Assembly (NCBI GenBank): GCA_944326425.1
Contig: CALVDX010000004.1
Coordinates: 1-64,000 of the forward strand
Source of the DNA: Candidatus Gastranaerophilales bacterium
GTDB taxonomy: Bacteria; Cyanobacteriota; Vampirovibrionia; Gastranaerophilales; Gastranaerophilaceae
DNA length: 64,000 bases
Direction of reading: 5' to 3'
Shown here one piece after another: positions 1 through 64,000 of this stretch; position 1 is the first letter of the stretch, and each line of letters opens with the position of its first letter. The position numbers and the translations under genes are program-made. The notes under the pieces were generated by a model that saw only the letters and a list, made by a program, of their open reading frames with translations, searched no databases and was not told where the DNA came from.

Positions 1-97
1 AATATTAAGAGTTCTAACGACTTATCAGGATATTTGTTCAATATTTTAATAGTCAAATTGATTGTTAAAAATAGTCATATAAACTGTTATTTCACAT

Positions 98-177
98 TGC
101 GTATGACAGATGGTGCGATTATTTCGGGCAATCGGCTTATGTAGCAGATTTCAGGGGGAGGAAATAATCAAACCATT
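98..177 (+). repeat. Inverted repeat copy A, hairpin-forming
   Basis: An ~80 bp sequence whose reverse complement recurs at 2448-2530 with only scattered differences. Each copy contains its own imperfect palindrome: ATGG..GATTATTT near one end pairs with AAATAATC..CCAT near the other. The rest of 1-404 is AT-rich and I see no other gene or RNA in it. The two copies point inward and bound a 2.3 kb island. No transposase is present and no target-site duplication was recognised. Confidence 0.75.
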
Positions 178-404
178 TGTACCATAAATACTCTTTTTAC
201 TCTTTTTCTACTCGGCACAGATGAAAATTCTTAATTATATGACACCCCGAAAATGTTTTTCAACTTCATAGTGTTGCGATTGCTTCTTGAATCCACCGCA
301 CTGTAAATGTTAAAAAATGTAAATATAAATTAAATTATTGTCAATTATTATTTTGTTCGGACTTGATATAAGTATTATGAAGGCTTAAGGAGGCATAAAG
401 CAGT

Positions 405-881
405 ATGGAATTACAAAATAATAAAGTAAACTTTACGGCAAGAATGGATGTAAGTAATGTTTCAAATAATTTAAAGCGCTGGAGAAGTGTGGCAAATCTT
501 TTTGAAACAAAGACAGCAAGAAGTCCGGAAGATGTTTTTACTCTGCTTCCGTCCCGTGAAGGTTCTTTAGATGTTGCATATCGTCTTGAGAATGTAGATA
601 TAAGTTTTTGCAAGCTTCAGATTCCGCAAATAAAGAAACTGTTAAAAGAAACGGATGATTCAATTGCGGCTTCTTTTGCAAAACTTCTGGTTATTTATCA
701 GGCACAGGTCAAAAAAATCGGATATGCAAAAGAGTTTCTTGACAAAATGAGTAACAACGGCAGAAATGTTGATGCTGATTTTACGGCTAAGTTATGGCGG
801 GTTGTTATGGAAAAATGTATGAAGGATGTCAATAAGTCTCTGGAGGCAAATACTTCACTCAATGTGTTTAGAAATGCTTAA
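405..881 (+). CDS. Hypothetical protein with N-terminal F-tag
   Basis: A 158-residue protein of unknown function. The ATG follows an AGGAGG ribosome binding site by about 12 bases. Its N-terminus (VNFTARMDV) carries the short phenylalanine-centred tag seen on several other unrelated proteins of this window. The remainder looks mostly alpha-helical, with no signal peptide or membrane segment and no catalytic motif that I recognise. It lies convergent to the nuclease gene, six bases away, inside the inverted-repeat-bounded island. Length and codon use resemble neighbouring genes, so I take it as real; the function is open. Confidence 0.7.
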   Translation: MELQNNKVNFTARMDVSNVSNNLKRWRSVANLFETKTARSPEDVFTLLPSREGSLDVAYRLENVDISFCKLQIPQIKKLLKETDDSIAASFAKLLVIYQAQVKKIGYAKEFLDKMSNNGRNVDADFTAKLWRVVMEKCMKDVNKSLEANTSLNVFRNA

Positions 882-887
882 TATAGA

Positions 888-1316
888 CTAATTCTTATAC
901 TCAAAACACATGCAGCCGCCTTTTTGCATCATGTATTCATTAACATTAACTTCTCCGGCATAGAGTATTCCTACATTCCGCTTATACCGCTTATCAATAT
1001 CGGTAAATTGTACTGTGATATTGTTGTTTGTTCTCAGCAGATTGGTAAGGATTTCTTTAGAATCTTTACCTCTTTGCACAACTTCCTCGATTGTCATTTT
1101 ATTCAGGTATGCCTGCTTATAAGCGCGGTCGCGTTTTGATGTTTCATAACAATCTATTCCCGTGAGCCGGATACTTATTTCTTTGCCGTTAACAATTCCT
1201 TTTACCGTGTCGCCATCAGTTACTTTTGTTATCCTGATGCTTTCGGTTTGTGCGGCAAAAATTGCCGGCATCAGTAAGATTACTATTAAAACAGCTGTGA
1301 TAATTCTTTTTTCCAT
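888..1316 (-). CDS. Secreted thermonuclease-family (SNase-like) nuclease
   Basis: A 142-residue member of the staphylococcal nuclease family, predicted to cut DNA or RNA outside the cytoplasm. Residues 1-22 form a signal peptide (hydrophobic core, then AIFAAQ). The family pattern is intact: VTDGDTVKG at 32-40 supplies the calcium-site aspartates, Arg50, Asp55 and Glu59 match the catalytic arginine, aspartate and glutamate, and Arg113 in YKRNVG matches the second catalytic arginine. There is no clear ribosome binding site before the ATG; a TATAAT lies only a few bases upstream, so the message may have almost no leader. It sits downstream of the LOG gene on the same strand. Confidence 0.85.
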   Translation of the reverse strand: MEKRIITAVLIVILLMPAIFAAQTESIRITKVTDGDTVKGIVNGKEISIRLTGIDCYETSKRDRAYKQAYLNKMTIEEVVQRGKDSKEILTNLLRTNNNITVQFTDIDKRYKRNVGILYAGEVNVNEYMMQKGGCMCFEYKN

Positions 1317-1385
1317 TATTATTATAATGAAAAAATTTTGTCCTGCTGTCTATTAGCCGCCATGGCAATTTTTAGGAGATATGGA

Positions 1386-2027
1386 TTATTTTCTTATTAT
1401 TGCTTTTACAATTTCGTTTTTATCGGAGAGGATTTTGAAAAAGTTTTCAGGTGCATTTTTAAGAAACTGCATCTTTGCCATCGTTTCGTACTGTTGTTTT
1501 ATCCCTGCAAAAAACTCCCTGCCTACAAGTATAATCTTTTTTAACCCGCACTCATTAGAATGGACATTGTGGCGGATAAGTGTTGCTGCTTCCTGCATAG
1601 TGGTGGTGCCGCCCGGAAATATAACAAAGTTATCGGAAACTTTTGTAAACTTCATTATTCTTTCGGATTCCGAACCGGCTTTTCCGATTATAACGCAGTC
1701 ATTAAGGTTCTCATCACCCCACAAAGGATTTACAATGATGGCAAGGTTTTGGATGGGCTTGCCTTCAAGATTTACGGCGGAACTCTCTTTTGCGGCATTA
1801 TATGCTGCTCCCATTATTCCCTTTGTCCCGCATCCCGTTATTATATTGTATCCGTTTTGTACAAATTCTTTTGTTGTTTTTGCACACAAATCAAGATATT
1901 CCATAAGCGGTTCTGTTGTTTTTGAACTGCCGAGAATGACAACGGATTTTGCTCTCTTTTCCTGTGTTGTGTAACTTTTATCTAATGCCGGTACGTTTCT
2001 GAATGTATCGACGGCTAAATTGTTCAT
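1386..2027 (-). CDS. LOG family protein (nucleoside-monophosphate phosphoribohydrolase-like)
   Basis: A 213-residue Rossmann-fold protein of the LOG (lysine decarboxylase-like) family, whose members cleave the base from nucleoside 5'-monophosphates such as cytokinin ribotides. The nucleotide-binding start is ILGSSKTTE (31-39), a glycine-rich GCGTKGIMGAA spans 65-75, and the signature PGG-TTTMQE lies at 138-146. The usual PGGxGTxxE has its second glycine replaced by threonine here. Glu146 is retained. There is no signal peptide, so it is cytoplasmic. The real substrate cannot be told from sequence; a general nucleotide-salvage or housecleaning role is the safe reading. Confidence 0.8.
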   Translation of the reverse strand: MNNLAVDTFRNVPALDKSYTTQEKRAKSVVILGSSKTTEPLMEYLDLCAKTTKEFVQNGYNIITGCGTKGIMGAAYNAAKESSAVNLEGKPIQNLAIIVNPLWGDENLNDCVIIGKAGSESERIMKFTKVSDNFVIFPGGTTTMQEAATLIRHNVHSNECGLKKIILVGREFFAGIKQQYETMAKMQFLKNAPENFFKILSDKNEIVKAIIRK

Positions 2028-2056
2028 ATCTTTATTAAATCACGAACAATGTGAAT

Positions 2057-2080
2057 AAAAAAGCAGGGCTTTTATTTTTT
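2057..2080 (-). terminator. Small hairpin with T-tracts on both sides
   Basis: A six-base stem (AAAAGC/GCTTTT) with a three-base loop and T-runs on either strand lies between the LOG start and the structured region further upstream. It could end transcription coming from 2445 towards the LOG gene, but the stem is short. Confidence 0.35.
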
Positions 2081-2214
2081 TTATCGCGACAACTTTAAAG
2101 CCAACTGTATTATAGGTAATTCACAGGATATTGCTCTTGCGGAGTTTGCTATGACCCGGGTATAACATTGTACATACACTATAACGCTGAAAAAGAATAG
2201 TTGTTTTTAAATTG

Positions 2215-2445
2215 TATCGATTTTGTCTATCTTACAATCAGGGAGTTTGTTCCATTGCTGTCTGCCCCGCTCCCGTATTTCATCAACTGTCTCAAAAGAA
2301 CACCGGGCAGGGACAGAAAGACCTTGCCCGGTTGCACCTAACTGTAATTACAAATTTTGCTGCAGAACTGTGTCTTTTGCAAAACTTTTCAGTCTCAGCT
2401 CTCTCGAACAATTCGCTCCGGTTTTTCTCCCGGATGTAAAAGAAT
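2215..2445 (-). ncRNA. Candidate structured RNA, unidentified
   Basis: This stretch has no convincing reading frame but several nested complementary arms: ACCGGGCA..TGCCCGGT around 2291-2330, TCCGG..CCGGA near 2418-2437, GGGAG..CTCCC near 2240-2275 and TTTTGC..GCAAAA near 2355-2390. The minus strand is preferred only because the downstream LOG gene lies on it. I compared it by eye with T-box, tmRNA, RNase P and SRP RNA hallmarks and found no match. It could also be a decayed mobile element. Confidence 0.3.
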
Positions 2446-2447
2446 AC

Positions 2448-2530
2448 ATGGTTTGATTATTTCCTGCCTCCTAAAATCCGCTACACAAGCCGATTGCCCA
2501 AAATAATCGCACCATCTGCCCTACGCAAAC
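2448..2530 (-). repeat. Inverted repeat copy B, hairpin-forming
   Basis: This is the partner of the repeat at 98-177, in opposite orientation. The same internal hairpin (GATTATTT with AAATAATC) is present. Identity by eye is around 85-90 percent over about 75 bases and then stops abruptly on both sides, as expected for a discrete element. Confidence 0.75.
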
Positions 2531-2570
2531 CACTCTCTTTATTACATTACACACAGTCTGAAGAATACTA

Positions 2571-2599
2571 AAAAAGATCTGCTTACGCAGACCTTTTTT
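2571..2599 (-). terminator. Bidirectional terminator after tRNA-Gln
   Basis: AAAAAGATCTGC and GCAGACCTTTTT form a 12-base stem (one A.C or G.T mismatch, depending on strand) around a TTAC loop, with a T-run on the minus strand right after the tRNA 3' end. Confidence 0.8.
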
Positions 2600-2601
2600 A
2601 A

Positions 2602-2676
2602 TGGCTGGGGCGAAAGGATTCGAACCTCTGAATGGCGGGACCAAAACCCGCTGCCTTACCGCTTGGCGACGCCCCA
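2602..2676 (-). tRNA. tRNA-Gln (anticodon TTG)
   Basis: Read on the minus strand, a seven-base acceptor TGGGGCG pairs with CGCCCCA, followed by discriminator G and an encoded CCA. The anticodon arm CGGGT-TTTGGTC-CCG gives anticodon TTG, and the T arm has the standard GGTTCGAATCC. It is 75 bases long, lies 75 bases downstream of tilS and is followed by a strong hairpin, so it may share the long upstream transcript. Confidence 0.95.
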
Positions 2677-2751
2677 ACGGGATTACTATTTTAGTTTATT
2701 ATATCAACGCGGATTGTCAAGGGGGGATGTTATAAAAATTTCGGGTTACCC

Positions 2752-4071
2752 CTATATAAATTTCAACAGGTGTGTCGGTTTATTTTTTACTGCAATGCTG
2801 CTGCTTAAGCCTATTTGCGGCACCCATAGAATTTCATCCCCGCATGCCAGTACCGGAATGCTTTTTCTCTTGTGTGCGGCAATATTCCTGCCGCTTAAGT
2901 ATTTTTTTAGTACCATTTTGCCGCTCATCCCGAAAGGCTTGATAATATCGCTGCTTTTGCCGTAACGCAGAGTTAGCGGAAAATTTATCTTTGATAAATC
3001 AACATACGCCATCCCGCTATTATCGTCCGGAAATTTGTCGGGTTCTGCATATGTTTTCTCAATAATCAGTGTATTTTTTACAAAATTATACTCCCCGCAG
3101 CCTGTAATGGTTACTTCTTGCCGGTTAGTCGTTTCCTCCATGTAGATTACACATTCTCTGTTATTTACCCCGAGCCACACACCTGTTGTAAGTGATTTTT
3201 TCTTTTCTTCTTTTTGGCTGCAATTTTCCAAAATAAATTCCAGACACTCTTTAATCCGCTTAAAGTCGTATTCCTCAAGGTATTTGGATAGCAATAAATA
3301 AATGAGTTTTTGTTTAACAGGATTAGAGAGTTTTAAAAATTCAGGAATGATTATTCTATTTTTTTCAATAGCTTTTCCTGCTGCAATTTCAATATATTCA
3401 TTAATGATTTCGTCATCAAGTCTTGCAAGCTCTGACAGTTTATTAACAGCAGATTTTAACTCTGCATTGATTCCTTCCATTTTCGGGATAATTTCGTGTC
3501 TGATAAAATTGCGTTTATATTTTGTATCAAAGTTTGAGGAGTCAATATTTGGAATAATACCGTGAGTTTTGCAGTATTTTTCTATTTCTGCGCGAGAACA
3601 ATCGATAACCGGGCGGTAAATATTTCCGCGAACCGGCTGAATCCCTTTTAATCCCGCAATGCCTGTCCCCTTTATAATCCTGTATATTACGGTTTCTACG
3701 TTGTCGTCGCTGTTATGGGCAGTAAAAATACCGTTCGCGCTGTATTTTTTCAATACCAGTTCAAAAAATTCGTACCTTGCTTCGCGTGCTGCGGTTTCCG
3801 TTTTTTTTAAATCTTTCGGGGCGCGTTCACTGTAAAATTCTATTCCGCGGGCATTGCAAAACTCTCTGCATCGACCTTCTTCCTCATCAGCTTCAACCCT
3901 CCAGCCGTGGTTATAATGTGCTGCAATCAGTTTTATATCAGATTTTGAGAGTACATCAAGCAAACACATGGAATCATAACCGCCGGAAAAACCAACAACA
4001 AAGGTTTTCCCGTACAGATTGTATTTTTCTAAAAAAGCTTTAACTTTTTCTTCTACCCGTTCTTGCTGCAT
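2752..4071 (-). CDS. tilS: tRNA(Ile)-lysidine synthetase TilS
   Basis: TilS uses ATP to attach lysine to C34 of the CAU-anticodon tRNA-Ile so that it reads AUA. The 439-residue protein shows the PP-loop SGGYDS at 29-34, followed by the N-type ATPase core with HNSDDNVETV and the FIRHEIIPK segment. Its C-terminal substrate-binding domain (PFGMSGKMVLKKYLSG and VLACGDEILWVPQIG) is complete. The ATG overlaps the end of the Clp N-domain gene by 19 bases, which points to coupled translation as the last protein gene of the operon that begins near 8663. An essential, well-conserved enzyme; identification is firm. Confidence 0.95.
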   Translation of the reverse strand: MQQERVEEKVKAFLEKYNLYGKTFVVGFSGGYDSMCLLDVLSKSDIKLIAAHYNHGWRVEADEEEGRCREFCNARGIEFYSERAPKDLKKTETAAREARYEFFELVLKKYSANGIFTAHNSDDNVETVIYRIIKGTGIAGLKGIQPVRGNIYRPVIDCSRAEIEKYCKTHGIIPNIDSSNFDTKYKRNFIRHEIIPKMEGINAELKSAVNKLSELARLDDEIINEYIEIAAGKAIEKNRIIIPEFLKLSNPVKQKLIYLLLSKYLEEYDFKRIKECLEFILENCSQKEEKKKSLTTGVWLGVNNRECVIYMEETTNRQEVTITGCGEYNFVKNTLIIEKTYAEPDKFPDDNSGMAYVDLSKINFPLTLRYGKSSDIIKPFGMSGKMVLKKYLSGRNIAAHKRKSIPVLACGDEILWVPQIGLSSSIAVKNKPTHLLKFI

Positions 4072-5402
4072 TCATTTAGAATCCCGTATTTGATTTCAAC
4101 GGCATCAACCCCGAGCTGTGCAAGTACTTTCATTGCAAGCGATGACGGCTCTTCTGTTATTGCAGAAAGTAAATCTTCTGACCCTATTTTAGTTTTGTTT
4201 TGCTTCTTTGCAAGCAGCCAGGCGCGTTCAAGAACACGTTTTGCGCGTTTTGTGTAAACTATTTCCTTATCAAAATACTCGTTTCCGAACCCTACAAGGT
4301 TTTCAACAACAAGTCTTGCGTCTTTTAGTGTGATTTCAAGTTCTTTGAGCACAGTTGCACCAATCCCTGTCCCTTCCGCAATAACACCGAGTAAAAACAT
4401 CTCCGTGCCGACAATATTTCTGCCGATACGGCGTGCCTCTTCTTTTGCAAGTCTTAAAATCCGCAAAGTTTCCGGCATTTGTTTTTCTATAGGTTTTACA
4501 ATGTCATGAATAAGCTGTTCCTCATTTACTTTTAAGTCTTTTAAGACATCGTACGCAAGTCCTTTTTTAGCGGAAAGAATACTTAAAACAACGTGTTCGG
4601 GACGTACAACCGATGATCCGTACTCTTTTGCGATTTGCAGCGCCAGATTCATTACGCCGAAAGCGTTCGGTGTAAAAATAATTTTTTTATCTTCAAACTC
4701 TGCCTGCCTGGATTGCTGTTTATTAAGCTCTTCTGTAAAAGTTTCCGGCGTAACTCCTTTTTCAGCCAGTATTTTACCAAGATCTGATGACGGGTCCTCT
4801 AAAATAGCGCTGAAAATCTGTTCTGTTCCTAAAATTTCGTAGTGCGATGCTGATAATTTTGCGGCTGCGTTTTCAAGAATATTTGAAAGTTCCGAGCCTT
4901 CATAAATTGATTCAAAGCAGGCTTTATTTTTATCCTCTTCGTCCTCAGCTTCCGGATGGACAAGTTTTTTAGTTTTTCTTTGTACAAGTTTGGTCAGGAT
5001 TTCTCGCGCCTGATAAAAATCAAAACCGAAGCTTGATAAAAGTTTTTCAATATTAGGGTCTTTATCAGTAATAATTACCAGAAAAATATGTTCAAACAGG
5101 ATGTTTTCATTACCCGTTTTTTTTGCGTAGTCGAGTGTACGTTTGAGGATTTCTTTGCACTCTTTGCCAAACGGAACTTCGCGGTTATGAGTGTTTGCAG
5201 AATATTCAACCTCCATTTTATCAAGCAGTGCTTGCTCTGTTATATTGTGCATTTTAAAAAGTTTTAGGGAAATACCCTTCGCTTCCTTTACGAGAGCCAG
5301 CAGAATATGCTCCGGCTTAACTTCGCTGCTGCCGAGTTCAGCTGCTGTATTCCGTGCTTCAATTATTACATTTACCGCTTTTTCCGTGAATTTTTCTAAC
5401 AC
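4053..5402 (-). CDS. Three tandem Clp N-terminal domains, no ATPase
   Basis: The 449-residue protein consists of six Clp N-repeats, that is three double Clp_N domains, at about 2-145, 165-300 and 305-445. Each repeat has the pattern A-x-(A/G)-(H/S)xxxxExxLL. The last domain (RRIGRNIVGTEMFLLG, GTGIGATVL, YTKRAKRVLE) closely resembles the N-domain of cyanobacterial ClpC. No Walker motif follows. In ClpA/ClpC this domain binds adaptors and substrates; a free array could be an adaptor, a decoy or a sensor of misfolded proteins. The start is GTG, seven bases after GGAG. It follows the DUF1292 gene almost without a gap and overlaps tilS. Confidence 0.85.
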   Translation of the reverse strand: MLEKFTEKAVNVIIEARNTAAELGSSEVKPEHILLALVKEAKGISLKLFKMHNITEQALLDKMEVEYSANTHNREVPFGKECKEILKRTLDYAKKTGNENILFEHIFLVIITDKDPNIEKLLSSFGFDFYQAREILTKLVQRKTKKLVHPEAEDEEDKNKACFESIYEGSELSNILENAAAKLSASHYEILGTEQIFSAILEDPSSDLGKILAEKGVTPETFTEELNKQQSRQAEFEDKKIIFTPNAFGVMNLALQIAKEYGSSVVRPEHVVLSILSAKKGLAYDVLKDLKVNEEQLIHDIVKPIEKQMPETLRILRLAKEEARRIGRNIVGTEMFLLGVIAEGTGIGATVLKELEITLKDARLVVENLVGFGNEYFDKEIVYTKRAKRVLERAWLLAKKQNKTKIGSEDLLSAITEEPSSLAMKVLAQLGVDAVEIKYGILNECSKNG

Positions 5403-5404
5403 AT

Positions 5405-5668
5405 TTACTCCTCATCATCCTGAATATTTTCAATATACTCTGAAACCCTTGCAAATTCATCATCTTCAAGGTTTATAAAGGCAATATCATCGTCCTCTTC
5501 CATTATTTTCATAACAACAAATTCTGCATCTTCTTTATCTTTTTCATCCTGCGGAAGTAACAGAGCGTATTCATTCCCTTCAAATTCAACAATGTTAAAT
5601 AATTCGCAATAAATAGTTTTTCCGTTCTCGTCAACTATTTCTATAATATTTTCTGTATTTTCGCCCAT
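5405..5668 (-). CDS. DUF1292 family protein
   Basis: An 87-residue acidic protein matching DUF1292 (YrzB-like): an N-terminal IVDENGKTIYCELF strand pair, EGNEYALLLP in the middle, and a C-terminal VMKIMEEDDDIAFINLEDDEE-like segment. The function of the family is unknown. It is often found directly next to ruvX in other bacteria, as here, where it begins 20 bases after ruvX ends. A good AAAGGA ribosome binding site precedes the ATG. The downstream Clp N-domain gene uses a ribosome binding site within this gene's last codons. Confidence 0.85.
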   Translation of the reverse strand: MGENTENIIEIVDENGKTIYCELFNIVEFEGNEYALLLPQDEKDKEDAEFVVMKIMEEDDDIAFINLEDDEFARVSEYIENIQDDEE

Positions 5669-5687
5669 TTAAGATCCTTTCCACCAA

Positions 5688-6092
5688 TCATTTTAGTTTT
5701 GACAAATATTGTTCAAGAATAATACATGCACTTTCTATATCAACAAGACCTTTATTTTTTCTAAAATCAACTTTCCTTTCGCGGAGTCGTTCTTCTGCCA
5801 AATCGGATGTCAACCTTTCATCTTCAAATATTATATCAAAATCAGAAAAATATTTTGCAAATTCTTCACAATCATTAGCCTGGCTGCCTTTTGACCCGTC
5901 CATATTAAGCGGCAATCCTATGACTATTTGTTTAACATGGTTTTCTGATGCTATTTTTAAAATTTCTTCAGCAGCTTTCTTTTCCGGCTGGCGCTCAATG
6001 CAGGTATTGGGCACGGCTGTTATATGGAGAAAGTCGCTTAGGGCTATCCCAATACGTTTTGTTCCGATATCTAACCCCATGATTTTAAACAT
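5688..6092 (-). CDS. ruvX: Putative Holliday junction resolvase / pre-16S rRNA nuclease RuvX (YqgF)
   Basis: A 134-residue RNase H-fold nuclease of the YqgF/RuvX family, implicated in maturing the 5' end of 16S rRNA and in Holliday junction cleavage. The hallmarks are GLDIGTKRIGIALSD at the N-terminus, VIGLPLNMDGSKG in the middle and DERLTS then DIESACIILE near the end, which supply the acidic active site. I place the start at the ATG giving MFKIMGLDIG, matching family length; an in-frame TTG 21 bases upstream lacks a ribosome binding site. It overlaps the preceding solenoid gene by 8 bases. Confidence 0.9.
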   Translation of the reverse strand: MFKIMGLDIGTKRIGIALSDFLHITAVPNTCIERQPEKKAAEEILKIASENHVKQIVIGLPLNMDGSKGSQANDCEEFAKYFSDFDIIFEDERLTSDLAEERLRERKVDFRKNKGLVDIESACIILEQYLSKLK

Positions 6093-7683
6093 CTTGTACC
6101 CATTCCGCTTCAATGCCGGTAATGATTAAATCTAATTCCAGACGTTTAAACTCTTCTGCTTTTGATTTTGACCGTTTTGTAAATACGTCCAGTGTTTTAC
6201 TTTCATTTTGAAGCTGCCAGCGTTTGCCTATATAATGTTCGTAAATACTTCTTTTCAGAATGAACATAAACAGTTCTTTGTTATTTACTGCAGAAGCTAT
6301 TTTGTCTGCAAGTTCTTCATCTCCTTCAAGTTTTTTCAGGTATGCGGCAAGCAGAATTTTCCCGTTTTGTGCTTCAATTTCTTCCGTTGTAAAAATACTG
6401 TCATATTCCTCTGTTGCAAAGTTACTGAAATTGGTGCTGAATTGATTTGCGCGGAGTTTTGCGTTGAGTTTTTTAATTAATTCCGCAAACTCGTCAGATG
6501 TGTAGCAGTCAAAAAACCATCTTTCAACAAAATCCAAATTGGAAATTGTTTCAATATCATAATTATTTAATTCAACTGTTTTAAAATTCAAATCAGGTTC
6601 TGCTTCTTCAATATCGGATAAAATACTTCTCCAGCAAATGTATTCATAGGGGATAATTTCATTATTTTTGCGTGAAGTTTTTTCTGCGGTATTTAGCAGA
6701 TATTTGACAAATTCCGGAGATATTTCAACGCATCTGCTTCCGTTTACAAACCGGTCTTTTATCATTAAATAATCTTCTTCGGAGATAGAATTAAAACCGA
6801 AACTGTCAAGCATACCGTACCGGTTGTTGATAACTATTGCAAGAAGCTGTATTGAATTGTCTTCAAAGCGTTTTCTTGTAAAGATGATAGCCATATTGCC
6901 ATGCCCGTCGGGGTATGAAACAATTGACTTGTAAGGAGCTGAAACGGATAAAACTTCCCTGTAGAATTTAAGCGTTTCATCAACGCGAATACCTGAAAGT
7001 TTTAGTTTAGACATGTTTTTGTTAATGACAGATTTAAGTTCGTCGTTTACAAACTCAAGCGACTTTTCAAGTTCGTGATACGCAAGCTGTGACTTTGTAT
7101 CGCCGAGAAGATTAAGCGCCGCAAGTCCTTCTCTGCTGTCAGGAGCGTATAAAAATACCGGGATAATAATATTGGCAAGCGCATCACCGTCGTAATCTTC
7201 TTTTAAAGAGTCAAGAAGAGTTACTTTGTCATCTTCGCTTAAAGCTTTTAAAAAGTCCATGAAGTCTATTTGCGCTTCCGGGTTCATCAGCGCAGAGGCA
7301 AGGACTTCTTTTGTTTCATCTTCAATAATATTTTCTATATCTGCAATGTAGTCTTTAACAGAAAGATAGTTACAGTCGGGGTTAAGCTGGCTCAGGAGAT
7401 TAAAAGCTGCGATTTTCATACTGTCAGGGTATTCATTGTCTTTGATATATCCCCACAGATAGTCCTCCAGTGTATTTTTTTCTACAATTTGATTGAGTAT
7501 GAAAAGAATGGCGGATAACTTTTTATCGTTACCGGAAAGGGCTTCTTTCAGTGCAATTTCTGTTATATATTTATCTTCCCCGGTATTTTTGAGTATTTCT
7601 ATACTGTCCAAACAATCACTGCTGCCTAGTTCAAGCTTTGATAACAGCATCAGAAATTCAGCTTTTATTTGGATTTTATTCAT
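6085..7683 (-). CDS. Hypothetical alpha-solenoid (HEAT-like) protein
   Basis: A 532-residue cytoplasmic protein with no signal peptide. The first ~240 residues are short paired helices with evenly spaced leucines and alanines (for example LKEALSGNDKKLSAILFIL, MKIAAFNLLSQL, EGLAALNLLGD), typical of HEAT/ARM solenoids that serve as protein-binding scaffolds. The second half (VSAPYKSIVSYPDGHG, MAIIFTRKR, NNRYGMLDSFGFN) looks like a separate alpha/beta domain that I do not recognise. The ATG follows GGAG. It sits between the free ClpX-type zinc finger and ruvX in one operon, so a scaffold role with its neighbours is possible but unproven. Confidence 0.75.
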   Translation of the reverse strand: MNKIQIKAEFLMLLSKLELGSSDCLDSIEILKNTGEDKYITEIALKEALSGNDKKLSAILFILNQIVEKNTLEDYLWGYIKDNEYPDSMKIAAFNLLSQLNPDCNYLSVKDYIADIENIIEDETKEVLASALMNPEAQIDFMDFLKALSEDDKVTLLDSLKEDYDGDALANIIIPVFLYAPDSREGLAALNLLGDTKSQLAYHELEKSLEFVNDELKSVINKNMSKLKLSGIRVDETLKFYREVLSVSAPYKSIVSYPDGHGNMAIIFTRKRFEDNSIQLLAIVINNRYGMLDSFGFNSISEEDYLMIKDRFVNGSRCVEISPEFVKYLLNTAEKTSRKNNEIIPYEYICWRSILSDIEEAEPDLNFKTVELNNYDIETISNLDFVERWFFDCYTSDEFAELIKKLNAKLRANQFSTNFSNFATEEYDSIFTTEEIEAQNGKILLAAYLKKLEGDEELADKIASAVNNKELFMFILKRSIYEHYIGKRWQLQNESKTLDVFTKRSKSKAEEFKRLELDLIITGIEAEWVQDV

Positions 7684-7702
7684 ATTAACTCCACGGGTTT
7701 AA

Positions 7703-7990
7703 TTACTTAGCTTTACCCCAGAATGCGTCAAGTATCATTTGGGCTTCTGCAGACGGAAGTCTGTCGTTGAGGATAAGGTACTGTACGGCAATCATTGTAC
7801 ATTCAGCGCAAATATTTACCCCGGGGCCTTTGACCATTTTTATAACTTCTGCGGAAGAGCGTCCGCAAAAGCTGCAGTTAATCAGTTCTCTGGAGGGGAT
7901 AAATTCACTTTGAGCGTGGTGATGCTCATGTTTTTTAGGTTCTTTTTTTTCACGTTTTGCACCGAGTTTTACAATTTTATCTTCTGACAT
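7703..7990 (-). CDS. Free ClpX-type C4 zinc finger protein
   Basis: A 95-residue protein whose core (CSFCGRSSAEVIKMVKGPGV then ICAEC) matches the zinc-binding domain that starts ClpX, with CxxC-(x18-20)-CxxC spacing. ClpX uses this domain to dimerise and to bind adaptors such as SspB. Here nothing of the AAA+ unfoldase follows; a short helical tail ends the protein. The N-terminal 30 residues are basic and histidine-rich (KHEHHHAQSE). In the same operon lies a protein made only of Clp N-domains, which makes a role in Clp protease control the natural hypothesis. Confidence 0.85.
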   Translation of the reverse strand: MSEDKIVKLGAKREKKEPKKHEHHHAQSEFIPSRELINCSFCGRSSAEVIKMVKGPGVNICAECTMIAVQYLILNDRLPSAEAQMILDAFWGKAK

Positions 7991-8000
7991 AATTACCTGC

Positions 8001-8663
8001 TTACTTGTTAGCCTGAATAAACAAGCTTATTAAATCATTGAGTGCTGCATATTGTTTCTGGTAGTTCTGCGATTGTTTTTCCAGAGACACGATTTGTTTT
8101 TTATACTCTTGAATATAGGATTGGCATTCTCTGGCCGAGTTTTTCAGGTTTTCCTGAACTTGTTGTGCATCTTGAAGAACGCTTCTCATAGAAATACCCA
8201 GAGCTTCCATTGTCTGCTTTATAATTTGGGCGCCTGTATGTCTTGATACGCCGCTCGGGAGCTGGGATATAAGTTTTTTAAGAACAACGATATTTGACGG
8301 CATTTCAAATACTGTCGGTTCATTAAGGGCAGAAAATTGCTGCGGGGCCGTGTCTCCAAACCCTTGCAGGGAGTCAAACGAGTCATCAAGGATTGGTGAA
8401 GTTTTAGTTTGTGATATAGGAACAGTTGCACCTATCGGGTCATTATCCGTATCGGCAAAAATGTCGCCAAATGTGTTAGAACTTGATTGAGAGACATCTT
8501 CTGTCACAGTTTGAACGTCTTTTGCCTGTTCGGAGTCCTGCTGTCTTTTTTGTGTATAAAAAGAAGAAGCTTTTACGGGTGATGAAGACGACAAATCATT
8601 TTCAGCCTGTCGTTTTAATGCTTCTACTATCTTCTTACCAACGCTTTCATTCATATTATCCAT
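8001..8663 (-). CDS. Hypothetical protein with C-terminal coiled coil
   Basis: A 220-residue protein that opens the operon. Residues ~20-115 are low-complexity, rich in Ser, Gln, Asp and Thr and probably disordered. Residues ~125-215 are helical and end in a clear heptad region (CQSYIQEYKKQIVSLEKQS and onward). The segment VLKKLISQLPSGVSRHTGAQ is the most compact, conserved-looking part. There is no signal peptide. The ATG follows AGGA. I do not recognise the family. Position at the head of an operon with Clp-like domains, ruvX and tilS suggests a lineage-specific cytoplasmic function. Confidence 0.75.
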   Translation of the reverse strand: MDNMNESVGKKIVEALKRQAENDLSSSSPVKASSFYTQKRQQDSEQAKDVQTVTEDVSQSSSNTFGDIFADTDNDPIGATVPISQTKTSPILDDSFDSLQGFGDTAPQQFSALNEPTVFEMPSNIVVLKKLISQLPSGVSRHTGAQIIKQTMEALGISMRSVLQDAQQVQENLKNSARECQSYIQEYKKQIVSLEKQSQNYQKQYAALNDLISLFIQANK

Positions 8664-8699
8664 AAACTTGTCCTACTTTTCTACCTCTAGTATACATTC

Positions 8700-8727
8700 A
8701 TTATAAATAAAAATTATTTTTTTACAA
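8700..8727 (-). promoter_or_regulatory. Promoter of the 8663-2752 operon
   Basis: On the minus strand, a -35-like TTGTAA, a 16-base spacer and a perfect TATAAT stand about 30 bases before the ribosome binding site of the first gene. Confidence 0.65.
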
Positions 8728-8776
8728 AGTTTTTACATATTATGTGAACTTTCATTAACATTTCTCTGTTAAAAAA

Positions 8777-8805
8777 TTGATTTACAAGTTTTTCTGATTT
8801 ACAAT
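8777..8805 (+). promoter_or_regulatory. metK promoter
   Basis: TTGATT, a 17-base spacer and TACAAT. Transcription would begin near 8812, leaving a leader of about 65 bases that carries the possible pseudoknot described next. Confidence 0.7.
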
Positions 8806-8826
8806 ACTGTGGTTATGTACTATCAA

Positions 8827-8869
8827 ACCGGGTCGGAATTAAAAACCTTACCGGTACAATAAATTAAGG
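8827..8869 (+). promoter_or_regulatory. Possible pseudoknot over the metK ribosome binding site
   Basis: ACCGG (8827-8831) can pair with CCGGT (8851-8855). The last five loop bases, CCTTA (8846-8850), can pair with TAAGG (8865-8869), which is the metK ribosome binding site. This makes an H-type pseudoknot of the kind used by short SAM and preQ1 riboswitches. I could not match it to the SAM-II or preQ1-I consensus. The stems are only five pairs each, so chance is possible. Confidence 0.35.
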
Positions 8870-8877
8870 AGAAAAAA

Positions 8878-10146
8878 ATGACATCAAAGAAATTTCTTTT
8901 CACTTCTGAATCAGTGACAGAAGGACACCCCGACAAAGTATGCGATCAGATTTCTGATGCAATACTTGATGAATTTTTGACCAAGTCGCCAAATTCCAGA
9001 GTTGCGGCTGAAACAACTGCAACAACGGGCATGGTGCTTGTGTGCGGAGAAATCACATCGGATTGTTATGTAGATATTCCGCAGATTGTGAGAAATACAA
9101 TCCGCAATATCGGTTATCACGGGATACAGGGCGGCGGTTTTGACTGCGATACCTGCGCTGTGCTAACGAGTATAGATGAACAGTCTGTTGATATTGCAGG
9201 CGGGGTTAATAAAGCTTATGAAACCAGAACGGAAAACGCAGATACTTCTTCTTCTGAGACCCAAAATCTCGGTGCGGGCGATCAGGGGATTATGTTTGGT
9301 TTTGCGTGCAATGAAACACCTGAACTTATGCCGCTTCCTATAAGTCTTGCGCATAAACTTTCATACAGACTAGCACAGGTTAGAAAAGAAGGTATTTTAA
9401 ACTATTTAAGACCGGACGGTAAGTCTCAGGTTACTGTAGAGTATGTTGACGGAAAGCCTTCAAGGATTGATACAATTCTTCTTTCTACCCAGCACAGTCC
9501 TGAGATTGAAGGAATAACAGATAATTCAAAAATACAGGAAATTATTTACAATGACCTGAAAAAATGTGTAATTGATTACGTATTTGAAACCCAGTCTGTA
9601 AAACCGGACTCATCAACAAAGATTTTAATCAATCCGTCAGGCCGTTTTGTAATCGGCGGGCCTCAGGGGGACAGCGGGCTTACCGGTCGAAAAATCATTG
9701 TTGATACTTACGGCGGGTATTCAAGACACGGCGGCGGTGCTTTCAGCGGAAAAGATCCGACGAAAGTTGACCGTTCTGCTGCTTATGCAGCAAGGTATGT
9801 TGCAAAGAATATTGTTGCCGCAGGACTTGCCGATAAATGCGAGGTTGAACTTGCTTATGCAATCGGGGTTGCAGAACCTGTATCAATATTTATTGATACA
9901 TTCCAGACCGGCAAAATCTCCGATGATGATATAAGCGCTCTTGTTAAAAAGAACTTTGACTTAAGACCGGCATCTATTATCAGGGATTTTGATTTAAGAA
10001 ACCTTCCGGCAAAGAACGGCGGTAAATTCTATCAACTCCTTGCATCATACGGACACCTCGGAAGAACGGATTTGAATATTCCGTGGGAAAAAACCGATAA
10101 AGCAGAGGTTTTGAAACTTCAGGCAAAACAAGCGTGTGCGTGTTAA
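8878..10146 (+). CDS. metK: S-adenosylmethionine synthetase MetK
   Basis: MetK makes S-adenosylmethionine from methionine and ATP. The 422-residue protein begins with the signature [18 protein letters not shown], continues with the catalytic-loop region [12 protein letters not shown] and the second signature [14 protein letters not shown], then [19 protein letters not shown], all intact. Length is slightly above the ~385-400 typical of the family, with a short extra cysteine tail (QACAC). An AAGGAG ribosome binding site precedes the ATG by seven bases. It is a single-gene unit with its own promoter and a perfect terminator. The window also holds mtnA of the methionine salvage pathway. Confidence 0.97.
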
Positions 10147-10163
10147 TTATTTTTAATAATCAA

Positions 10164-10195
10164 GGCGGGGCGGTGAAATATTTCACCGCCCCGCC
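10164..10195 (+). terminator. metK terminator
   Basis: A perfect 15-base GC-rich stem (GGCGGGGCGGTGAAA with its complement) and a two-base loop directly after metK. The following tract is only moderately T-rich. Confidence 0.8.
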
Positions 10196-10287
10196 CTTTG
10201 CTTTATATTTATTCTGTTCGGGTGGATTTTCTATTCCCCGAACGGCCTATAAAAGCTTAAGTTTTGTAAAATTTTACTCTGTCCCCC

Positions 10288-10315
10288 TTGTAATATTATC
10301 TTGAAGTGATATAAC
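10288..10315 (+). promoter_or_regulatory. Promoter of the AAA operon
   Basis: TTGTAA, a 16-base spacer and TATAAC, about 45 bases before the first ATG of the four-gene operon; the next ribosome binding site is AAGGAG. Confidence 0.55.
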
Positions 10316-10359
10316 GATAGTGCAACTTGGTGGCATTAGCGTATATAAAGGAGTGAAAT

Positions 10360-11691
10360 ATGAATATATCACCAATCAGACCGGTAATAACAGGACAAAA
10401 TGTTTATCGTGCAGGTAATAATGGCGGATTAAACAACAGGAACAAGAATGTAAATACTTCTTCTCCGGCATTTGGGGCAGTAATAGGGAATGCTTCGGAT
10501 TTAAAAATCCGGCTGGATTTTTATGTCAAAATGGCAAAAGATATTACTCCGGATGAAATACGGAATCTGATTAAGATGACCGATGCGAGTATTATCAGTA
10601 TATTAAACCAGAGAAACAGCAAACTGGCGGAAATAAGAGAGCTGCCCAAACTTATCCAAAAATTCAAGAAGGGCGCGGTAAATAAAATTGAAGAAGAATT
10701 TGTTTCCCGGTATATTGCCCTGAACAATGAGAAGAAAAAGCTGCTTGCTGAACTTGAAAAACGGCTGGAAGATATAAAACATATTGCGGATAATATGCAA
10801 ACGGAGATTACCCAGAGCGGCAGGGGAACGGTATCTGTATCTAAGGCCCTGCGCGCCGGTGAACAGGCAAAATACGCGGCATACTCGCAGTACAAAGGTT
10901 TTGATTCAATTGCGGGTTATGAGTATGAAAAGGCTGTTCTGGACCGCTTTTTCATATCAGAGATAAAGAAAGAACGTGCGGGGCAGGAGGCTAATGTCCC
11001 CGGGTCTGTACTCTTCTTCGGACCTCAGGGCAACGGCAAAACCTCGTTTGCCAAGGCGTTTGCACAGGAGGCGGATGCGAGAGTAGAGTATATTGATACA
11101 AATAGTACGCGCGGTAAAGCAAAAAATCGTTTTGATGTTTTTCTTGATGAATTGCTTAACGAAGCGAAACTGGCTGAAGAACATTATCAAAAAGGGGGAA
11201 ACAATCAGAGAACGATATTAATATTGGATGAGTTTGATAATGTTGCGGGTAAAAATTCACCTATCACAAAGGAGCTGGAAAAGTTCCTTCAGAAGTGTTC
11301 TGACAAGTATCATTGTACGGTGTTTGCAACCACAAATTATCCGGAAAGAATAGCAATGAATCTTAAGAAAGAAAATTCTGCTTTCCCCTACAGGGTTGCG
11401 CTCGACCCGCCGTCTGCGGCTGACAAAGCCGGAGTGCTGGAGTTCTATACGAGAGGACGGGAAGTAAAAGCGCTTGATATCCCGGCGGCGGTTAGAAAAC
11501 TGGAGGAAAAAGAAACTGAGACAAATGCACTTTTTAATAATTCTTACATTAAAAAAATGGCATTAAAATCCGGCAGCCAGGAAGAACTTATCCGGTTAAT
11601 TGAAAAGCTAAAACCGAGTATAACTAAGGATAAACTAGATGTATATCACGAGACGGTAAAACTCCTGACCGAAGGCAAAGTTCTTTTATAG
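10360..11691 (+). CDS. AAA+ ATPase with N-terminal F-tag
   Basis: A 443-residue ATPase. Residues 1-45 are a disordered leader containing SPAFGAVIG, the tag shared with other proteins here. Residues ~60-170 are a helical coiled-coil-like domain. The AAA+ core follows: Walker A GPQGNGKT at 221-228, Walker B ILILDEFD ending at 293 with Asp290 and Glu291, and sensor 1 TTNYPE with Asn326. These are all intact, so it should hydrolyse ATP. The substrate is unknown. It leads an operon whose three other genes encode relatives with broken ATP sites. The family looks closest to classical FtsH/katanin-like AAA modules, but no protease or zinc site is attached. Confidence 0.85.
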   Translation: MNISPIRPVITGQNVYRAGNNGGLNNRNKNVNTSSPAFGAVIGNASDLKIRLDFYVKMAKDITPDEIRNLIKMTDASIISILNQRNSKLAEIRELPKLIQKFKKGAVNKIEEEFVSRYIALNNEKKKLLAELEKRLEDIKHIADNMQTEITQSGRGTVSVSKALRAGEQAKYAAYSQYKGFDSIAGYEYEKAVLDRFFISEIKKERAGQEANVPGSVLFFGPQGNGKTSFAKAFAQEADARVEYIDTNSTRGKAKNRFDVFLDELLNEAKLAEEHYQKGGNNQRTILILDEFDNVAGKNSPITKELEKFLQKCSDKYHCTVFATTNYPERIAMNLKKENSAFPYRVALDPPSAADKAGVLEFYTRGREVKALDIPAAVRKLEEKETETNALFNNSYIKKMALKSGSQEELIRLIEKLKPSITKDKLDVYHETVKLLTEGKVLL

Positions 11692-11699
11692 AGGCTGTT

Positions 11700-12791
11700 A
11701 TGACAGGTATTTATCACACCCATGACCCGATCAATTTTCATTCTGTTAACCCGCAGACGCAGGGCATGTCTGCTGTGTCCGGAGAGCGCCGGAGCAGCGG
11801 CGCAAAAGTGTACACCGCCGGTGCGCTTGCAGGCGGGGTAATCGGCACGGGAGCCGGATACCTGACGGGCAAGGTCAGGGGTGACAGCTTTATTAAGAGC
11901 AAAGACCTTGAGGGAAAGATATTAAAACTGTGTGAAGAGCTGGAGAAGAATAACGAAACCCTGAAAAACCTGAATGCCCGGAATGCCGGACTGGAGAAGG
12001 GTTATTATAAATCGGCGGAAGAATACTTTAGCCGTATGATAAAACTGGTAGAACCGAAACGGCAGGAGATAACGGAACTGATGATATCAAAAGTTATCAA
12101 CGAAGTAGAGAAACCGAACTGTTTTCTTATTTACGGCAAGAACAAAGAGTATTGTGAAGCGGGGCTTGATTTTATAAAAATGAACTTATGCCTTGGCGAG
12201 AAGGTCTATGCAAATGAACAGGTGCTGAACTGTGATGATGATCTGGTAGGGGCATTGGAACGTCTGGAGTCAAACTATCAAAAAACAAAGCTGTATAATC
12301 TTCTTCATATCAGGGATTTTGATCTTTTAATCAATCCCCGAACCTCGGATGATGAAACAATCGGTGCAATGAAATCAATAATGGGCGACTGTGCGGAGGT
12401 GTTTCATACTACCATCCTGTTCACGACAACAAATCCTGAAGAGCTTGACAGGATAGCGATGGCATCTCATCGTGTAAGGAGTGTATCCTTTGAGGATATA
12501 GACGGGAGCAAACAGGAGCCGGGTTTTAGCGAAATGCGGAAACGTTATATAGAGACAAAAGAGAAGTATGACGTGTATGAAAAAGAGCGCAGCGTCCTGT
12601 CTGAGCGTCATGTTAAGTTATTGACGGAAGCAAGACAGCTGGAAGCAGAGTACGCGGAGGATATAAAGAAAGTAAAGGGCATGAAAAAAAGGGGCGGTCT
12701 GGCAGGCGCTGTTATCGGTCTGGCAGCGGGGTTAGGTCTGGCGGCACTGATAGTACGTGCAGGCAGAAAGGAGAAGTCGGCTAATGGTTAG
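11700..12791 (+). CDS. Degenerate AAA-like protein with glycine-zipper segments (paralogue 1)
   Basis: A 363-residue relative of the upstream ATPase that has lost the ATP site. The P-loop position reads LIYGKNKEYCEAG, without GKT, and the Walker B position reads LLHIRDFD instead of LLDEFD. The sensor-1-like TTTNPEEL is kept. The N-terminal tag is PINFHSVN. Two glycine-rich hydrophobic stretches (AGALAGGVIGTGAGYLTG near 41-58 and LAGAVIGLAAGLGLAAL near the C-terminus) look like membrane-inserting glycine zippers; a coiled coil lies between the first one and the core. It starts eight bases after the ATPase gene. It is almost identical to the next gene. Confidence 0.8.
   Translation: MTGIYHTHDPINFHSVNPQTQGMSAVSGERRSSGAKVYTAGALAGGVIGTGAGYLTGKVRGDSFIKSKDLEGKILKLCEELEKNNETLKNLNARNAGLEKGYYKSAEEYFSRMIKLVEPKRQEITELMISKVINEVEKPNCFLIYGKNKEYCEAGLDFIKMNLCLGEKVYANEQVLNCDDDLVGALERLESNYQKTKLYNLLHIRDFDLLINPRTSDDETIGAMKSIMGDCAEVFHTTILFTTTNPEELDRIAMASHRVRSVSFEDIDGSKQEPGFSEMRKRYIETKEKYDVYEKERSVLSERHVKLLTEARQLEAEYAEDIKKVKGMKKRGGLAGAVIGLAAGLGLAALIVRAGRKEKSANG
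11741..12748 (+). repeat. Tandem duplication, unit 1
   Basis: A 1,008-base block repeated head-to-tail at 12816-13823, offset 1,075 bases, about 95 percent identical by eye including silent positions. It covers nearly all of the two degenerate AAA genes. Confidence 0.9.
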
Positions 12792-13899
12792 TAATGTTTC
12801 TCCGGTAAGCTTTTCTTCTGTTAACCCGCAGACGCAGAGCGCGTCTGCCGCGTCCGGAGAGCGCCGGAGCAGCGGAGCAAAAGTGTACACCGCCGGTGCG
12901 CTTGCAGGCGGGGTACTCGGCACGGGAGCCGGATACCTGACGGGCAAGGTCAGGGGTGACAGCTTTATTAAGAGCAAAGACCTTGAGGGAAAGATATTAA
13001 AACTGTGTGAAGAGCTGGAGAAGAATAACGAAACCCTGAAAAACCTGAATGCCCGGAATGCCGGACTGGAGAAGGGTTATTATAAATCGGCGGAAGAATA
13101 CTTTAGCCGTATGATAAAACTGGTAGAACCGAAACGGCAGGAGATAACGGAACTGATGATATCAAAAGTTATCAACGAAGTAGAGAAACCGAACTGTTTT
13201 CTTATCTACGGAAAGAACAAAGAGTACTGTGAAGCGGGACTTGATTTTATAAAAATGAGCTTATGCCTTGGCGAGAAGGTCTATGCAAATGAACAGGTGC
13301 TGAACTGTGATGATGATCTGGTAGGGGCATTAAAAGAGCTTAGGTCAAATTATCAAAAAACAAAGTTGTATAATCTTCTTCATATTAGGGATTTTGATCT
13401 TTTAATCAATCCCCGAACCTCGGATGATGAAACAATCGGCGCAATGAAATCAATAATGGGTGACTGTTCAAACCGGTATCATACCACCATCCTGTTCACG
13501 ACAACAAATCCTGAAGAGCTTGATGATATAGCTATGGAGCCGCATCGTGTAGAGAGTGTATCCTTTGAGGATATAGACGGGAGCAAACAGGAGCCGGGGT
13601 TTAGCGGGGTGCGGAGGCGGTATATAGAGACAAAAGAGAAGTATGACGTGTATGAAAAAGAGCGCAGCGTCCTGTCTGAGCGTCATGTTAAGTTATTGAC
13701 GGAAGCAAGGCAGCTGGAAGCGGAGTACTCGGAGGATATAAAGAAAGTAAAGGGCATGAAAAAAAGGGGCGGTCTGGCCGGCGCTGTTATCGGTCTGGCA
13801 GCGGGGTTAGGTCTGGCGGCACTTATGATAAAAAGGAATAAAAATAAACAAATAATAAACGGAATACAGGCAGGAAAAAAGAAAGAGGTAGAAAAATGA
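12784..13899 (+). CDS. Degenerate AAA-like protein with glycine-zipper segments (paralogue 2)
   Basis: A 371-residue copy of the preceding protein, with the same lost Walker motifs, glycine zippers and coiled coil. The start is the ATG giving MVSNVSPVSFSSVN, after AAAGGAG; it overlaps the stop of paralogue 1 by eight bases, so translation is probably coupled. The two copies differ mainly at the ends and in one internal patch, where this copy reads GDCSNRYHTT and DDIAMEPHRVE and so matches the downstream 876-residue protein rather than its twin. It ends in a lysine-rich tail (KRNKNKQ, GKKKEVEK) whose last codons overlap the next start as ATGA. Confidence 0.8.
   Translation: MVSNVSPVSFSSVNPQTQSASAASGERRSSGAKVYTAGALAGGVLGTGAGYLTGKVRGDSFIKSKDLEGKILKLCEELEKNNETLKNLNARNAGLEKGYYKSAEEYFSRMIKLVEPKRQEITELMISKVINEVEKPNCFLIYGKNKEYCEAGLDFIKMSLCLGEKVYANEQVLNCDDDLVGALKELRSNYQKTKLYNLLHIRDFDLLINPRTSDDETIGAMKSIMGDCSNRYHTTILFTTTNPEELDDIAMEPHRVESVSFEDIDGSKQEPGFSGVRRRYIETKEKYDVYEKERSVLSERHVKLLTEARQLEAEYSEDIKKVKGMKKRGGLAGAVIGLAAGLGLAALMIKRNKNKQIINGIQAGKKKEVEK
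12816..13823 (+). repeat. Tandem duplication, unit 2
   Basis: Second copy of the block at 11741-12748. Sequence flanking the two blocks is unrelated, which marks the duplication ends sharply. Confidence 0.9.
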
Positions 13900-16526
13900 T
13901 TACCAGAATCACAAGTCTTAATTTGAACCCAAAAACTATTCAAAAAAATGAAAACAAGCAGCAGGGCAGTATCGGCAGGCAGCCTGCTTTGAATCCGAAA
14001 AACGGATATGATAGTTTTGAACGCGGCGCGGCGCCGGCGTTTACCGGTAAAACCAGTATAAAAAATTATGAGCAGATATTGAGTTCTCTAAACAGCGACT
14101 TAAACACCGTCAAAAACAGTTTGACTAAATATGCTGAAAGTAAACTGCCGTCAACAACCTGGAAACGGGCCTCTCTTGCTATTGCTACACTGGGGCTCTC
14201 GGAAGGGATTGCACATCTGGCTGCCAAAAGACAGGTTAACAGAGAAACAGGTGCAATTCTGGATAATATGAGAGAAAATCAGGATGCGCAGAACGGGATT
14301 ATTGCTTCCGATATTTTAGATACGGATTTGTCAACCCAGTGGATTCTTGAAAAGATTGAACTTGAAGCCAATCATGCACTTGCCGTGGATAAAATAAAAC
14401 GCGAACAGATAGTTCCTTTATTTATTTCTACGGTACTAAACAAAACAGAAGTACCTAACTGTCTGATGATTTCCTGCGGGACTGAGAATATTAATAATGA
14501 ACTCATTGAGTGGACCAAGGCGGAAACCCCATGCGAAGTTGTGACACTCAACGATGATGATGATATTGTCAGTGCTCTAAAGGCGGCAAAAAAACATTAT
14601 CAGCAGACCGGAGAGCGGACGCTTATGCATATAAAGAACTTTGATACTCTGATTAACCCTAAAACCGCGGACGAGGAAACAATCGGGGCAATGAAAGGAA
14701 TAATGGGGGATTGTGCAAACCGGTATTATACCACTATTCTCTTCTCTTCACAGAAGCCTGATGAGCTTGATGATATAGCTATGGAACCGCACAGGGTAGA
14801 GCGTATAGAAGGCAATCTCAAGACGATGGAGGAGCAGCTGAGAGATATTGCGTTTAATCAAATAAACGAGCTTGATTATACAAAAAGTGACATCTGGCTC
14901 TGTCATGACGGACACAGGATCAATCCGTCCGAATTGCAGGAGCTGATAAAAGAAACAGGACTCTATAACGAAATCCCCCCTATAGGCAAAGAGTTCTCCA
15001 TGGAGGATATGCTCAAAATAAGAACAAGAATGGCAGAGGTTATTCCGGAAATTGTTAAAAACAACATCGCAAACGCTAAACTCCCGCGCGAAGTAAATAC
15101 AACCCCCGCAAAATTCTATATAAAATCAAAAGACGGAACGATAAAAGAATATAACGGGTATAAGCATACAGTAAGATTCCTGTCGCCTATGGAATTGAAA
15201 GGAACTTTTGTCGGATGGGAGCCTATTCCATACAATAAGTTTACTGCAAGTATTATAAAAAAGCCATATCCGAGAACCCTGCTCAAAAAAGATTATTTTG
15301 ATTTTCAACAATCTTACTTCACGATGTCCAAGGATTTTGACGCTCCGGATTTTGTATTATGGGCGAATATCCTGAAAAATTCAAAGCCTTTTAATGAAAC
15401 ATCTCCGGTTCCAGACTTTGCTTCTGATTATTATTCCCAAAAATGGCAAGTTGAGCGCAGAAAAGCTTATGACAGCAGCAATGCTGATAATTATATTTCT
15501 CCTGCAGCTGCGGATGTTTTACTGCAGATTACCGATAAAATTTTTAATGAAAACAAAGATAAGTATAAAACAGGAATTCCTGAAATAGATTTTAATACAG
15601 ATGTTTATAATTCACCGTTCTCTCTCAGGTCAATGCTTGTCCCTGTCGAATATAACGAACGCGAAAGTGTTGAATATCCCAAAACGGATGATAAGTACAA
15701 AAAGTACGCTGATGAAGATTTGATGGGGTTTGCTAAAGACGACATACTGAAATTAAAATACTATGATATAACCTACGCTCTGAGCAAAGATGCCCTGCCG
15801 CAGGGAACGGAGCTTTTAGCTAAAGCGTTTTATTATAATATTTTCCCGGATAATCCGGATACCGGAAAATTCGTATACACTCCTGACAAACAAAAACATA
15901 TTGAAAAAGAGAACGATATTTTACGTATTCTGCCGGCTGAATCCCGTGAAGAAGCAGAAAGAATTTTTGCACTCGAAAAACTAAAAGATAAAAAATGGTG
16001 TGCTGATAATCCTGTCCCGGCATTAAAAGAATTAATTTTTGCCGCAGGGCTTGATAAAGAAGGGATAGAATTAAGCGATAAACCGGATAGCGATGAAATG
16101 TCAGCAGCACTCAGGGCTGTACGCGATAATCTTATCAAAGTAGCAATGAATGATATGGAAAATATCAATTATTTGAAACGTTATCATGAGTTAAGGGATA
16201 TCAAATGGAGTAATAGGGCTGTTCAGACTACACGTTTTCAGAACCTGCCCGCCCTTATGTTAATTGCCGATGAGCATATAGCAGATAAGGACGGAATACC
16301 GGAATCTCGAATTGGAAAAGGGAACTTTAGCACAGTGGCTAATACTTTTTCTGATAAAGACTGGTCTGCTACCTGGCTTGATGAAGAAAACATGCTCAGA
16401 CTGTCACAAGATTTAGAGCACTACGAGTTCCTTAGTGTTTGTTCCGATGCACTGAGCTGTATAACAAGAAATCCCGCCTGGAAGTACAAATTCGGGTATT
16501 TATCGCCAACGTATAGTCACTTATAA
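13896..16526 (+). CDS. Large protein with degenerate AAA-like domain and novel C-terminal region
   Basis: An 876-residue protein. The leader to ~55 is disordered and holds the tag PAFTGKTS. Residues ~60-120 are helical with a weakly hydrophobic stretch. Residues ~180-310 align with the degenerate AAA domain of the two upstream paralogues (LMISCGTENINN at the P-loop, LMHIKNFDTLINP at Walker B, ETIGAMKGIMGDC, DDIAMEPHRVE), so it too should not hydrolyse ATP. The remaining ~560 residues (for example VPDFASDYYSQKWQVERRK) match nothing I know and carry no evident catalytic motif. The ATG overlaps the preceding stop (ATGA), and a terminator follows, so this is the last gene of the operon. Confidence 0.8.
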   Translation: MITRITSLNLNPKTIQKNENKQQGSIGRQPALNPKNGYDSFERGAAPAFTGKTSIKNYEQILSSLNSDLNTVKNSLTKYAESKLPSTTWKRASLAIATLGLSEGIAHLAAKRQVNRETGAILDNMRENQDAQNGIIASDILDTDLSTQWILEKIELEANHALAVDKIKREQIVPLFISTVLNKTEVPNCLMISCGTENINNELIEWTKAETPCEVVTLNDDDDIVSALKAAKKHYQQTGERTLMHIKNFDTLINPKTADEETIGAMKGIMGDCANRYYTTILFSSQKPDELDDIAMEPHRVERIEGNLKTMEEQLRDIAFNQINELDYTKSDIWLCHDGHRINPSELQELIKETGLYNEIPPIGKEFSMEDMLKIRTRMAEVIPEIVKNNIANAKLPREVNTTPAKFYIKSKDGTIKEYNGYKHTVRFLSPMELKGTFVGWEPIPYNKFTASIIKKPYPRTLLKKDYFDFQQSYFTMSKDFDAPDFVLWANILKNSKPFNETSPVPDFASDYYSQKWQVERRKAYDSSNADNYISPAAADVLLQITDKIFNENKDKYKTGIPEIDFNTDVYNSPFSLRSMLVPVEYNERESVEYPKTDDKYKKYADEDLMGFAKDDILKLKYYDITYALSKDALPQGTELLAKAFYYNIFPDNPDTGKFVYTPDKQKHIEKENDILRILPAESREEAERIFALEKLKDKKWCADNPVPALKELIFAAGLDKEGIELSDKPDSDEMSAALRAVRDNLIKVAMNDMENINYLKRYHELRDIKWSNRAVQTTRFQNLPALMLIADEHIADKDGIPESRIGKGNFSTVANTFSDKDWSATWLDEENMLRLSQDLEHYEFLSVCSDALSCITRNPAWKYKFGYLSPTYSHL

Positions 16527-16557
16527 AAATACGGAGTTTAACTCCGTATTTTTTTTA
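16526..16557 (+). terminator. Terminator of the AAA operon
   Basis: AAAATACGGAGTT pairs with AACTCCGTATTTT and is followed by a run of T; it overlaps the end of the 876-residue gene. Confidence 0.85.
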
Positions 16558-16672
16558 TAACAGATATTCCCTTATTTATGATTAACAAATATTAACTTCT
16601 TTGAGATTAAACAAAGATTTGTTACCATGTTTGTAGTATTATAGCTAAGTAGTATTTAATGGGATATTTTTG

Positions 16673-19600
16673 ATGAGTGAGTTAAACAATCTTTCGGATA
16701 TAAAAGAGAACTTTGATACAATAAAATCGCTTTTGAATTCAATAAGAGCGCAGGATGTACTTAATGCCGGCGATATGAACAAGCTTCTTAATGTTATTAA
16801 TAACAAGCTTGATAAAATTGATCAGGAAGATAATCTTGAATTGATGAATTCCGCAATCTCTGCTATGCGTCAGTCAATTGACGAGCGCCACAGTGTTCTT
16901 GTGTCAAAGTTTTCAACCATTGAATCACTATTTAGCAATATTTTAAAAAACAGTGTGGACTCGCTTAAGTCGTCCGAAATAAAAGAACTCTTTGATATTA
17001 TTGCAACAAATTTGTCCGTTTTTTCAAGAGAAGTTGTTTCCCAAAAAGATACTCTTACTGATATCATACTTAGAATTGAGGCCCTGCGCTCAGATGACAG
17101 TTCTACGGGGGCTATAATTTCTAATCTTGATGTACTAAAAAAAGAGCTTGAACGTTTTAATAACGGGTTTGAAAGCATTATTGTCAACCTCGGCGATAAT
17201 TTTGGAACAATTGTACGCGCTCTGGATGATATTAGAAACAGGTGCGCAGATAACCACTATGATAAAGATTTTGAAAATCTTTATATGACTTCAAACTCCA
17301 TCCTTGCTTCCATTCAGGTGCTTGATAAAAAATCCGTTCAGCTGGAAGAAACCCTTGCTAATATTTTAGCAAAATGTGAAAGCAAGAGTTCGGATGAACG
17401 TTTATCAGAACTGCTTTTGCAAAATAAAGAAATTTATAACTCTATAGGTGAACTGGCTGTTAATTGCAATGTAGAGCCGCTGTATCAAAAAATCGATAAT
17501 GCATCTGCACTTATCAGCGGATTGAAAGATATTCTGCAAAATGTTGATACTGATACAACTAACGAATATCTCTCTAAGCTCTCAAAAATTGAAACCGCCA
17601 TAAATAAAGCGCTGGATGAAAGCGATTTTAATAAAATCCGTATAGATTTGGAAAGTGCGCTCAACCAGATTGCAAATACGGTAAGTCTTTCACAAAACGA
17701 CTTGTACGTTATAAAAAATGATTTGGAAACAGTTTCATCAAGTATTAAGGCGCTCGATATTCACATCAATTTCCAAAATATTCAAAGCTCTTTAACTAAA
17801 AGTGAAGTTAATATCAAAACGTATATTAGTGATTTATCAAATAAGTTCTCACAGCTGTCAGAATTGACTTTTCAACGGACAATTGAAGATATCAAACAAA
17901 AAGTAGATGCTCTCGCTTCTGAAATGAAAACAACAGCAGGGGAAAATCTCGAAGCGTTATCCGGTTCATTGATTGGTTTGAAATCCAGTATTTCTGATAT
18001 AGAATCGGCTGCAGGAACAGCAAATAACATACTGTTTAAAAATGTTACTGAAAGATTAGCCGCTCTTGAAAATACTCTGGCAGGACTTTTAAATAATCAG
18101 TCTATTGCATTAAACAGTACCGGTAAACAAATGACAGAGCTTTCCGGAAATGTTAATCTTAAACTCGATACTTTAAGTGCTGATATTACCGGTGCAAAAG
18201 AAGGGATGGAAAGTTTCCAAGGCAAGCTGGAGGCCCTTCTTAACCTTGATTTACAGGAAACGTTTGAACTTTTGAAAACAGGTATTATTAACGCGCAGAC
18301 GGAACTGTCTAACGGAATAAAAGACTCTCTGGTTTCAGGGGCAAATGAGCAGTTTGAAAAAATAAATCTTGAATTTGAAAATACTAAAAAACAGCTTGAA
18401 AATTGTAATAATAATTTAACATCAATATACAAAGACGGGTTATCAGAGCTTAGAAGTCTTCTAAACGGAATTACTTCTTCATTAATTGATATTGTGTCTT
18501 ATGTGAGTGTTACGGAGAATAAAAACAACAATATCGAGTTTGAAAAAAGATTTACTGATATTGAATACTCACTAAAGGATTATTCTGCCGATGCAGTTGA
18601 AAAAGTAAATGCTTACATAAAAGACTGTATCGACAAAATAAATACGAGGTTAACTAATTACGATGCTACATCTCAAAGCCATTTCCAAAATTTAGCGACA
18701 AAAATAGAAAATAATAGTACTTTTGTACGTGAAGATATTAAAAAATCTTATGAGGAGCTGGCTGCTCTTAGAAATGAAATTATTGAGTTTAAAGAATACG
18801 TAATCGAAGATTTGAACAATAATCCTATGAAAGCGGAGCTTATTGACAGATTTTCCGGGGTGAAAAATTCTATACTTGATAAATTGGCCGAGTTTGAATT
18901 GAAGTTTTCCAGACGTCATCAGGAAAGCTGGGAAGAGCTTCAGGATTTGAACAGTAGTATTCTGCAAAAAATAGAAGCCATACCGGAAGTTAACAGAAGT
19001 ATATTAACAGATGTCCGTTCGGAATTGGTCAATGGAATAAATGAAGCTGTTGACAATTGTATGGGGAATGCAATTGAGGAAATCAAGCTTTTTGTCGAAA
19101 GAACTTCCGGAACAGGTAATACAGAATTAGATTTGTTTAAAGACGAAAGCCGTAAAATTTTTGAACAGCTGAAAAGCGATGTTTCCAGAATTACTGAAGC
19201 TATTAACCTTGACGATAAGCTTGATGCTGTTCAAGACAGGCTTATTACGACTTTAAGCAGTGAAATTGACAAGTCTTTCGCTTCTATGCTCTCTGCTGTG
19301 CAAAGTAAAATTAACTTCAACACGGAGCCTGAAGATAAAAATGAAATGATTGACATACTCTTTTCACAAGAGAAAAAAATCAAGTCAGATATTGCAACCC
19401 AAATAGAAACTCTTATTAAAGAGATGGAGAATTTGAACGGGCAGGCAAATACTAATAAAGCTGCAATCATAAACCGCCTTGAAGAATTGGAAGCAGGAAT
19501 AAAACGGGCGCTTGAACGCAACGAATTAAGCCAGTCTGAAATTACTGAAAAATTAGAGTTGTTTGGTAATACCTTGTTTAAGCTGGCCGGTAACGGAGGA

Positions 19601-22600
19601 GTTTCAATTAAAGATGCAGTATCGCGTCTTGATGAGCTAGCTCAAAAGATTACAGCCGTTTCTTCCCAGGATAGAATGCCGCAGGATGCTTTAGTAGAAA
19701 AAATCGAAAAATTGGGTGTAGATATCACAAAACTATTGACTCAAGAGGCGGCTTTAAAAACGGAAGAAACTCTTGCAGAACTTCTAGAAAAGTCCGAAAA
19801 AAATTCTACTGCATTGTTTAGTGCATTGCAGCAATTAAGTGCTAATAATGCAAAATATGCAGCGGATATTAATGACTCTCTCTCTTTAATAACATCAGGG
19901 CTTGTTAATAATGATGACGATAAAATAATATCCGAAATTCAGTTTGTAAAGTCGATGTTGGACAACCAACTCAGAGCTATAGATGATATAAATATTATTT
20001 GTAATGATATTTCTGATAAAAATAATCACGAGGATATATCAACTTTGCTAAATAATTTCAAAACGGAAGTTATTACACAAATGTTGACAATATTTAATCA
20101 AATATCATTCTCTACTGAACAGGAAGAAATAATTAACTTTATAAAACTTCAGCAGGATGAGTTAAGAAATTATATTCATCAGCTTGTATCCTCTTTTGAA
20201 AATAAATCTGCAGGGGAAGATAAAGTTATATCAGAAATTAAGGACAGAACAGATAATCTATCTTCGCAAATTTTAAGTATAAAAGACAGTATAGACATAA
20301 TTTCCGGTAGTGATAATAACGATAAATATACGTTATTAAATGTAGAAGCTGATTTGGCCAAGCTCCGTTTAGGATTAGGGCACTTAAAAGACAATTTAGC
20401 GTCATCTTCCAAGCAAAGTGAAATTGGTGAGGCTGTTTCTGTATTGAATAATTCTATCAATCTTTTACGTTCTGAGCTTCCAGGAGAAGCAATTGAATAT
20501 TTACGTGCGCAAGTTGATAAGTTAATTGAAAATGTTAAGTTGAATGATGCTATTGCCGCAAATATTATTAATATAAAAGATAAATTGGAATCAATTGATA
20601 ATGCACGAGAATTATTCAGAGCAGATGTTGAGCGGGCATTTAATAATGTTATAACAACAATAGAAAAAACTTCTGACTTTAAATCTTTAAGAGAAACCTT
20701 AAAATCAGGGTTAGATGGTTTATATAACAGTATTTCCGAAAAATTGGATAACAACACCCAAAATGCTGAACTTAACGCTATGCTTGCTGCTATTATGGCA
20801 AAACAGGATGCTAGTCTTGCCCATATAGTTGCTCATATTGGAGCAATTAATAATCTGGATGTTATAAATAAGCAAGATGAACTTACGCAAAAAATTCTTT
20901 CTCAAATAGCAGGCGTTAATAATTCTATTATGAATAAACAGGATGAGCAATTTGGTCAGCTTGTAGCACGCTTGAATTTGATTAATAGTATTGATGCTGT
21001 CACTGCGCAGGAGGAAAGCGCGGAACGGATTATTTCTAAAATAGAAGCTATTAATAATTCTGATGTTTTAGCAAAGCAGGATGAAAATTTACAACATATT
21101 ATCTCCCGTTTAGACAGAATTGATATAAGTAATTCTGATAAATTGGACGGAAATATTGAACAAATAATATCACGTTTAAATCAGATAAATATAGATGAGC
21201 TTATAGATAAACAGGATAGAAATCTGTTGCAGATTATTTCACGCCTTGAGAATATAAATAATTCGGATATTCTTGATAAGCAAGACAGGAATTTTGAAGA
21301 AATTGTATCACGCATAGATAAACTCAACAATGCAGGGGAATTATTAAATTCTTTAAAATCGGATATAATAACCCAGCTAATAAATGCTTTTAATCAAATT
21401 TCTTTTGAGGCTGAAACAATTGAATTAAAAGCAGAAATAGAAGATGTCCATAACGATTTAAAAGAAGCAGTTAATTCCATTTCCGACAAAGTTGAGAAAA
21501 TAGCTTCTACCCAGTCTGAATTTGTAGAAGATTATACAAATTCATTAAATCGTATTGAAGATAGTTTAGAAAATAATCATATATTCCAGCTTAAAGCAAT
21601 TTCTGAAGTTGCTGTAAATACGAAGGAATTCGCTGAAAAATTTGTAACAGAAAATCAGGTAGATAAAGAACTTTTATCTGATATATTTGCAAACGGCAAA
21701 GCTGTTGCAGAAGCTGTTGATCTAGTCAAGGCTCAAATAAAATCAATTCAGGAATCAGATGAAAATTCTTCACAATATTCACTCTCTGATATAGAACAAG
21801 ATTTAACTAAATTACGTCTGATTGTATCAGAAATCAAGTCTAATCAAAACAGACGTGAACTGGAAACAGTTATCGGGTCACTTGATAATGTTATTAATCA
21901 AATTCAGGAACTCAAAGAGTTTATCCCCGTAGAAGATATAAGCAACATAAATGAAAATACTTCGGAAGTTCTTGATATATTAGAAGGATTAGTTCTTGAT
22001 ATTAAAAATATTCATTCGACACAGGATGATATAATTGGTTATGTTCAAGATGAAAGTAAATCAGTTGTTTCGGAGTTAAGAGCCTCTGAGGGAAATATTA
22101 AATCCGATGTTCAAATGTCTCTGGATGATTTTGCTAATGAGATTAAAGAATTTAGCAATGATACATTCTCTTCTAAACTCAGCAGTGTAAAAAATGAAAT
22201 TATAACCCAGTTATTAGGAGTTATAAGCCAAATTTCCTTTGTTGAAGAACAAGAAGAAATTATTTCTCATATTGAAGGTATTCAATCTCAAATAAATATT
22301 TTAAGTTCAGGTGAGCCTGATACAATAGGCACGTATAGTTTACAGGATATAGAAACAGATGTTGCGAAGCTAAGGTTGACACTTGAAGAAATCAAAAATC
22401 AGGGCCGAGGGGAAGAAATTGATGATTTGGTCCAAAGTTTAGCTTCTGCTTCACAGACATTAGAATTTTTAAAAACGGAACTGCCTAATCATGAAATAAG
22501 CGAGGTTCGTGATGAACTTGAAAAAATTGCTAATGATATTATTAGTATAAGTATAAGGACAAATAAGCTTTTAATATCATCAGATGAGTCTTATAAGAAT

Positions 22601-23293
22601 TTAAAAGAAAATATAGATGACTTCCGCAATATAATGGACGGAGTGGACGAGCGGACTAAAAATCTCTATGAAGAAGTAGGGATGGACAAAATTGAATCAC
22701 AGGTTACTTCTATCAGAAACATTGTAGGTCGTCAGGAAGTTACAAATCAAGCTTTTAATGAGGTATTTGCGTACCTTGCAGAATGGATTGATGCAACAGG
22801 TGAAAAACTGGGCTATATTACAGATAAACTTAATAATACGGATGATATTAATGAAATTAAGTTATCATTAGAGGACATCAAAAACGCTACTTCTGTAAAA
22901 TTTGAAATAGATGCACAGTCTGACAAAATTGAAGCAATGGAATCAAAGCTTAATGTCATAATAGAGTCCTTAGAGCCTACTTTCCAGAATCAGCAAGAGA
23001 GGATGCAGGTTCTGGAAAGAAAAGTTAACAGGATAGTTGAATTTTTTGAACCTGCTTTTACAAAACAACAGGAAAGAATAAATAAGTTGGAAACATTGTT
23101 GGATAAAATCCTTGATGTGGTATCATCTGATAGTGGATATGGTGAAGCAGTCAATAAACTTGATAAAATATCGGATATAATTGCTGCTAAGGATGATACC
23201 CAGCTTGTTAAAAAGCTTGCAAGCTTTGAAAGACAAATAAACAAGTTGAACAAGAATGTTGAGAAACTAACAGCTTATGTTGACGAAAAGTAA
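16673..23293 (+). CDS. Giant coiled-coil repeat protein (2206 residues)
   Basis: Almost entirely helical and acidic, with no signal peptide, membrane segment or enzyme motif. Leucine/isoleucine heptads run through the whole length. A super-repeat occurs three times: an (E/D)(V/I)ITQ..FNQISF-type block near residues 1131, 1563 and 1841, each followed by a YxLxxIExDxxKLRL block near 1219, 1701 and 1887. Between ~1390 and 1560 there are shorter units (KQDxNLxxIISRLxxIN). Such proteins usually act as filaments, tethers or chromosome- or division-linked scaffolds. I chose ATG at 16673 over an adjacent in-frame TTG. It overlaps glcD by 17 bases. Confidence 0.85.
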   Translation: MSELNNLSDIKENFDTIKSLLNSIRAQDVLNAGDMNKLLNVINNKLDKIDQEDNLELMNSAISAMRQSIDERHSVLVSKFSTIESLFSNILKNSVDSLKSSEIKELFDIIATNLSVFSREVVSQKDTLTDIILRIEALRSDDSSTGAIISNLDVLKKELERFNNGFESIIVNLGDNFGTIVRALDDIRNRCADNHYDKDFENLYMTSNSILASIQVLDKKSVQLEETLANILAKCESKSSDERLSELLLQNKEIYNSIGELAVNCNVEPLYQKIDNASALISGLKDILQNVDTDTTNEYLSKLSKIETAINKALDESDFNKIRIDLESALNQIANTVSLSQNDLYVIKNDLETVSSSIKALDIHINFQNIQSSLTKSEVNIKTYISDLSNKFSQLSELTFQRTIEDIKQKVDALASEMKTTAGENLEALSGSLIGLKSSISDIESAAGTANNILFKNVTERLAALENTLAGLLNNQSIALNSTGKQMTELSGNVNLKLDTLSADITGAKEGMESFQGKLEALLNLDLQETFELLKTGIINAQTELSNGIKDSLVSGANEQFEKINLEFENTKKQLENCNNNLTSIYKDGLSELRSLLNGITSSLIDIVSYVSVTENKNNNIEFEKRFTDIEYSLKDYSADAVEKVNAYIKDCIDKINTRLTNYDATSQSHFQNLATKIENNSTFVREDIKKSYEELAALRNEIIEFKEYVIEDLNNNPMKAELIDRFSGVKNSILDKLAEFELKFSRRHQESWEELQDLNSSILQKIEAIPEVNRSILTDVRSELVNGINEAVDNCMGNAIEEIKLFVERTSGTGNTELDLFKDESRKIFEQLKSDVSRITEAINLDDKLDAVQDRLITTLSSEIDKSFASMLSAVQSKINFNTEPEDKNEMIDILFSQEKKIKSDIATQIETLIKEMENLNGQANTNKAAIINRLEELEAGIKRALERNELSQSEITEKLELFGNTLFKLAGNGGVSIKDAVSRLDELAQKITAVSSQDRMPQDALVEKIEKLGVDITKLLTQEAALKTEETLAELLEKSEKNSTALFSALQQLSANNAKYAADINDSLSLITSGLVNNDDDKIISEIQFVKSMLDNQLRAIDDINIICNDISDKNNHEDISTLLNNFKTEVITQMLTIFNQISFSTEQEEIINFIKLQQDELRNYIHQLVSSFENKSAGEDKVISEIKDRTDNLSSQILSIKDSIDIISGSDNNDKYTLLNVEADLAKLRLGLGHLKDNLASSSKQSEIGEAVSVLNNSINLLRSELPGEAIEYLRAQVDKLIENVKLNDAIAANIINIKDKLESIDNARELFRADVERAFNNVITTIEKTSDFKSLRETLKSGLDGLYNSISEKLDNNTQNAELNAMLAAIMAKQDASLAHIVAHIGAINNLDVINKQDELTQKILSQIAGVNNSIMNKQDEQFGQLVARLNLINSIDAVTAQEESAERIISKIEAINNSDVLAKQDENLQHIISRLDRIDISNSDKLDGNIEQIISRLNQINIDELIDKQDRNLLQIISRLENINNSDILDKQDRNFEEIVSRIDKLNNAGELLNSLKSDIITQLINAFNQISFEAETIELKAEIEDVHNDLKEAVNSISDKVEKIASTQSEFVEDYTNSLNRIEDSLENNHIFQLKAISEVAVNTKEFAEKFVTENQVDKELLSDIFANGKAVAEAVDLVKAQIKSIQESDENSSQYSLSDIEQDLTKLRLIVSEIKSNQNRRELETVIGSLDNVINQIQELKEFIPVEDISNINENTSEVLDILEGLVLDIKNIHSTQDDIIGYVQDESKSVVSELRASEGNIKSDVQMSLDDFANEIKEFSNDTFSSKLSSVKNEIITQLLGVISQISFVEEQEEIISHIEGIQSQINILSSGEPDTIGTYSLQDIETDVAKLRLTLEEIKNQGRGEEIDDLVQSLASASQTLEFLKTELPNHEISEVRDELEKIANDIISISIRTNKLLISSDESYKNLKENIDDFRNIMDGVDERTKNLYEEVGMDKIESQVTSIRNIVGRQEVTNQAFNEVFAYLAEWIDATGEKLGYITDKLNNTDDINEIKLSLEDIKNATSVKFEIDAQSDKIEAMESKLNVIIESLEPTFQNQQERMQVLERKVNRIVEFFEPAFTKQQERINKLETLLDKILDVVSSDSGYGEAVNKLDKISDIIAAKDDTQLVKKLASFERQINKLNKNVEKLTAYVDEK

Positions 23294-24665
23294 AAATATA
23301 GACGGTTTAAAGAAAATTCTTGCTTCTGAAAATATTTTAACAGGTAAGGAAGAAAGATATATATATGCCCAGGATGCTACAAATACCAGAAAATCAAAAA
23401 AACTTCCTGATGCAGTGGTGTTCCCTGAGTCTATAGAAGAAGTGCAGGCAATAGTAAGGTATGCAAATAAGAACCGTATTCCTATAATTTGCCGCGGTGC
23501 CGGTACAAATCTTGTCGGGGCTTGTTTCTGCGATAACGGCGGGATTGTTATGTGCTTTTCTAAAATGAATAAGATTATTAATATCAATAAAATTGATATG
23601 ACCGCTACAGTTCAGCCAGGAGTTGTAATTGGAGAACTGCAGTCTCAGGTGGAAGCAATGGGGCTGTTTTTCCCTCCGGATCCATCCAACTTACGTGTTT
23701 CTACTATTGGCGGTGCTATTGCGCAGTCTGCAGGCGGTCCGAGGACGTTTAAATATGGCGGAATAAAGGATTATATTCTTGACTTAAAGGTTGTTTTGTC
23801 AGACGGGTCTATAGTTCAAACCGGGTCAAATACTATTAAAAATGCTACAGGATATAATTTAGGGCAGTTATTTGTAGGCAGTGAAGGGACTCTCGGTATA
23901 GTTGTTGAAGCATTAGTAAAACTCATACCTAAACCGGAAGCTTCTCAGGTTATAATGGCATATTTTGATTCTGTTAAAGATGCGGCAAATTCTGTTAATA
24001 CAATTTTACAAAACCGGTTTATGCCTTCAACGCTTGATTTTATGGACGGTAATGCTATTACTACGGTTGAGAAATTTTTTAATATCGGGTTGAATACGGA
24101 AAAAGATGCCTTGCTTATAATAGAAATTGATGGTTTTGCGTGTTCAATCGACTACCAGCGGGAAAACATAATAAAAATTTTAAACCAATCGGGAGCAAGC
24201 GGAATAAAATATTCTACTAATGAAGAAGAAGCAAAGAAAATCTGGCAGGGGCGCAGAGCGTCGTTTGCTGCGACGGCAAAGCTTAAACCGGATGTATTAA
24301 CAGATGATGTAATTGTTTCCCGCTCAAATTTAGGGAAGTTGGTTAAAGGGATTAAAAATATATGTGATAAATATAATCTTCTTGTAAGCATTGTAGGTCA
24401 TGTAGGAGATGGTAACGTACATCCGCAGATAGCGCTTAATCTTGATGACGAGCAGGAATATAAAAATTATAAAGAGGCTAAAAAAGAGATTTATAAGTTA
24501 ACAGTTTCATTGGGCGGAATAATATCTGCCGAACATGGTATAGGCGTTGAAAAAAAAGAATACATGCCTAAGGTTGTAAATGGTTTATCTATTGACTATA
24601 TGAAACATGTTAAAAGAGTATTTGACCCTAAAAATATACTAAATCCCGGAAAAATATTTGATTAA
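23277..24665 (+). CDS. glcD: FAD-linked 2-hydroxyacid oxidase/dehydrogenase, GlcD type
   Basis: A 462-residue flavoenzyme of the GlcD / D-lactate dehydrogenase group, which oxidises 2-hydroxyacids such as glycolate or D-lactate. The PCMH FAD-binding domain is clear: CRGAGTNLVGACFC, PPDPSNLRVSTIGGAIAQSA and NATGYNLGQLFVGSEGTLG. The C-terminal cap holds HVGDGNVHPQIALN, AEHGIGVEKK and the closing FDPKNILNPGKIF. No glcE or glcF partner is nearby, so it may use another electron acceptor, and the substrate is not certain. Translation starts inside the end of the giant coiled-coil gene, and cutA follows after 18 bases. Confidence 0.9.
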   Translation: MLTKSKNIDGLKKILASENILTGKEERYIYAQDATNTRKSKKLPDAVVFPESIEEVQAIVRYANKNRIPIICRGAGTNLVGACFCDNGGIVMCFSKMNKIININKIDMTATVQPGVVIGELQSQVEAMGLFFPPDPSNLRVSTIGGAIAQSAGGPRTFKYGGIKDYILDLKVVLSDGSIVQTGSNTIKNATGYNLGQLFVGSEGTLGIVVEALVKLIPKPEASQVIMAYFDSVKDAANSVNTILQNRFMPSTLDFMDGNAITTVEKFFNIGLNTEKDALLIIEIDGFACSIDYQRENIIKILNQSGASGIKYSTNEEEAKKIWQGRRASFAATAKLKPDVLTDDVIVSRSNLGKLVKGIKNICDKYNLLVSIVGHVGDGNVHPQIALNLDDEQEYKNYKEAKKEIYKLTVSLGGIISAEHGIGVEKKEYMPKVVNGLSIDYMKHVKRVFDPKNILNPGKIFD

Positions 24666-24683
24666 CCGTAGTTGGAGGTATTT

Positions 24684-25010
24684 ATGGATATTGTAGTTAT
24701 GTATTGTACCGTACCAAATAAAAAACAGGCTGAAAAAATTGCTAAAACTCTTGTCAAGCATAAACTTGCTGCTTGTGTGAGCGTTGTAGGTGATGTAATA
24801 TCTCATTTCTCCTGGGAGGGTGAGATGTGTAAGGAGAAAGAATTTCTGTTAATTATAAAAACTCGCAGAGAGTTTTATTCTAAAATAAAAGTGGTTATAG
24901 AAAAGCTGCATGATTACAATGTTCCTGAAATAATATCGCTTCCGATTGTAGATTGCAGTGAAGAGTATTTAAAATGGCTGATACGCGAAACAGAACATTC
25001 TCAAGGCTAG
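24684..25010 (+). CDS. cutA: Divalent-cation tolerance protein CutA
   Basis: A 108-residue CutA1 protein, a ferredoxin-like fold that forms very stable trimers; it has been tied to copper tolerance, though its molecular role is unsettled. It shows the family pattern CTVPNKKQAEKIAKTLVK, LAACVSVVGDVISHFSWEGE and KEKEFLLIIKTR, ending in VPEIISLPI and YLKWLI. The start is the ATG after GGAGG; an in-frame TTG twelve bases upstream overlaps that ribosome binding site. The 3' end overlaps the next gene by 37 bases in another frame. Confidence 0.93.
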   Translation: MDIVVMYCTVPNKKQAEKIAKTLVKHKLAACVSVVGDVISHFSWEGEMCKEKEFLLIIKTRREFYSKIKVVIEKLHDYNVPEIISLPIVDCSEEYLKWLIRETEHSQG

Positions 25011-25795
25011 TTGAGTACTGTAAACAGTGCGGAATCGAGGTTAAAACATCAACTAAGGCTCGCGGACATCAGGGAGTGTTTCTTCATAACAATGCTGATT
25101 TAAGACGGATTGATATATCCCGAAACCTCCCGCCTGAAAAGGTAATACCGGTGGTAACTCATGAGTTTACGCATTTTTTTCACCATAATCTGGATCCTCA
25201 ATTTGAGAATCTGGAAAAAATTTTTGGAGTAAAAGATGAGGTTCTTCTGGAGGAGCTTGCTGCTGTAACAGGGTTTGTTACAGGGAATACCGCCGAGTTG
25301 GCAGCAAGGGAAGAAATTAAGAGCATAAAACTAAAGATAAAAGAGCAGGAATGTTTAATAAAGCTTAAGTATCCTGAATTTAAAAGGAGTGCTAATTTTA
25401 GCGAGTTTGAACGCTATATAAAAAATTCTGCTGCAAAATATTTATTAAAATATGACAGGGTTAAAGTTATTTCTAACAGAAAACAAGTAGTTTATTCTCT
25501 TGATACAATTCAACAGGATTTTCCTGATATGCCCGATGCATACAGAGCTTATATTAACCTTCGTTCGCTGCAGCGTAAACAAGGACGATACAGCCGAAAG
25601 TTGAACGGTTTAAAAAAATATTATTCTAAGCCGGCAGAACTTTTTGCGAGGTTTGTTGAAGGGCTTGTTATTGACAGGGAAAGAGTTGCGGAGCTTGCTC
25701 CCGAAACCTATGCTGCATTTATTGAAAGACTTGAATTTAAGGCATTCAAAAGAATAAAAGATTTTTTAGATATTGTGTGGTCTGTTGATTTGTAA
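24974..25795 (+). CDS. Putative zinc metallopeptidase-like protein (HExxH)
   Basis: A 273-residue protein with HEFTH at 63-67 in a helix and a downstream LLEELAAVTG whose Glu93/Glu94 could be the third zinc ligand, as in gluzincins and IrrE/ImmA-like proteins. The rest is helical and basic, with a coiled region near 105-130 and a segment SLQRKQGRYSRKLNG near 195-210. No signal peptide, so cytoplasmic. The ATG lies inside cutA, a long 37-base overlap that argues for tight coupling. Proteolytic activity and substrate are inferred only from the motif. Confidence 0.7.
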   Translation: MADTRNRTFSRLVEYCKQCGIEVKTSTKARGHQGVFLHNNADLRRIDISRNLPPEKVIPVVTHEFTHFFHHNLDPQFENLEKIFGVKDEVLLEELAAVTGFVTGNTAELAAREEIKSIKLKIKEQECLIKLKYPEFKRSANFSEFERYIKNSAAKYLLKYDRVKVISNRKQVVYSLDTIQQDFPDMPDAYRAYINLRSLQRKQGRYSRKLNGLKKYYSKPAELFARFVEGLVIDRERVAELAPETYAAFIERLEFKAFKRIKDFLDIVWSVDL

Positions 25796-25818
25796 TTTTT
25801 TTAATTTTTGCTTATAAT
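25790..25818 (+). promoter_or_regulatory. Promoter of the small tagged gene
   Basis: TTGTAA (overlapping the upstream stop codon), a 17-base spacer and a perfect TATAAT; the start codon at 25847 follows a strong GGAGG. Confidence 0.65.
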
Positions 25819-25846
25819 AAAGACTCACTTGATGAAGGAGGTTTAT

Positions 25847-26125
25847 ATGCAGGTTTTTAGTATTAATCAGGCATCTTTTAACGGACGTTCTTGCAAGAAT
25901 TTGCGGAAAGCTAAAAAACTACTGGAAAGACAAAAAGCTAACAATTTTAACAAGCAGCGGGAAATAAAAGCGTCTCAACCCAAAATACTAAAAAATGAAA
26001 CCGTACCGGTATCAGAACAAATAAAACAGGAGCCGGCTAAGCCGCTGCAAGACAATGAAATAAAATTTGTCGGTATGTTACAGACTCTCGAAGAGTTTTC
26101 AAAGCGCTTAAATCTTAAAGGGTAA
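25847..26125 (+). CDS. Small basic hypothetical protein with N-terminal F-tag
   Basis: A 92-residue, lysine-rich protein starting MQVFSINQASFNGRS, which contains the F-x-G tag common to many proteins here. The middle is probably disordered (lysine, glutamine and proline rich); the end forms one helix (LQTLEEFSKRLNLKG). I place the start at the ATG six bases after GGAGG rather than at earlier in-frame ATGs that lack such a site. It has its own promoter. Function unknown; it could be a substrate or partner protein rather than an enzyme. Confidence 0.7.
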   Translation: MQVFSINQASFNGRSCKNLRKAKKLLERQKANNFNKQREIKASQPKILKNETVPVSEQIKQEPAKPLQDNEIKFVGMLQTLEEFSKRLNLKG

Positions 26126-26130
26126 TTAAG

Positions 26131-27144
26131 TTATAAAATAACCTTATTTATAATTGGGGCGATCTGCTTAATTTCCCGATAAAGTTTATCATATTCTTCG
26201 GGATAGAGTGATTGTGCACCGTCACATAGTGCATTATCAGCGTCATAATGTACTTCTATAATCAGTCCGTCACAGCCTGCGGCAACGGCGGCGCGTGACA
26301 TAGGAGCTACTTTGTCTCTTAGGCCTGTACCGTGTGACGGGTCAATAATAATTGGCAGGTGGCTTAATTTTTTAATAACAGGAATAGCCGATAAATCAAG
26401 AGTATTTCTCGTGTAGCGTTCAAATGTTCTTATTCCCCGCTCGCATAATATAACCTGCCTGTTACCGCCGGACATTATATATTCTGCAGACATTAACCAT
26501 TCTTCAAAAGTTGAAGAAAGTCCGCGCTTTAGTAATACAGGTTTATTAAGCATTCCTACTTCTTTCAGCAGGTTGTAGTTCTGCATATTTCTTGCGCCGA
26601 TTTGGAGAATATCAACGTATTTGAGAAACATTGGAATTTGTGAAATCTCCATTATTTCGGAAGTTACAGCCATATTATGGTTATCGGCAACACTTCTTAT
26701 TATTTTTAAACCTTCTTCGCCTAAACCTTGAAATGCGTAGGGTGATGTTCTTGGCTTAAAAGCGCCGCCTCTTAATATTTTCACATTGGACTTTTCAAGC
26801 GCTTCAGCTGTTTTATCCATTTGTTCATAAGTTTCAACGGTGCAGGGACCTGCAATAAGCCCGGTATAGTCTCCGCCGAATTTAACTCCGTTAACTTCTA
26901 CAACGGTATCTTCTGCTTGAAAAACGCGGCTTGTAAGTTTAAATCCGGTAGAGATTCTTATAACTTCTTCTACCCCTTCTAAAAGTTCAATATCACGCTT
27001 ATCAATAATTTTATTTCCGACAGCACCGATAACTGTATGTAATTCACCGTTAGATACATGTGCATCAAAACCGCGTTTTTTAATGTAGTCTATAACTTTA
27101 TCAATACTTTCTTGTGCCGCTTTCTGTTTCATTATAATAAGCAT
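26131..27144 (-). CDS. aroF: 3-deoxy-7-phosphoheptulonate (DAHP) synthase
   Basis: The first enzyme of the shikimate pathway, condensing phosphoenolpyruvate and erythrose 4-phosphate. This 337-residue protein is of the type with an N-terminal ferredoxin-like regulatory domain (residues ~1-70, MLIIMKQ to ISTGFKLTSR) fused to the (beta/alpha)8 barrel. Barrel motifs: AGPCTVE, RGGAFKPRTSPY, IGARNMQNY, LKRGLSSTFEEW, CERGIRTFERYTRNTLD and DPSHGTG, all intact. I start at the ATG after TTGGAG; the open frame runs further upstream without a ribosome binding site. The N-terminal domain suggests feedback control by aromatic amino acids or prephenate. Confidence 0.95.
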   Translation of the reverse strand: MLIIMKQKAAQESIDKVIDYIKKRGFDAHVSNGELHTVIGAVGNKIIDKRDIELLEGVEEVIRISTGFKLTSRVFQAEDTVVEVNGVKFGGDYTGLIAGPCTVETYEQMDKTAEALEKSNVKILRGGAFKPRTSPYAFQGLGEEGLKIIRSVADNHNMAVTSEIMEISQIPMFLKYVDILQIGARNMQNYNLLKEVGMLNKPVLLKRGLSSTFEEWLMSAEYIMSGGNRQVILCERGIRTFERYTRNTLDLSAIPVIKKLSHLPIIIDPSHGTGLRDKVAPMSRAAVAAGCDGLIIEVHYDADNALCDGAQSLYPEEYDKLYREIKQIAPIINKVIL

Positions 27145-27229
27145 AACTATTCTCCAATTCCTGCAGGGTAAATATATAGAAATCTTTTTAATACCCCTGC
27201 CCACTAGATTTTATCCTAAATATAAATAA

Positions 27230-27258
27230 TTTACAAACATGGAAAAATATTGTACAAT
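27230..27258 (+). promoter_or_regulatory. Promoter of the 141-residue gene
   Basis: TTTACA, a 17-base spacer and TACAAT, about 40 bases before the ATG, which follows GAGGAGG. Confidence 0.65.
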
Positions 27259-27296
27259 AGCAATACTGAGACTTTAGATTGTTTTGAGGAGGTTGT

Positions 27297-27722
27297 ATGA
27301 CCGATACTAATGACAGAGACACAAGACGCTGGTATGACCGGGATCCTGTATTATCACAGGCTATGAGAACTTTAAAAGAGACTGATGACGAGTCTCAAAT
27401 TAAGATTGCGTTGAATTTAATTAAAATAATTACGGAACACAACCTTTCTGATAGTGAATTTTCTTCAGTAGATGAAATTATATCTGCGACAGAGGATGGT
27501 CTGAAACGTACAAAACACGAACGCTGGTACGATATTGATGCTACATTAAGAACGGCTATAGGCTTGCTTCAAAACTGTCCTGAAAATACACGTTCTATTA
27601 TTGCTAAAGAAATGGCGCAAATGGTGCTTGAAAGTTTTGATGATAACAGCGAAGAGGATATTGATGATGAAGATATGGAACTTGATGAAAGTTCTATAAT
27701 GGATGCACCGAATACGCTCTAA
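27297..27722 (+). CDS. Small acidic hypothetical protein with internal repeat
   Basis: A 141-residue protein of unknown function. Two halves repeat one pattern: RRWYDRDPVLSQAMRTL near 10-26 and ERWYDIDATLRTAIGLL near 76-92, each followed by a helix with regularly spaced isoleucine and leucine. The C-terminal ~25 residues are strongly acidic. No signal peptide or membrane segment. It has its own promoter and an excellent ribosome binding site, so it is likely well expressed. The 200 bases between its end and the next gene hold nothing that I recognise. Confidence 0.75.
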   Translation: MTDTNDRDTRRWYDRDPVLSQAMRTLKETDDESQIKIALNLIKIITEHNLSDSEFSSVDEIISATEDGLKRTKHERWYDIDATLRTAIGLLQNCPENTRSIIAKEMAQMVLESFDDNSEEDIDDEDMELDESSIMDAPNTL

Positions 27723-27929
27723 TCAGGTATTATAGGCATAATTATTTCGATAAATTTGAAACTTGTAACTAGCTTTTTTTTACAGCCTCTTGAAGAAACA
27801 ATATAAAGCTTCTTTTTCTCTTGCTCAGTACGAACGGCTCTATGTGGCTGAGTTTCAATGTCTTAACTATTCCACTGTCCGTTTGGTGTTAAACGTAACG
27901 TGTACTTGAGGCAATAGCTCCCGATAAAA

Positions 27930-28808
27930 TTATTCCCAATTCCCGTATTTTTCAATAATATAGTCACTTGAACTTTTATACGCTTCAAGTTCTATAAAAT
28001 TAGTGTTGTACAGAGGGGATGTAACGGGCGGATAGTTTTGAACTGCGTCAAGACATTTTGCAGCGTATTCTCCTTCAGGAGAGTGTTTTTTATATTTTAT
28101 TATATCCGGTCTGTCTGCCCAGAAGGATTTTTGATAATATCCATTTATTAGTTGATCAATAATATATTTAGGTGTGCCGTTATTTGGAGGAAAGTGCTGC
28201 CATGCTTTGATTATAGCCTTAGCCCCTAGGCCTTCTGTCTGCCTCATAATCATGTGCTGTTTTGCATGTACCAGTTCATGACGAAGCTTCATAAGAAAAA
28301 GTTTGCGCTGTTCTTCATCAGTCACCGGTTCAGCAACAAGTTCATCATACCCTTTAAGTACCGCATTTTTAGGATTTTTAACAACAAGTCCTGCGAGAAC
28401 CTTATCAATAAAGAGCGGTGTCATGGTTTTAGGGTCTACAAGAAGTTCTTTTTGACCGTCTTTAACCCCCATAAGTTTATAATCTGAGGTCAAAATATCC
28501 TGAATATTCAGGTTTATTCTATTGCTATGAAATGTATACCCTCCGCCTTTTTCTCCGGGCTTTCCTGTTTCAAATACAAGCTGTGGCGGATAATCAAGCT
28601 CCAATTCTTTGCACATCTCTGCATAAATATCATTAAGTTCCCCATACGGAAATAACTTGTCAATGCGTTCAAGGTATCTGGCAGAGTTGTCTGTTTTTAC
28701 AAAGGTATCAGGCGTGCTCTGTTTTGCCGAAAGGGGTTGATTGTCGCTGTTTATATTAGCCGGACGTATAAATCTTACACCTGTATTTGGATTAAAACTA
28801 ATTCCCAT
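27930..28808 (-). CDS. Putative metallopeptidase-like protein (HExxH) with N-terminal F-tag
   Basis: A 292-residue protein. The N-terminus MGISFNPNTGVRF carries the tag-like phenylalanine motif, followed by a flexible region to ~40. HELVH at 177-181 in the helix MKLRHELVHAKQHM is a zincin motif, and FIELEAYKSSSDYI near the C-terminus could supply the third ligand. No signal peptide is evident, so either it acts inside or is exported another way. The chosen ATG has no clear ribosome binding site; the frame stays open upstream through a C7 tract to a TTG. Function inferred only from the motif. Confidence 0.65.
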   Translation of the reverse strand: MGISFNPNTGVRFIRPANINSDNQPLSAKQSTPDTFVKTDNSARYLERIDKLFPYGELNDIYAEMCKELELDYPPQLVFETGKPGEKGGGYTFHSNRINLNIQDILTSDYKLMGVKDGQKELLVDPKTMTPLFIDKVLAGLVVKNPKNAVLKGYDELVAEPVTDEEQRKLFLMKLRHELVHAKQHMIMRQTEGLGAKAIIKAWQHFPPNNGTPKYIIDQLINGYYQKSFWADRPDIIKYKKHSPEGEYAAKCLDAVQNYPPVTSPLYNTNFIELEAYKSSSDYIIEKYGNWE

Positions 28809-28906
28809 AATATAATAAAGTATTTTTATGAGGAAAAATTGCCCGGGTAAAGGGGTAAATATATTAGGGGGGGATGACAATATTACATAACCAATTTACC
28901 TTCCCC

Positions 28907-30190
28907 TTATAGCCCGAATTTTTTTAACAGGTTTTGGAAAAAGTATGTTATATCTCCTGCGTGTTCTGTTTTTTCTTTAAACTTATCAAGATTAAGTGCT
29001 ACGTACTGATTTTTAGGGTCAATTTCTTTGAGACGTTCCATGTATTCTATTGCCCCTTCGTAATCTCCGATATAGTCTCTAAACCTTGCAAGTTTTTCAA
29101 GAGCCGTTTTATTCTTTGGTTCAAGTGACAGCAACTCTTCAAAAAACTCGCTTGCTTTGTTTTTGTCACCGACTTCTTCATTGAGAAATGCAAGGGCTTC
29201 AACTACCTGAATATTTTTGTCGTTTATCTGATAAGCGTTTAAATATTCATTTATTGCAACTTCTTTGTCTCCTCTTGCAAGATTGTATTTTGCCCAGTTA
29301 ACGTGTTCCTGAAAATAGTTTTCTTTCTTCTCATAAATAAGTGCTCTCATCTGGTATACAAGGGGAGAATTATAATTTAGTTTTTCATATTCATTAACTG
29401 CTTCAAGCGCTTCATCCAACATATCTTTTTGAAAATAATATTGTGCAAGAAGTGCAAAATATTGCGGTGTGTTTTTAGCTTTTTCATCAAGTGATTGCAG
29501 TAATTCAAATGCTTTTTCGTTTTCTTCCATGTCCATGTAAGCTCTTATTTTTGTTAACGTGTCTTTGGTTATTTCAAGAGCTTTATCAGGCATGGAGGCT
29601 TTTATATAGTATCCGGCAAGTGGTTCATCAGCCCCTTCAATCCCTTTTGCACGGGCTTTTTCCAACGTATCAATAGCACCTGAAAGGTAATCTGTTTTTA
29701 TATAAAGGCTTGCAAGTTTCAGATAGGTGTAAATATCATCCGCGCCATGGTCAATAACCTGAATATATTCATCAATTGCTTTGTCAGTTTTTTCAATTTG
29801 TTCATAAATGCTGCCTAATACTAATCTTGCTGTTATGATTTTATCTTCATCGCCGCCTGCCGCATCGACAGCTTTTTTATAATCATTTAATGCGTAAGTA
29901 TAATGTCCTTGTAAGATATTGAGGTTCCCTCTGTACACATAATATTTAAACCTGTCAGTATGTTCATAAATACTCATTAATTGTTCATGAGCCATTGTGT
30001 TTGTTTTATCAAGTGTAATAATTTTTGTGTAGTAAGAAATTGCATCCTCTGTCTTATCAAGCATTAGTGCCAAATGACCGAGGTGTGACAATAAATCAAC
30101 ATTATTTGCGTTGTGTGACAGCTGCTTTTTATATTCTAAATAAGCTTCGGCATATTTTTCTTCTTCTTCGTATTGTTCTGCGATACCCAT
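28907..30190 (-). CDS. Tetratricopeptide-repeat protein
   Basis: A 427-residue protein built almost entirely of TPR units, about ten to eleven, with the usual W/L-G-Y-A-P spacing (for example YAEAYLEYKKQLSHNANN, EDAISYYTKIITLDKTN, GAIEYMERLKEIDPKNQ). TPRs form protein-binding superhelices, so it is probably an assembly or adaptor factor. No signal peptide or membrane helix, so cytoplasmic. The ATG follows GGGAGA. Thirteen bases separate it from pth upstream, so both are likely in one transcript. Confidence 0.85.
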   Translation of the reverse strand: MGIAEQYEEEEKYAEAYLEYKKQLSHNANNVDLLSHLGHLALMLDKTEDAISYYTKIITLDKTNTMAHEQLMSIYEHTDRFKYYVYRGNLNILQGHYTYALNDYKKAVDAAGGDEDKIITARLVLGSIYEQIEKTDKAIDEYIQVIDHGADDIYTYLKLASLYIKTDYLSGAIDTLEKARAKGIEGADEPLAGYYIKASMPDKALEITKDTLTKIRAYMDMEENEKAFELLQSLDEKAKNTPQYFALLAQYYFQKDMLDEALEAVNEYEKLNYNSPLVYQMRALIYEKKENYFQEHVNWAKYNLARGDKEVAINEYLNAYQINDKNIQVVEALAFLNEEVGDKNKASEFFEELLSLEPKNKTALEKLARFRDYIGDYEGAIEYMERLKEIDPKNQYVALNLDKFKEKTEHAGDITYFFQNLLKKFGL

Positions 30191-30202
30191 ATATTCTCCC
30201 GT

Positions 30203-30760
30203 TTAATTGTATAAATTTTGTGTTTTAGAAATTCCGTTCTTAAAATAATAATCAATGGATTCCACGGATTTGTCAAGTACCGGTTTAAGCCGTTTTAGTT
30301 CATCTTCGGTAAATCTTTGTAAAACATACACTTCTGACGGCAGATTAGGCTGCGGTCCTATACCTATTTTAAGGCGTGCAAAATCTTTTGTTCCAAGGCT
30401 TTTGATTATTGACTTAATCCCGTTGTGTCCTCCGTCGCTTCCGTTAGCGCGGTAGCGGATTATACCGGTATCCAGAGATATGTCATCATAAATTATAAGA
30501 ATATCGCTTACCGGTATTTTATAATAGTTCATAACCAGCTGAACGGCTTCTCCTGACAAGTTCATAAATGTTGTGGGTTTTATTACTATGTAATCTTCTT
30601 CCCGGGTCTTAATGCTTGCAATAAACGAGCGCAGTTTGGGAACTTCTTTAAAGTCTGCAGAATTATCAAGTACAAATTTATCAACTACCATAAAACCGGC
30701 ATTGTGTCTTGTAAAAATATAATTGCTGCCTATATTCCCTAATCCTGCTACTAGTTTCAT
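30203..30760 (-). CDS. pth: Peptidyl-tRNA hydrolase
   Basis: Releases tRNA from peptidyl-tRNA that drops off the ribosome. The 185-residue protein has the family residues: GLGNIG at the start with the conserved asparagine, FTRHNAGF with the catalytic histidine, MNLSGEAV, YDDISLDTG with the catalytic aspartate, and GGHNGIKSI. The length matches the family. The ATG follows AAGGAC. It is transcribed with the TPR gene. No anomalies. Confidence 0.96.
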   Translation of the reverse strand: MKLVAGLGNIGSNYIFTRHNAGFMVVDKFVLDNSADFKEVPKLRSFIASIKTREEDYIVIKPTTFMNLSGEAVQLVMNYYKIPVSDILIIYDDISLDTGIIRYRANGSDGGHNGIKSIIKSLGTKDFARLKIGIGPQPNLPSEVYVLQRFTEDELKRLKPVLDKSVESIDYYFKNGISKTQNLYN

Positions 30761-30878
30761 TTTGTTTCGTCCTTATACATATAATTTTACTACAAATAAA
30801 TATTACCGCATTGGCTCTCCGGGTTGTGATTATAAAAAAAGCTGAATAATTTTATTTTATAGCAGGAGAGGTTAAAAA

Positions 30879-31430
30879 ATGAAAGAAATTACTAAACAAA
30901 AAAGTTCACATAAAGTAGCTAAATTTTTAGAGGAAAAATCTCTGCATAAAAAGGATTTTGCAGAAATGATAGGGGTAACTCTATCGTACGTTTATAATTT
31001 GATAGATGAAACTATTCCGTTTTCAACTAGAAGTACAACCCTTGAAAGAATTGCGACTGTAATGGATGTCGCTCCTGAGGAATTTATAGAGTATAAAATT
31101 CCGCAGGAGCCTATACTTGTTGATGAAACAACAGAGTTTTTAAGAAATGCCATAAAAGAAAAGAAAATGGATACAGTTACATTTCTGAAATCTTTTCCTC
31201 GTAAAAAGAGAATTCAGGTTGTAGATATCTTGCGGGGGGCGCATCCTATTCCAATAGACTATAAAGAGCTTAAATTAATAGGAACAACTTTAGGGCTTGA
31301 TGATGAAGATATTTATAATCTGTGGGAAAAGCGGCTTAAGCAGGTACTTGAAAGTTCCGGCATGAATATATATTCAAACGCGGAACTTATCAATGCAATG
31401 TTTAGCTGTGCTAAAAAATATTTATTATAA
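30879..31430 (+). CDS. XRE-like helix-turn-helix protein
   Basis: A 183-residue protein whose first ~75 residues form a Cro/C1-type helix-turn-helix (HKKDFAEMIGVTLSYVYNLI, then RIATVMDVAPEEF). The C-terminal ~100 residues repeat a similar helical layout (MDTVTFLKSFPRKKRIQ, LIGTTLGLDDEDIYNLWEK) and may be a second, degenerate DNA- or protein-binding domain. It probably acts as a cytoplasmic transcription regulator. The ATG follows AGGAGAGG. Its end overlaps the convergent secreted-protein gene by six bases. Confidence 0.75.
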   Translation: MKEITKQKSSHKVAKFLEEKSLHKKDFAEMIGVTLSYVYNLIDETIPFSTRSTTLERIATVMDVAPEEFIEYKIPQEPILVDETTEFLRNAIKEKKMDTVTFLKSFPRKKRIQVVDILRGAHPIPIDYKELKLIGTTLGLDDEDIYNLWEKRLKQVLESSGMNIYSNAELINAMFSCAKKYLL

Positions 31431-31742
31431 ATCATGAACCTGCGGGGTGAACTTGATATCGTGGTGATATCTGCCATTATCTTCCAATGCGGGATCAAGA
31501 TAAATAAATACATTACGTATCGCTTTAACAACAGGCTTGTTGTAATAAGGTTTATCTTCAATATTAACTGCAGGAACTCCGTTAGAGCGTGATTGGAAAG
31601 TAAGTATATCCGCTGCTGCCGTAATTGAGTAACCGTTGTTCATAACGTAATTCGGATCAATCATTTCGTCAGGAGTAACTTCTGCTTTTACAAAGCCTGA
31701 ACCTAATAACGCAAAAACTGCTAATAATACAAATTTTTTCAT
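31425..31742 (-). CDS. Small secreted hypothetical protein
   Basis: A 105-residue protein with a clear signal peptide (MKKFVLLAVFALLGSGFVKA, cut before EVTPDE). The mature part is short, polar and rich in asparagine, tyrosine and proline; no cysteine, lipobox or known motif. I choose the ATG giving MKKF; another ATG lies nine bases upstream. It follows ispG by 31 bases on the same strand and may be cotranscribed. Periplasmic or outer-surface location is expected. Function unknown. Confidence 0.7.
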   Translation of the reverse strand: MKKFVLLAVFALLGSGFVKAEVTPDEMIDPNYVMNNGYSITAAADILTFQSRSNGVPAVNIEDKPYYNKPVVKAIRNVFIYLDPALEDNGRYHHDIKFTPQVHDL

Positions 31743-31773
31743 AACACCCATTCTATTTTTCAAAAACTATCTC

Positions 31774-32829
31774 TCACTTATATGTTTCCATTATAATATT
31801 TTCTAACGTATTAATCAAGTCTTTTTCATCTACGCGGGCAATAATTTCTCCTTTACGGAAAATGTATCCTTCACCTATTGCACCGGCAATGCCAAAATCC
31901 GCGTGTCTGGCTTCTCCGGGGCCATTTACCGGACAGCCCATAACAGCTATTGTAATAGGAGCTTTAATGTCCTTAAATCGTTCTTCCACCTGCTTTGCAA
32001 GTGATATTAAATCAATTTGTGTTCTGCCGCAGGTCGGGCAGGAAATGAAGTTAACTCCGCGTTGTCTCAATCCCAGTGATTTTAATATTCCCCACCCCGC
32101 GTCTACTTCTTCCGGAGGATTTTCTGTAAGAGAAACCCGTATAGTGTCGCCTATCCCGTCAAAAAGCAGCGACCCCAGTCCTATTGAGGATTTTATAAGT
32201 CCGGATTTAAGCGTTCCCGCCTCTGTAACGCCAAGGTGAAGCGGATAGCTGCACTTTTGAGCCATAAGCCTGTAAGCTCTTATTGTTGTCGGGACATCAG
32301 AGGATTTAAGAGATATTTTTATAAGGTCAAAATCCATGTCTTCCAGAATTTTTATATGGCCCAGTGCACTTTTAACCATTTTCTCTTCAAGCGGTATATC
32401 AAGTTCTCCGAGAGCTTTTTCTAAAGACCCGCCGTTAATCCCTATTCTGATTGGAATTTTATTAATTTTAGCAAGCTTAACAACTTTTTCGACGTTTTCT
32501 CGTTTACCAATGTTTCCCGGGTTTATTCTCAAGGCTGAAATACCCTGTTCAATGCATTGTATGGCAAGTCTGTAATCAAAGTGTATATCAGCGATAACAG
32601 GAATTTTACTTTTTTTGACTATTTCTCCGATGCAGCCGGCTGCATCTTTATTAAGAACGGCCAGACGTATAAGTTCACATCCGTGTTCTGTTAGTTCGTC
32701 AATTTGTTTTAAGGTGGCCTTAACGTCTCTTGTATCTGTATTGCACATGGATTGTACAGAGATTGGTGCATCAGAGCCGATTTTTACGTTTCCTATCGTT
32801 AATTGTTTTGTTTTTCGTCTTTTTATCAT
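31774..32829 (-). CDS. ispG: (E)-4-hydroxy-3-methylbut-2-enyl-diphosphate synthase IspG
   Basis: The penultimate enzyme of the MEP isoprenoid pathway, a [4Fe-4S] protein that converts MEcPP to HMBPP. The 351-residue sequence opens with the signature VKIGSDAPISVQSMCNTDT, continues through the TIM-barrel with IPVIADIHFD and INPGNIG, and ends with the cluster ligands SCPTCGRT and MGCPVNGPGEA. This is the short bacterial form. No ribosome binding site is visible; TATAAT stands six bases before the ATG, so the message may be leaderless. Confidence 0.96.
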   Translation of the reverse strand: MIKRRKTKQLTIGNVKIGSDAPISVQSMCNTDTRDVKATLKQIDELTEHGCELIRLAVLNKDAAGCIGEIVKKSKIPVIADIHFDYRLAIQCIEQGISALRINPGNIGKRENVEKVVKLAKINKIPIRIGINGGSLEKALGELDIPLEEKMVKSALGHIKILEDMDFDLIKISLKSSDVPTTIRAYRLMAQKCSYPLHLGVTEAGTLKSGLIKSSIGLGSLLFDGIGDTIRVSLTENPPEEVDAGWGILKSLGLRQRGVNFISCPTCGRTQIDLISLAKQVEERFKDIKAPITIAVMGCPVNGPGEARHADFGIAGAIGEGYIFRKGEIIARVDEKDLINTLENIIMETYK

Positions 32830-32867
32830 ATAATTATTATATTACAAAATAAAAGAGAGATTGAAAT

Positions 32868-33611
32868 ATGAAACTTGCTGTTATATCAGATATCCACGGA
32901 AATATGCAGGCGCTTAAGGCGGTTATTAAGCATATAAAGCTTAATAAGTGTGATAAAGTTATTGGGTTAGGGGATTATGCAATGGCGGGACCGCAGCCTG
33001 TTGAAACAGTTGACTGGTTTATTAATGCTAAGGAAGAGCAGGAGTTTATTTTAATTCAGGGAAATACTGATAAATTGATTGCAGAGTATGATGAAGGTAT
33101 TTATGATGCTCTGAAAGCAAAATATCCGGTTATGGCAAACGCCTTAAAAAATGATGTTGAACTTTTAAACTGGAGGCAAAAAGATTTTTTAAGATCTCTT
33201 CCAAACCAGTTAAATCTTCAGTTTGAAGGCCTGAAGCTTTTGTTGGTGCACGGATCGCCAAGAAAAAATAATGAAGATATTCTTCCGGATACACCGCTTG
33301 ACAAGTTAGAAGAAATGATAAAAGATACGGATGCAGATATTATTTTATGCGGGCATACGCATATTCCATGCGGTTTTCAGACTGTTTCTAAAAAAACGGT
33401 TATTAATGCCGGATCAGTCGGACGGCCGTTTACAGAAAAGCCGCAGGCCTGTTATCTTGCTCTTACATTGGAAAACGGAAAATTTTTGATACAGCACCAT
33501 TTTGTAAACTATGATAATGAAAAGGCGGCAGAGATAATGTGCACAAGAAGCTTTGAAGGGGCAGAAAGTATTGCAGAGATACTTTTACACCCGGACAAAA
33601 GGCATGTTTAG
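32868..33611 (+). CDS. Metallophosphoesterase (YfcE/MJ0936-like)
   Basis: A 247-residue calcineurin-like phosphoesterase. The metal ligands are all present: SDIHGN at 7-12, GLGDYAMAG, IQGNTD, LLVHGSP and CGHTHIPCG. Such enzymes hydrolyse phosphodiesters or nucleotides using two metal ions; the substrate cannot be named. GDYAMAGPQP and the inserted FINAKEEQEF segment resemble the family form around 240 residues. No signal peptide, so cytoplasmic. An AGAGAG ribosome binding site precedes the ATG. It converges on the following gene with a four-base overlap. Confidence 0.9.
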   Translation: MKLAVISDIHGNMQALKAVIKHIKLNKCDKVIGLGDYAMAGPQPVETVDWFINAKEEQEFILIQGNTDKLIAEYDEGIYDALKAKYPVMANALKNDVELLNWRQKDFLRSLPNQLNLQFEGLKLLLVHGSPRKNNEDILPDTPLDKLEEMIKDTDADIILCGHTHIPCGFQTVSKKTVINAGSVGRPFTEKPQACYLALTLENGKFLIQHHFVNYDNEKAAEIMCTRSFEGAESIAEILLHPDKRHV

Positions 33612-34600
33612 TATTTAGATGGTGTTTGGGTTGATTGAATTTTCCCGCGTTCTTTATAAAGTACTTCAAAGTTATACTGAGAACGTTTATAGTTAGCAAT
33701 AGTTGCTTCCATACACTTATTAACAAGGGTGTATAAAAGCGGTATACAGACAACAAAAGTAATTATGCCGATAAGTAAATGAGCAATAAGTTTTTTCCTT
33801 CTTGCTTCTTCACGTTTTGCTATTCTTATGTCATCTTGTTCCCGCAATATACTGTTAATAATATCTTTGCGTTCCTGAATAGATAAGGACGATATATAAT
33901 CGACATTTTCTTCATCTATATAGATAACAAATTTTTTGTATCTTTTATCCCCTTCAAGATAATCTAAGGTCTGCATGTATTCTGCATCAAAGTTGTTAAC
34001 AGGATACTCACAGATTTGTTCTGTTACAATGGTTTTTTCGTTTTCCTGATTAATAGTTGCTTCTTCTGCCAGTTCTTCATTAGCTTCTATGTTGTTAATA
34101 CTTTCTTCGCTTTCATCAGGCTGTTCGATTTCATTAATTTCGTCTTCAATCTCTTCTTCGCTTACAGTATTTTCAGGAAGTTCATTGTTTTCTTCTTTAG
34201 ACCCCATTTCCGCGGTTATCCGGCTTGTAAGCTGTTCTAACAAATCAAGAGATACTTCGTTGTTACTCATATCCATAAATTCATTAACATCTAAGGAATC
34301 CTCTTTGCTGTTGGCGGCTGCTGATTGTTTTCTGGGAGTGCTGCCTTTTAATAACGGCGGAATAATCGTAGTTGTTGATGCTTCTTCTGTTGAAGTATCA
34401 TTAGCATTATTTCCGGTTTTTGAAGCTTCGGTATCTTCCTGTTCTCCTTCTTCTTTTTCAGATTTTGCAGAAGTTTGTTTTTGCCCGCTGCCGGAAATTT
34501 GTGTCATGACATTAGTAATTTGACGTTGAATCAGCCGGATATCAACATCATCATTATCAATTGCGTATGACTCTCTCTTTTCGGGTTCGCTGTTTTGCAC
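33608..34600 (-). CDS. Acidic single-pass membrane protein, hypothetical
   Basis: A 330-residue protein. The first ~195 residues are highly acidic and probably disordered (repeated runs of Glu, Ser, Asn and Thr). Residues ~205-265 form a compact domain (YMQTLDYLEGDKRYKKFVIY, SIQERKDIINSILREQDDI). One membrane segment, LLIGIITFVVCIPLLYTLV, lies near 272-290, followed by a ~40-residue polar tail. The start is GTG after GGAAG. The arrangement suggests a cytoplasmic acidic arm anchored in the membrane. No known family was recognised. Confidence 0.75.
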   Translation of the reverse strand: MQNSEPEKRESYAIDNDDVDIRLIQRQITNVMTQISGSGQKQTSAKSEKEEGEQEDTEASKTGNNANDTSTEEASTTTIIPPLLKGSTPRKQSAAANSKEDSLDVNEFMDMSNNEVSLDLLEQLTSRITAEMGSKEENNELPENTVSEEEIEDEINEIEQPDESEESINNIEANEELAEEATINQENEKTIVTEQICEYPVNNFDAEYMQTLDYLEGDKRYKKFVIYIDEENVDYISSLSIQERKDIINSILREQDDIRIAKREEARRKKLIAHLLIGIITFVVCIPLLYTLVNKCMEATIANYKRSQYNFEVLYKERGKIQSTQTPSKY

Positions 34601-34668
34601 TAAAAAACTTCCATATAATAATTTTGTTTGTTATAAAATAATTATATAGTATATTTATATTTTAGGCA

Positions 34669-35688
34669 ATGATGATGGAAATTTCTAGAGAGACACTTAT
34701 TGAGAATATTAAAGCACTGAATACAAAAAGTGTGCTGGTAGCTGGCGATTTAGCTCTGGATGAAATGATTTACGGAGATACTGAAAGAATTTCAAGGGAA
34801 GCACCCGTACTTATATTAAGACATTCTTATACAAAGTATATTTTGGGAGGGGCCTCAAACGCTGCAAATAATGCAGCTTCTATAAATGAAGGAAAAGTTA
34901 GTGTTATAGGGGTTGTTGGCGATGATTATCATGCAGAAGATATCAAAAAAGCTTTTGCAGATGCCGGTATAAGCTGTAAATATCTGGTTGAAGCAAAAGG
35001 ACGCAAAACCATTACCAAAACCAGAATTTCAGGCTCATGTTCCCATTCAATTACACAGCAGATTGTAAGAATTGATTCTCAGACTGATGAACCGCTTCCT
35101 GAGGATATAGAAAAACAAATTATTAGAAATTTAGAGGAAGCTGTTCCTGAACATGATGTGTTAATACTATCTGATTATCACATAGGAACACTTACACAAA
35201 AGGTTATTAATACTGCAATAAAGATTGCAAACCGACATAAAAAAATTATTGTAGTTGATGCTCAAAAAGATTTGGACAATTATAAGAATATTACGTCGAT
35301 GACGCCAAACCTCCCTGATACGCAAAAGTATATAGGCAGAAAAATAGAGACAAGAGAGGATTTTATAATTGCCGGCAAGTATTTGATTTCGGATAGCAAA
35401 GCGAAATTTGTTTTAATAACCTGCGGCGGTGACGGTATGATGTTAATTACTCCTAAGGAAAACTATCATATCCCTGTATTTAATAAATCAAAAGTGTTTG
35501 ATGTAACAGGCGCCGGTGATACGGTGACGGCTGTGTATGCTCTGGCTCTGGCTGCAGGGGCGGAACCGGTTTATGCTGCAATTATAGGCAATATAGCGGC
35601 AGGAATTGTAGTAAAAGAATTCGGGTGTGCTACAACTAATATCAATTCAATTATTAAGAGTATACCGGCGAAGATTAATATTGAATAA
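34669..35688 (+). CDS. D-glycero-beta-D-manno-heptose-7-phosphate kinase-like (PfkB family)
   Basis: A 339-residue PfkB sugar kinase closest to the kinase half of HldE/RfaE: VLVAGDLALDEMIYGDTERISREAP at the start, ILGGASNAANNAASINEGKVSVIGVVGDD, then the catalytic DVTGAGDTV near the C-terminus. In lipopolysaccharide synthesis this kinase phosphorylates heptose 7-phosphate. The nucleotidyltransferase half found in Escherichia coli HldE is absent, as in stand-alone HldA enzymes. It heads a set with a DUF4330-like gene and an O-antigen ligase, which supports a role in cell-surface glycan synthesis. Three successive ATGs make the exact start uncertain by six bases. Confidence 0.85.
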   Translation: MMMEISRETLIENIKALNTKSVLVAGDLALDEMIYGDTERISREAPVLILRHSYTKYILGGASNAANNAASINEGKVSVIGVVGDDYHAEDIKKAFADAGISCKYLVEAKGRKTITKTRISGSCSHSITQQIVRIDSQTDEPLPEDIEKQIIRNLEEAVPEHDVLILSDYHIGTLTQKVINTAIKIANRHKKIIVVDAQKDLDNYKNITSMTPNLPDTQKYIGRKIETREDFIIAGKYLISDSKAKFVLITCGGDGMMLITPKENYHIPVFNKSKVFDVTGAGDTVTAVYALALAAGAEPVYAAIIGNIAAGIVVKEFGCATTNINSIIKSIPAKINIE

Positions 35689-35703
35689 TACGGAGAAGCA
35701 ATA

Positions 35704-36219
35704 ATGGAAAAAATTAAAAAAATAATAAAAAAGATAAGTCTGGTAGATGTGATTATTCTTTTAACAATTATTATCGCACTGCTTATCGGTTATATTACAT
35801 TTAAGCAAATACGACAAACTTCTGATAAACAAATCATTTCTTCATCAGAAGTTATATTTCATGTATTTATACGCGGGGTATCTTATACGGGGCCGGAGTT
35901 CCCTGTTAAGCGTGGAGATAAAACTTTTATAACTATCAGAAATGTTCCTTATACAGAACTTGATGTACAGGATGTATTATTACAGCCCAGAAAAACTGCA
36001 GTGTATGACGGTAAAACAGTTTTGACAATTGATGATCCTGCATATCCAAACCTGTATGATCTCGTAGTAATAATTAAAGATAGTGCCAAAATCACAAAAG
36101 ATGGTGCGGTCGTCGGCGGAAATAAACTTAAATCAGGTTTGCCGGTTACTCTTGAAGGCAGTTCTTATAAGTTTAACGGTACTGTGTCAGACGTAGTTAT
36201 CCAAAACCCTGGGGAATAG
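35704..36219 (+). CDS. DUF4330-like membrane-anchored protein
   Basis: A 171-residue protein with a basic N-terminus and one membrane helix (VDVIILLTIIIALLIGYITF, residues ~14-33), then a beta-rich outer domain (VIFHVFIRGVSYTGPEFPVKR.. and VVIIKDSAKITKDGAVVGGNK). This resembles DUF4330, which is common in cyanobacteria; function unknown. It is followed after six bases by the O-antigen ligase gene and preceded by the heptose kinase, so it probably helps assemble or export surface polysaccharide. Family assignment is from memory of the pattern. Confidence 0.7.
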   Translation: MEKIKKIIKKISLVDVIILLTIIIALLIGYITFKQIRQTSDKQIISSSEVIFHVFIRGVSYTGPEFPVKRGDKTFITIRNVPYTELDVQDVLLQPRKTAVYDGKTVLTIDDPAYPNLYDLVVIIKDSAKITKDGAVVGGNKLKSGLPVTLEGSSYKFNGTVSDVVIQNPGE

Positions 36220-36225
36220 TTCCGG

Positions 36226-37554
36226 ATGATTATTAATAAAGTTCTTGAAATTGTCCAAAATTTTCTGTCACCTCTGGTAGAAAAAAGTATTATTTTGAAA
36301 TTTATTGATAAGTTTATCTTTATTTCTATCTCTGCAGTAATTTTACTCTCGCTTTGTGCTCCGTCTGATACTATCGGGTATCTTGCTCTTGCCGCTATCT
36401 TTCTTACACTGATTAAAATTCTGGTAACTAAAGGGTTTAGGTTTGAGTACACAAAGTTTGAATTGTGTTTAATCATCTATCTTGCCTTTGTTATTATAAG
36501 TACTGCCGGGGCATCTTTGTTCTGGCTGAGTTTAAAAGGAATATTGAAAACCTTTATATATTTAGGTTATTACGTTACTTGTTCTATATATCTTAAAGAC
36601 AATAAAAAAGATATTTATAAAATCTTTGGTCTATTTATATTTTGTTTATCTTATGAGAGTATTGTGGGACTGCTGCAAAATTCATCGCATGCGGGCGCTC
36701 TGGCCGGTTGGCAGGATACATCAAACCTTAATCCTGAAGAGGTAATGACAAGGGTATACGGAACATTAAAGCCGCTTAATCCTAATCTCTTTGGTGGTTA
36801 TATGCTTGCCCTTGTTCCGGTTATTTATGGGATTACTGCGCTGCTGGCCGCAAATGGAAGCAGAGCAAGGTTTTCTATCGGGATTTTTATATCATTGCTT
36901 TCAACTGTTGTTATGCTTATGAGCGGGTGTAGAGGTGTATTTGCGGCTTATCCGTTTATGATGCTTGTTCCTGCAGTAATATTATTTATAAGATGTCCGG
37001 ATAAATTGAAAGGGTTGTTATATAAACTTTACGGTGGAATTTGTGTGCTGGGGGTTTTACTTGTTATGTTTTCAACCTCTTTGAAGGCGCGCGTATTAAG
37101 TATCTTTGCGATGCGGGGAGACAGTTCAACATCATTTAGATTTAATGTTTATCAGGCGTCTATCCAAATGTTTCAGGATAATCCGTTTTTAGGTATCGGG
37201 GTTGGCAACCAGAATTTTCGCGAAACCTATGGGCTGTATATGAAAACAGGTTATGATGCATTAAGTGCTTATAACATCTACCTTGAGACAGCTGTTGAGA
37301 GCGGTATTTTCGCCCTGTTCGCATTTTTAGGGTTTATCGGATTTCTTATAACGGGCGCTGTAAGAACTATTTTAAATTCCAGAAATATTAATAAAGTTAT
37401 AATTTTGACTGCAGCACTTACATCTGTTTGCGGAATACTTTTGCATGGTTTTGTTGATACAATATTTTTCCGGCCTCAGCTTCAGTTTGTGTTCTGGATG
37501 ATGGTTGCGGTAATAAGAGTGCTTGCCGATTTTGATACGGTAAAAGAAAACTAG
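36226..37554 (+). CDS. O-antigen ligase / IctB-family membrane protein
   Basis: A 442-residue polytopic membrane protein with about ten to twelve hydrophobic segments. The Wzy_C/O-antigen ligase region is recognisable: the large loop FRFNVYQASIQMFQDNPFLG, then IGVGNQNF and a tyrosine-rich stretch (YNIYLETAVESG). PLNPNLFGGYMLALVPVIYG and SGCRGVFAAYP are further matches to cyanobacterial IctB-like proteins. These enzymes join glycan chains to lipid carriers outside the inner membrane. It ends with a four-base overlap against mtnA on the other strand. Confidence 0.88.
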   Translation: MIINKVLEIVQNFLSPLVEKSIILKFIDKFIFISISAVILLSLCAPSDTIGYLALAAIFLTLIKILVTKGFRFEYTKFELCLIIYLAFVIISTAGASLFWLSLKGILKTFIYLGYYVTCSIYLKDNKKDIYKIFGLFIFCLSYESIVGLLQNSSHAGALAGWQDTSNLNPEEVMTRVYGTLKPLNPNLFGGYMLALVPVIYGITALLAANGSRARFSIGIFISLLSTVVMLMSGCRGVFAAYPFMMLVPAVILFIRCPDKLKGLLYKLYGGICVLGVLLVMFSTSLKARVLSIFAMRGDSSTSFRFNVYQASIQMFQDNPFLGIGVGNQNFRETYGLYMKTGYDALSAYNIYLETAVESGIFALFAFLGFIGFLITGAVRTILNSRNINKVIILTAALTSVCGILLHGFVDTIFFRPQLQFVFWMMVAVIRVLADFDTVKEN

Positions 37555-38600
37555 AACAGCGCAGCAATAGATGTTGTATAATCCGGTTTTATAATGCCTT
37601 TTTCAGTTATAATCCCTGTTATAAGTTCATTTGGGGTTACGTCAAATCCGGGGTTTATGATATTTACACCTTCTGCGCAAATTCTTTGTCCGTTAATGTG
37701 GGTTACTTCTTCAGCCGAACGTTCTTCAATCGGGATTTCATCGCCGGACTTAATTGAAGTATCAATTGTTGACAGCGGGGCTGCAATATAAAACGGGATG
37801 TTGTGGTATTTTGCTGCTATAGCAACAGTGTACGTTCCGATTTTATTTGCAGTATCACCGTTTGCTGCAATTCTGTCAGCACCTACTACAACAACATCTA
37901 TCATTCCTTTTTTCATGAAATAAGAACACATTCCGTCTGTAATTAAAGTTACAGGGATATTGTCCATTACAAGTTCAAAGGTTGTAATCTTTGCCCCTTG
38001 CTGGCGCGGACGTGTTTCATCTGCAAAAACTTTAACTGTGTTATCGTTTGCATAAGCCGAGCGTACAACCCCCAGTGCTGTACCGTACCCTACGGTTGCA
38101 AGTGCGCCGGCATTGCAGTGTGTTAAAATGGTTCCGCCTTTGGGTACTATTTCAGCTCCATAGTCACCGATTTTTTTGTTGATTTCAATATCTTCATTTT
38201 CAAGTTTTATACTGTTTTCAATCAATTCTTTGATTATGTTGTTGATATCGGAAGTTGAGTTTTTAATAATTTCTTTTTGTTTTTCAACCGCCCACATAAG
38301 ATTAACTGCGGTCGGGCGGGAGGTTTTCATATAATCTGCTTTTTGTAGAAGTTCTGTAATAAATTCTTCTCTTGAAAGGTTTTTCTTTGCAAGTTCCTGC
38401 GCATAAAGATTTATACCGTGCGCACCTGCAATTCCGATAGCCGGGGCTCCGCGTACAATCATTGTTTTGATTGCAGAGAACATTTCATCTCCGGTTGTTA
38501 TATTTACAAAAGAATACTCATAGGGTATTTTGGTCTGGTCTACCATTTTTGAATACGTATCAACCCATTCTATAGTTTTTATTTTTGATTGAAATTCCAT
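37551..38600 (-). CDS. mtnA: S-methyl-5-thioribose-1-phosphate isomerase MtnA
   Basis: Isomerises methylthioribose 1-phosphate to methylthioribulose 1-phosphate in methionine salvage. The 349-residue protein has the eIF2B-like fold with MIVRGAPAIGIAGAHG near the N-terminus, ILTHCNAGALATVGYGTALG with the catalytic cysteine, DETRPRQQGA, and DRIAANGDTANKIGTY with the catalytic aspartate. All are intact. The ATG follows AAAAAGGAGC. No other salvage genes are adjacent; metK lies 28 kb away. A ribose-1,5-bisphosphate isomerase role is less likely given the close match to MtnA. Confidence 0.95.
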   Translation of the reverse strand: MEFQSKIKTIEWVDTYSKMVDQTKIPYEYSFVNITTGDEMFSAIKTMIVRGAPAIGIAGAHGINLYAQELAKKNLSREEFITELLQKADYMKTSRPTAVNLMWAVEKQKEIIKNSTSDINNIIKELIENSIKLENEDIEINKKIGDYGAEIVPKGGTILTHCNAGALATVGYGTALGVVRSAYANDNTVKVFADETRPRQQGAKITTFELVMDNIPVTLITDGMCSYFMKKGMIDVVVVGADRIAANGDTANKIGTYTVAIAAKYHNIPFYIAAPLSTIDTSIKSGDEIPIEERSAEEVTHINGQRICAEGVNIINPGFDVTPNELITGIITEKGIIKPDYTTSIAALF

Positions 38601-38625
38601 TTTCGGCTCCTTTTTAGTATAAAAT

Positions 38626-39105
38626 CTATTTTATCTGAAAATCTATGTTTTCATTATCGGCTTTTTTTACACCTGTAATAAACTCATATAACCATACGGC
38701 AAAAAGTCCGCTAAAACTGTTTAGTAATGCGCTCATAAGTGCACTGAAAAAAATCATAAACAGTCCTATGACAAAAGCGCCGAACGAGGTAAAGAACATT
38801 GAGAAAAAATCACCGGTGTATTTAGAGAATATAAGCCCTATAAGAGAGCTTACGGGCAGGTATAATACACATAGCCCCAGAAAAGAAGCAAAACCTGCAA
38901 TTGCGCCAACGACTGCGCCCTCTCTTATGTTAATTAGACCTATTAAATTAAATTTTTTAAGGAAAATAACCATTGCTCCGCCTATAACAAACATTGCAAA
39001 AAGGAATGCAATAAGATTAAGCACAGGTAATAAAGTTATAAATCCTAATATTAAGCCGAATATAAAACTCAATATGCTTACCTGTTTAACAATTAAAAAA
39101 TTCAT
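38626..39105 (-). CDS. Four-helix membrane protein, hypothetical
   Basis: A 159-residue hydrophobic protein with four or five membrane segments (about 8-30, 33-50, 63-92 and 105-140), the glycine-rich EGAVVGAIAGFASFLG in the middle. Charged residues are few and mostly at the C-terminus. The layout resembles small uncharacterised bacterial membrane proteins of the DUF5518/TM2-like type, but no signature was certain. It lies 25 bases upstream of mtnA on the same strand. The ATG follows AGGGAGAAAG. Confidence 0.7.
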   Translation of the reverse strand: MNFLIVKQVSILSFIFGLILGFITLLPVLNLIAFLFAMFVIGGAMVIFLKKFNLIGLINIREGAVVGAIAGFASFLGLCVLYLPVSSLIGLIFSKYTGDFFSMFFTSFGAFVIGLFMIFFSALMSALLNSFSGLFAVWLYEFITGVKKADNENIDFQIK

Positions 39106-39324
39106 AACTTTCTCCCTTATGTCAATAATTGTGACATAATTTATTTAAAGTTACAATAGATTAAGTATTGTAAAATAATGGTGCTTAAATCTCTCCTGTG
39201 TTTGAATGATTTTTACAGAAATTATTATACTTATGGTTGATTTTTCCGTTATAATGAATTGACAAATAATATATAATAATTAATAAAATACAAACGCAAT
39301 CAACAATCATAAGGAGATAGAACT

Positions 39325-40629
39325 ATGGGAATGGCCGCATCACAAGCCCGTTATATCCAATTAACAGCACGTAAATCAAACTGTGAATATGAAGGACAAC
39401 AGATAAACCAGGCGAGAACAAATCTTGCAAATGAAGTTGCAGGACTGTTCAACAGAATGTTAGATTTAGAGCTTCCTGAAGTTCCCAGTACGTCAGATTA
39501 TACAACCGAACAATATTCATATACAGACGGAAATACAGATTACTATATAGACAGTTGGTCACAGACTTCTTCTTATGATGACAATTACAATTATGTAGTT
39601 ACGAGTCATTATATAAGAGATATTTTTAAGGGTGCTGAAAAAACACTTTCTGATCCTCAGGTTCAGGTTGCAAATACATACAGCGGGTACGTAAATGAAT
39701 CAGCCAGTGTTCAGGTTAATCCTGATAATTCTTATACCGTAACAAACTCCGATGGTACGACTGTTAATTATAATCGTGTTTCCGGGGTTGAAGATGAAGC
39801 ACTGACTGCACAGCTGCAAAGGTTTAAAGAAGCCATAGGTAATACGGACTTATCAAATGATAATATTGTTGGTTATCAGGAAGGCGATACCTGGCATTTT
39901 GCCTTAACGCAGGAACTTGACAATGTCGCAGGAGGAATGAGTACCGCCTACAGCGATTATGCAGAGACGGGATTCCCTACCTATGTCGGCAACAGCAGAG
40001 TTACAGAATTGACAAACCTTACGGAGGAACAAGCCGCAGAACTTTCACAAATAGTTCAGGATATTGCTGATTCAAATATTTCTAATTATTTTACTCTTAA
40101 CGCAGATGGCAGTTATACATATACAGGCTCCGGCATTTATACATTTAGTCTGAACGGAGAAGACTATTTTACTACGTATGATGATTTAATGAACAGTTAT
40201 AATAGCGCGTATATGTCGGATTCCCCGATTGATAATCAATCCTCCTTGTATTATTACAGTGCATCTTATGTACCAACAAAAATAACCAGTACGGGAAATG
40301 CTTTGCTTGAAACTGATGAAAGCGGCAGATTCTCCTCTGTAAGATTTGATAATGACTCAAATGTATATGCTCTTAATTATGAAACTGTAACAGATGATGC
40401 TGCTTATGAGGATGCAATGAATGAGTACAGGCATGCGGTAGAAGTTTATCAAAAGACAATTAATGATATTAATGCTCTTACTTCTACAATCCAAAAAGAG
40501 GATCAGCAGCTTGAATTGAAGCTGGAGCAGCTAGATACAGAGCAGGCTGCAATATCAACGGAAATGGAATCTGTGAAGAAAGTTATTGACGATTCTGTTG
40601 AAAAAATCTTCAATACGTTCCAAAGCTAG
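39325..40629 (+). CDS. MGMAASQAR-type protein with terminal coiled coils
   Basis: A 434-residue protein starting MGMAASQARYIQLTARKSNC, a start I remember from many Melainabacteria-type proteins without known function. Residues ~1-45 and ~345-434 are helical (C-terminal EDQQLELKLEQLDTEQAAI heptads), while the middle is rich in Tyr, Ser, Thr, Asn and Asp and probably beta-structured. Conserved helical ends around a variable middle resemble flagellin- or hook-like axial proteins, an inference only. No signal peptide. The ATG follows AAGGAGA, and a TATAAT stands about 70 bases upstream. Not in an operon. Confidence 0.75.
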   Translation: MGMAASQARYIQLTARKSNCEYEGQQINQARTNLANEVAGLFNRMLDLELPEVPSTSDYTTEQYSYTDGNTDYYIDSWSQTSSYDDNYNYVVTSHYIRDIFKGAEKTLSDPQVQVANTYSGYVNESASVQVNPDNSYTVTNSDGTTVNYNRVSGVEDEALTAQLQRFKEAIGNTDLSNDNIVGYQEGDTWHFALTQELDNVAGGMSTAYSDYAETGFPTYVGNSRVTELTNLTEEQAAELSQIVQDIADSNISNYFTLNADGSYTYTGSGIYTFSLNGEDYFTTYDDLMNSYNSAYMSDSPIDNQSSLYYYSASYVPTKITSTGNALLETDESGRFSSVRFDNDSNVYALNYETVTDDAAYEDAMNEYRHAVEVYQKTINDINALTSTIQKEDQQLELKLEQLDTEQAAISTEMESVKKVIDDSVEKIFNTFQS

Positions 40630-40691
40630 GATGAATAAATATAAGCCTGTTGTAGTCCTTAACCTTTTATTATGATTAAGCCTGCTGCAGG

Positions 40692-40720
40692 TTTTCCTAT
40701 ATCCAAAATAGTGGTATAAT
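40692..40720 (+). promoter_or_regulatory. Promoter giving a leaderless kinase message
   Basis: A perfect TATAAT ends six bases before the kinase ATG, so transcription would start at or next to the start codon. The -35 (TTTTCC, 17-base spacer) is poor. Confidence 0.45.
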
Positions 40721-40726
40721 TCTCTT

Positions 40727-41440
40727 ATGACTAAACAGGAAGATTTTGTTTCTACGGTATCCCATGAATTAAGAACGCCTTTGACCAGTATAAGAGGGTT
40801 CGCTCAAACGCTGCTTGCCTCATGGGATAGAATTGGTGATGATGATAAAAAAAAGTTTCTTAAAATTATCGAAGAACAGTCAAACAGGTTGATAGGGCTT
40901 GTAGAAAATATTTTATCAGTATCCTCAGGCGCCGAGGATAAACCTGTGCTTAAAAAAGCAGATATAAAGCAGGTTTTGGAACCGGTGCTGAAAGTTATCG
41001 GGCAAAAATATCAGAAACATAATATAGTTACAAACTATAATTTGAAACTTCCTGACGGGATGATTGATATAGAGCGTTTTCAGCAGGTAATGACAAATCT
41101 TATTGAAAATGCGTGTAAATATTCATCAGAAGGTACAACAGTGCTGGTTAGTACGGATTTTGCAGATAAAGAAGGGTATTTTTCTGTAAAAGTTACTGAT
41201 GAAGGTGTCGGGATTGCGGATAAAGATAAGGCTAAGATATTTGAAAAATTTGCAAGAATTGATAATCCGCTGACACGCAGTGTTCAGGGGAACGGGCTTG
41301 GACTTTATATTACAAAACATCTTGTTGAAATGATGAATGGTACAATAGAGTTAACAAATAATTATCCTAAAGGTACTGTATTTGAGGTGAAATTACCGTT
41401 ATATAATCCGGAGGAACAAATTTGTTCTGCAACATATTAA
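40727..41440 (+). CDS. Minimal histidine kinase without sensor domain
   Basis: A 237-residue kinase made only of the catalytic parts: HisKA with SHELRTPLTS (His13), then HATPase with NLIENACKYSS, DEGVGIADKDKAKIFEKFAR and GNGLGLYITKH. The resemblance is to the PhoR/WalK-type core. There are no membrane segments and no sensor domain ahead of the histidine, so it is cytoplasmic and must be controlled by a partner. It overlaps the following REC-containing gene by 19 bases, which should be its partner. No ribosome binding site precedes the ATG. Confidence 0.9.
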   Translation: MTKQEDFVSTVSHELRTPLTSIRGFAQTLLASWDRIGDDDKKKFLKIIEEQSNRLIGLVENILSVSSGAEDKPVLKKADIKQVLEPVLKVIGQKYQKHNIVTNYNLKLPDGMIDIERFQQVMTNLIENACKYSSEGTTVLVSTDFADKEGYFSVKVTDEGVGIADKDKAKIFEKFARIDNPLTRSVQGNGLGLYITKHLVEMMNGTIELTNNYPKGTVFEVKLPLYNPEEQICSATY

Positions 41441-42699
41441 TAATAGATAAACGGAAAGAGCTTCCGTTCAAATATAAAAAGAGTCTTGAAACTCCTGTAA
41501 TTACTGTTCATGTAGCCCGTGATATCCCTTCAGGGTTTGAATATCTGGAAGCGTATGAACCTGATTTAATTATAATATCAGACAGTTTAAACGGTAATAT
41601 TCCTGAATTATGCGAGCGGCTGAGAATTTTAACGTATAATATGCGTCCGGTGATTATAGTAATGTCAAAATCCTCAGATGTTAATGACCGTGTTGAATTC
41701 TTGAAATGCGGGGCGGATGATTTCATAAGTGAACCTGTTAATATTGAAGAGTTTAAAATGCGTATAAAAGCGCATTTGCGCAGAGATATAGAACTTAATC
41801 TTGATACTAAAACTCTTTTGCCTGATAAACGCCATATTTTACGTTCGCTTAAAAGAATTATATATGATAAAACAGAACGTGCGCTGCTTCTTGTGAGTAT
41901 TGAGAATTATTATATTTACAAATCTATTTACAGTGAGCTTGCCGCTGATAAACTTATACAGTCGTTTGTGACAATTATTAAATCGGCATTCAGTGAGAAT
42001 GACTATCTTGGACGTTTGTCCGAAAACGAATTTTTAATAATAACAACTCCCGGGATTGTAGAAAAGCTTGCAGGCTTTTTAACTTTTGCTTTTGATACTG
42101 TTGCGCCTAAATTTTACTCGGAAGAGGATATGAAACGCGGGTTTTCTCTTGTAAAAGGGGAACGTTATGCCGAAAGAAGGGTTGAACTTGTTTATATTCT
42201 TGCGGGCGGTTTGGAGGTCGATTATAGTAAATCAGAAACTCCGGAGGAGCTGATAGAACACTTACGCAGAATAAAATCAATGGCAAAATTACCTACAGGG
42301 TCTAACTATGCAATAGAAAGGCTTCAGCTTACGGGACTCGGTTCGGTGGTGACAAAGGAGTTTAATAAAAAAATATATATATGCGAGGAGGATGCCGCGT
42401 TGAGCTTGCTTCTGCAGACATCTCTTGAACTTCAGGGGTATGATATTTCCTGTGATTTAGAGCAGGACGTTCCGGCGGTTGTGATAATTGATGCAGGTGA
42501 TAAGTTAGAAAACCTTGGTTTTATACAAAAACTAAAACAGAACAGGAATTTTGTAAATACGCGTTTAATAGTAACCTCTTCAAAACACAACAAATCCGCT
42601 ATACTTAATACAAAAGCAGATTTATACCTGCCTAAACCTTATGAAATAGCGGATTTACTATATTGGGTTGATACTTTTATGAAAGAAGTAAATTATTAA
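41422..42699 (+). CDS. REC - GGDEF-like - REC response regulator
   Basis: A 425-residue regulator. An N-terminal receiver domain (~1-115) has its acceptor at Asp54 in IIISDSLNG. The middle (~120-300) has the fold of a GGDEF domain but reads LGRLSENEFLII where GG(D/E)EF should stand, so it should not make cyclic di-GMP. A second receiver (~315-425) starts KIYICEEDAALS and has VVIIDAGDK with its acceptor near 356. The output may therefore be protein binding. The start is TTG, eight bases after GGAGG, inside the kinase gene. Confidence 0.85.
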   Translation: MFCNILIIDKRKELPFKYKKSLETPVITVHVARDIPSGFEYLEAYEPDLIIISDSLNGNIPELCERLRILTYNMRPVIIVMSKSSDVNDRVEFLKCGADDFISEPVNIEEFKMRIKAHLRRDIELNLDTKTLLPDKRHILRSLKRIIYDKTERALLLVSIENYYIYKSIYSELAADKLIQSFVTIIKSAFSENDYLGRLSENEFLIITTPGIVEKLAGFLTFAFDTVAPKFYSEEDMKRGFSLVKGERYAERRVELVYILAGGLEVDYSKSETPEELIEHLRRIKSMAKLPTGSNYAIERLQLTGLGSVVTKEFNKKIYICEEDAALSLLLQTSLELQGYDISCDLEQDVPAVVIIDAGDKLENLGFIQKLKQNRNFVNTRLIVTSSKHNKSAILNTKADLYLPKPYEIADLLYWVDTFMKEVNY

Positions 42700-42887
42700 T
42701 CATCAAGCAAAGATGAAAGAACTTCAGCATTTTCTTCAGCATTCTTCATATTGCTCATTTTATTCTTTCTAAGATAGGAGCGCAAGGCTTCTCTAATTAA
42801 TTCACTTCTTGTTCTTTGTTCAGAATTAGCGATACTGTCTACTCTGTTAAGAAATTCGTCTGACATAGATATAAGAACTCTGGCCAT
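42696..42887 (-). CDS. Ribbon-helix-helix (CopG-type) regulator
   Basis: A 63-residue protein with the RHH pattern: beta strand ARVLISMSDEF, then helices LNRVDSIANSEQ and RSELIREALRSYLRKN. RHH dimers bind DNA, often as antitoxins or autorepressors. No toxin-like gene is directly beside it; upstream on the same strand, 137 bases away, lies the DUF262-like gene. The start is the ATG seven bases after AAGGAGG. The acidic tail (NAEENAEVLSSLLDD) might bind a partner. Confidence 0.85.
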   Translation of the reverse strand: MARVLISMSDEFLNRVDSIANSEQRTRSELIREALRSYLRKNKMSNMKNAEENAEVLSSLLDD

Positions 42888-43023
42888 ATTTCCCTCCTTC
42901 AACCATACTATTATAGCATATAAAAAGTATATTTCAATCTCATAATGGCTTTTTTCTGTTAATTTTTGTAAACCGGAGACTGCTGATAGCTTTTCTTAAG
43001 GTTTGACGGCAAAATTTAATAGT

Positions 43024-44136
43024 TTATTCTCCGTAAAGCATTTTATTGAGATCAGATATTAAATCATTGAAATTTGTACGCATGCCCGGATTGGCATTCC
43101 TGTTAATCAGGTATTCGTTTACCGCGGTAAGAATTTCTACAAAAGTATCTTTAGAAATACTCCCATCCTTATAATCCTCAAAAATTTCAAGAAGATATGC
43201 ATAAGTATCATTTCCTTTATTGAGCTTTATCTCAACAAATTTATTTTTAATATCTTCATCCGGAATATCAACATTTAAGATAGCATTATAAGTAATAGCT
43301 GCTTCATGCATTGTCTCTACCGCCTGTGCTGCGCTTTTATATTTTATAATTTCGTTAATATAATCTTTTAGTACTAAATAATAACTGTTATAAGGTATTT
43401 TTTTAATTTTATACTTAGTTATTAAGAAGTCTCTCAGGAACATTATAAGATAGTCTTTATTGTTAAAGAAAAGTTGTTCTATTTCAGACCATTCATATCC
43501 TGCATTTTGTTCGCGCAAGAAATCCCGTATCAGTGCAATTTGGTTAAGTTTTTGGTTATCAATATTTATAGAGTAATAAAAATCCCGTATCTGAGCTGTA
43601 CTCATGTCAGTCAGATTAATATTGTATAAATAGAGTTGATCAAGTTTATCCATTATGTTTTTTAGATCATAATTGCCTAATTTTAATCTTGTCCAATATT
43701 CATGATAAGTACAAAAGATTACTGTTTTTTTATTTTTACCGGAAATTCTTTCGCCTAAAAGCAGAGGTTCGTAAATATCATTATTAGTTCCTTTAAGTAT
43801 TATTTTAGGGCGGTCGTTGCGCAGCAAGTAACTGGCTTTAATTTTTCTGATTAGCAGCTCATTTCGTTCTGTAGTATTTTTCCAACACTCACAGACTGCA
43901 TAAAGGAACAGCGATAATCCGACCAGCCTGCTTATTCCGTCAACAATATACTGCTCTCCGATTTTTATCGGCTGAGAGTAGACTACCCCCATATTTACCT
44001 TTTCAGAGATATCAAACATGTCAAACATATAATTTGACAACTTAGCACTATACAAACATTTCTTTGCATAGTCTAAAGCGTATAAATGTCCGGTGTTTTC
44101 CAGAAATTCAAGTGATTTGTATAAATCCATGCTCAT
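43024..44136 (-). CDS. Degenerate DUF262-like (GmrSD/ParB-like) protein
   Basis: A 370-residue protein that resembles the DUF262 domain: QYIVDGISRLVGLSLFLYA at 62-80 stands where the nucleotide-binding DGQQRLTTL motif occurs, with DGISR at 66-70 replacing DGQ(Q)R. Further matches are FYYSINIDNQKLNQIALIRDFL and a late EDYKDGSISKDTFVEILTAV. In GmrSD enzymes this domain hydrolyses nucleotides and drives cleavage of modified phage DNA; here the motif is altered and no HNH (DUF1524) part is seen. It follows the winged-helix gene by six bases. No clear ribosome binding site, suggesting coupling to that gene. Confidence 0.55.
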   Translation of the reverse strand: MSMDLYKSLEFLENTGHLYALDYAKKCLYSAKLSNYMFDMFDISEKVNMGVVYSQPIKIGEQYIVDGISRLVGLSLFLYAVCECWKNTTERNELLIRKIKASYLLRNDRPKIILKGTNNDIYEPLLLGERISGKNKKTVIFCTYHEYWTRLKLGNYDLKNIMDKLDQLYLYNINLTDMSTAQIRDFYYSINIDNQKLNQIALIRDFLREQNAGYEWSEIEQLFFNNKDYLIMFLRDFLITKYKIKKIPYNSYYLVLKDYINEIIKYKSAAQAVETMHEAAITYNAILNVDIPDEDIKNKFVEIKLNKGNDTYAYLLEIFEDYKDGSISKDTFVEILTAVNEYLINRNANPGMRTNFNDLISDLNKMLYGE

Positions 44137-44142
44137 GCCAAT

Positions 44143-44691
44143 CTAGGCTGTTAGTATAAAACCGCCTCCCCGGCAGTTTTGTAATTTATCGCCCTCTATT
44201 TTCGCTCTCAAATTTTTAATATACTTATATACATAATCTCTCGGCAAACCTAATAGTTCTGCCAAGTCTTTTGCATAAACAGTTTTATTAACGTTAGCCA
44301 GCAGATAATCTAAAACAGCCTGCTCTCTGTCTGTTAATGATTTTTTTAATTCAATATTTACATCAATTTTAATTGCATCGTTAACTACCGGTGCCTTTTC
44401 ACTATTATTTTGTTGTTTAGGCTTGCTGATAGAAAACGGTGTATGAGAAATCTGGCGTTCTCTTTCAAAGGCTCTCTGGGCGATTGCCGCAAATTTATCC
44501 TGTTTATCTGTTTGAGGATGGCTGTCTGTTGTCATTTTTTGTTCGTTCATAACCATATCAACTACATCGTTGGTTGGTTTAGCTTCTTCAATTAATTTAC
44601 CCAGCCTTGCAGCATACTCCTCTAAAGTTATTTTTTCCAATGAGCTTCTCCACTGTTTAATTTCCTCTTTGGTCAAATACTCCGCCATCAT
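44143..44691 (-). CDS. Winged-helix protein, partner of the DUF262-like gene
   Basis: A 182-residue protein. Residues ~1-110 are helical then polar and linker-like; residues ~115-182 form a winged helix-turn-helix (SLTDREQAVLDYLLANVN, YAKDLAELLGLPRDYVYKYI, and a wing NCRGGGFIL). It should bind DNA or act as an assembly domain. Two ATGs three bases apart follow TAGGAGA; either could be used. The tandem direct repeat TTGTAAACT lies about 125 bases upstream and might be its operator. Function unknown. Confidence 0.7.
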   Translation of the reverse strand: MMAEYLTKEEIKQWRSSLEKITLEEYAARLGKLIEEAKPTNDVVDMVMNEQKMTTDSHPQTDKQDKFAAIAQRAFERERQISHTPFSISKPKQQNNSEKAPVVNDAIKIDVNIELKKSLTDREQAVLDYLLANVNKTVYAKDLAELLGLPRDYVYKYIKNLRAKIEGDKLQNCRGGGFILTA

Positions 44692-44928
44692 TATCTCCTA
44701 TAATTCCCATGTGATAATCAGATAAAATTTCTGTTACTTTTTAATTTATCATAAAATTCTTGTTTTGAATCAAAATGTTTCACGATGTAAATTTTTTCGT
44801 TAAAAGTTTACAAAGTTTACAATAAATTTTGTTTTCCAGATTATTGATAATTTGGTGAAAATGTTTAAAATTTTAGGCTTAACTATCACTGCCGGTTCAA
44901 CAAAATAAAGCCTTTCACCCCTAAAGGG

Positions 44929-44957
44929 TTGATTTTTTAAATACTTTGTTTTATAAT
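44929..44957 (+). promoter_or_regulatory. Promoter of the lytic transglycosylase
   Basis: TTGATT, a 17-base spacer and a perfect TATAAT. The leader of about 110 bases contains CTCC able to pair with GGAG of the ribosome binding site. The rest of 44692-45076 is AT-rich; it also has two tandem AGTTTACAA repeats near 44808-44823. Confidence 0.7.
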
Positions 44958-45076
44958 ACGGGTGACAATCACATAATTTGCGTTGAGGTTTTTTAATATC
45001 TTAATTTTATGAGGATTTTGATATTTTTGTTGCAGAGCTTCAAGCAAACTCCAACTGAACAAACGGAGAGAGGATT

Positions 45077-45700
45077 ATGATTAAAAAATTATCACTTGTA
45101 TTAGCAGTAATTACTATATGCAGTACTAATTGTGTATTTGCATCGGATATTAGTGCTGATACGGTAAAGGAAAGTATTATCAAACATTCTCTTGAAATGA
45201 ATGTTGATCCTGCGCTGGCATTGAGTCTTGCAAAGAAGGAGTCGAACTACAATCATTCTTTAAAGAGCCGCCACGGTGCTGTCGGGGTTTATCAGCTGAT
45301 GCCTTCTACTGCTAAAAAATTGGGTGTTAATCCGTATTACTTAAATGAAAACATTAAAGGCGGATTGATGTATTACAAAATGATGTATGATATGTTCGGC
45401 TCAACAGAACTTGCTCTTGCTGCTTATAATGCAGGTCCGGGTAATGTAAAAAAATATAATTCTATTCCGCCGTTTGCAGAAACAAAACATTTTGTGTCGA
45501 AAATAATGTCGGATTATCATGCCCTTAAAAAACAACCGGATCCGATATTATTGAAAATATTAGATGAACAAAAAAAGAAGCTTGAACTGGATGAAATTCC
45601 CGTGACGGAATTGACCGCAAAGGAGGATATTCCGGAATTGCCTAAGATTAATGAGATTCCGGAAGTCAGGGAACCGACCGTTGAAATGCAGGCTTTATAA
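45077..45700 (+). CDS. Lytic transglycosylase (SLT domain)
   Basis: A 207-residue murein hydrolase that cuts peptidoglycan glycan strands. A signal peptide covers residues 1-22 (ends VFA-SD). The SLT domain (~25-150) has the catalytic glutamate Glu55 in LAKKESNYNH, then GAVGVYQLMPSTAKKLGVNP and LALAAYNAGPGNVKKY, which are the family motifs. The C-terminal ~50 residues are proline- and glutamate-rich and probably unstructured. Periplasmic. It is a single-gene unit with its own promoter and terminator. The specific subfamily (MltC, Slt70 or MltE type) cannot be told. Confidence 0.93.
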   Translation: MIKKLSLVLAVITICSTNCVFASDISADTVKESIIKHSLEMNVDPALALSLAKKESNYNHSLKSRHGAVGVYQLMPSTAKKLGVNPYYLNENIKGGLMYYKMMYDMFGSTELALAAYNAGPGNVKKYNSIPPFAETKHFVSKIMSDYHALKKQPDPILLKILDEQKKKLELDEIPVTELTAKEDIPELPKINEIPEVREPTVEMQAL

Positions 45701-45719
45701 AAAATACTATATGTTTTAA

Positions 45720-45757
45720 AATACTCCGTTGAATTATCAACGGAGTATTTATTTTTA
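45720..45757 (+). terminator. Terminator of the lytic transglycosylase
   Basis: AATACTCCGTTGA and TCAACGGAGTATT form a 13-base stem around ATTA, followed by a T-rich tract. Confidence 0.85.
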
Positions 45758-45850
45758 TTTAGTGCTAACCGGTTAATAAATCTTAAAACTTCTCAATGTT
45801 GAAAAAAAAATATAAGAATGATACACTTGAAAAAGAGAAGGAGGGTATTT

Positions 45851-47701
45851 ATGACAAGCGGGATTTTGGTTAAATCAGACAGCAAACTTGTAAAAGAGGC
45901 TTTAAAAGTCCTTGGAAAAGATAACTTTGCACTTATTATTCATGGCGGAAGTTTTCCTTCAATCAAGGGTGAAGATACCGGATTTGGTTCTTACAACTCA
46001 GAGGCCGGACATAAATTAATAAGTTATGCTGAGAATTATTTTAACGCTATCCAGCTTGGTCCTAACGGAAAGACAAAATCAACAGATGCATCTCCGTATT
46101 GCGGTACGATATTTTCCGGCAATCCTTTATTCATTGATCTTAAACAACTGATCGGGAAGGATTGGGATAATATTCTCCCTGCTGCTGAATACGAAAAAAT
46201 TGTTGAAAATAATCCTAATGCCGATAAGGGTAAAACGGCTTATTCTTATATTTCTAAAGCTCAAAACGAAGCTTTAAAAATTGCTTGGACTAATTTTAAG
46301 AAATCATCAAAATTTACAAAAGATTTTGATAAATTTAAAAAAGAAAACGATTTCTGGCTGTCTAAAGATGCACTGTATGAAGCACTTTCATTGGAAAACG
46401 GCAGCGATTACTGGTATGGCTGGAAAAATAAAGATGACAGAAATCTTTTAAATCCGGCTAATGAAGAAGAAGCAAAGAAGTTTGAAACCAGAATAAGTGA
46501 GATTTCTAAAAAGTATGCTGATGAAATTGATTTCTACAAATTCTGTCAGTTTGTTCTTGAAGAACAATCGTTAAAAACAAAAGAATTTGCGCTTAAGCAT
46601 AATATTAAAATGATTGCTGACCGTCAGGTTGCTTTTTCTGACCGGGACGCGTGGGCGTATCAGTCATTGTTTTTGGAAGGTTATTCTCTCGGTTGTCCGC
46701 CGGATTACTTCTCTAAAGACGGGCAGGCATGGGGCTTCCCCGCAATGAATCCGGAAAAACTTTTTGACAGAGATGGCAATCTCGGAGAAGGCGGCGAATT
46801 AATGAAACGCCTTTATAAAAAAATGTTTACTGAAAACCCCGGCGGGGTGAGAATTGACCATATTGTAGGTCTTATTGACCCGTGGGTATACCGTTCTGAT
46901 AAAACTCCTAAGTGCGAAGATGGTGCAGGACGTTTATTCTCATCTCCTGAACATCCGTTCTTGTCAAAGTTTGCGGTTGCAACGCTTGATGATCTAGATT
47001 ATACGTTAGAGCCTGATAAAGAAAAAAGGGTAAAAACTCTTAATGATGAGCAAGTCAGACTTTACGGCCGTTTTGTAGAAAAAATCGTTATAGCCGCGGC
47101 TAAGGAATGCGGTTTGGATAAAAACGCAATTGTTTGCGAGGACTTGGGAACTTTAACCAATCCGGTTGTTGCTGTTATGGAAAAATACCAGCTTCAGGGT
47201 ATGCGTTTAACCCAGTTCGTTGTACCTGAAAAACCCGAGCACCCTTACAGATGTAAAAATATCGGCGAACATGTCTGGAATATGGTAGGTACACACGATA
47301 ACCTTCCTGTTTCCTTCTGGGCTAAATCAATGATTAATACTCATGAAGGATATTTGCACGCGAAGAATCTTGTTGAAGATTTGTTTACAGAGTCTGATAA
47401 TAAGGATGATATAATTGTAAAACTTACTACGGATGCAAATTACCTGAAGTTTGTAAAACTTGTTGAAATATTTGCTTCAAAAGCACGCAATGTTCAAATT
47501 TTCTTCACTGATTTCTTCCAGATAGAAGATGTTTACAACCGTCCGGGAACATCAGGCGATGCTAATTGGTCGCTCCGGCTTCCAAATGATTTTGAAAATA
47601 AAGAAACTATTAATTTGCAAGAAATACTAAAAGCCGCCATTATTGCGCGGGGACATGAGTTTGCAGATAGACATAAAGATTTGTTGGCTAAATTAGGATA
47701 A
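45851..47701 (+). CDS. malQ: 4-alpha-glucanotransferase MalQ (GH77)
   Basis: Transfers alpha-1,4-glucan segments between maltodextrins, in glycogen or maltose metabolism. The 616-residue protein has the GH77 catalytic residues: the nucleophile in GGVRIDHIVGL, the acid/base glutamate in VCEDLG, and the aspartate of GTHDNLPVSFW. The 250s-like loop region (NKDDRNLLNP) is present, and it carries extra residues near the N-terminus (HGGSFPSIKGEDTGFGS). I start at the ATG seven bases after AAGGAGGG; an earlier in-frame ATG lacks such a site. The gene following begins five bases after its stop. Confidence 0.92.
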   Translation: MTSGILVKSDSKLVKEALKVLGKDNFALIIHGGSFPSIKGEDTGFGSYNSEAGHKLISYAENYFNAIQLGPNGKTKSTDASPYCGTIFSGNPLFIDLKQLIGKDWDNILPAAEYEKIVENNPNADKGKTAYSYISKAQNEALKIAWTNFKKSSKFTKDFDKFKKENDFWLSKDALYEALSLENGSDYWYGWKNKDDRNLLNPANEEEAKKFETRISEISKKYADEIDFYKFCQFVLEEQSLKTKEFALKHNIKMIADRQVAFSDRDAWAYQSLFLEGYSLGCPPDYFSKDGQAWGFPAMNPEKLFDRDGNLGEGGELMKRLYKKMFTENPGGVRIDHIVGLIDPWVYRSDKTPKCEDGAGRLFSSPEHPFLSKFAVATLDDLDYTLEPDKEKRVKTLNDEQVRLYGRFVEKIVIAAAKECGLDKNAIVCEDLGTLTNPVVAVMEKYQLQGMRLTQFVVPEKPEHPYRCKNIGEHVWNMVGTHDNLPVSFWAKSMINTHEGYLHAKNLVEDLFTESDNKDDIIVKLTTDANYLKFVKLVEIFASKARNVQIFFTDFFQIEDVYNRPGTSGDANWSLRLPNDFENKETINLQEILKAAIIARGHEFADRHKDLLAKLG

Positions 47702-47706
47702 TAATA

Positions 47707-48552
47707 TTGAAAAAACTACTTTTAATACTGGTTTTGTTAACCGGATTAACATTTGTACCACAGGGGATTGCTGAAGAAGGCGGCATTCCTCTGGATGCAA
47801 AACTTGAATATAATCAGGGGGTAGACTATTATAAACTTGGATTATATGACAAAGCAATTAAGTCTTTTAGAGAGGCAATAAAGGTTTATCCTGATTATAT
47901 TGACGCATATTATAATCTTGCAACAATACTTGATTATACAAACCAGCATTCAGAGGCGCTTTCTGTTTTTAAACAAATACTTTTAAGAAATCCAAACGAT
48001 TATGAATCGGTTTATAAGGCTGCTCAAATATGCGCAAAACTCGGGGATTATAATAATGTAAAATCGTACGTAAATATAATACCGCCTGTAAGTGAGTATT
48101 ATAAACCGGCTCAGGCATTGGTTGAAAAGCTTACTATAAAAACAGATTCGCCCGCACCGGCGGCTAATCCGCAGTCAAATGTTGCTAAGACAGTTGGTAT
48201 TTATGAAAATATTGTAAGCCCTACAGGTATAACATCTGATTTTACCGGCAATATTTATGTTGCAACTTTTACTGATAATACTATTTTAAAGATTACACCT
48301 GACGGGAAGCGTATAGTTTATGTTAAAAACCCGAAAATCAGCGGTCCCATAAGCCTTGCCAGCGACAGTGTAGGTAATATTTACGTAGCAAACTATAATG
48401 CGAATAATGTTCTTAAAATTACTCCCGAGGGTAATGTCTCTGTTTTATTAGACGGTGTAAGTAAGCCATACGGGCTGCATGTCAACAATAACCTTTTATT
48501 TATTTCATCTCAGGGCAGTAATTCCGTTCTTCGTCATAAAATTGTACGCTAG
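47707..48552 (+). CDS. Exported TPR and NHL-repeat protein
   Basis: A 281-residue protein. A signal peptide covers 1-22 (VPQGIAEEGG follows). TPR units at ~30-100 (YYKLGLYDKAIKSFREAIKV, DAYYNLATILDYTNQHSEAL) are followed by a linker and then NHL-type beta-propeller blades at ~165-275 (GITSDFTGNIYVATF, ASDSVGNIYVANYNANN, GLHVNNNLLFISS). Only about three blades are present, fewer than the six of a full propeller. Periplasmic, probably protein or glycan binding. The start is TTG, with AGGA about ten bases upstream in the end of malQ. Confidence 0.75.
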   Translation: MKKLLLILVLLTGLTFVPQGIAEEGGIPLDAKLEYNQGVDYYKLGLYDKAIKSFREAIKVYPDYIDAYYNLATILDYTNQHSEALSVFKQILLRNPNDYESVYKAAQICAKLGDYNNVKSYVNIIPPVSEYYKPAQALVEKLTIKTDSPAPAANPQSNVAKTVGIYENIVSPTGITSDFTGNIYVATFTDNTILKITPDGKRIVYVKNPKISGPISLASDSVGNIYVANYNANNVLKITPEGNVSVLLDGVSKPYGLHVNNNLLFISSQGSNSVLRHKIVR

Positions 48553-48558
48553 AGCTGT

Positions 48559-50487
48559 TTATGTTTTACTCTTGAACCATAGTTCGGGATTGTAGTCTTT
48601 TTGCAGTGTAAATAGCATCCCGGGATAATATGCAAGCAAGTATGTCATAACTGGTATCCCTGCAATACTTTTCAGGTTTCCAATGTCTTTTATCCGTGAA
48701 TTATAATAAGAAATATCCTTTTCCCCGTGAAGCATCTCATATACATTTGAGAAATCTATAAATTCATCCATAATAGTGTCAAAAAGACGGAGCGGGGGTA
48801 AAGACCCGTCAAAAATAGCACATCCTCCAATTTCTTCCAGTTTGGCAAGAGTTTTGATTTTTGAAGCCGCAAAGCTGGCTTTGCCTCCTATTTTTGTAAG
48901 GCATCCTAAATCTTCTACGGTTGTCTCTGTAAAATCCGCATCCCCGCCGATAGTTTTTAGATTTTTTAGTGTTTTTACTTTACAATTCCAGAGGACAGCA
49001 TTTCCGCCAATGTATTTTAAATTTCTTAAATCCTCAACATTAGTAGTATCTAAACATAAATTACCGCCGACGTATTCAAGTTCGCCAAGTGTTGTTATAC
49101 TCATAACTTCGTAAAAATCGGCATTCCCGCCTACATATTTGAGTTTCCCCAAATCTTCCAACGGTGTTTTTTCAAAGTCCGCATTCCCCCCGATATACTT
49201 AAGCTTCTCCAGACTTTTAATTTTTGAGTATTCAAAATTAGCGTCGCCCCCTATATATTCAAGATTTCCAAGTGATGTAATATTAGAGTCCTGAATATCA
49301 AGAAATCCGCCGACATGTTTCAGTGCGCCGGGAGTCGTCATCTCTGATTGTCTAAAGACGACATTACCTTTTATACTGGTAATTCTGCTGAATAAATCAC
49401 TTTCTTTTAATCCAAACTCCTTAAGTGTAAAACCTTCAGGCAATATATAATGAGAAAGTGTAATGTTTCCGTCTTTGTCCTGCTCGGGATTGAAATCCAG
49501 ACAATCCAATACTTTTATAATATCGCATTTACCGGTTTTTGCTATATCTTCTTTTATTTCTTTTATTATTTTTCGGGCTTTTTCCGCCGCATCAATTTCA
49601 TGCTGTGCATTTTTGTTTAAGCTGTATCCGCCCAGCGTTATATATTCTTTTACATTATCCAGATAAGTAACAGGTATTGTACTGTTGTTGTATTCGCCCT
49701 GTATTTCTTGAATGGCATCATCTTTAAACCTGATTCCGATTTTTGGTTTTCCGTTTACCATATAAATATGAAAATCTCCCTGTGACAGGTATGGAGCAGC
49801 ATTGAGTGATTTAGTACACCAGTTTTTATGTGACAAGATTTTTAACTTTTCCACATTAGATTCAAAGTTCTCAGAATCATTTTGCTTAGATGGGATAATA
49901 ACCCATTCTGTTTGTGTTCGTGCAGCGTTAATGTTTTTATTATTGCAGGATGCTTTTAAAAATGCTTCGTATTCTTTATTAAAATTAATATTTGATCTTT
50001 GCACTCCTTGGAGCCGGTTTTCTATATCGCTTATTGTATCTGCAAGAACTCCTTTATTTAATAAGGGTAACAATTTGTCATTTTTTGATGAAAGCTCTGC
50101 CGTAATTGAGGAGAGAATAAATAGAGCAATCGGTGCGGTATAAACTTCGTTTTCTTTTAGAATGTAATCAGACCACTCTTTAAGCTGTCTTTGTCTTAAG
50201 TCTCCTGTCACTAATCTGCGTCCGCTGTAATCTTTCCCTAATATAATCTCAATTTCTTTTTTAGCCCATTTCTGAAAATCTGATATAGTTCTGAATTTCT
50301 CAATCGGTGCTTTGAATTTTTCTACCACAACAAAATCAATCCCCTTAAAATCAAGTTTTTTCATTGCAGAAAAATTGACTGTATCGGCAGGATGTATGTT
50401 ATAAGAATGTAAATTGTCCTTATATTGGTTTTTACAGGTTTTCTGTTTGTTATAAAACGGATTATATATACAGGGATTGATTTTCAT
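48559..50487 (-). CDS. IGG-repeat (LRR-like) protein with N-terminal F-tag
   Basis: A 642-residue protein. The N-terminus contains VNFSAMKKLDFKG, the tag seen across this window. Residues ~180-300 form a globular domain (LSHKNWCTKSLNAAPYL, GDFHIYMVNGKPKIGIRF, IQEIQGEYNNS). Residues ~380-560 carry about eight repeats of 22 residues with the pattern L(K/E)YIGGxAxFxxxxIxxLxx, a solenoid like leucine-rich repeats. No signal peptide. Such proteins in other bacteria often bind proteins or act as effectors. The start chosen (MKINPCIYN) has no clear ribosome binding site, so it is uncertain. Confidence 0.75.
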   Translation of the reverse strand: MKINPCIYNPFYNKQKTCKNQYKDNLHSYNIHPADTVNFSAMKKLDFKGIDFVVVEKFKAPIEKFRTISDFQKWAKKEIEIILGKDYSGRRLVTGDLRQRQLKEWSDYILKENEVYTAPIALFILSSITAELSSKNDKLLPLLNKGVLADTISDIENRLQGVQRSNINFNKEYEAFLKASCNNKNINAARTQTEWVIIPSKQNDSENFESNVEKLKILSHKNWCTKSLNAAPYLSQGDFHIYMVNGKPKIGIRFKDDAIQEIQGEYNNSTIPVTYLDNVKEYITLGGYSLNKNAQHEIDAAEKARKIIKEIKEDIAKTGKCDIIKVLDCLDFNPEQDKDGNITLSHYILPEGFTLKEFGLKESDLFSRITSIKGNVVFRQSEMTTPGALKHVGGFLDIQDSNITSLGNLEYIGGDANFEYSKIKSLEKLKYIGGNADFEKTPLEDLGKLKYVGGNADFYEVMSITTLGELEYVGGNLCLDTTNVEDLRNLKYIGGNAVLWNCKVKTLKNLKTIGGDADFTETTVEDLGCLTKIGGKASFAASKIKTLAKLEEIGGCAIFDGSLPPLRLFDTIMDEFIDFSNVYEMLHGEKDISYYNSRIKDIGNLKSIAGIPVMTYLLAYYPGMLFTLQKDYNPELWFKSKT

Positions 50488-50572
50488 GACATTAGTTTTA
50501 AATTCAAAAAGAAAAAATTTTGCTACTGTATATTTCAAAATTTACAAATCTTAAAGTTGATTAATAATTAAA

Positions 50573-50593
50573 TTCTTAATTTTTCATTAAGAA
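50573..50593. promoter_or_regulatory. Palindrome upstream of groESL
   Basis: TTCTTAAT and ATTAAGAA around a five-base spacer, 63 bases before groES. It is positioned like an operator. No CIRCE element (TTAGCACTC-N9-GAGTGCTAA) is present. Confidence 0.35.
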
Positions 50594-50656
50594 AATTAAT
50601 TATTTGATTTTTCGGATGTATAAATAAATTATGAAAGAAAAAGGAGGATATTAATC

Positions 50657-52616
<1,960 letters not shown>

Positions 52617-52655
52617 TCAAGGATTGCCGATGCAGTTGTTTATATGATAAATGAT

Positions 52656-52690
52656 AAAGAGGACGGATAAAAATCCGTCCTCTTTTTGTA
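52656..52690 (+). terminator. groESL terminator
   Basis: AAAGAGGACGGAT and ATCCGTCCTCTTT form a 13-base stem around AAAA, followed by TTTTTG. Confidence 0.9.
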
Positions 52691-52792
52691 TTTTAATGAG
52701 TACTCAAATCCCCTTTTTGTCTACCTTTTGTCTAATATGAATTTGTATTTTTTTCAACTATATTTGGGTGATTACTAAAGTTGGAGAAAATT

Positions 52793-53275
52793 ATGCGAGT
52801 AGAAAATATATCTGTAAATACACCCCCGGTTTTTAAAAGCAATATTGAAGAATACGATTATGAGATAATGTTGGCGCGGCGGGCTAACCGGACAGCAATG
52901 GTTTTACTTTCATTATCGGGGCTTGCAACTCTCGGGCTTGCGGTCGCAAGTGTTACACATGATAAAAAATTCGGTTTAAAAAACTTTGCTGAAACTATCA
53001 AAAATAGGGGAATTATTTTTAATAAAGGTATAGCAATGTTAAACGGAGAAAAATTTTCTGGTAAACTCAAATATTCAACCAGGAATAATCTTGTAAAAAC
53101 AAGATTTTACAAAGACGGATTATTATCAGGGGTTGATACAAATCGTGATTATTCAGTTTCTACGCGTTTGCAAATTAAAAGGAATAATGATGGTAAAATA
53201 ACATCATTTGTTCTAAAACGTTTAAGCTTGTGGAAAAAGCCTGAAACAATAGCAGAAAGAAAAAACAATAAGTAG
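52793..53275 (+). CDS. Small membrane-associated protein with N-terminal F-tag
   Basis: A 160-residue basic protein. The N-terminus contains NTPPVFKSN, a version of the phenylalanine tag. A hydrophobic segment MVLLSLSGLATLGLAVASV at ~37-55 would cross or dip into the membrane. The rest is lysine-rich, partly beta-structured (KYSTRNNLVKTRFYKDGLL, VSTRLQIKRNND). The ATG follows TTGGAG. Function unknown. Topology predicts a short N-terminus on one side and a ~105-residue basic domain on the other. Confidence 0.7.
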   Translation: MRVENISVNTPPVFKSNIEEYDYEIMLARRANRTAMVLLSLSGLATLGLAVASVTHDKKFGLKNFAETIKNRGIIFNKGIAMLNGEKFSGKLKYSTRNNLVKTRFYKDGLLSGVDTNRDYSVSTRLQIKRNNDGKITSFVLKRLSLWKKPETIAERKNNK

Positions 53276-53378
53276 AGATTTCTTTTTCTATACAATATTT
53301 TTTTAGAATGTGCTGATGTCAATATAAATATTAAATTATTAGGTGCAGAGTATATGCGAGCTTTTTTTCGCTGCCCCC

Positions 53379-54419
53379 CTACACAAATTGCGGCTTAATC
53401 AGAAATTTGACTGCTTTTCCATCAATATGCTGCTGCATTGCATATTCAAGTTTGTTCAAAGGAAGTGTTCCGGTTATTAGTTTTTCTACCTCAACATCGC
53501 CTGACGCTATTAAATCAAGTGCCATTCTGAAATATTTAGGTGTATGGTGAAATACGCTCATAAGCTTAATATCACTGTAATGCAGACGTGTAGTATCAAA
53601 AGTCACCGTTGAGCCAGATTTGCATCCGCCAAAGAAGTGTACAGTTCCGCCGGGGCGAACGCATTCAAAAATCCGTTCCCATATTTCAGGGAGTCCAACG
53701 CATTCTACTGCTACATCAAGCCCTTTGCCCTCTTCTGTAAATGATTTAAAGATTTTTTCAGGGTTTGGATATTTTTTTAGATCTACAATTTCATCGGCCT
53801 GTGCAAACTCTTCTGCTAATTTAAGTTTTATCGGATTTCTGCCGGCAGTAATGACCTTTGCACCTTTTAGTTTTGCAAGTCGTGCAAACATAAGCCCTAT
53901 AGGTCCGATTCCTATTATTCCGACAGTATCTCCTGGTTTAATATTGGTACGTTCTACTCCGTGTACGACATTTGCTAAAGGCTCACAGAAGGCGGCTTTA
54001 TCAAATGAAAGACTTTCCGGAAGGATTAGTGTGTTTTTTTCAACAATTCGTTTTGGGATAACAATATATTCTGCATAAGCACCGTTTAACAAATCGAGGT
54101 TTTCGCAGAGATTATATTCTTGCCGCCTGCAGAAAAAACATTTTCCGCACGGGGCTGAATTTGCTGCAACAACTCTATCACCGACTTTAAATTTAGTAAC
54201 ACCTTTGCCGGTTTTTGATACAATACCGGCAAACTCATGACCGAATCCTGAGGGAACTGATTTGATTAATACCGGATGCCCGCGCCTGTATGTTTTAACA
54301 TCGGTACCGCAGGTCAGGGCTGATTCTACTTTTACAAGTATTTCTCCTTCAGAGAGCGGTTTTATCATTGTATCTTCGTACTTTATATTTTGCGGTCCGT
54401 AATATAATACAGCTTTCAT
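53379..54419 (-). CDS. Zinc-dependent alcohol dehydrogenase-like protein (NADP-type binding site likely)
   Basis: A 346-residue medium-chain dehydrogenase. Catalytic zinc ligands: Cys in ALTCGTD and His in FGHEFAG. Structural zinc: the four-cysteine cluster CGKCFFCRRQEYNLC. Rossmann fold: GIIGIGPIGLMFARLA. At the end of the second strand the sequence reads ITAGRN rather than an acidic residue, which favours NADP(H). The family includes sorbitol, threonine and butanediol dehydrogenases; the substrate is not assignable. It overlaps the next upstream gene (a second dehydrogenase) by four bases, so the two act in one transcript, perhaps in sequential steps. Confidence 0.85.
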   Translation of the reverse strand: MKAVLYYGPQNIKYEDTMIKPLSEGEILVKVESALTCGTDVKTYRRGHPVLIKSVPSGFGHEFAGIVSKTGKGVTKFKVGDRVVAANSAPCGKCFFCRRQEYNLCENLDLLNGAYAEYIVIPKRIVEKNTLILPESLSFDKAAFCEPLANVVHGVERTNIKPGDTVGIIGIGPIGLMFARLAKLKGAKVITAGRNPIKLKLAEEFAQADEIVDLKKYPNPEKIFKSFTEEGKGLDVAVECVGLPEIWERIFECVRPGGTVHFFGGCKSGSTVTFDTTRLHYSDIKLMSVFHHTPKYFRMALDLIASGDVEVEKLITGTLPLNKLEYAMQQHIDGKAVKFLIKPQFV

Positions 54420-55435
54420 ACCTGCTCCGAAATTTTAATAAATGCTTTCATAATTCTATTTGCTATAGTATCATTAAACGCATCCTGTATTTTATCAAGC
54501 GGGTATTCTGTGACTAAGTCTCTTACAATGATTTTCCCGGAAGCAATCATATTAAAGGAGTCTTGCAAATCTTCGGGCGAGGGTGAATAACTGCCGAGGA
54601 TGGTTAGTTCTCTGTAGTAAATATCGTTATTTTTGTAGCCGTTATTCTGGGGAGTACTTGAGAATACATTAATTTTTCCGCCGTTTCTAACGAGAGCAAT
54701 TCCTGCATCAATGGCTTTGTCTGCTCCGGAAGTCATAAATACAGCATCAACGCCAAGTCCGTCTGTGTTAGAAAGAATAAATTCTTTTGCCTTAGCAATG
54801 TCTGCTGAATTAAACCCTATAATTCCCAAACTTTCTGCAAGTTCGACCCGTTCGTCAAGTATATCACACCCGAAAACGCTCATCCCGTAGTTCGCGAGAG
54901 CCTGCCCCATAAGAAGTCCGATTGAACCGAGACCGACAACAAGAACATTGGCGTTCTTAGTTAATTGCGTACGTTTTATCGCGCGAATACAGCATCCTAA
55001 CGGTTCATAAAAAGATATTACTTCATCCGGAATATTTTCGGGAACTTTGTGTGCTACATTTTTCAAATGTTCTTCTGTTAAATAAATCCGTTCAGAAAAA
55101 CCTCCGGGGACAAAGTTTGTTTCTTTAAAGTGCCTGCACATTGAATAATTTCCGGCCTTGCAATATGTACATTCAAAACAAGGGATATGGTGCGATGAGA
55201 CTATTCTGTCCATAAACTGGAAGTTTGTATCGGAATTAATTTCAACTATTTCTCCCACTATTTCATGTCCAAGAACTGTTCCATTAGGCACGAGTCCTTG
55301 CTTATATTTAACGATATCGGAGCCGCAAAGCCCGCATCCGCGAACCTTAACTATAGCACCCTTATTTACACCGAGTGTAAGGTTTTCAATATCTTTTACT
55401 ACAATTTTCCCATTTTGTAATTCTGCGCATTTCAT
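54416..55435 (-). CDS. Zinc-dependent alcohol dehydrogenase-like protein (NAD-type binding site likely)
   Basis: A 339-residue medium-chain dehydrogenase related to its downstream neighbour. Catalytic zinc: CGLCGSD and LGHEIVG. Structural zinc: CFECTYCKAGNYSMC. Rossmann fold: VVGLGSIGLLMGQALA; the second strand ends in GCDILDERVELAE, where the aspartate favours NAD. Together with the neighbour this makes a pair with different likely cofactors. Substrates could be sugar alcohols or inositols. The ATG is 218 bases from the EF-hand gene, divergently oriented. No obvious regulator lies beside the pair. Confidence 0.85.
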   Translation of the reverse strand: MKCAELQNGKIVVKDIENLTLGVNKGAIVKVRGCGLCGSDIVKYKQGLVPNGTVLGHEIVGEIVEINSDTNFQFMDRIVSSHHIPCFECTYCKAGNYSMCRHFKETNFVPGGFSERIYLTEEHLKNVAHKVPENIPDEVISFYEPLGCCIRAIKRTQLTKNANVLVVGLGSIGLLMGQALANYGMSVFGCDILDERVELAESLGIIGFNSADIAKAKEFILSNTDGLGVDAVFMTSGADKAIDAGIALVRNGGKINVFSSTPQNNGYKNNDIYYRELTILGSYSPSPEDLQDSFNMIASGKIIVRDLVTEYPLDKIQDAFNDTIANRIMKAFIKISEQV

Positions 55436-55653
55436 AACAAATTGATTTTACCACAAAATAAAAATCCATATAATCCTGAGTAATAGAGTTAAAAAGGGAG
55501 AATTGTTAATTTTTGTTAAGTGGTGATAATATAGTTCAGAACTGTACTTTAGCTGTTTTTACAAAAAAACATGTCTGGGATAATTAAAGTTTTTTTTAAA
55601 ACTGCCGTAATACATGTAAACGGGAATAGTATTACTAAAATAAGGAGTAAAAA

Positions 55654-57525
55654 ATGGATGTCAGATTTGGAAATTTAACAACCCAAGCAAGTCAGCAAAT
55701 CAAGTTTGAGGATATGGACAAGAATAGTGACGGAACTATCACGGAACAAGAATACAACGCTGCCCTTCAAGAATACGGGCTTGATTCTGTTGAATTATCT
55801 ACCGTAGATACAAACGGAGATAAAGAAGTATCCAATGAAGAATTTCAACTATGGGAACAAAAAATAAAAATGGAAGAAGCTTTAGCCCCGTATATTCAAA
55901 AGGTGACAACAGATTTTATCGGAGCAAACAGTGCGTATGCAGGAGATATGACAACTGCATTAAGAGAATTAATAGATAAATTTAGTGAAGAATATACATC
56001 TGAGGGCAAAAATGTATCAGAAATGGCATCAGCATTTGAAGCGATACTTCCGACAAGGTATGAAGAAATAAAAGAAGAGATATTATACAATACCCCGGAG
56101 GCTCAGGCAGAACGGGAAGCGCAGGAAAAAGCAGACGCAAAATCAAATGTAATAGACGAGCTTTTAGCAGAAGCCAAACAAGAGGCAACAACACGGGTCT
56201 CGGGAAATGAGGCTCTGATGGATGATGCGGCGGCGAGTACGTACATAAAAAATCTGGGTCCGATATTAGAAAAAGAAGCAGATACGTTTATTGCTGCATA
56301 TACCGGAGATAATCTTGAAGCTGATTTAAGAGCTCATTTAGAAGCATTTCTCGCGACATCAGACAGGGAAAAGATAAGTGATGAAATTGCAGACTGGGAG
56401 AGCAAGACATCAGGCTCAAAATGGGATTATATAGATTCAAATGAGTTAGAAACTTTAAAGGGATATGCTAAGGAACTGTTAAACGCAGCAGTTGAACAAG
56501 GCTTAACTGTTACCATTGACGGTTACAGTTATACAAATGCGGCATCTCTTGAACGGAAAATAGATGCGTATACAGACGGAGAAGCGTTAAAAACAGCAGT
56601 TGACAAATTTTTAGATTCACTTAGTACAGAAACAGTCAAAGAAACAACACGAACAAAATCAATCACGGAAGCTGAAGCGGCAGAGCAAGCTGCGTTTACG
56701 GCTGTAAAAGGTGAAGAATATGCGGTGGATGCAGCAACGATTGATTTTAGCAGTATAGATGGTTATTATGATGACGAGAAAATTACAGTTAAAGGCAAGA
56801 GCGGTCATGATGATAGAATACAGGACGAGGTCAGGAGCCGTATAGAAGAAAGCAACTTAAAAGATCAAATGAGAGAACAAATTAAGACAATGTTGGAGTC
56901 TAAAGGGATTTCATTTGATATGGTAGAAACAGTATTTGAAAATGTTTGGAACACAACATTAAACGATACAATTGACAATATAACTTCTTATAAATCAAAG
57001 CATAGAGTGTTAAATAAGAAAAAAGAATATACATCAAATGAAGGTATGCAAACAATTGTACAGAACTTTATTTCAAGTTTTAACACGAACATTGCAACCG
57101 CAATTAATGAAATGAATGCATCTTCTACAGATATGGATATTCAAGATATTGATTATACCCAGGCAGCTGAAGATGCGGGAGTTAGCGACGATATCAAAGA
57201 AGCGCTTGATGATAATGAAAATGTAACTACAAGAATACCATTCTTTAGAGACTCGGACAAACAAGCAGAAAGTTTAATAGACTCTTTAGAATCTCAAATG
57301 CGCAGAAAAGCAGTAAGTATGTGTAATGCTAATAATATTGAATTTAATGAGGAAATATTTAACACCATATTTACAAATTCAAAAGGTAAGGCAATAAGTG
57401 AAAATGTTTCAATAAGTCAAGTTTTGTTCATCAAAAATAGTACGTTTAATCCAAGAACCTTGATGACTGCATTTGTTGATTCTTTTAAAACCGATTATAC
57501 ATCCTGGGTTGAAAAGCAAAAATAA
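55654..57525 (+). CDS. EF-hand protein, copy 1
   Basis: A 623-residue acidic protein. Two EF-hand loops stand near the start: DKNSDGTITEQE (22-33) and DTNGDKEVSNEE (52-63), both with full calcium ligands. The rest is helical, with alternating heptad stretches (EEALAPYIQKV, EAEAAEQAAF, LKDQMREQIKTML). No signal peptide is seen, though MDVRFGNLTTQ resembles the F-tag. The C-terminal ~120 residues differ from copy 2. A calcium-responsive structural or surface role is possible. An AAGGAG site precedes the ATG. The 1.3 kb core is apparently identical in copy 2. Confidence 0.8.
   Translation: MDVRFGNLTTQASQQIKFEDMDKNSDGTITEQEYNAALQEYGLDSVELSTVDTNGDKEVSNEEFQLWEQKIKMEEALAPYIQKVTTDFIGANSAYAGDMTTALRELIDKFSEEYTSEGKNVSEMASAFEAILPTRYEEIKEEILYNTPEAQAEREAQEKADAKSNVIDELLAEAKQEATTRVSGNEALMDDAAASTYIKNLGPILEKEADTFIAAYTGDNLEADLRAHLEAFLATSDREKISDEIADWESKTSGSKWDYIDSNELETLKGYAKELLNAAVEQGLTVTIDGYSYTNAASLERKIDAYTDGEALKTAVDKFLDSLSTETVKETTRTKSITEAEAAEQAAFTAVKGEEYAVDAATIDFSSIDGYYDDEKITVKGKSGHDDRIQDEVRSRIEESNLKDQMREQIKTMLESKGISFDMVETVFENVWNTTLNDTIDNITSYKSKHRVLNKKKEYTSNEGMQTIVQNFISSFNTNIATAINEMNASSTDMDIQDIDYTQAAEDAGVSDDIKEALDDNENVTTRIPFFRDSDKQAESLIDSLESQMRRKAVSMCNANNIEFNEEIFNTIFTNSKGKAISENVSISQVLFIKNSTFNPRTLMTAFVDSFKTDYTSWVEKQK
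55735..57047 (+). repeat. Identical 1,313-base block, copy 1
   Basis: Matches 57836-59148 without a difference in the segments I compared directly, silent sites included. The bases before (including the EF-hand 1 region) and after are clearly diverged. Confidence 0.85.
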
Positions 57526-57539
57526 GAAGATTATTATGG

Positions 57540-57564
57540 CGGCGGTTTTAAAAACCGCCGTTTA
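57540..57564 (+). terminator. Terminator of EF-hand copy 1
   Basis: CGGCGGTTTT and AAAACCGCCG form a 10-base stem, with a short T-run. Confidence 0.75.
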
Positions 57565-57754
57565 ACGGTTGAGTTAGTTATAAAGTTGTTTAGTGTGATT
57601 AGAAAAATATTAACTTTTGTAAAGCGGTAATAATCAAGGTAAATTAAGCTTTTAAACTAATTTATGAAAAATATGTCTGAAAAAATTAAAGTTTTTCTAA
57701 AAATAGCCGTAATAGATATAACAGGGAATATTGTAATTAGTAAGGAGCATAGAA

Positions 57755-59860
57755 ATGGATATTAGATTCGGAAATTTAACAACCCAAACAGGCCAGCAAA
57801 TCAAGTTTGAGGACATGGGCAAAGACAGTGACGGTACTATCACGGAACAAGAATACAACGCTGCCCTTCAAGAATACGGGCTTGATTCTGTTGAATTATC
57901 TACCGTAGATACAAACGGAGATAAAGAAGTATCCAATGAAGAATTTCAACTATGGGAACAAAAAATAAAAATGGAAGAAGCTTTAGCCCCGTATATTCAA
58001 AAGGTGACAACAGATTTTATCGGAGCAAACAGTGCGTATGCAGGAGATATGACAACTGCATTAAGAGAATTAATAGATAAATTTAGTGAAGAATATACAT
58101 CTGAGGGCAAAAATGTATCAGAAATGGCATCAGCATTTGAAGCGATACTTCCGACAAGGTATGAAGAAATAAAAGAAGAGATATTATACAATACCCCGGA
58201 GGCTCAGGCAGAACGGGAAGCGCAGGAAAAAGCAGACGCAAAATCAAATGTAATAGACGAGCTTTTAGCAGAAGCCAAACAAGAGGCAACAACACGGGTC
58301 TCGGGAAATGAGGCTCTGATGGATGATGCGGCGGCGAGTACGTACATAAAAAATCTGGGTCCGATATTAGAAAAAGAAGCAGATACGTTTATTGCTGCAT
58401 ATACCGGAGATAATCTTGAAGCTGATTTAAGAGCTCATTTAGAAGCATTTCTCGCGACATCAGACAGGGAAAAGATAAGTGATGAAATTGCAGACTGGGA
58501 GAGCAAGACATCAGGCTCAAAATGGGATTATATAGATTCAAATGAGTTAGAAACTTTAAAGGGATATGCTAAGGAACTGTTAAACGCAGCAGTTGAACAA
58601 GGCTTAACTGTTACCATTGACGGTTACAGTTATACAAATGCGGCATCTCTTGAACGGAAAATAGATGCGTATACAGACGGAGAAGCGTTAAAAACAGCAG
58701 TTGACAAATTTTTAGATTCACTTAGTACAGAAACAGTCAAAGAAACAACACGAACAAAATCAATCACGGAAGCTGAAGCGGCAGAGCAAGCTGCGTTTAC
58801 GGCTGTAAAAGGTGAAGAATATGCGGTGGATGCAGCAACGATTGATTTTAGCAGTATAGATGGTTATTATGATGACGAGAAAATTACAGTTAAAGGCAAG
58901 AGCGGTCATGATGATAGAATACAGGACGAGGTCAGGAGCCGTATAGAAGAAAGCAACTTAAAAGATCAAATGAGAGAACAAATTAAGACAATGTTGGAGT
59001 CTAAAGGGATTTCATTTGATATGGTAGAAACAGTATTTGAAAATGTTTGGAACACAACATTAAACGATACAATTGACAATATAACTTCTTATAAATCAAA
59101 GCATAGAGTGTTAAATAAGAAAAAAGAATATACATCAAATGAAGGTATACAAACAATTGTTCAGAACTTTATTTCAAGTTTCAATACAAACATTGCAACA
59201 GCAATCAATGAAATGAACGCATCTTCTACGGACATGGATATAATAGATTTAGATTATTCGGCAGCCGGCGAGGATGAAAATGGTAATCCGATTATTCAGG
59301 ATGGGTATGATATAAGTACATTGTATGCTACAGGTGAAGTTATTACTACTAAGAAAAAAGGCGCGGATTATTATGTATCATTAGCTGAGAGAATGATAGA
59401 TAATATGAAATCCCAAATGCTTAATAAGGCTCAAACGTTATGTGAGGCAAACGGAGTAGAGTTTGATGAACAAATATTTAATACGATGTTCACAAATGCA
59501 AAATACACAGCTATTAGTGCGGGAGTAACCGGAGTGGACGCCAAGGGTGCTACTGTCGGAATTGTAGGCGTAGCTTCCGGAACGGCTGCGGGTATAGTCG
59601 GCGGAGTCGGACAGGCTGCAATTTCTGTTGCTGCAGCTAAAGCCGGAGGACTTGCCGGATCTTTCGGCGGACCTATAGGTATAGCTATAGGTGCCGGAAT
59701 AGGGGCTGTGGTTGGAGGCTTGTTATCACTATTTGGAAAAGGTAATAAATCCTCTTCTACCCTTGATGCAAGAACTCTGCTTGATACTTTTACCAGTGAG
59801 TTTAAAACAAATTACACTGATTGGGTTGAAAAACAAAAAGAAGAAGTTACATCTGAATAA
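57755..59860 (+). CDS. EF-hand protein, copy 2, with glycine-rich C-terminal segment
   Basis: A 701-residue paralogue of the preceding gene. EF-hand 1 here reads GKDSDGTITEQE: the first ligand aspartate is replaced by glycine, so this site should bind calcium poorly; EF-hand 2 is intact. Residues ~28-465 are apparently identical to copy 1. The C-terminus is new: after SAAGEDENGNP comes a long glycine/alanine segment (VGVASGTAAGIVGGVGQAA to GPIGIAIGAGIGAVVGGLL, about 590-665), likely membrane-inserting, then a final helix. The start follows AAGGAGC. The change of C-terminus suggests recombination between family members. Confidence 0.8.
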   Translation: MDIRFGNLTTQTGQQIKFEDMGKDSDGTITEQEYNAALQEYGLDSVELSTVDTNGDKEVSNEEFQLWEQKIKMEEALAPYIQKVTTDFIGANSAYAGDMTTALRELIDKFSEEYTSEGKNVSEMASAFEAILPTRYEEIKEEILYNTPEAQAEREAQEKADAKSNVIDELLAEAKQEATTRVSGNEALMDDAAASTYIKNLGPILEKEADTFIAAYTGDNLEADLRAHLEAFLATSDREKISDEIADWESKTSGSKWDYIDSNELETLKGYAKELLNAAVEQGLTVTIDGYSYTNAASLERKIDAYTDGEALKTAVDKFLDSLSTETVKETTRTKSITEAEAAEQAAFTAVKGEEYAVDAATIDFSSIDGYYDDEKITVKGKSGHDDRIQDEVRSRIEESNLKDQMREQIKTMLESKGISFDMVETVFENVWNTTLNDTIDNITSYKSKHRVLNKKKEYTSNEGIQTIVQNFISSFNTNIATAINEMNASSTDMDIIDLDYSAAGEDENGNPIIQDGYDISTLYATGEVITTKKKGADYYVSLAERMIDNMKSQMLNKAQTLCEANGVEFDEQIFNTMFTNAKYTAISAGVTGVDAKGATVGIVGVASGTAAGIVGGVGQAAISVAAAKAGGLAGSFGGPIGIAIGAGIGAVVGGLLSLFGKGNKSSSTLDARTLLDTFTSEFKTNYTDWVEKQKEEVTSE
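57836..59148 (+). repeat. Identical 1,313-base block, copy 2
   Basis: Partner of 55735-57047 at an offset of exactly 2,101 bases. The first differences are at 57048/59149 downstream and within EF-hand 1 upstream. Confidence 0.85.
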
Positions 59861-59862
59861 TT

Positions 59863-59890
59863 AAATGGCGGTATTTATACCGCCATTTTT
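59863..59890 (+). terminator. Terminator of EF-hand copy 2
   Basis: AAATGGCGGTAT and ATACCGCCATTT form a 12-base stem around TT, followed by TT. Confidence 0.85.
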
Positions 59891-60031
59891 GTGTGTCTTA
59901 ATGCATAAATATTAATTTTTGTAACAAGTATTTTATAAACAGTCAATTTTGTTAATGAAAAAGACTTTATATATGCACGAAGGATAAAAATAAGATTTAT
60001 TATTCATACTACACTTCACACAAAAGATATT

Positions 60032-60056
60032 AGAGCCTGTCGGCTCTTTTTTTTAT
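60032..60056 (+). terminator. Orphan terminator
   Basis: AGAGCC-TGTC-GGCTCT with eight following T. No gene ends before it; the preceding 140 bases are AT-rich and contain only a ten-codon frame (MKKTLYMHEG) with no ribosome binding site. Some small RNA may end here. Confidence 0.7.
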
Positions 60057-60166
60057 TATTTTTATTAATATATAGGTGTGAGGAGTAAAAAAGAAGAGAA
60101 AAATATATTTTCCGGATAATAAAATAAGGGATTTATATCACAGTTTACACTAAAAAAGTTAAAATT

Positions 60167-60306
60167 GTCACCCTGAACTTGTTTCTTGCTCACTCGCATT
60201 AAACGAGTCTGCGCCCGAAAAATCACCGTTTCCGGGCTCCGCTCTCTGCTCGTTCGCGCTTCAGGGGCTTACTACCGGTAAGATCCCGAAACAAGTTCGG
60301 AATGAC
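60167..60306. mobile_element. Palindromic MITE-like repeat
   Basis: A 140 bp element with 19-base terminal inverted repeats (GTCACCCTGAACTTGTTTC and GAAACAAGTTCGGAATGAC, 16 of 19 paired). ATT flanks both ends and could be a target duplication. The interior is GC-richer than its surroundings, with smaller hairpins. The ends resemble intergenic palindromic repeats known from Rickettsia and other alphaproteobacteria (from memory). Confidence 0.65.
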
Positions 60307-60368
60307 ATTATACCTGTATTTTGAATGTATTTGGTGTAAAGTTGTATATAAGTCCCTAAAATAAAATC

Positions 60369-60397
60369 TTGAACAGAAAAAATGTTTATGTTACGAT
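60369..60397 (+). promoter_or_regulatory. Promoter before the structured region and tRNA-Leu
   Basis: TTGAAC, a 17-base spacer and TACGAT. Transcription would start near 60404, at the first hairpin of the structured region. Confidence 0.5.
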
Positions 60398-60399
60398 TA

Positions 60400-60640
60400 T
60401 CTGGCGACGTTTCCAGTGCGCAGGTACGTGGATGCGCAGGGCTGCCGCCGGTTAGGCAGTGTAAAAACTTGAAAATTGAAAAAATAAACGATGTGTCGAT
60501 GTAGGACTCCGGCTTTAAAGGCAACTAAATGTTGCGTTTAAAGATGGAGCAGGCGAGTCAGAATTATATTCTGCGAGCCGTATATAAAATATCCGGTTCC
60601 GCCACTATGGTGGGAAAGGTATTTGAAGATTAAGCGAATT
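60400..60640 (+). ncRNA. Structured RNA candidate upstream of tRNA-Leu
   Basis: A run of hairpins without an open reading frame: CTGG..CCAG, TGCGCA..TGCGCA and CTGCC..GGCAG between 60401 and 60460; then a long nested stem, GACTC / CTTTAAA / GCAAC with its complements GTTGC / TTTAAAG / GAGTC, spanning about 60508-60562; AGAAT..ATTCT; and AAATA..TATTT enclosing CCAC..GTGG near 60588-60624. It ends close to tRNA-Leu and may share its transcript. A 40-base sequence including the tRNA 5' end is repeated upstream (60466-60505 and 60642-60682). I could not match it to a known RNA class. Confidence 0.45.
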
Positions 60641-60669
60641 AAACTTGAAAATTGAATAATAGATGATGT

Positions 60670-60754
60670 GTCGATGTGGCGGAATCGGTATACGCGCACG
60701 TTTGAGGGGCGTGTGGAGAAATCCTTGCGGGTTCAAGTCCCGCCATCGACACCA
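60670..60754 (+). tRNA. tRNA-Leu (anticodon GAG)
   Basis: Acceptor GTCGATG pairs with CATCGAC, followed by A and an encoded CCA. The anticodon arm CACGT-TTGAGGG-GCGTG gives anticodon GAG. A short variable arm (TGGAGAAATCC) and T arm GGGTTCAAGTCCC fit a leucine tRNA, a class with a long variable region. Length 85. Confidence 0.95.
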
Positions 60755-60755
60755 T

Positions 60756-60790
60756 AAAAGAGATGATAATTTTTGTTATCATCTCTTTTA
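60756..60790 (+). terminator. Terminator after tRNA-Leu
   Basis: AAAAGAGATGATAA and TTATCATCTCTTTT form a 14-base stem; the T-run lies in its 3' arm. Confidence 0.85.
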
Positions 60791-60891
60791 TTATTGAATG
60801 GTGCGGGCTTAAATGTATGTATATTGTTGACTCTGCGCGGGGGGGGGTAAAGATAGAATATTCTTGTCAAAAGGTTTTGAAATTAAAGCTT

Positions 60892-61125
60892 ATGAATAAA
60901 ACACCTGTTATAATTATCTCTGCAAAATTAATTGTTGCAGTTTTTATTACTTTTTCAATTGCTTTTAAAGGGGATGCAGGAAGTTTAGTTTGTGCGATTG
61001 GCAATTTTTTAGTAAATAGCAATTATATATTTGGTTTAGCCTTTATAATAAATCTTATATTGTTGTATACCATTTTATTTTATAATATAGTTGCGGATTG
61101 TAAATCATTAGCGATAAATGTTTGA
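60892..61125 (+). CDS. Small membrane protein, start uncertain
   Basis: A frame of 77 residues from MNKTPVIIISAKLIVAVF, with two probable membrane helices (VIIISAKLIVAVFITFSIAF and FGLAFIINLILLYTILFYN). The open frame extends upstream to 60763, through a run of nine G at 60839-60847, with an in-frame ATG at 60817. No start has a good ribosome binding site. It could be a functional gene with a phase-variable upstream start, or a decayed one. The downstream gene starts 25 bases later. Confidence 0.4.
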   Translation: MNKTPVIIISAKLIVAVFITFSIAFKGDAGSLVCAIGNFLVNSNYIFGLAFIINLILLYTILFYNIVADCKSLAINV

Positions 61126-61150
61126 AATTAATAATACAAGAAGGATAAGT

Positions 61151-61510
61151 ATGAAAATAGACGCTGTTAAACAAAATATTGTAAATAATTACAAACAATT
61201 GTCTAAAATGGCAAAAGTGCCGCAAAAAGATAATCAATCATTTCCCCTGTGGGGGTTGAACTATAAAAAAGGCAGAGTTTCGGGTTTTGTCGGGCAGACC
61301 GGCGATGTAAGCAGAAATTCCGCGGTAATTAAAATAAAAGATGATGAAATAGAAATGATTAAAAAGCCATTCTTATCCACATGGAAAAGCACATTAAATA
61401 ATATTAATAAAATGCTTGAGGATACAAAAGCTAATTTTGAAAATAAGAAAGTTGTGTCTAAGAGAGTGGTTTCACTTTTATGTTTTCCAAAGGGTAGTAT
61501 ACTAAAATAA
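61151..61510 (+). CDS. Small basic hypothetical protein
   Basis: A 119-residue, lysine-rich protein of unknown function. The start is the ATG giving MKIDAVKQNIVNNYKQ, after AAGGAT. A middle part with GLNYKKGRVSGFVGQTGDVS looks beta-structured; the C-terminal half is helical (KSTLNNINKMLEDTKANFE). No signal peptide or membrane segment. No family recognised. Confidence 0.6.
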   Translation: MKIDAVKQNIVNNYKQLSKMAKVPQKDNQSFPLWGLNYKKGRVSGFVGQTGDVSRNSAVIKIKDDEIEMIKKPFLSTWKSTLNNINKMLEDTKANFENKKVVSKRVVSLLCFPKGSILK

Positions 61511-61629
61511 TCACTGTTTTTTAATTTCTGATACCCTAAATTTGTCGGAATATTTTTATAATACCTATAGTATCCCGTTTGCATTCACTGTCCGTTTGTA
61601 GTAGTATAGATGAATAATGAGGTGGGCAT

Positions 61630-61740
61630 ATGGAATTCTTTAGAGAAAATAAAAAAATTATTATCGGGATTATTATAATATCGTTTTTGTTGTGGACTTT
61701 CGGGGTTGGAATTTTGATGTTATTTAGTGTAGGGAAATAA
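61630..61740 (+). CDS. Short single-pass membrane protein (36 residues)
   Basis: MEFFRENKKII followed by a hydrophobic helix (IIGIIIISFLLWTFGVGIL) and a short tail ending SVGK. The ATG follows GAGGTGGG. The stop lies three bases before the next ATG, so it is probably cotranslated with the M23 peptidase. The N-terminus resembles the anchor of PpiD/SurA-N-type proteins, without their domains. Too short for most gene finders. Confidence 0.6.
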   Translation: MEFFRENKKIIIGIIIISFLLWTFGVGILMLFSVGK

Positions 61741-61743
61741 CTG

Positions 61744-62856
61744 ATGAAAAAAATCTGGTTGTTTCTTATAGTTATAGCTGTGTTTTGTTTTGCCGGCGGG
61801 TTTCAGGATTCTGCTTTGGCAAGTCAGGATATTACGCAGAAACATCGCCAGACAAAAGAGAAAATCCGAAAATTAAAATGGCTTGAAAATGTTGAAACCA
61901 GTAAGCTCTATAAAAATCAACAAAAGCTTGAAAATGCTAAAAATACATTGCAATCTTCAAAATCTCAGCTTGCCACAACTCAGAATGAACTTGCAAGTAT
62001 GGAAGTTAAGTTATTTAAGGCAGTAAATGAATATAAAGAATTAAATGATACTTTGCAAATACATATAAGAAACGTTTATAAAGTTAAACGCCGCGCCATT
62101 TGCGAGTTATTATTAAATGCCGGTAATATAAATGTACTTGTTGACAGGTTATATTTCCAAAAAATAATTTTGAAAAAAGATTTTGAACAAATGTCCGCAG
62201 CAAAGCAAAAGGCTCATGAAATCGCAGTTTTAAAAGCTACAATTGAATTGAGAAAACGGAATTTAGAACGTCAAAAAAGAACTGCAGAGAGCCAGCAAGT
62301 ATATATTCAAAATGCAATTGATAAAAATGAAGCAATGATTAATAAGCTGCGTACGGACAGAGCTTATTATGAGAAGTCAGAGCGGGAACTTGCCAGACAA
62401 TCTGCAAGTATCGGGTCATATATTAACAGAACTGGCAGTTCGGATGTAAAAGTGGCCTCCGGATTTATTAAGCCGATTGGCGGACCAATTACTTCTCCGT
62501 TTGGAACGCGTATCCACCCGATATTTAAAAGTAAATCCTTCCATTCCGGTATTGATATCGGCGGACCGAATCTCGGAGCTATACATGCTTCAAATGCAGG
62601 GAAAGTTATATTTTCTGGCTGGTACGGCGGATACGGAAAAGTTGTTATACTTGAACATGGTATAGTTAACGGTAAACCAATGACTACACTATACGCACAC
62701 ATGAATACAATAAAAGTTAGTAACGGACAGTATGTACAAAAAGGGCAGGTAATCGGGCTGGAGGGTACTACCGGTTATAGTACGGGACCACATTGCCACT
62801 TTGAAGTTCGTGTCAACGGTCAGCCTAATAACCCGGTTAATTATATAGGACGGTAA
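61744..62856 (+). CDS. EnvC-like M23 peptidase with coiled coil
   Basis: A 370-residue periplasmic protein. A signal peptide covers ~1-26 (GGFQDSALASQD). A long coiled coil follows (~30-235, with typical heptads such as NAKNTLQSSKSQLATTQNEL). The C-terminal M23 domain has its zinc ligands: H and D in FHSGIDIGG (near 266-270) and HCH in GPHCHFEV (near 349-351). SPFGTRIHPIFK and LYAHMNTIKVSNGQYVQKGQ are typical lysostaphin-like motifs. With intact ligands it may be an active endopeptidase, unlike EnvC, which only activates amidases. Confidence 0.9.
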   Translation: MKKIWLFLIVIAVFCFAGGFQDSALASQDITQKHRQTKEKIRKLKWLENVETSKLYKNQQKLENAKNTLQSSKSQLATTQNELASMEVKLFKAVNEYKELNDTLQIHIRNVYKVKRRAICELLLNAGNINVLVDRLYFQKIILKKDFEQMSAAKQKAHEIAVLKATIELRKRNLERQKRTAESQQVYIQNAIDKNEAMINKLRTDRAYYEKSERELARQSASIGSYINRTGSSDVKVASGFIKPIGGPITSPFGTRIHPIFKSKSFHSGIDIGGPNLGAIHASNAGKVIFSGWYGGYGKVVILEHGIVNGKPMTTLYAHMNTIKVSNGQYVQKGQVIGLEGTTGYSTGPHCHFEVRVNGQPNNPVNYIGR

Positions 62857-62860
62857 ATAA

Positions 62861-64000
62861 TTGAAAAAGAAATATACAATACTCTTAATAGCATTATTAG
62901 CAGGCGCAAATTTTGCGCAGGCTGCTTTCATGGGACTTACTACTCCTGAAGATTATACAGGAGACAGTATTATCGGTCCGCCGCTTAAGAGTGTTGAACA
63001 AGCGTACAGACCGCCGAAGGAAGAAAAGGAATCGGGAACAATTCCGCCCCTTAAAAAGCTGCGCTTAAAATACCAGCATAAATATAAAAAGTTTTTTGGA
63101 GAACAGCCGCCTAACCAGTTTTTAGACCCCGAGTCTGTTTCAGAAACAGAGTTATCTGATAAAATTGACCGGCAGATTGAAAGTGATAATAACGACAATG
63201 TAACAAAGGTTAAAGAAAAGAAAAGGTGGTTTAAACGTAAGAAAAAAATTGAAAAACAAAACGCGGATAGTGCAGAGAAAAATGTTTCTAATATAACACC
63301 AGAGTCAGGTACCGAAAAAAAATTAACTGTTCAGAAGGATAATAAAGAAGTAACTGACAGAATTATAATGAATTGCCAGACTATGGACTATGATAACAAC
63401 AATGCTGTTGTTACCGCGCACGGGAATGTTGTAATAACATTTGTAGACCAGGGGGTTACACTGTATGCGGATGATGTCGTCTTTGATAAAGTTGCCAATA
63501 CTATTACTGCTACTGATAAGGTGTTAATAAGAAAGAAAAATATGGAAGTTACGGGCGACTATATTTTTATTGATTTAAATGAAGAAAATGCTCTTCTTGA
63601 TAAGCCGGTAAGCAGTATAAGTGCATTGGAAATAAACGCTGAGCAGGCTGTGCTGCAGGAAAATGTTGTAACCCAGACTAACGGATCAATTCTTTTTAAA
63701 AAGAGTGTTCCTTTCTTATTCCGCTCAGGTAAACGCGGTCCGCGAATGGAGCAAATGCTTACTAAAAAGGAAGATACACTTAGTGATGATTTACAAGAAG
63801 GGCGATATAAAGTAAAAGTAACCAAGATGGTTATAAATAGCGAAAAAGAACACGATACATTTCTGGTACAAAAGGCAACAATATACAAGGATGGCAAGAA
63901 GTTAATAACGCTTCCGCGGACTAAATTTTATACCAATAAAAATCACGATTACGCAGAAGGCGATTTTATTGAAATCGGGTCTAAACGTGATGCCGGTATT
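62861..64000 (+). CDS. OstA/LptD-like protein, N-terminal part (cut by window end)
   Basis: A frame of at least 380 codons that runs off the window. It starts at TTG after AGGAC, with a signal peptide (YTILLIALLAGANFAQAAF). A low-complexity basic linker spans ~40-160. Then come OstA/LptA-type beta-jellyroll repeats (DYDNNNAVVTAHGNVVITF, LYADDVVFDKVANTITATD), the domain that passes lipopolysaccharide across the periplasm. The full gene is probably LptD, whose beta-barrel would follow. It begins five bases after the M23 peptidase gene. Confidence 0.8.
   Translation, partial: MKKKYTILLIALLAGANFAQAAFMGLTTPEDYTGDSIIGPPLKSVEQAYRPPKEEKESGTIPPLKKLRLKYQHKYKKFFGEQPPNQFLDPESVSETELSDKIDRQIESDNNDNVTKVKEKKRWFKRKKKIEKQNADSAEKNVSNITPESGTEKKLTVQKDNKEVTDRIIMNCQTMDYDNNNAVVTAHGNVVITFVDQGVTLYADDVVFDKVANTITATDKVLIRKKNMEVTGDYIFIDLNEENALLDKPVSSISALEINAEQAVLQENVVTQTNGSILFKKSVPFLFRSGKRGPRMEQMLTKKEDTLSDDLQEGRYKVKVTKMVINSEKEHDTFLVQKATIYKDGKKLITLPRTKFYTNKNHDYAEGDFIEIGSKRDAGI

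Follow-up and report, generated by a model that had tools for sequence, protein, structure and literature searches.

What might an operon do with one AAA+ ATPase and three related proteins that have lost the motifs for handling ATP? This question is raised by a locus in a 64,000-nt window (the whole stretch of DNA analysed; contig CALVDX010000004.1, assembly GCA_944326425.1) from a Candidatus Gastranaerophilales bacterium, and all positions given here are those of the window. The Gastranaerophilales are gut bacteria and kin of cyanobacteria. A preliminary description of the locus had proposed a hetero-oligomeric machine with one working and several structural subunits, perhaps membrane bound. 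We consider it probable that the gene products form a composite AAA+ ATPase, in which dead (Walker-less) and often membrane-anchored subunits give an arginine finger in trans to an ATPase that lacks its own.

Organization and conservation of the operon

The four-gene operon is real, and the coordinates, frames and motifs first reported for it were correct. Genes and gene features lie on the + strand. Gene 1 (10360..11691, 443 aa) encodes an active classical-type AAA+ ATPase, as assigned by Pfam AAA, a PDB profile match and alignment. Gene 2 (11700..12791, 363 aa) encodes, according to the alignment, a Walker-less AAA+ domain protein with hydrophobic glycine-rich segments at both ends, and gene 3 (12784..13899, 371 aa) is a near-copy of it by sequence identity; for gene 3 the ATG at 12784 is preferable as start to the GTG at 12757, which would give 380 aa. 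The sequence of gene 4 (13896..16526, 876 aa) comprises a Walker-less AAA+ domain at about residues 165-305 followed by about 560 other residues. The genes overlap or nearly touch, as had been claimed, with 8 nt between the stop of gene 1 and the start of gene 2, an overlap of 8 nt between genes 2 and 3 and one of 4 nt between genes 3 and 4. A terminator-like hairpin, AATACGGAGTTTAACTCCGTATT, followed by a T run, is found in the sequence 3' of gene 4 (16528..16557, + strand).

The operon occupies an island that extends from metK to a coiled-coil gene (10147..16572), delimited by the same junction in congeners. The island is accessory, being missing at that junction in five of seven congeners. 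The downstream gene, coding for a coiled-coil protein of 2207 aa, was considered as a member of the system and rejected, as it is present in all seven congeners, five of them without the operon. A mobile-element origin was also rejected, given that no matches were found in viral contigs, phages or plasmids. A query of genome contigs with protein 1 gave no match, and the recurrent neighbour genes around the family loci indicated no function.

The gene order is kept in related genomes. Its absence there, or a fold of genes 2-4 unrelated to AAA+, had been named in the preliminary description as refuting it, and neither was seen. Within the order Gastranaerophilales, a pseudo-subunit is encoded at 78 loci; an active AAA+ gene is present at 72 of these, and the remaining six either lie at contig ends or adjoin a truncated active gene. 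The nearest family neighbour is on the same strand in 91 of 107 cases, and in 73 the two genes are at most 50 nt apart or overlap by no more than that.

The ATPase and its Walker-less partners

Protein 1 matched Pfam AAA with an E-value of 1.2e-14, and together with its sequence this match confirms the motifs originally noticed: Walker A (GPQGNGKT, residues 221-228, 11020..11043), the acidic pair D290 E291 of Walker B within ILILDEFD (11227..11232), which includes the Glu, and sensor 1 Asn326 in ATTN (11335..11337). The lid is retained as well. In its second region of homology the arginine fingers of classical AAA proteins (GRFDR) are lost: in the profile alignment of KENSAFPYRVALDPP with GRFDREVDIGIPD of p97, Ala341 (11380..11382) stands at the first arginine-finger position, and the second is Tyr. 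The active-family profile matched p97/VCP in the PDB at 2.6e-46, and its best 60 PDB matches are classical AAA proteins, with no torsin among these 60. Protein 1 is a p97-like classical AAA+ ATPase. Its AlphaFold model is poor (mean pLDDT 61) and was left out of the conclusions. Among 55 non-redundant active domains, Walker A and sensor 1 are kept and the Walker B Glu is found in 53.

Proteins 2-4 have no match in Pfam or NCBIfam. Their fold is nevertheless that of AAA+ domains with an ASCE alpha/beta core, as borne out by three lines of evidence. The dead-family profile aligned to the active-family profile with an hhalign probability of 99.8% (E 5e-30); the pseudo-only profile matched AFG2A (3.2e-6) and Msp1 (2.7e-5) in the PDB; and the AlphaFold model of protein 3, whose core has a pLDDT of about 90, corresponds to the AAA+ large subdomain and superposes on p97 D1 with Z 14.7 and 2.6 A over 150 residues. 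Additionally, a pseudo relative in locus L139 matches Pfam AAA above the cut-off, starting at profile position 16. Walker A and Walker B are missing in the three proteins, and these losses are in register with the active alignment, in agreement with the parallel positions reported at the outset. The lid has gone too: it is alignable in 100 of 106 active proteins versus 13 of 111 dead ones. A tree of active and pseudo domains (124 columns), with support too weak for counting origins, suggests an old split between the two, and perhaps one later separate loss (L161).

The count of three pseudo-ATPases needs a correction. All three are Walker-less AAA+ domains, but with 90% identity between proteins 2 and 3 the partners are really of two kinds, one of them duplicated, and not of three. 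The divergence between genes 2 and 3 is mosaic, with a dN/dS of 0.37. Protein 4 shares 52% identity with protein 3 across 145 aa. Its C-terminal part of about 560 residues, described at the outset as of unknown sequence, belongs to no detectable family: it has no Pfam match, nor has its 43% identical relative, and it recurs in one congener only.

Glycine-zipper segments had been noticed at both ends of two proteins, which are proteins 2 and 3. By hydropathy, the C-terminal ones form strongly hydrophobic helices: LAGAVIGLAAGLGLAALIV in protein 2 (12690..12755, KD19 2.40) and its counterpart in protein 3 (13765..13830, KD 2.3). The N-terminal ones are moderately hydrophobic (KD 1.1). Protein 4 carries no TM-like segment (best KD 1.33). 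Such segments are found in 45 of 111 dead proteins versus 6 of 106 active ones, and a dead subunit bearing a clear one is encoded at only 43 of 76 loci.

The arginine of the dead subunits

In an alignment of 22 pseudo-subunit sequences, a single column is invariant, and it is an arginine. The alignments place it at the arginine-finger position, as Arg258 of protein 2 (ASHRVRS, 12471..12473), Arg264 of protein 3 numbered from the GTG at 12757 (EPHRVES, 13546..13548) and Arg300 of protein 4 (EPHRVER, 14793..14795). This assignment was made by profile alignment, in which the residue falls on the RPGR(F) finger motif known from proteins such as AFG2 and Msp1, and by its location just before strand beta 5. 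Among 75 non-redundant dead domains the column ranks second in conservation. Arginine occupies it in 65 of these 75 domains versus 14 of 55 active ones (Fisher p 8e-13, uncorrected for shared ancestry), so that 41 of the 55 active domains lack it; in relatives of protein 1 the column mostly holds I, V, L, K or a gap. Among adjacent active genes, 16 of 71 have arginine there, in an active-side alignment that is gappy at this column. Finger loss in the putative ATPases is thus common, not universal. Where a protein has three tandem dead domains, the last one alone keeps the arginine in most cases.

That the dead subunits serve only as structure, the role suggested in the preliminary description, or as adaptors seems unlikely to us. 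In such a case the arginine would make a local salt bridge or bind substrate, and protein 1 would use a different residue, such as the R/K of FPxR/K, to complete its own sites. A basic residue four positions beyond the finger column is common in active subunits (FPYRVALDPP, FPIKMSIDPP) and could reach the neighbour's site, and some active members retain the canonical finger. However, in the dead subunits the Walker residues, which are ordinarily conserved best, have drifted while the arginine stayed near the top of their conservation, on the finger according to the profiles. It is also dispensable for folding as such, because active domains can adopt this fold in its absence. Far less credible is that genes 2-4 are decaying, functionless duplicates of an AAA+ gene. 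The Walker motifs are gone, and genes 2 and 3 are copies of each other, either recent or homogenised, as decay would have it; yet conservation comes near to refuting it, since the frames of dead subunits remain open across the order with one residue near-invariant, the dN/dS between the copies is 0.37, and an active gene is linked in essentially every locus.

A conflict or defence system, with a membrane-tethered AAA+ sensor or effector whose extra domains change fast, also has a rather low probability in our judgement. This reading concerns the role of the machine, and the composite-ATPase mechanism could hold along with it. Neither the operon nor ten large relatives showed a recognisable nuclease, protease or toxin domain, and no copies were found in phages, plasmids or viral contigs. 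The island is accessory, some genomes carry several copies of the system, and the extra regions of dead subunits differ greatly between loci, as might be expected for defence. PADLOC IetA models touch protein 1 (E 2.5e-7, 28 residues), but the match is confined to the P-loop region, a generic AAA+ part, and is not full length; the PADLOC defence models gave no match to proteins 2-4.

A probable composite ATPase and its relation to known machines

In the composite ATPase that we favour, protein 1 would bind ATP with its own arginine finger lost, and therefore should be weak or inactive alone. Proteins 2, 3 and 4, with Walker A, Walker B and lid gone, would not bind ATP in the usual way; instead, the arginine of one of them would enter the ATP site of an adjacent protein 1 and complete it. 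The natural assembly would be a ring, complete or partial, built of ATPase and dead subunits by turns, although one ATPase and three partners do not make a simple 3:3 ring from gene count alone. The hydrophobic helices of proteins 2 and 3 may tether the ring to the membrane, protein 4 would add its large extra domain, which may act as an adaptor or bind cargo, and the whole would presumably remodel protein substrates. The hetero-oligomeric and perhaps membrane-bound machine first proposed finds good support in the fold, the gene order and the TM-like segments; given the conserved arginine, the dead subunits are probably not merely structural. They are probably arginine-finger donors that activate the ATPase rather than passive structure, which would make them the switch of the motor; often they would also anchor it in the membrane.

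Clamp loaders (RFC, the DnaX complex with delta and delta') and ORC1/4/5 are hetero-oligomeric AAA+ assemblies in which some inactive subunits lend an arginine to the neighbour's site. They differ in belonging to another AAA+ clade, in having collar domains and in acting on DNA clamps or origins, and we saw no such features in the operon; the PHROGs clamp-loader model matched protein 1 at 1.8e-14, weaker than its p97 kinship. Pex1 and Pex6 have two AAA domains each, with complete D2 motifs, unlike the operon proteins. Active and dead domains match p97/Cdc48, AFG2, Msp1 and Vps4 best in sequence and fold, but those proteins assemble into homo-oligomers (or double rings) whose sites are complete. 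Pex1/Pex6 is a membrane-tied heterohexamer in which classical AAA ATPases that differ in activity alternate (PMC4490564); it resembles the proposed machine in its alternation at the membrane, and the motor module of ORC provides a hetero-oligomeric AAA+ comparison in ORC1/4/5 (PMC5291709).

The closest design is found in eukaryotes, so the initial statement that no similar system had been described does not hold: Torsin is an ATPase without an arginine finger, and its activators LAP1/LULL1 have an AAA+ domain without Walker motifs or C-terminal lid, a finger-position arginine that is strictly conserved (R563 in the Torsin-LAP1 precedent) and a membrane helix (PMC4358337, PMC4999309). The operon likewise pairs a finger-less ATPase with Walker-less, lid-less partners that keep a conserved arginine, and the hydrophobic helices of proteins 2 and 3, with the TM-like segments of some dead relatives, may extend the likeness. 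However, Torsin has been compared with ClpA/ClpB, of the HSP100 type (PMC4358337, PMC4999309), whereas protein 1 is p97-like; the operon partners are clearly homologous to their ATPase, are encoded in one operon, are often of two or three kinds and bear large extra domains. Sequence kinship of these partners to LAP1 was not found, and in bacteria the design apparently had an origin of its own, built on a classical-AAA chassis. In the open-licence literature we found neither a bacterial activator pair of this kind nor a paper treating Gastranaerophilales together with AAA+.

On a wider reading, to which we give an even chance, Gastranaerophilales evolved Torsin-LAP1-type machines independently of animals: finger-less classical AAA ATPases that work only with dead, often membrane-anchored AAA+ partners, in a family that multiplied and was refitted with varied partner domains, the partners choosing place and cargo while the motor remained unchanged. 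If true, a dead partner lending its arginine finger would not be peculiar to the animal nuclear envelope, having re-arisen in bacteria, in another AAA+ clade and in dozens of natural variants, and a simple bacterial model would be at hand for a disease-linked eukaryotic mechanism. The loss of Walker motifs and lid with one retained arginine, beside a finger-less ATPase, would then be a predictive signature, and the unannotated genes of an uncultured gut lineage would gain a first functional handle.

A minor observation concerns the N-terminal phenylalanine tag that had been ascribed to all four proteins. It is not specific to the operon's system, and it is weak in proteins 2 and 3 (NFHS, SFSS) and clear in proteins 1 (SPAFGA) and 4 (APAFTGK).

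An accessory four-gene operon

The four genes, all on the forward strand, occupy 10360-11691 (gene 1, 443 aa), 11700-12791 (gene 2, 363 aa), 12784-13899 (gene 3, 371 aa from the likelier ATG start at 12784, 380 aa from a GTG) and 13896-16526 (gene 4, 876 aa). They are spaced by 8, -8 and -4 nt, negative values being overlaps, in agreement with the preliminary description of touching or overlapping genes at 10360-16526. The 5' border of the operon is a hairpin after metK (10164-10195); at the 3' border, gene 4 is followed directly by a terminator-like hairpin and T run. Gene 1, already described as an AAA+ ATPase, matched Pfam AAA (E 1.2e-14); genes 2-4 matched no family in Pfam and NCBIfam.

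We found 90% identity between genes 2 and 3, with patchy differences that are nearly absent over long stretches (about 360 nt) and cluster at either end and near residues 180-290, the arginine-finger region. This pattern suggests gene conversion, with homogenised copies and a diverging interface. Gene 4 shares 52% identity with gene 3 over 145 residues. Between genes 1 and 2, plain BLAST gave a single weak match around Walker B (2e-4), and profile tests were therefore used for their common core.

The operon is accessory at its site. In five of seven congeners, metK adjoins, across a short spacer alone, the gene of a predicted 2207-aa coiled-coil protein (16670-23293 in the window), and the whole operon lies between both genes in the window and in another congener genome, G005, whose contigs break within the operon, at the place expected for the near-identical copies. 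The coiled-coil protein, which matched no known family, is kept in 7/7 genomes of the genus; since its gene stands beside metK in those five congeners with no operon between, it was rejected as part of the system. No copies of the operon were seen in phage, plasmid and viral-contig collections.

Walker-less AAA+ domains with a retained arginine

Relatives were analyzed in a first set of 20 loci and a second of 60, drawn entirely from Gastranaerophilales, the order of the window, and are called here active (with Walker motifs, as gene 1) or dead (Walker-less, as genes 2-4). Profile and model comparisons identify the dead subunits as AAA+ domains. A profile of dead domains only aligned to one of active domains only with 99.8% in hhalign (E 5e-30); among solved structures, the former matched AFG2A (3.2e-6), Msp1 (2.7e-5) and also Vps4, and the latter p97/VCP (2.6e-46). 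Also, a dead relative of 717 aa (locus L139) matched Pfam AAA above cut-off, beginning at profile position 16, immediately past Walker A. In the AlphaFold model of protein 3, residues from about 75 to 330 form a confidently predicted core (pLDDT mostly 80-95) that does not show a fold unrelated to AAA+ but resembles p97 D1 (Foldseek 1.6e-5; Z 14.7, 2.6 A across 150 residues). In this sense, the earlier proposal that genes 2-4 share the core of gene 1 is upheld by profiles, solved structures and model. The model has no lid, the core being followed by a long helix into the hydrophobic C-terminal segment; family-wide, the lid region was alignable in 100/106 active versus 13/111 dead proteins.

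The proposed loss of both Walker motifs extends to about 124 dead-type domains, where Walker A has drifted past recognition and N, D or G replaces the Walker B Glu. The 108 active-type domains, with complete Walker A by definition, keep this Glu in 104 and the sensor 1 Asn in 102. In an alignment of 22 dead domains, the sole invariant column was the arginine in [QE]PHRV, which in profile alignments, the source of this register, coincides with the arginine finger, RPGR(F) in classical AAA proteins. It is R in 65/75 non-redundant dead domains, being the second most conserved column overall, versus 14/55 active ones (Fisher p 8e-13, kinship between sequences ignored). Protein 1 has, in the stretch KENSAFPYRVALDPP, Ala at the first finger position and Tyr at the second. 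A purely structural need for the arginine of dead domains is unlikely, because active domains share the fold and mostly do without it. About a quarter of the active relatives do have the finger-column arginine, and a further basic residue (FPxR/K) is often present, so the dependence on partners may be lower in some family members.

In tandem proteins of three dead domains, the arginine is mostly kept in the last domain alone; such triple domains follow a membrane-helix-like segment in loci L091, L108, L122, L124, L125, L131, L132 and L134. Loci L157, L160 and L161 hold three or four AAA+ genes in a row, with active members and a Walker-less member, all keeping a canonical RSGRF finger; the ATPase activity of this Walker-less member may have been lost separately and later.

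Linkage, membrane-helix-like segments and comparison with Torsin-LAP1

An active gene accompanies the dead one in 72 of 78 loci, and gene order is conserved in related genomes; the six exceptions sit next to a contig end, on a short contig or alongside an active gene that is truncated. Loci were selected for their resemblance to the dead domain, so how often dead genes occur carries no information; the constant presence of the active gene does. In 91/107 cases the closest family gene shares the strand, and in 73 the gap is at most 50 nt; frequent layouts are active-dead-dead, dead-active-dead and dead-active. The dead-domain profile matched at E 1e-3 in 179/383 genomes of the order, a count that includes active relatives; outside the order, matches at E 1e-8 were nearly absent from the class sample (one genome, of another family).

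Hydrophobic segments of membrane-helix grade occur in 45/111 dead versus 6/106 active proteins, and 43/76 loci have at least one dead subunit bearing one. In the window, proteins 2 and 3 have such segments in their C-terminal glycine zippers. Glycine-zipper segments had been described at both ends of two proteins of a perhaps membrane-bound machine; the C-terminal ones were sustained and the N-terminal ones are weaker in hydrophobicity. Protein 4 has a borderline segment only.

In the Torsin-LAP1 pair, Torsin lacks the arginine finger, and LAP1 is an AAA+ domain that has a membrane helix but neither nucleotide motifs nor the C-terminal domain. The finger position of LAP1 is occupied by R563, which is strictly conserved and whose mutation lowers ATPase activity; the two proteins were proposed to alternate in a (LAP1-Torsin)3 ring (PMC4358337). 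The operon closely matches this design, with a finger-less ATPase and dead, lid-less, arginine-keeping partners that may be membrane-anchored and, on present evidence, its proteins would work like the Torsin-LAP1 pair. However, the ATPase here resembles p97, its partners are recognisable as its own paralogues, and no kinship of the dead subunits with LAP1 was detected; for these reasons, the operon is not classed as a Torsin-LAP1 member. With the fold, the losses, the retained arginine and its complementarity with the active subunit, the linkage and the hydrophobic-helix bias as established elements, we propose that protein 1 would need the arginine of its partner, that active and dead subunits may alternate in a ring that proteins 2/3 would anchor to the membrane, and that this ring would remodel a protein.

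N-terminal element and companion proteins

A short N-terminal element (~MKI..I, then [IV]SFKG, SFTG or AFGA no more than about 60 residues on) is common across the order and in the window occurs in the proteins of 10360-11691, 13896-16526 and 48559-50538. Scored in proteins of loci L082-L161, it was found in 48/102 active subunits, 39/106 dead subunits and 45/407 other proteins, and in 1-15 when internal or C-terminal stretches were used as control. It resembles a shared tag for targeting or recognition, and the N-terminal tag noted earlier on the operon proteins does not seem particular to this system.

In one subgroup (L086, L088, L104, L105, L107, L110, L126, L127, L142, L145-L148, L151-L154 and others), the active/dead pair lies beside a second, larger AAA+ protein of 700-810 aa, divergent or downstream, and also a tagged protein of about 400-450 aa, with EF hands in L147. 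In locus L083, a 1197-aa HEAT-repeat protein (2574-6167) is encoded immediately downstream of two dead subunits.
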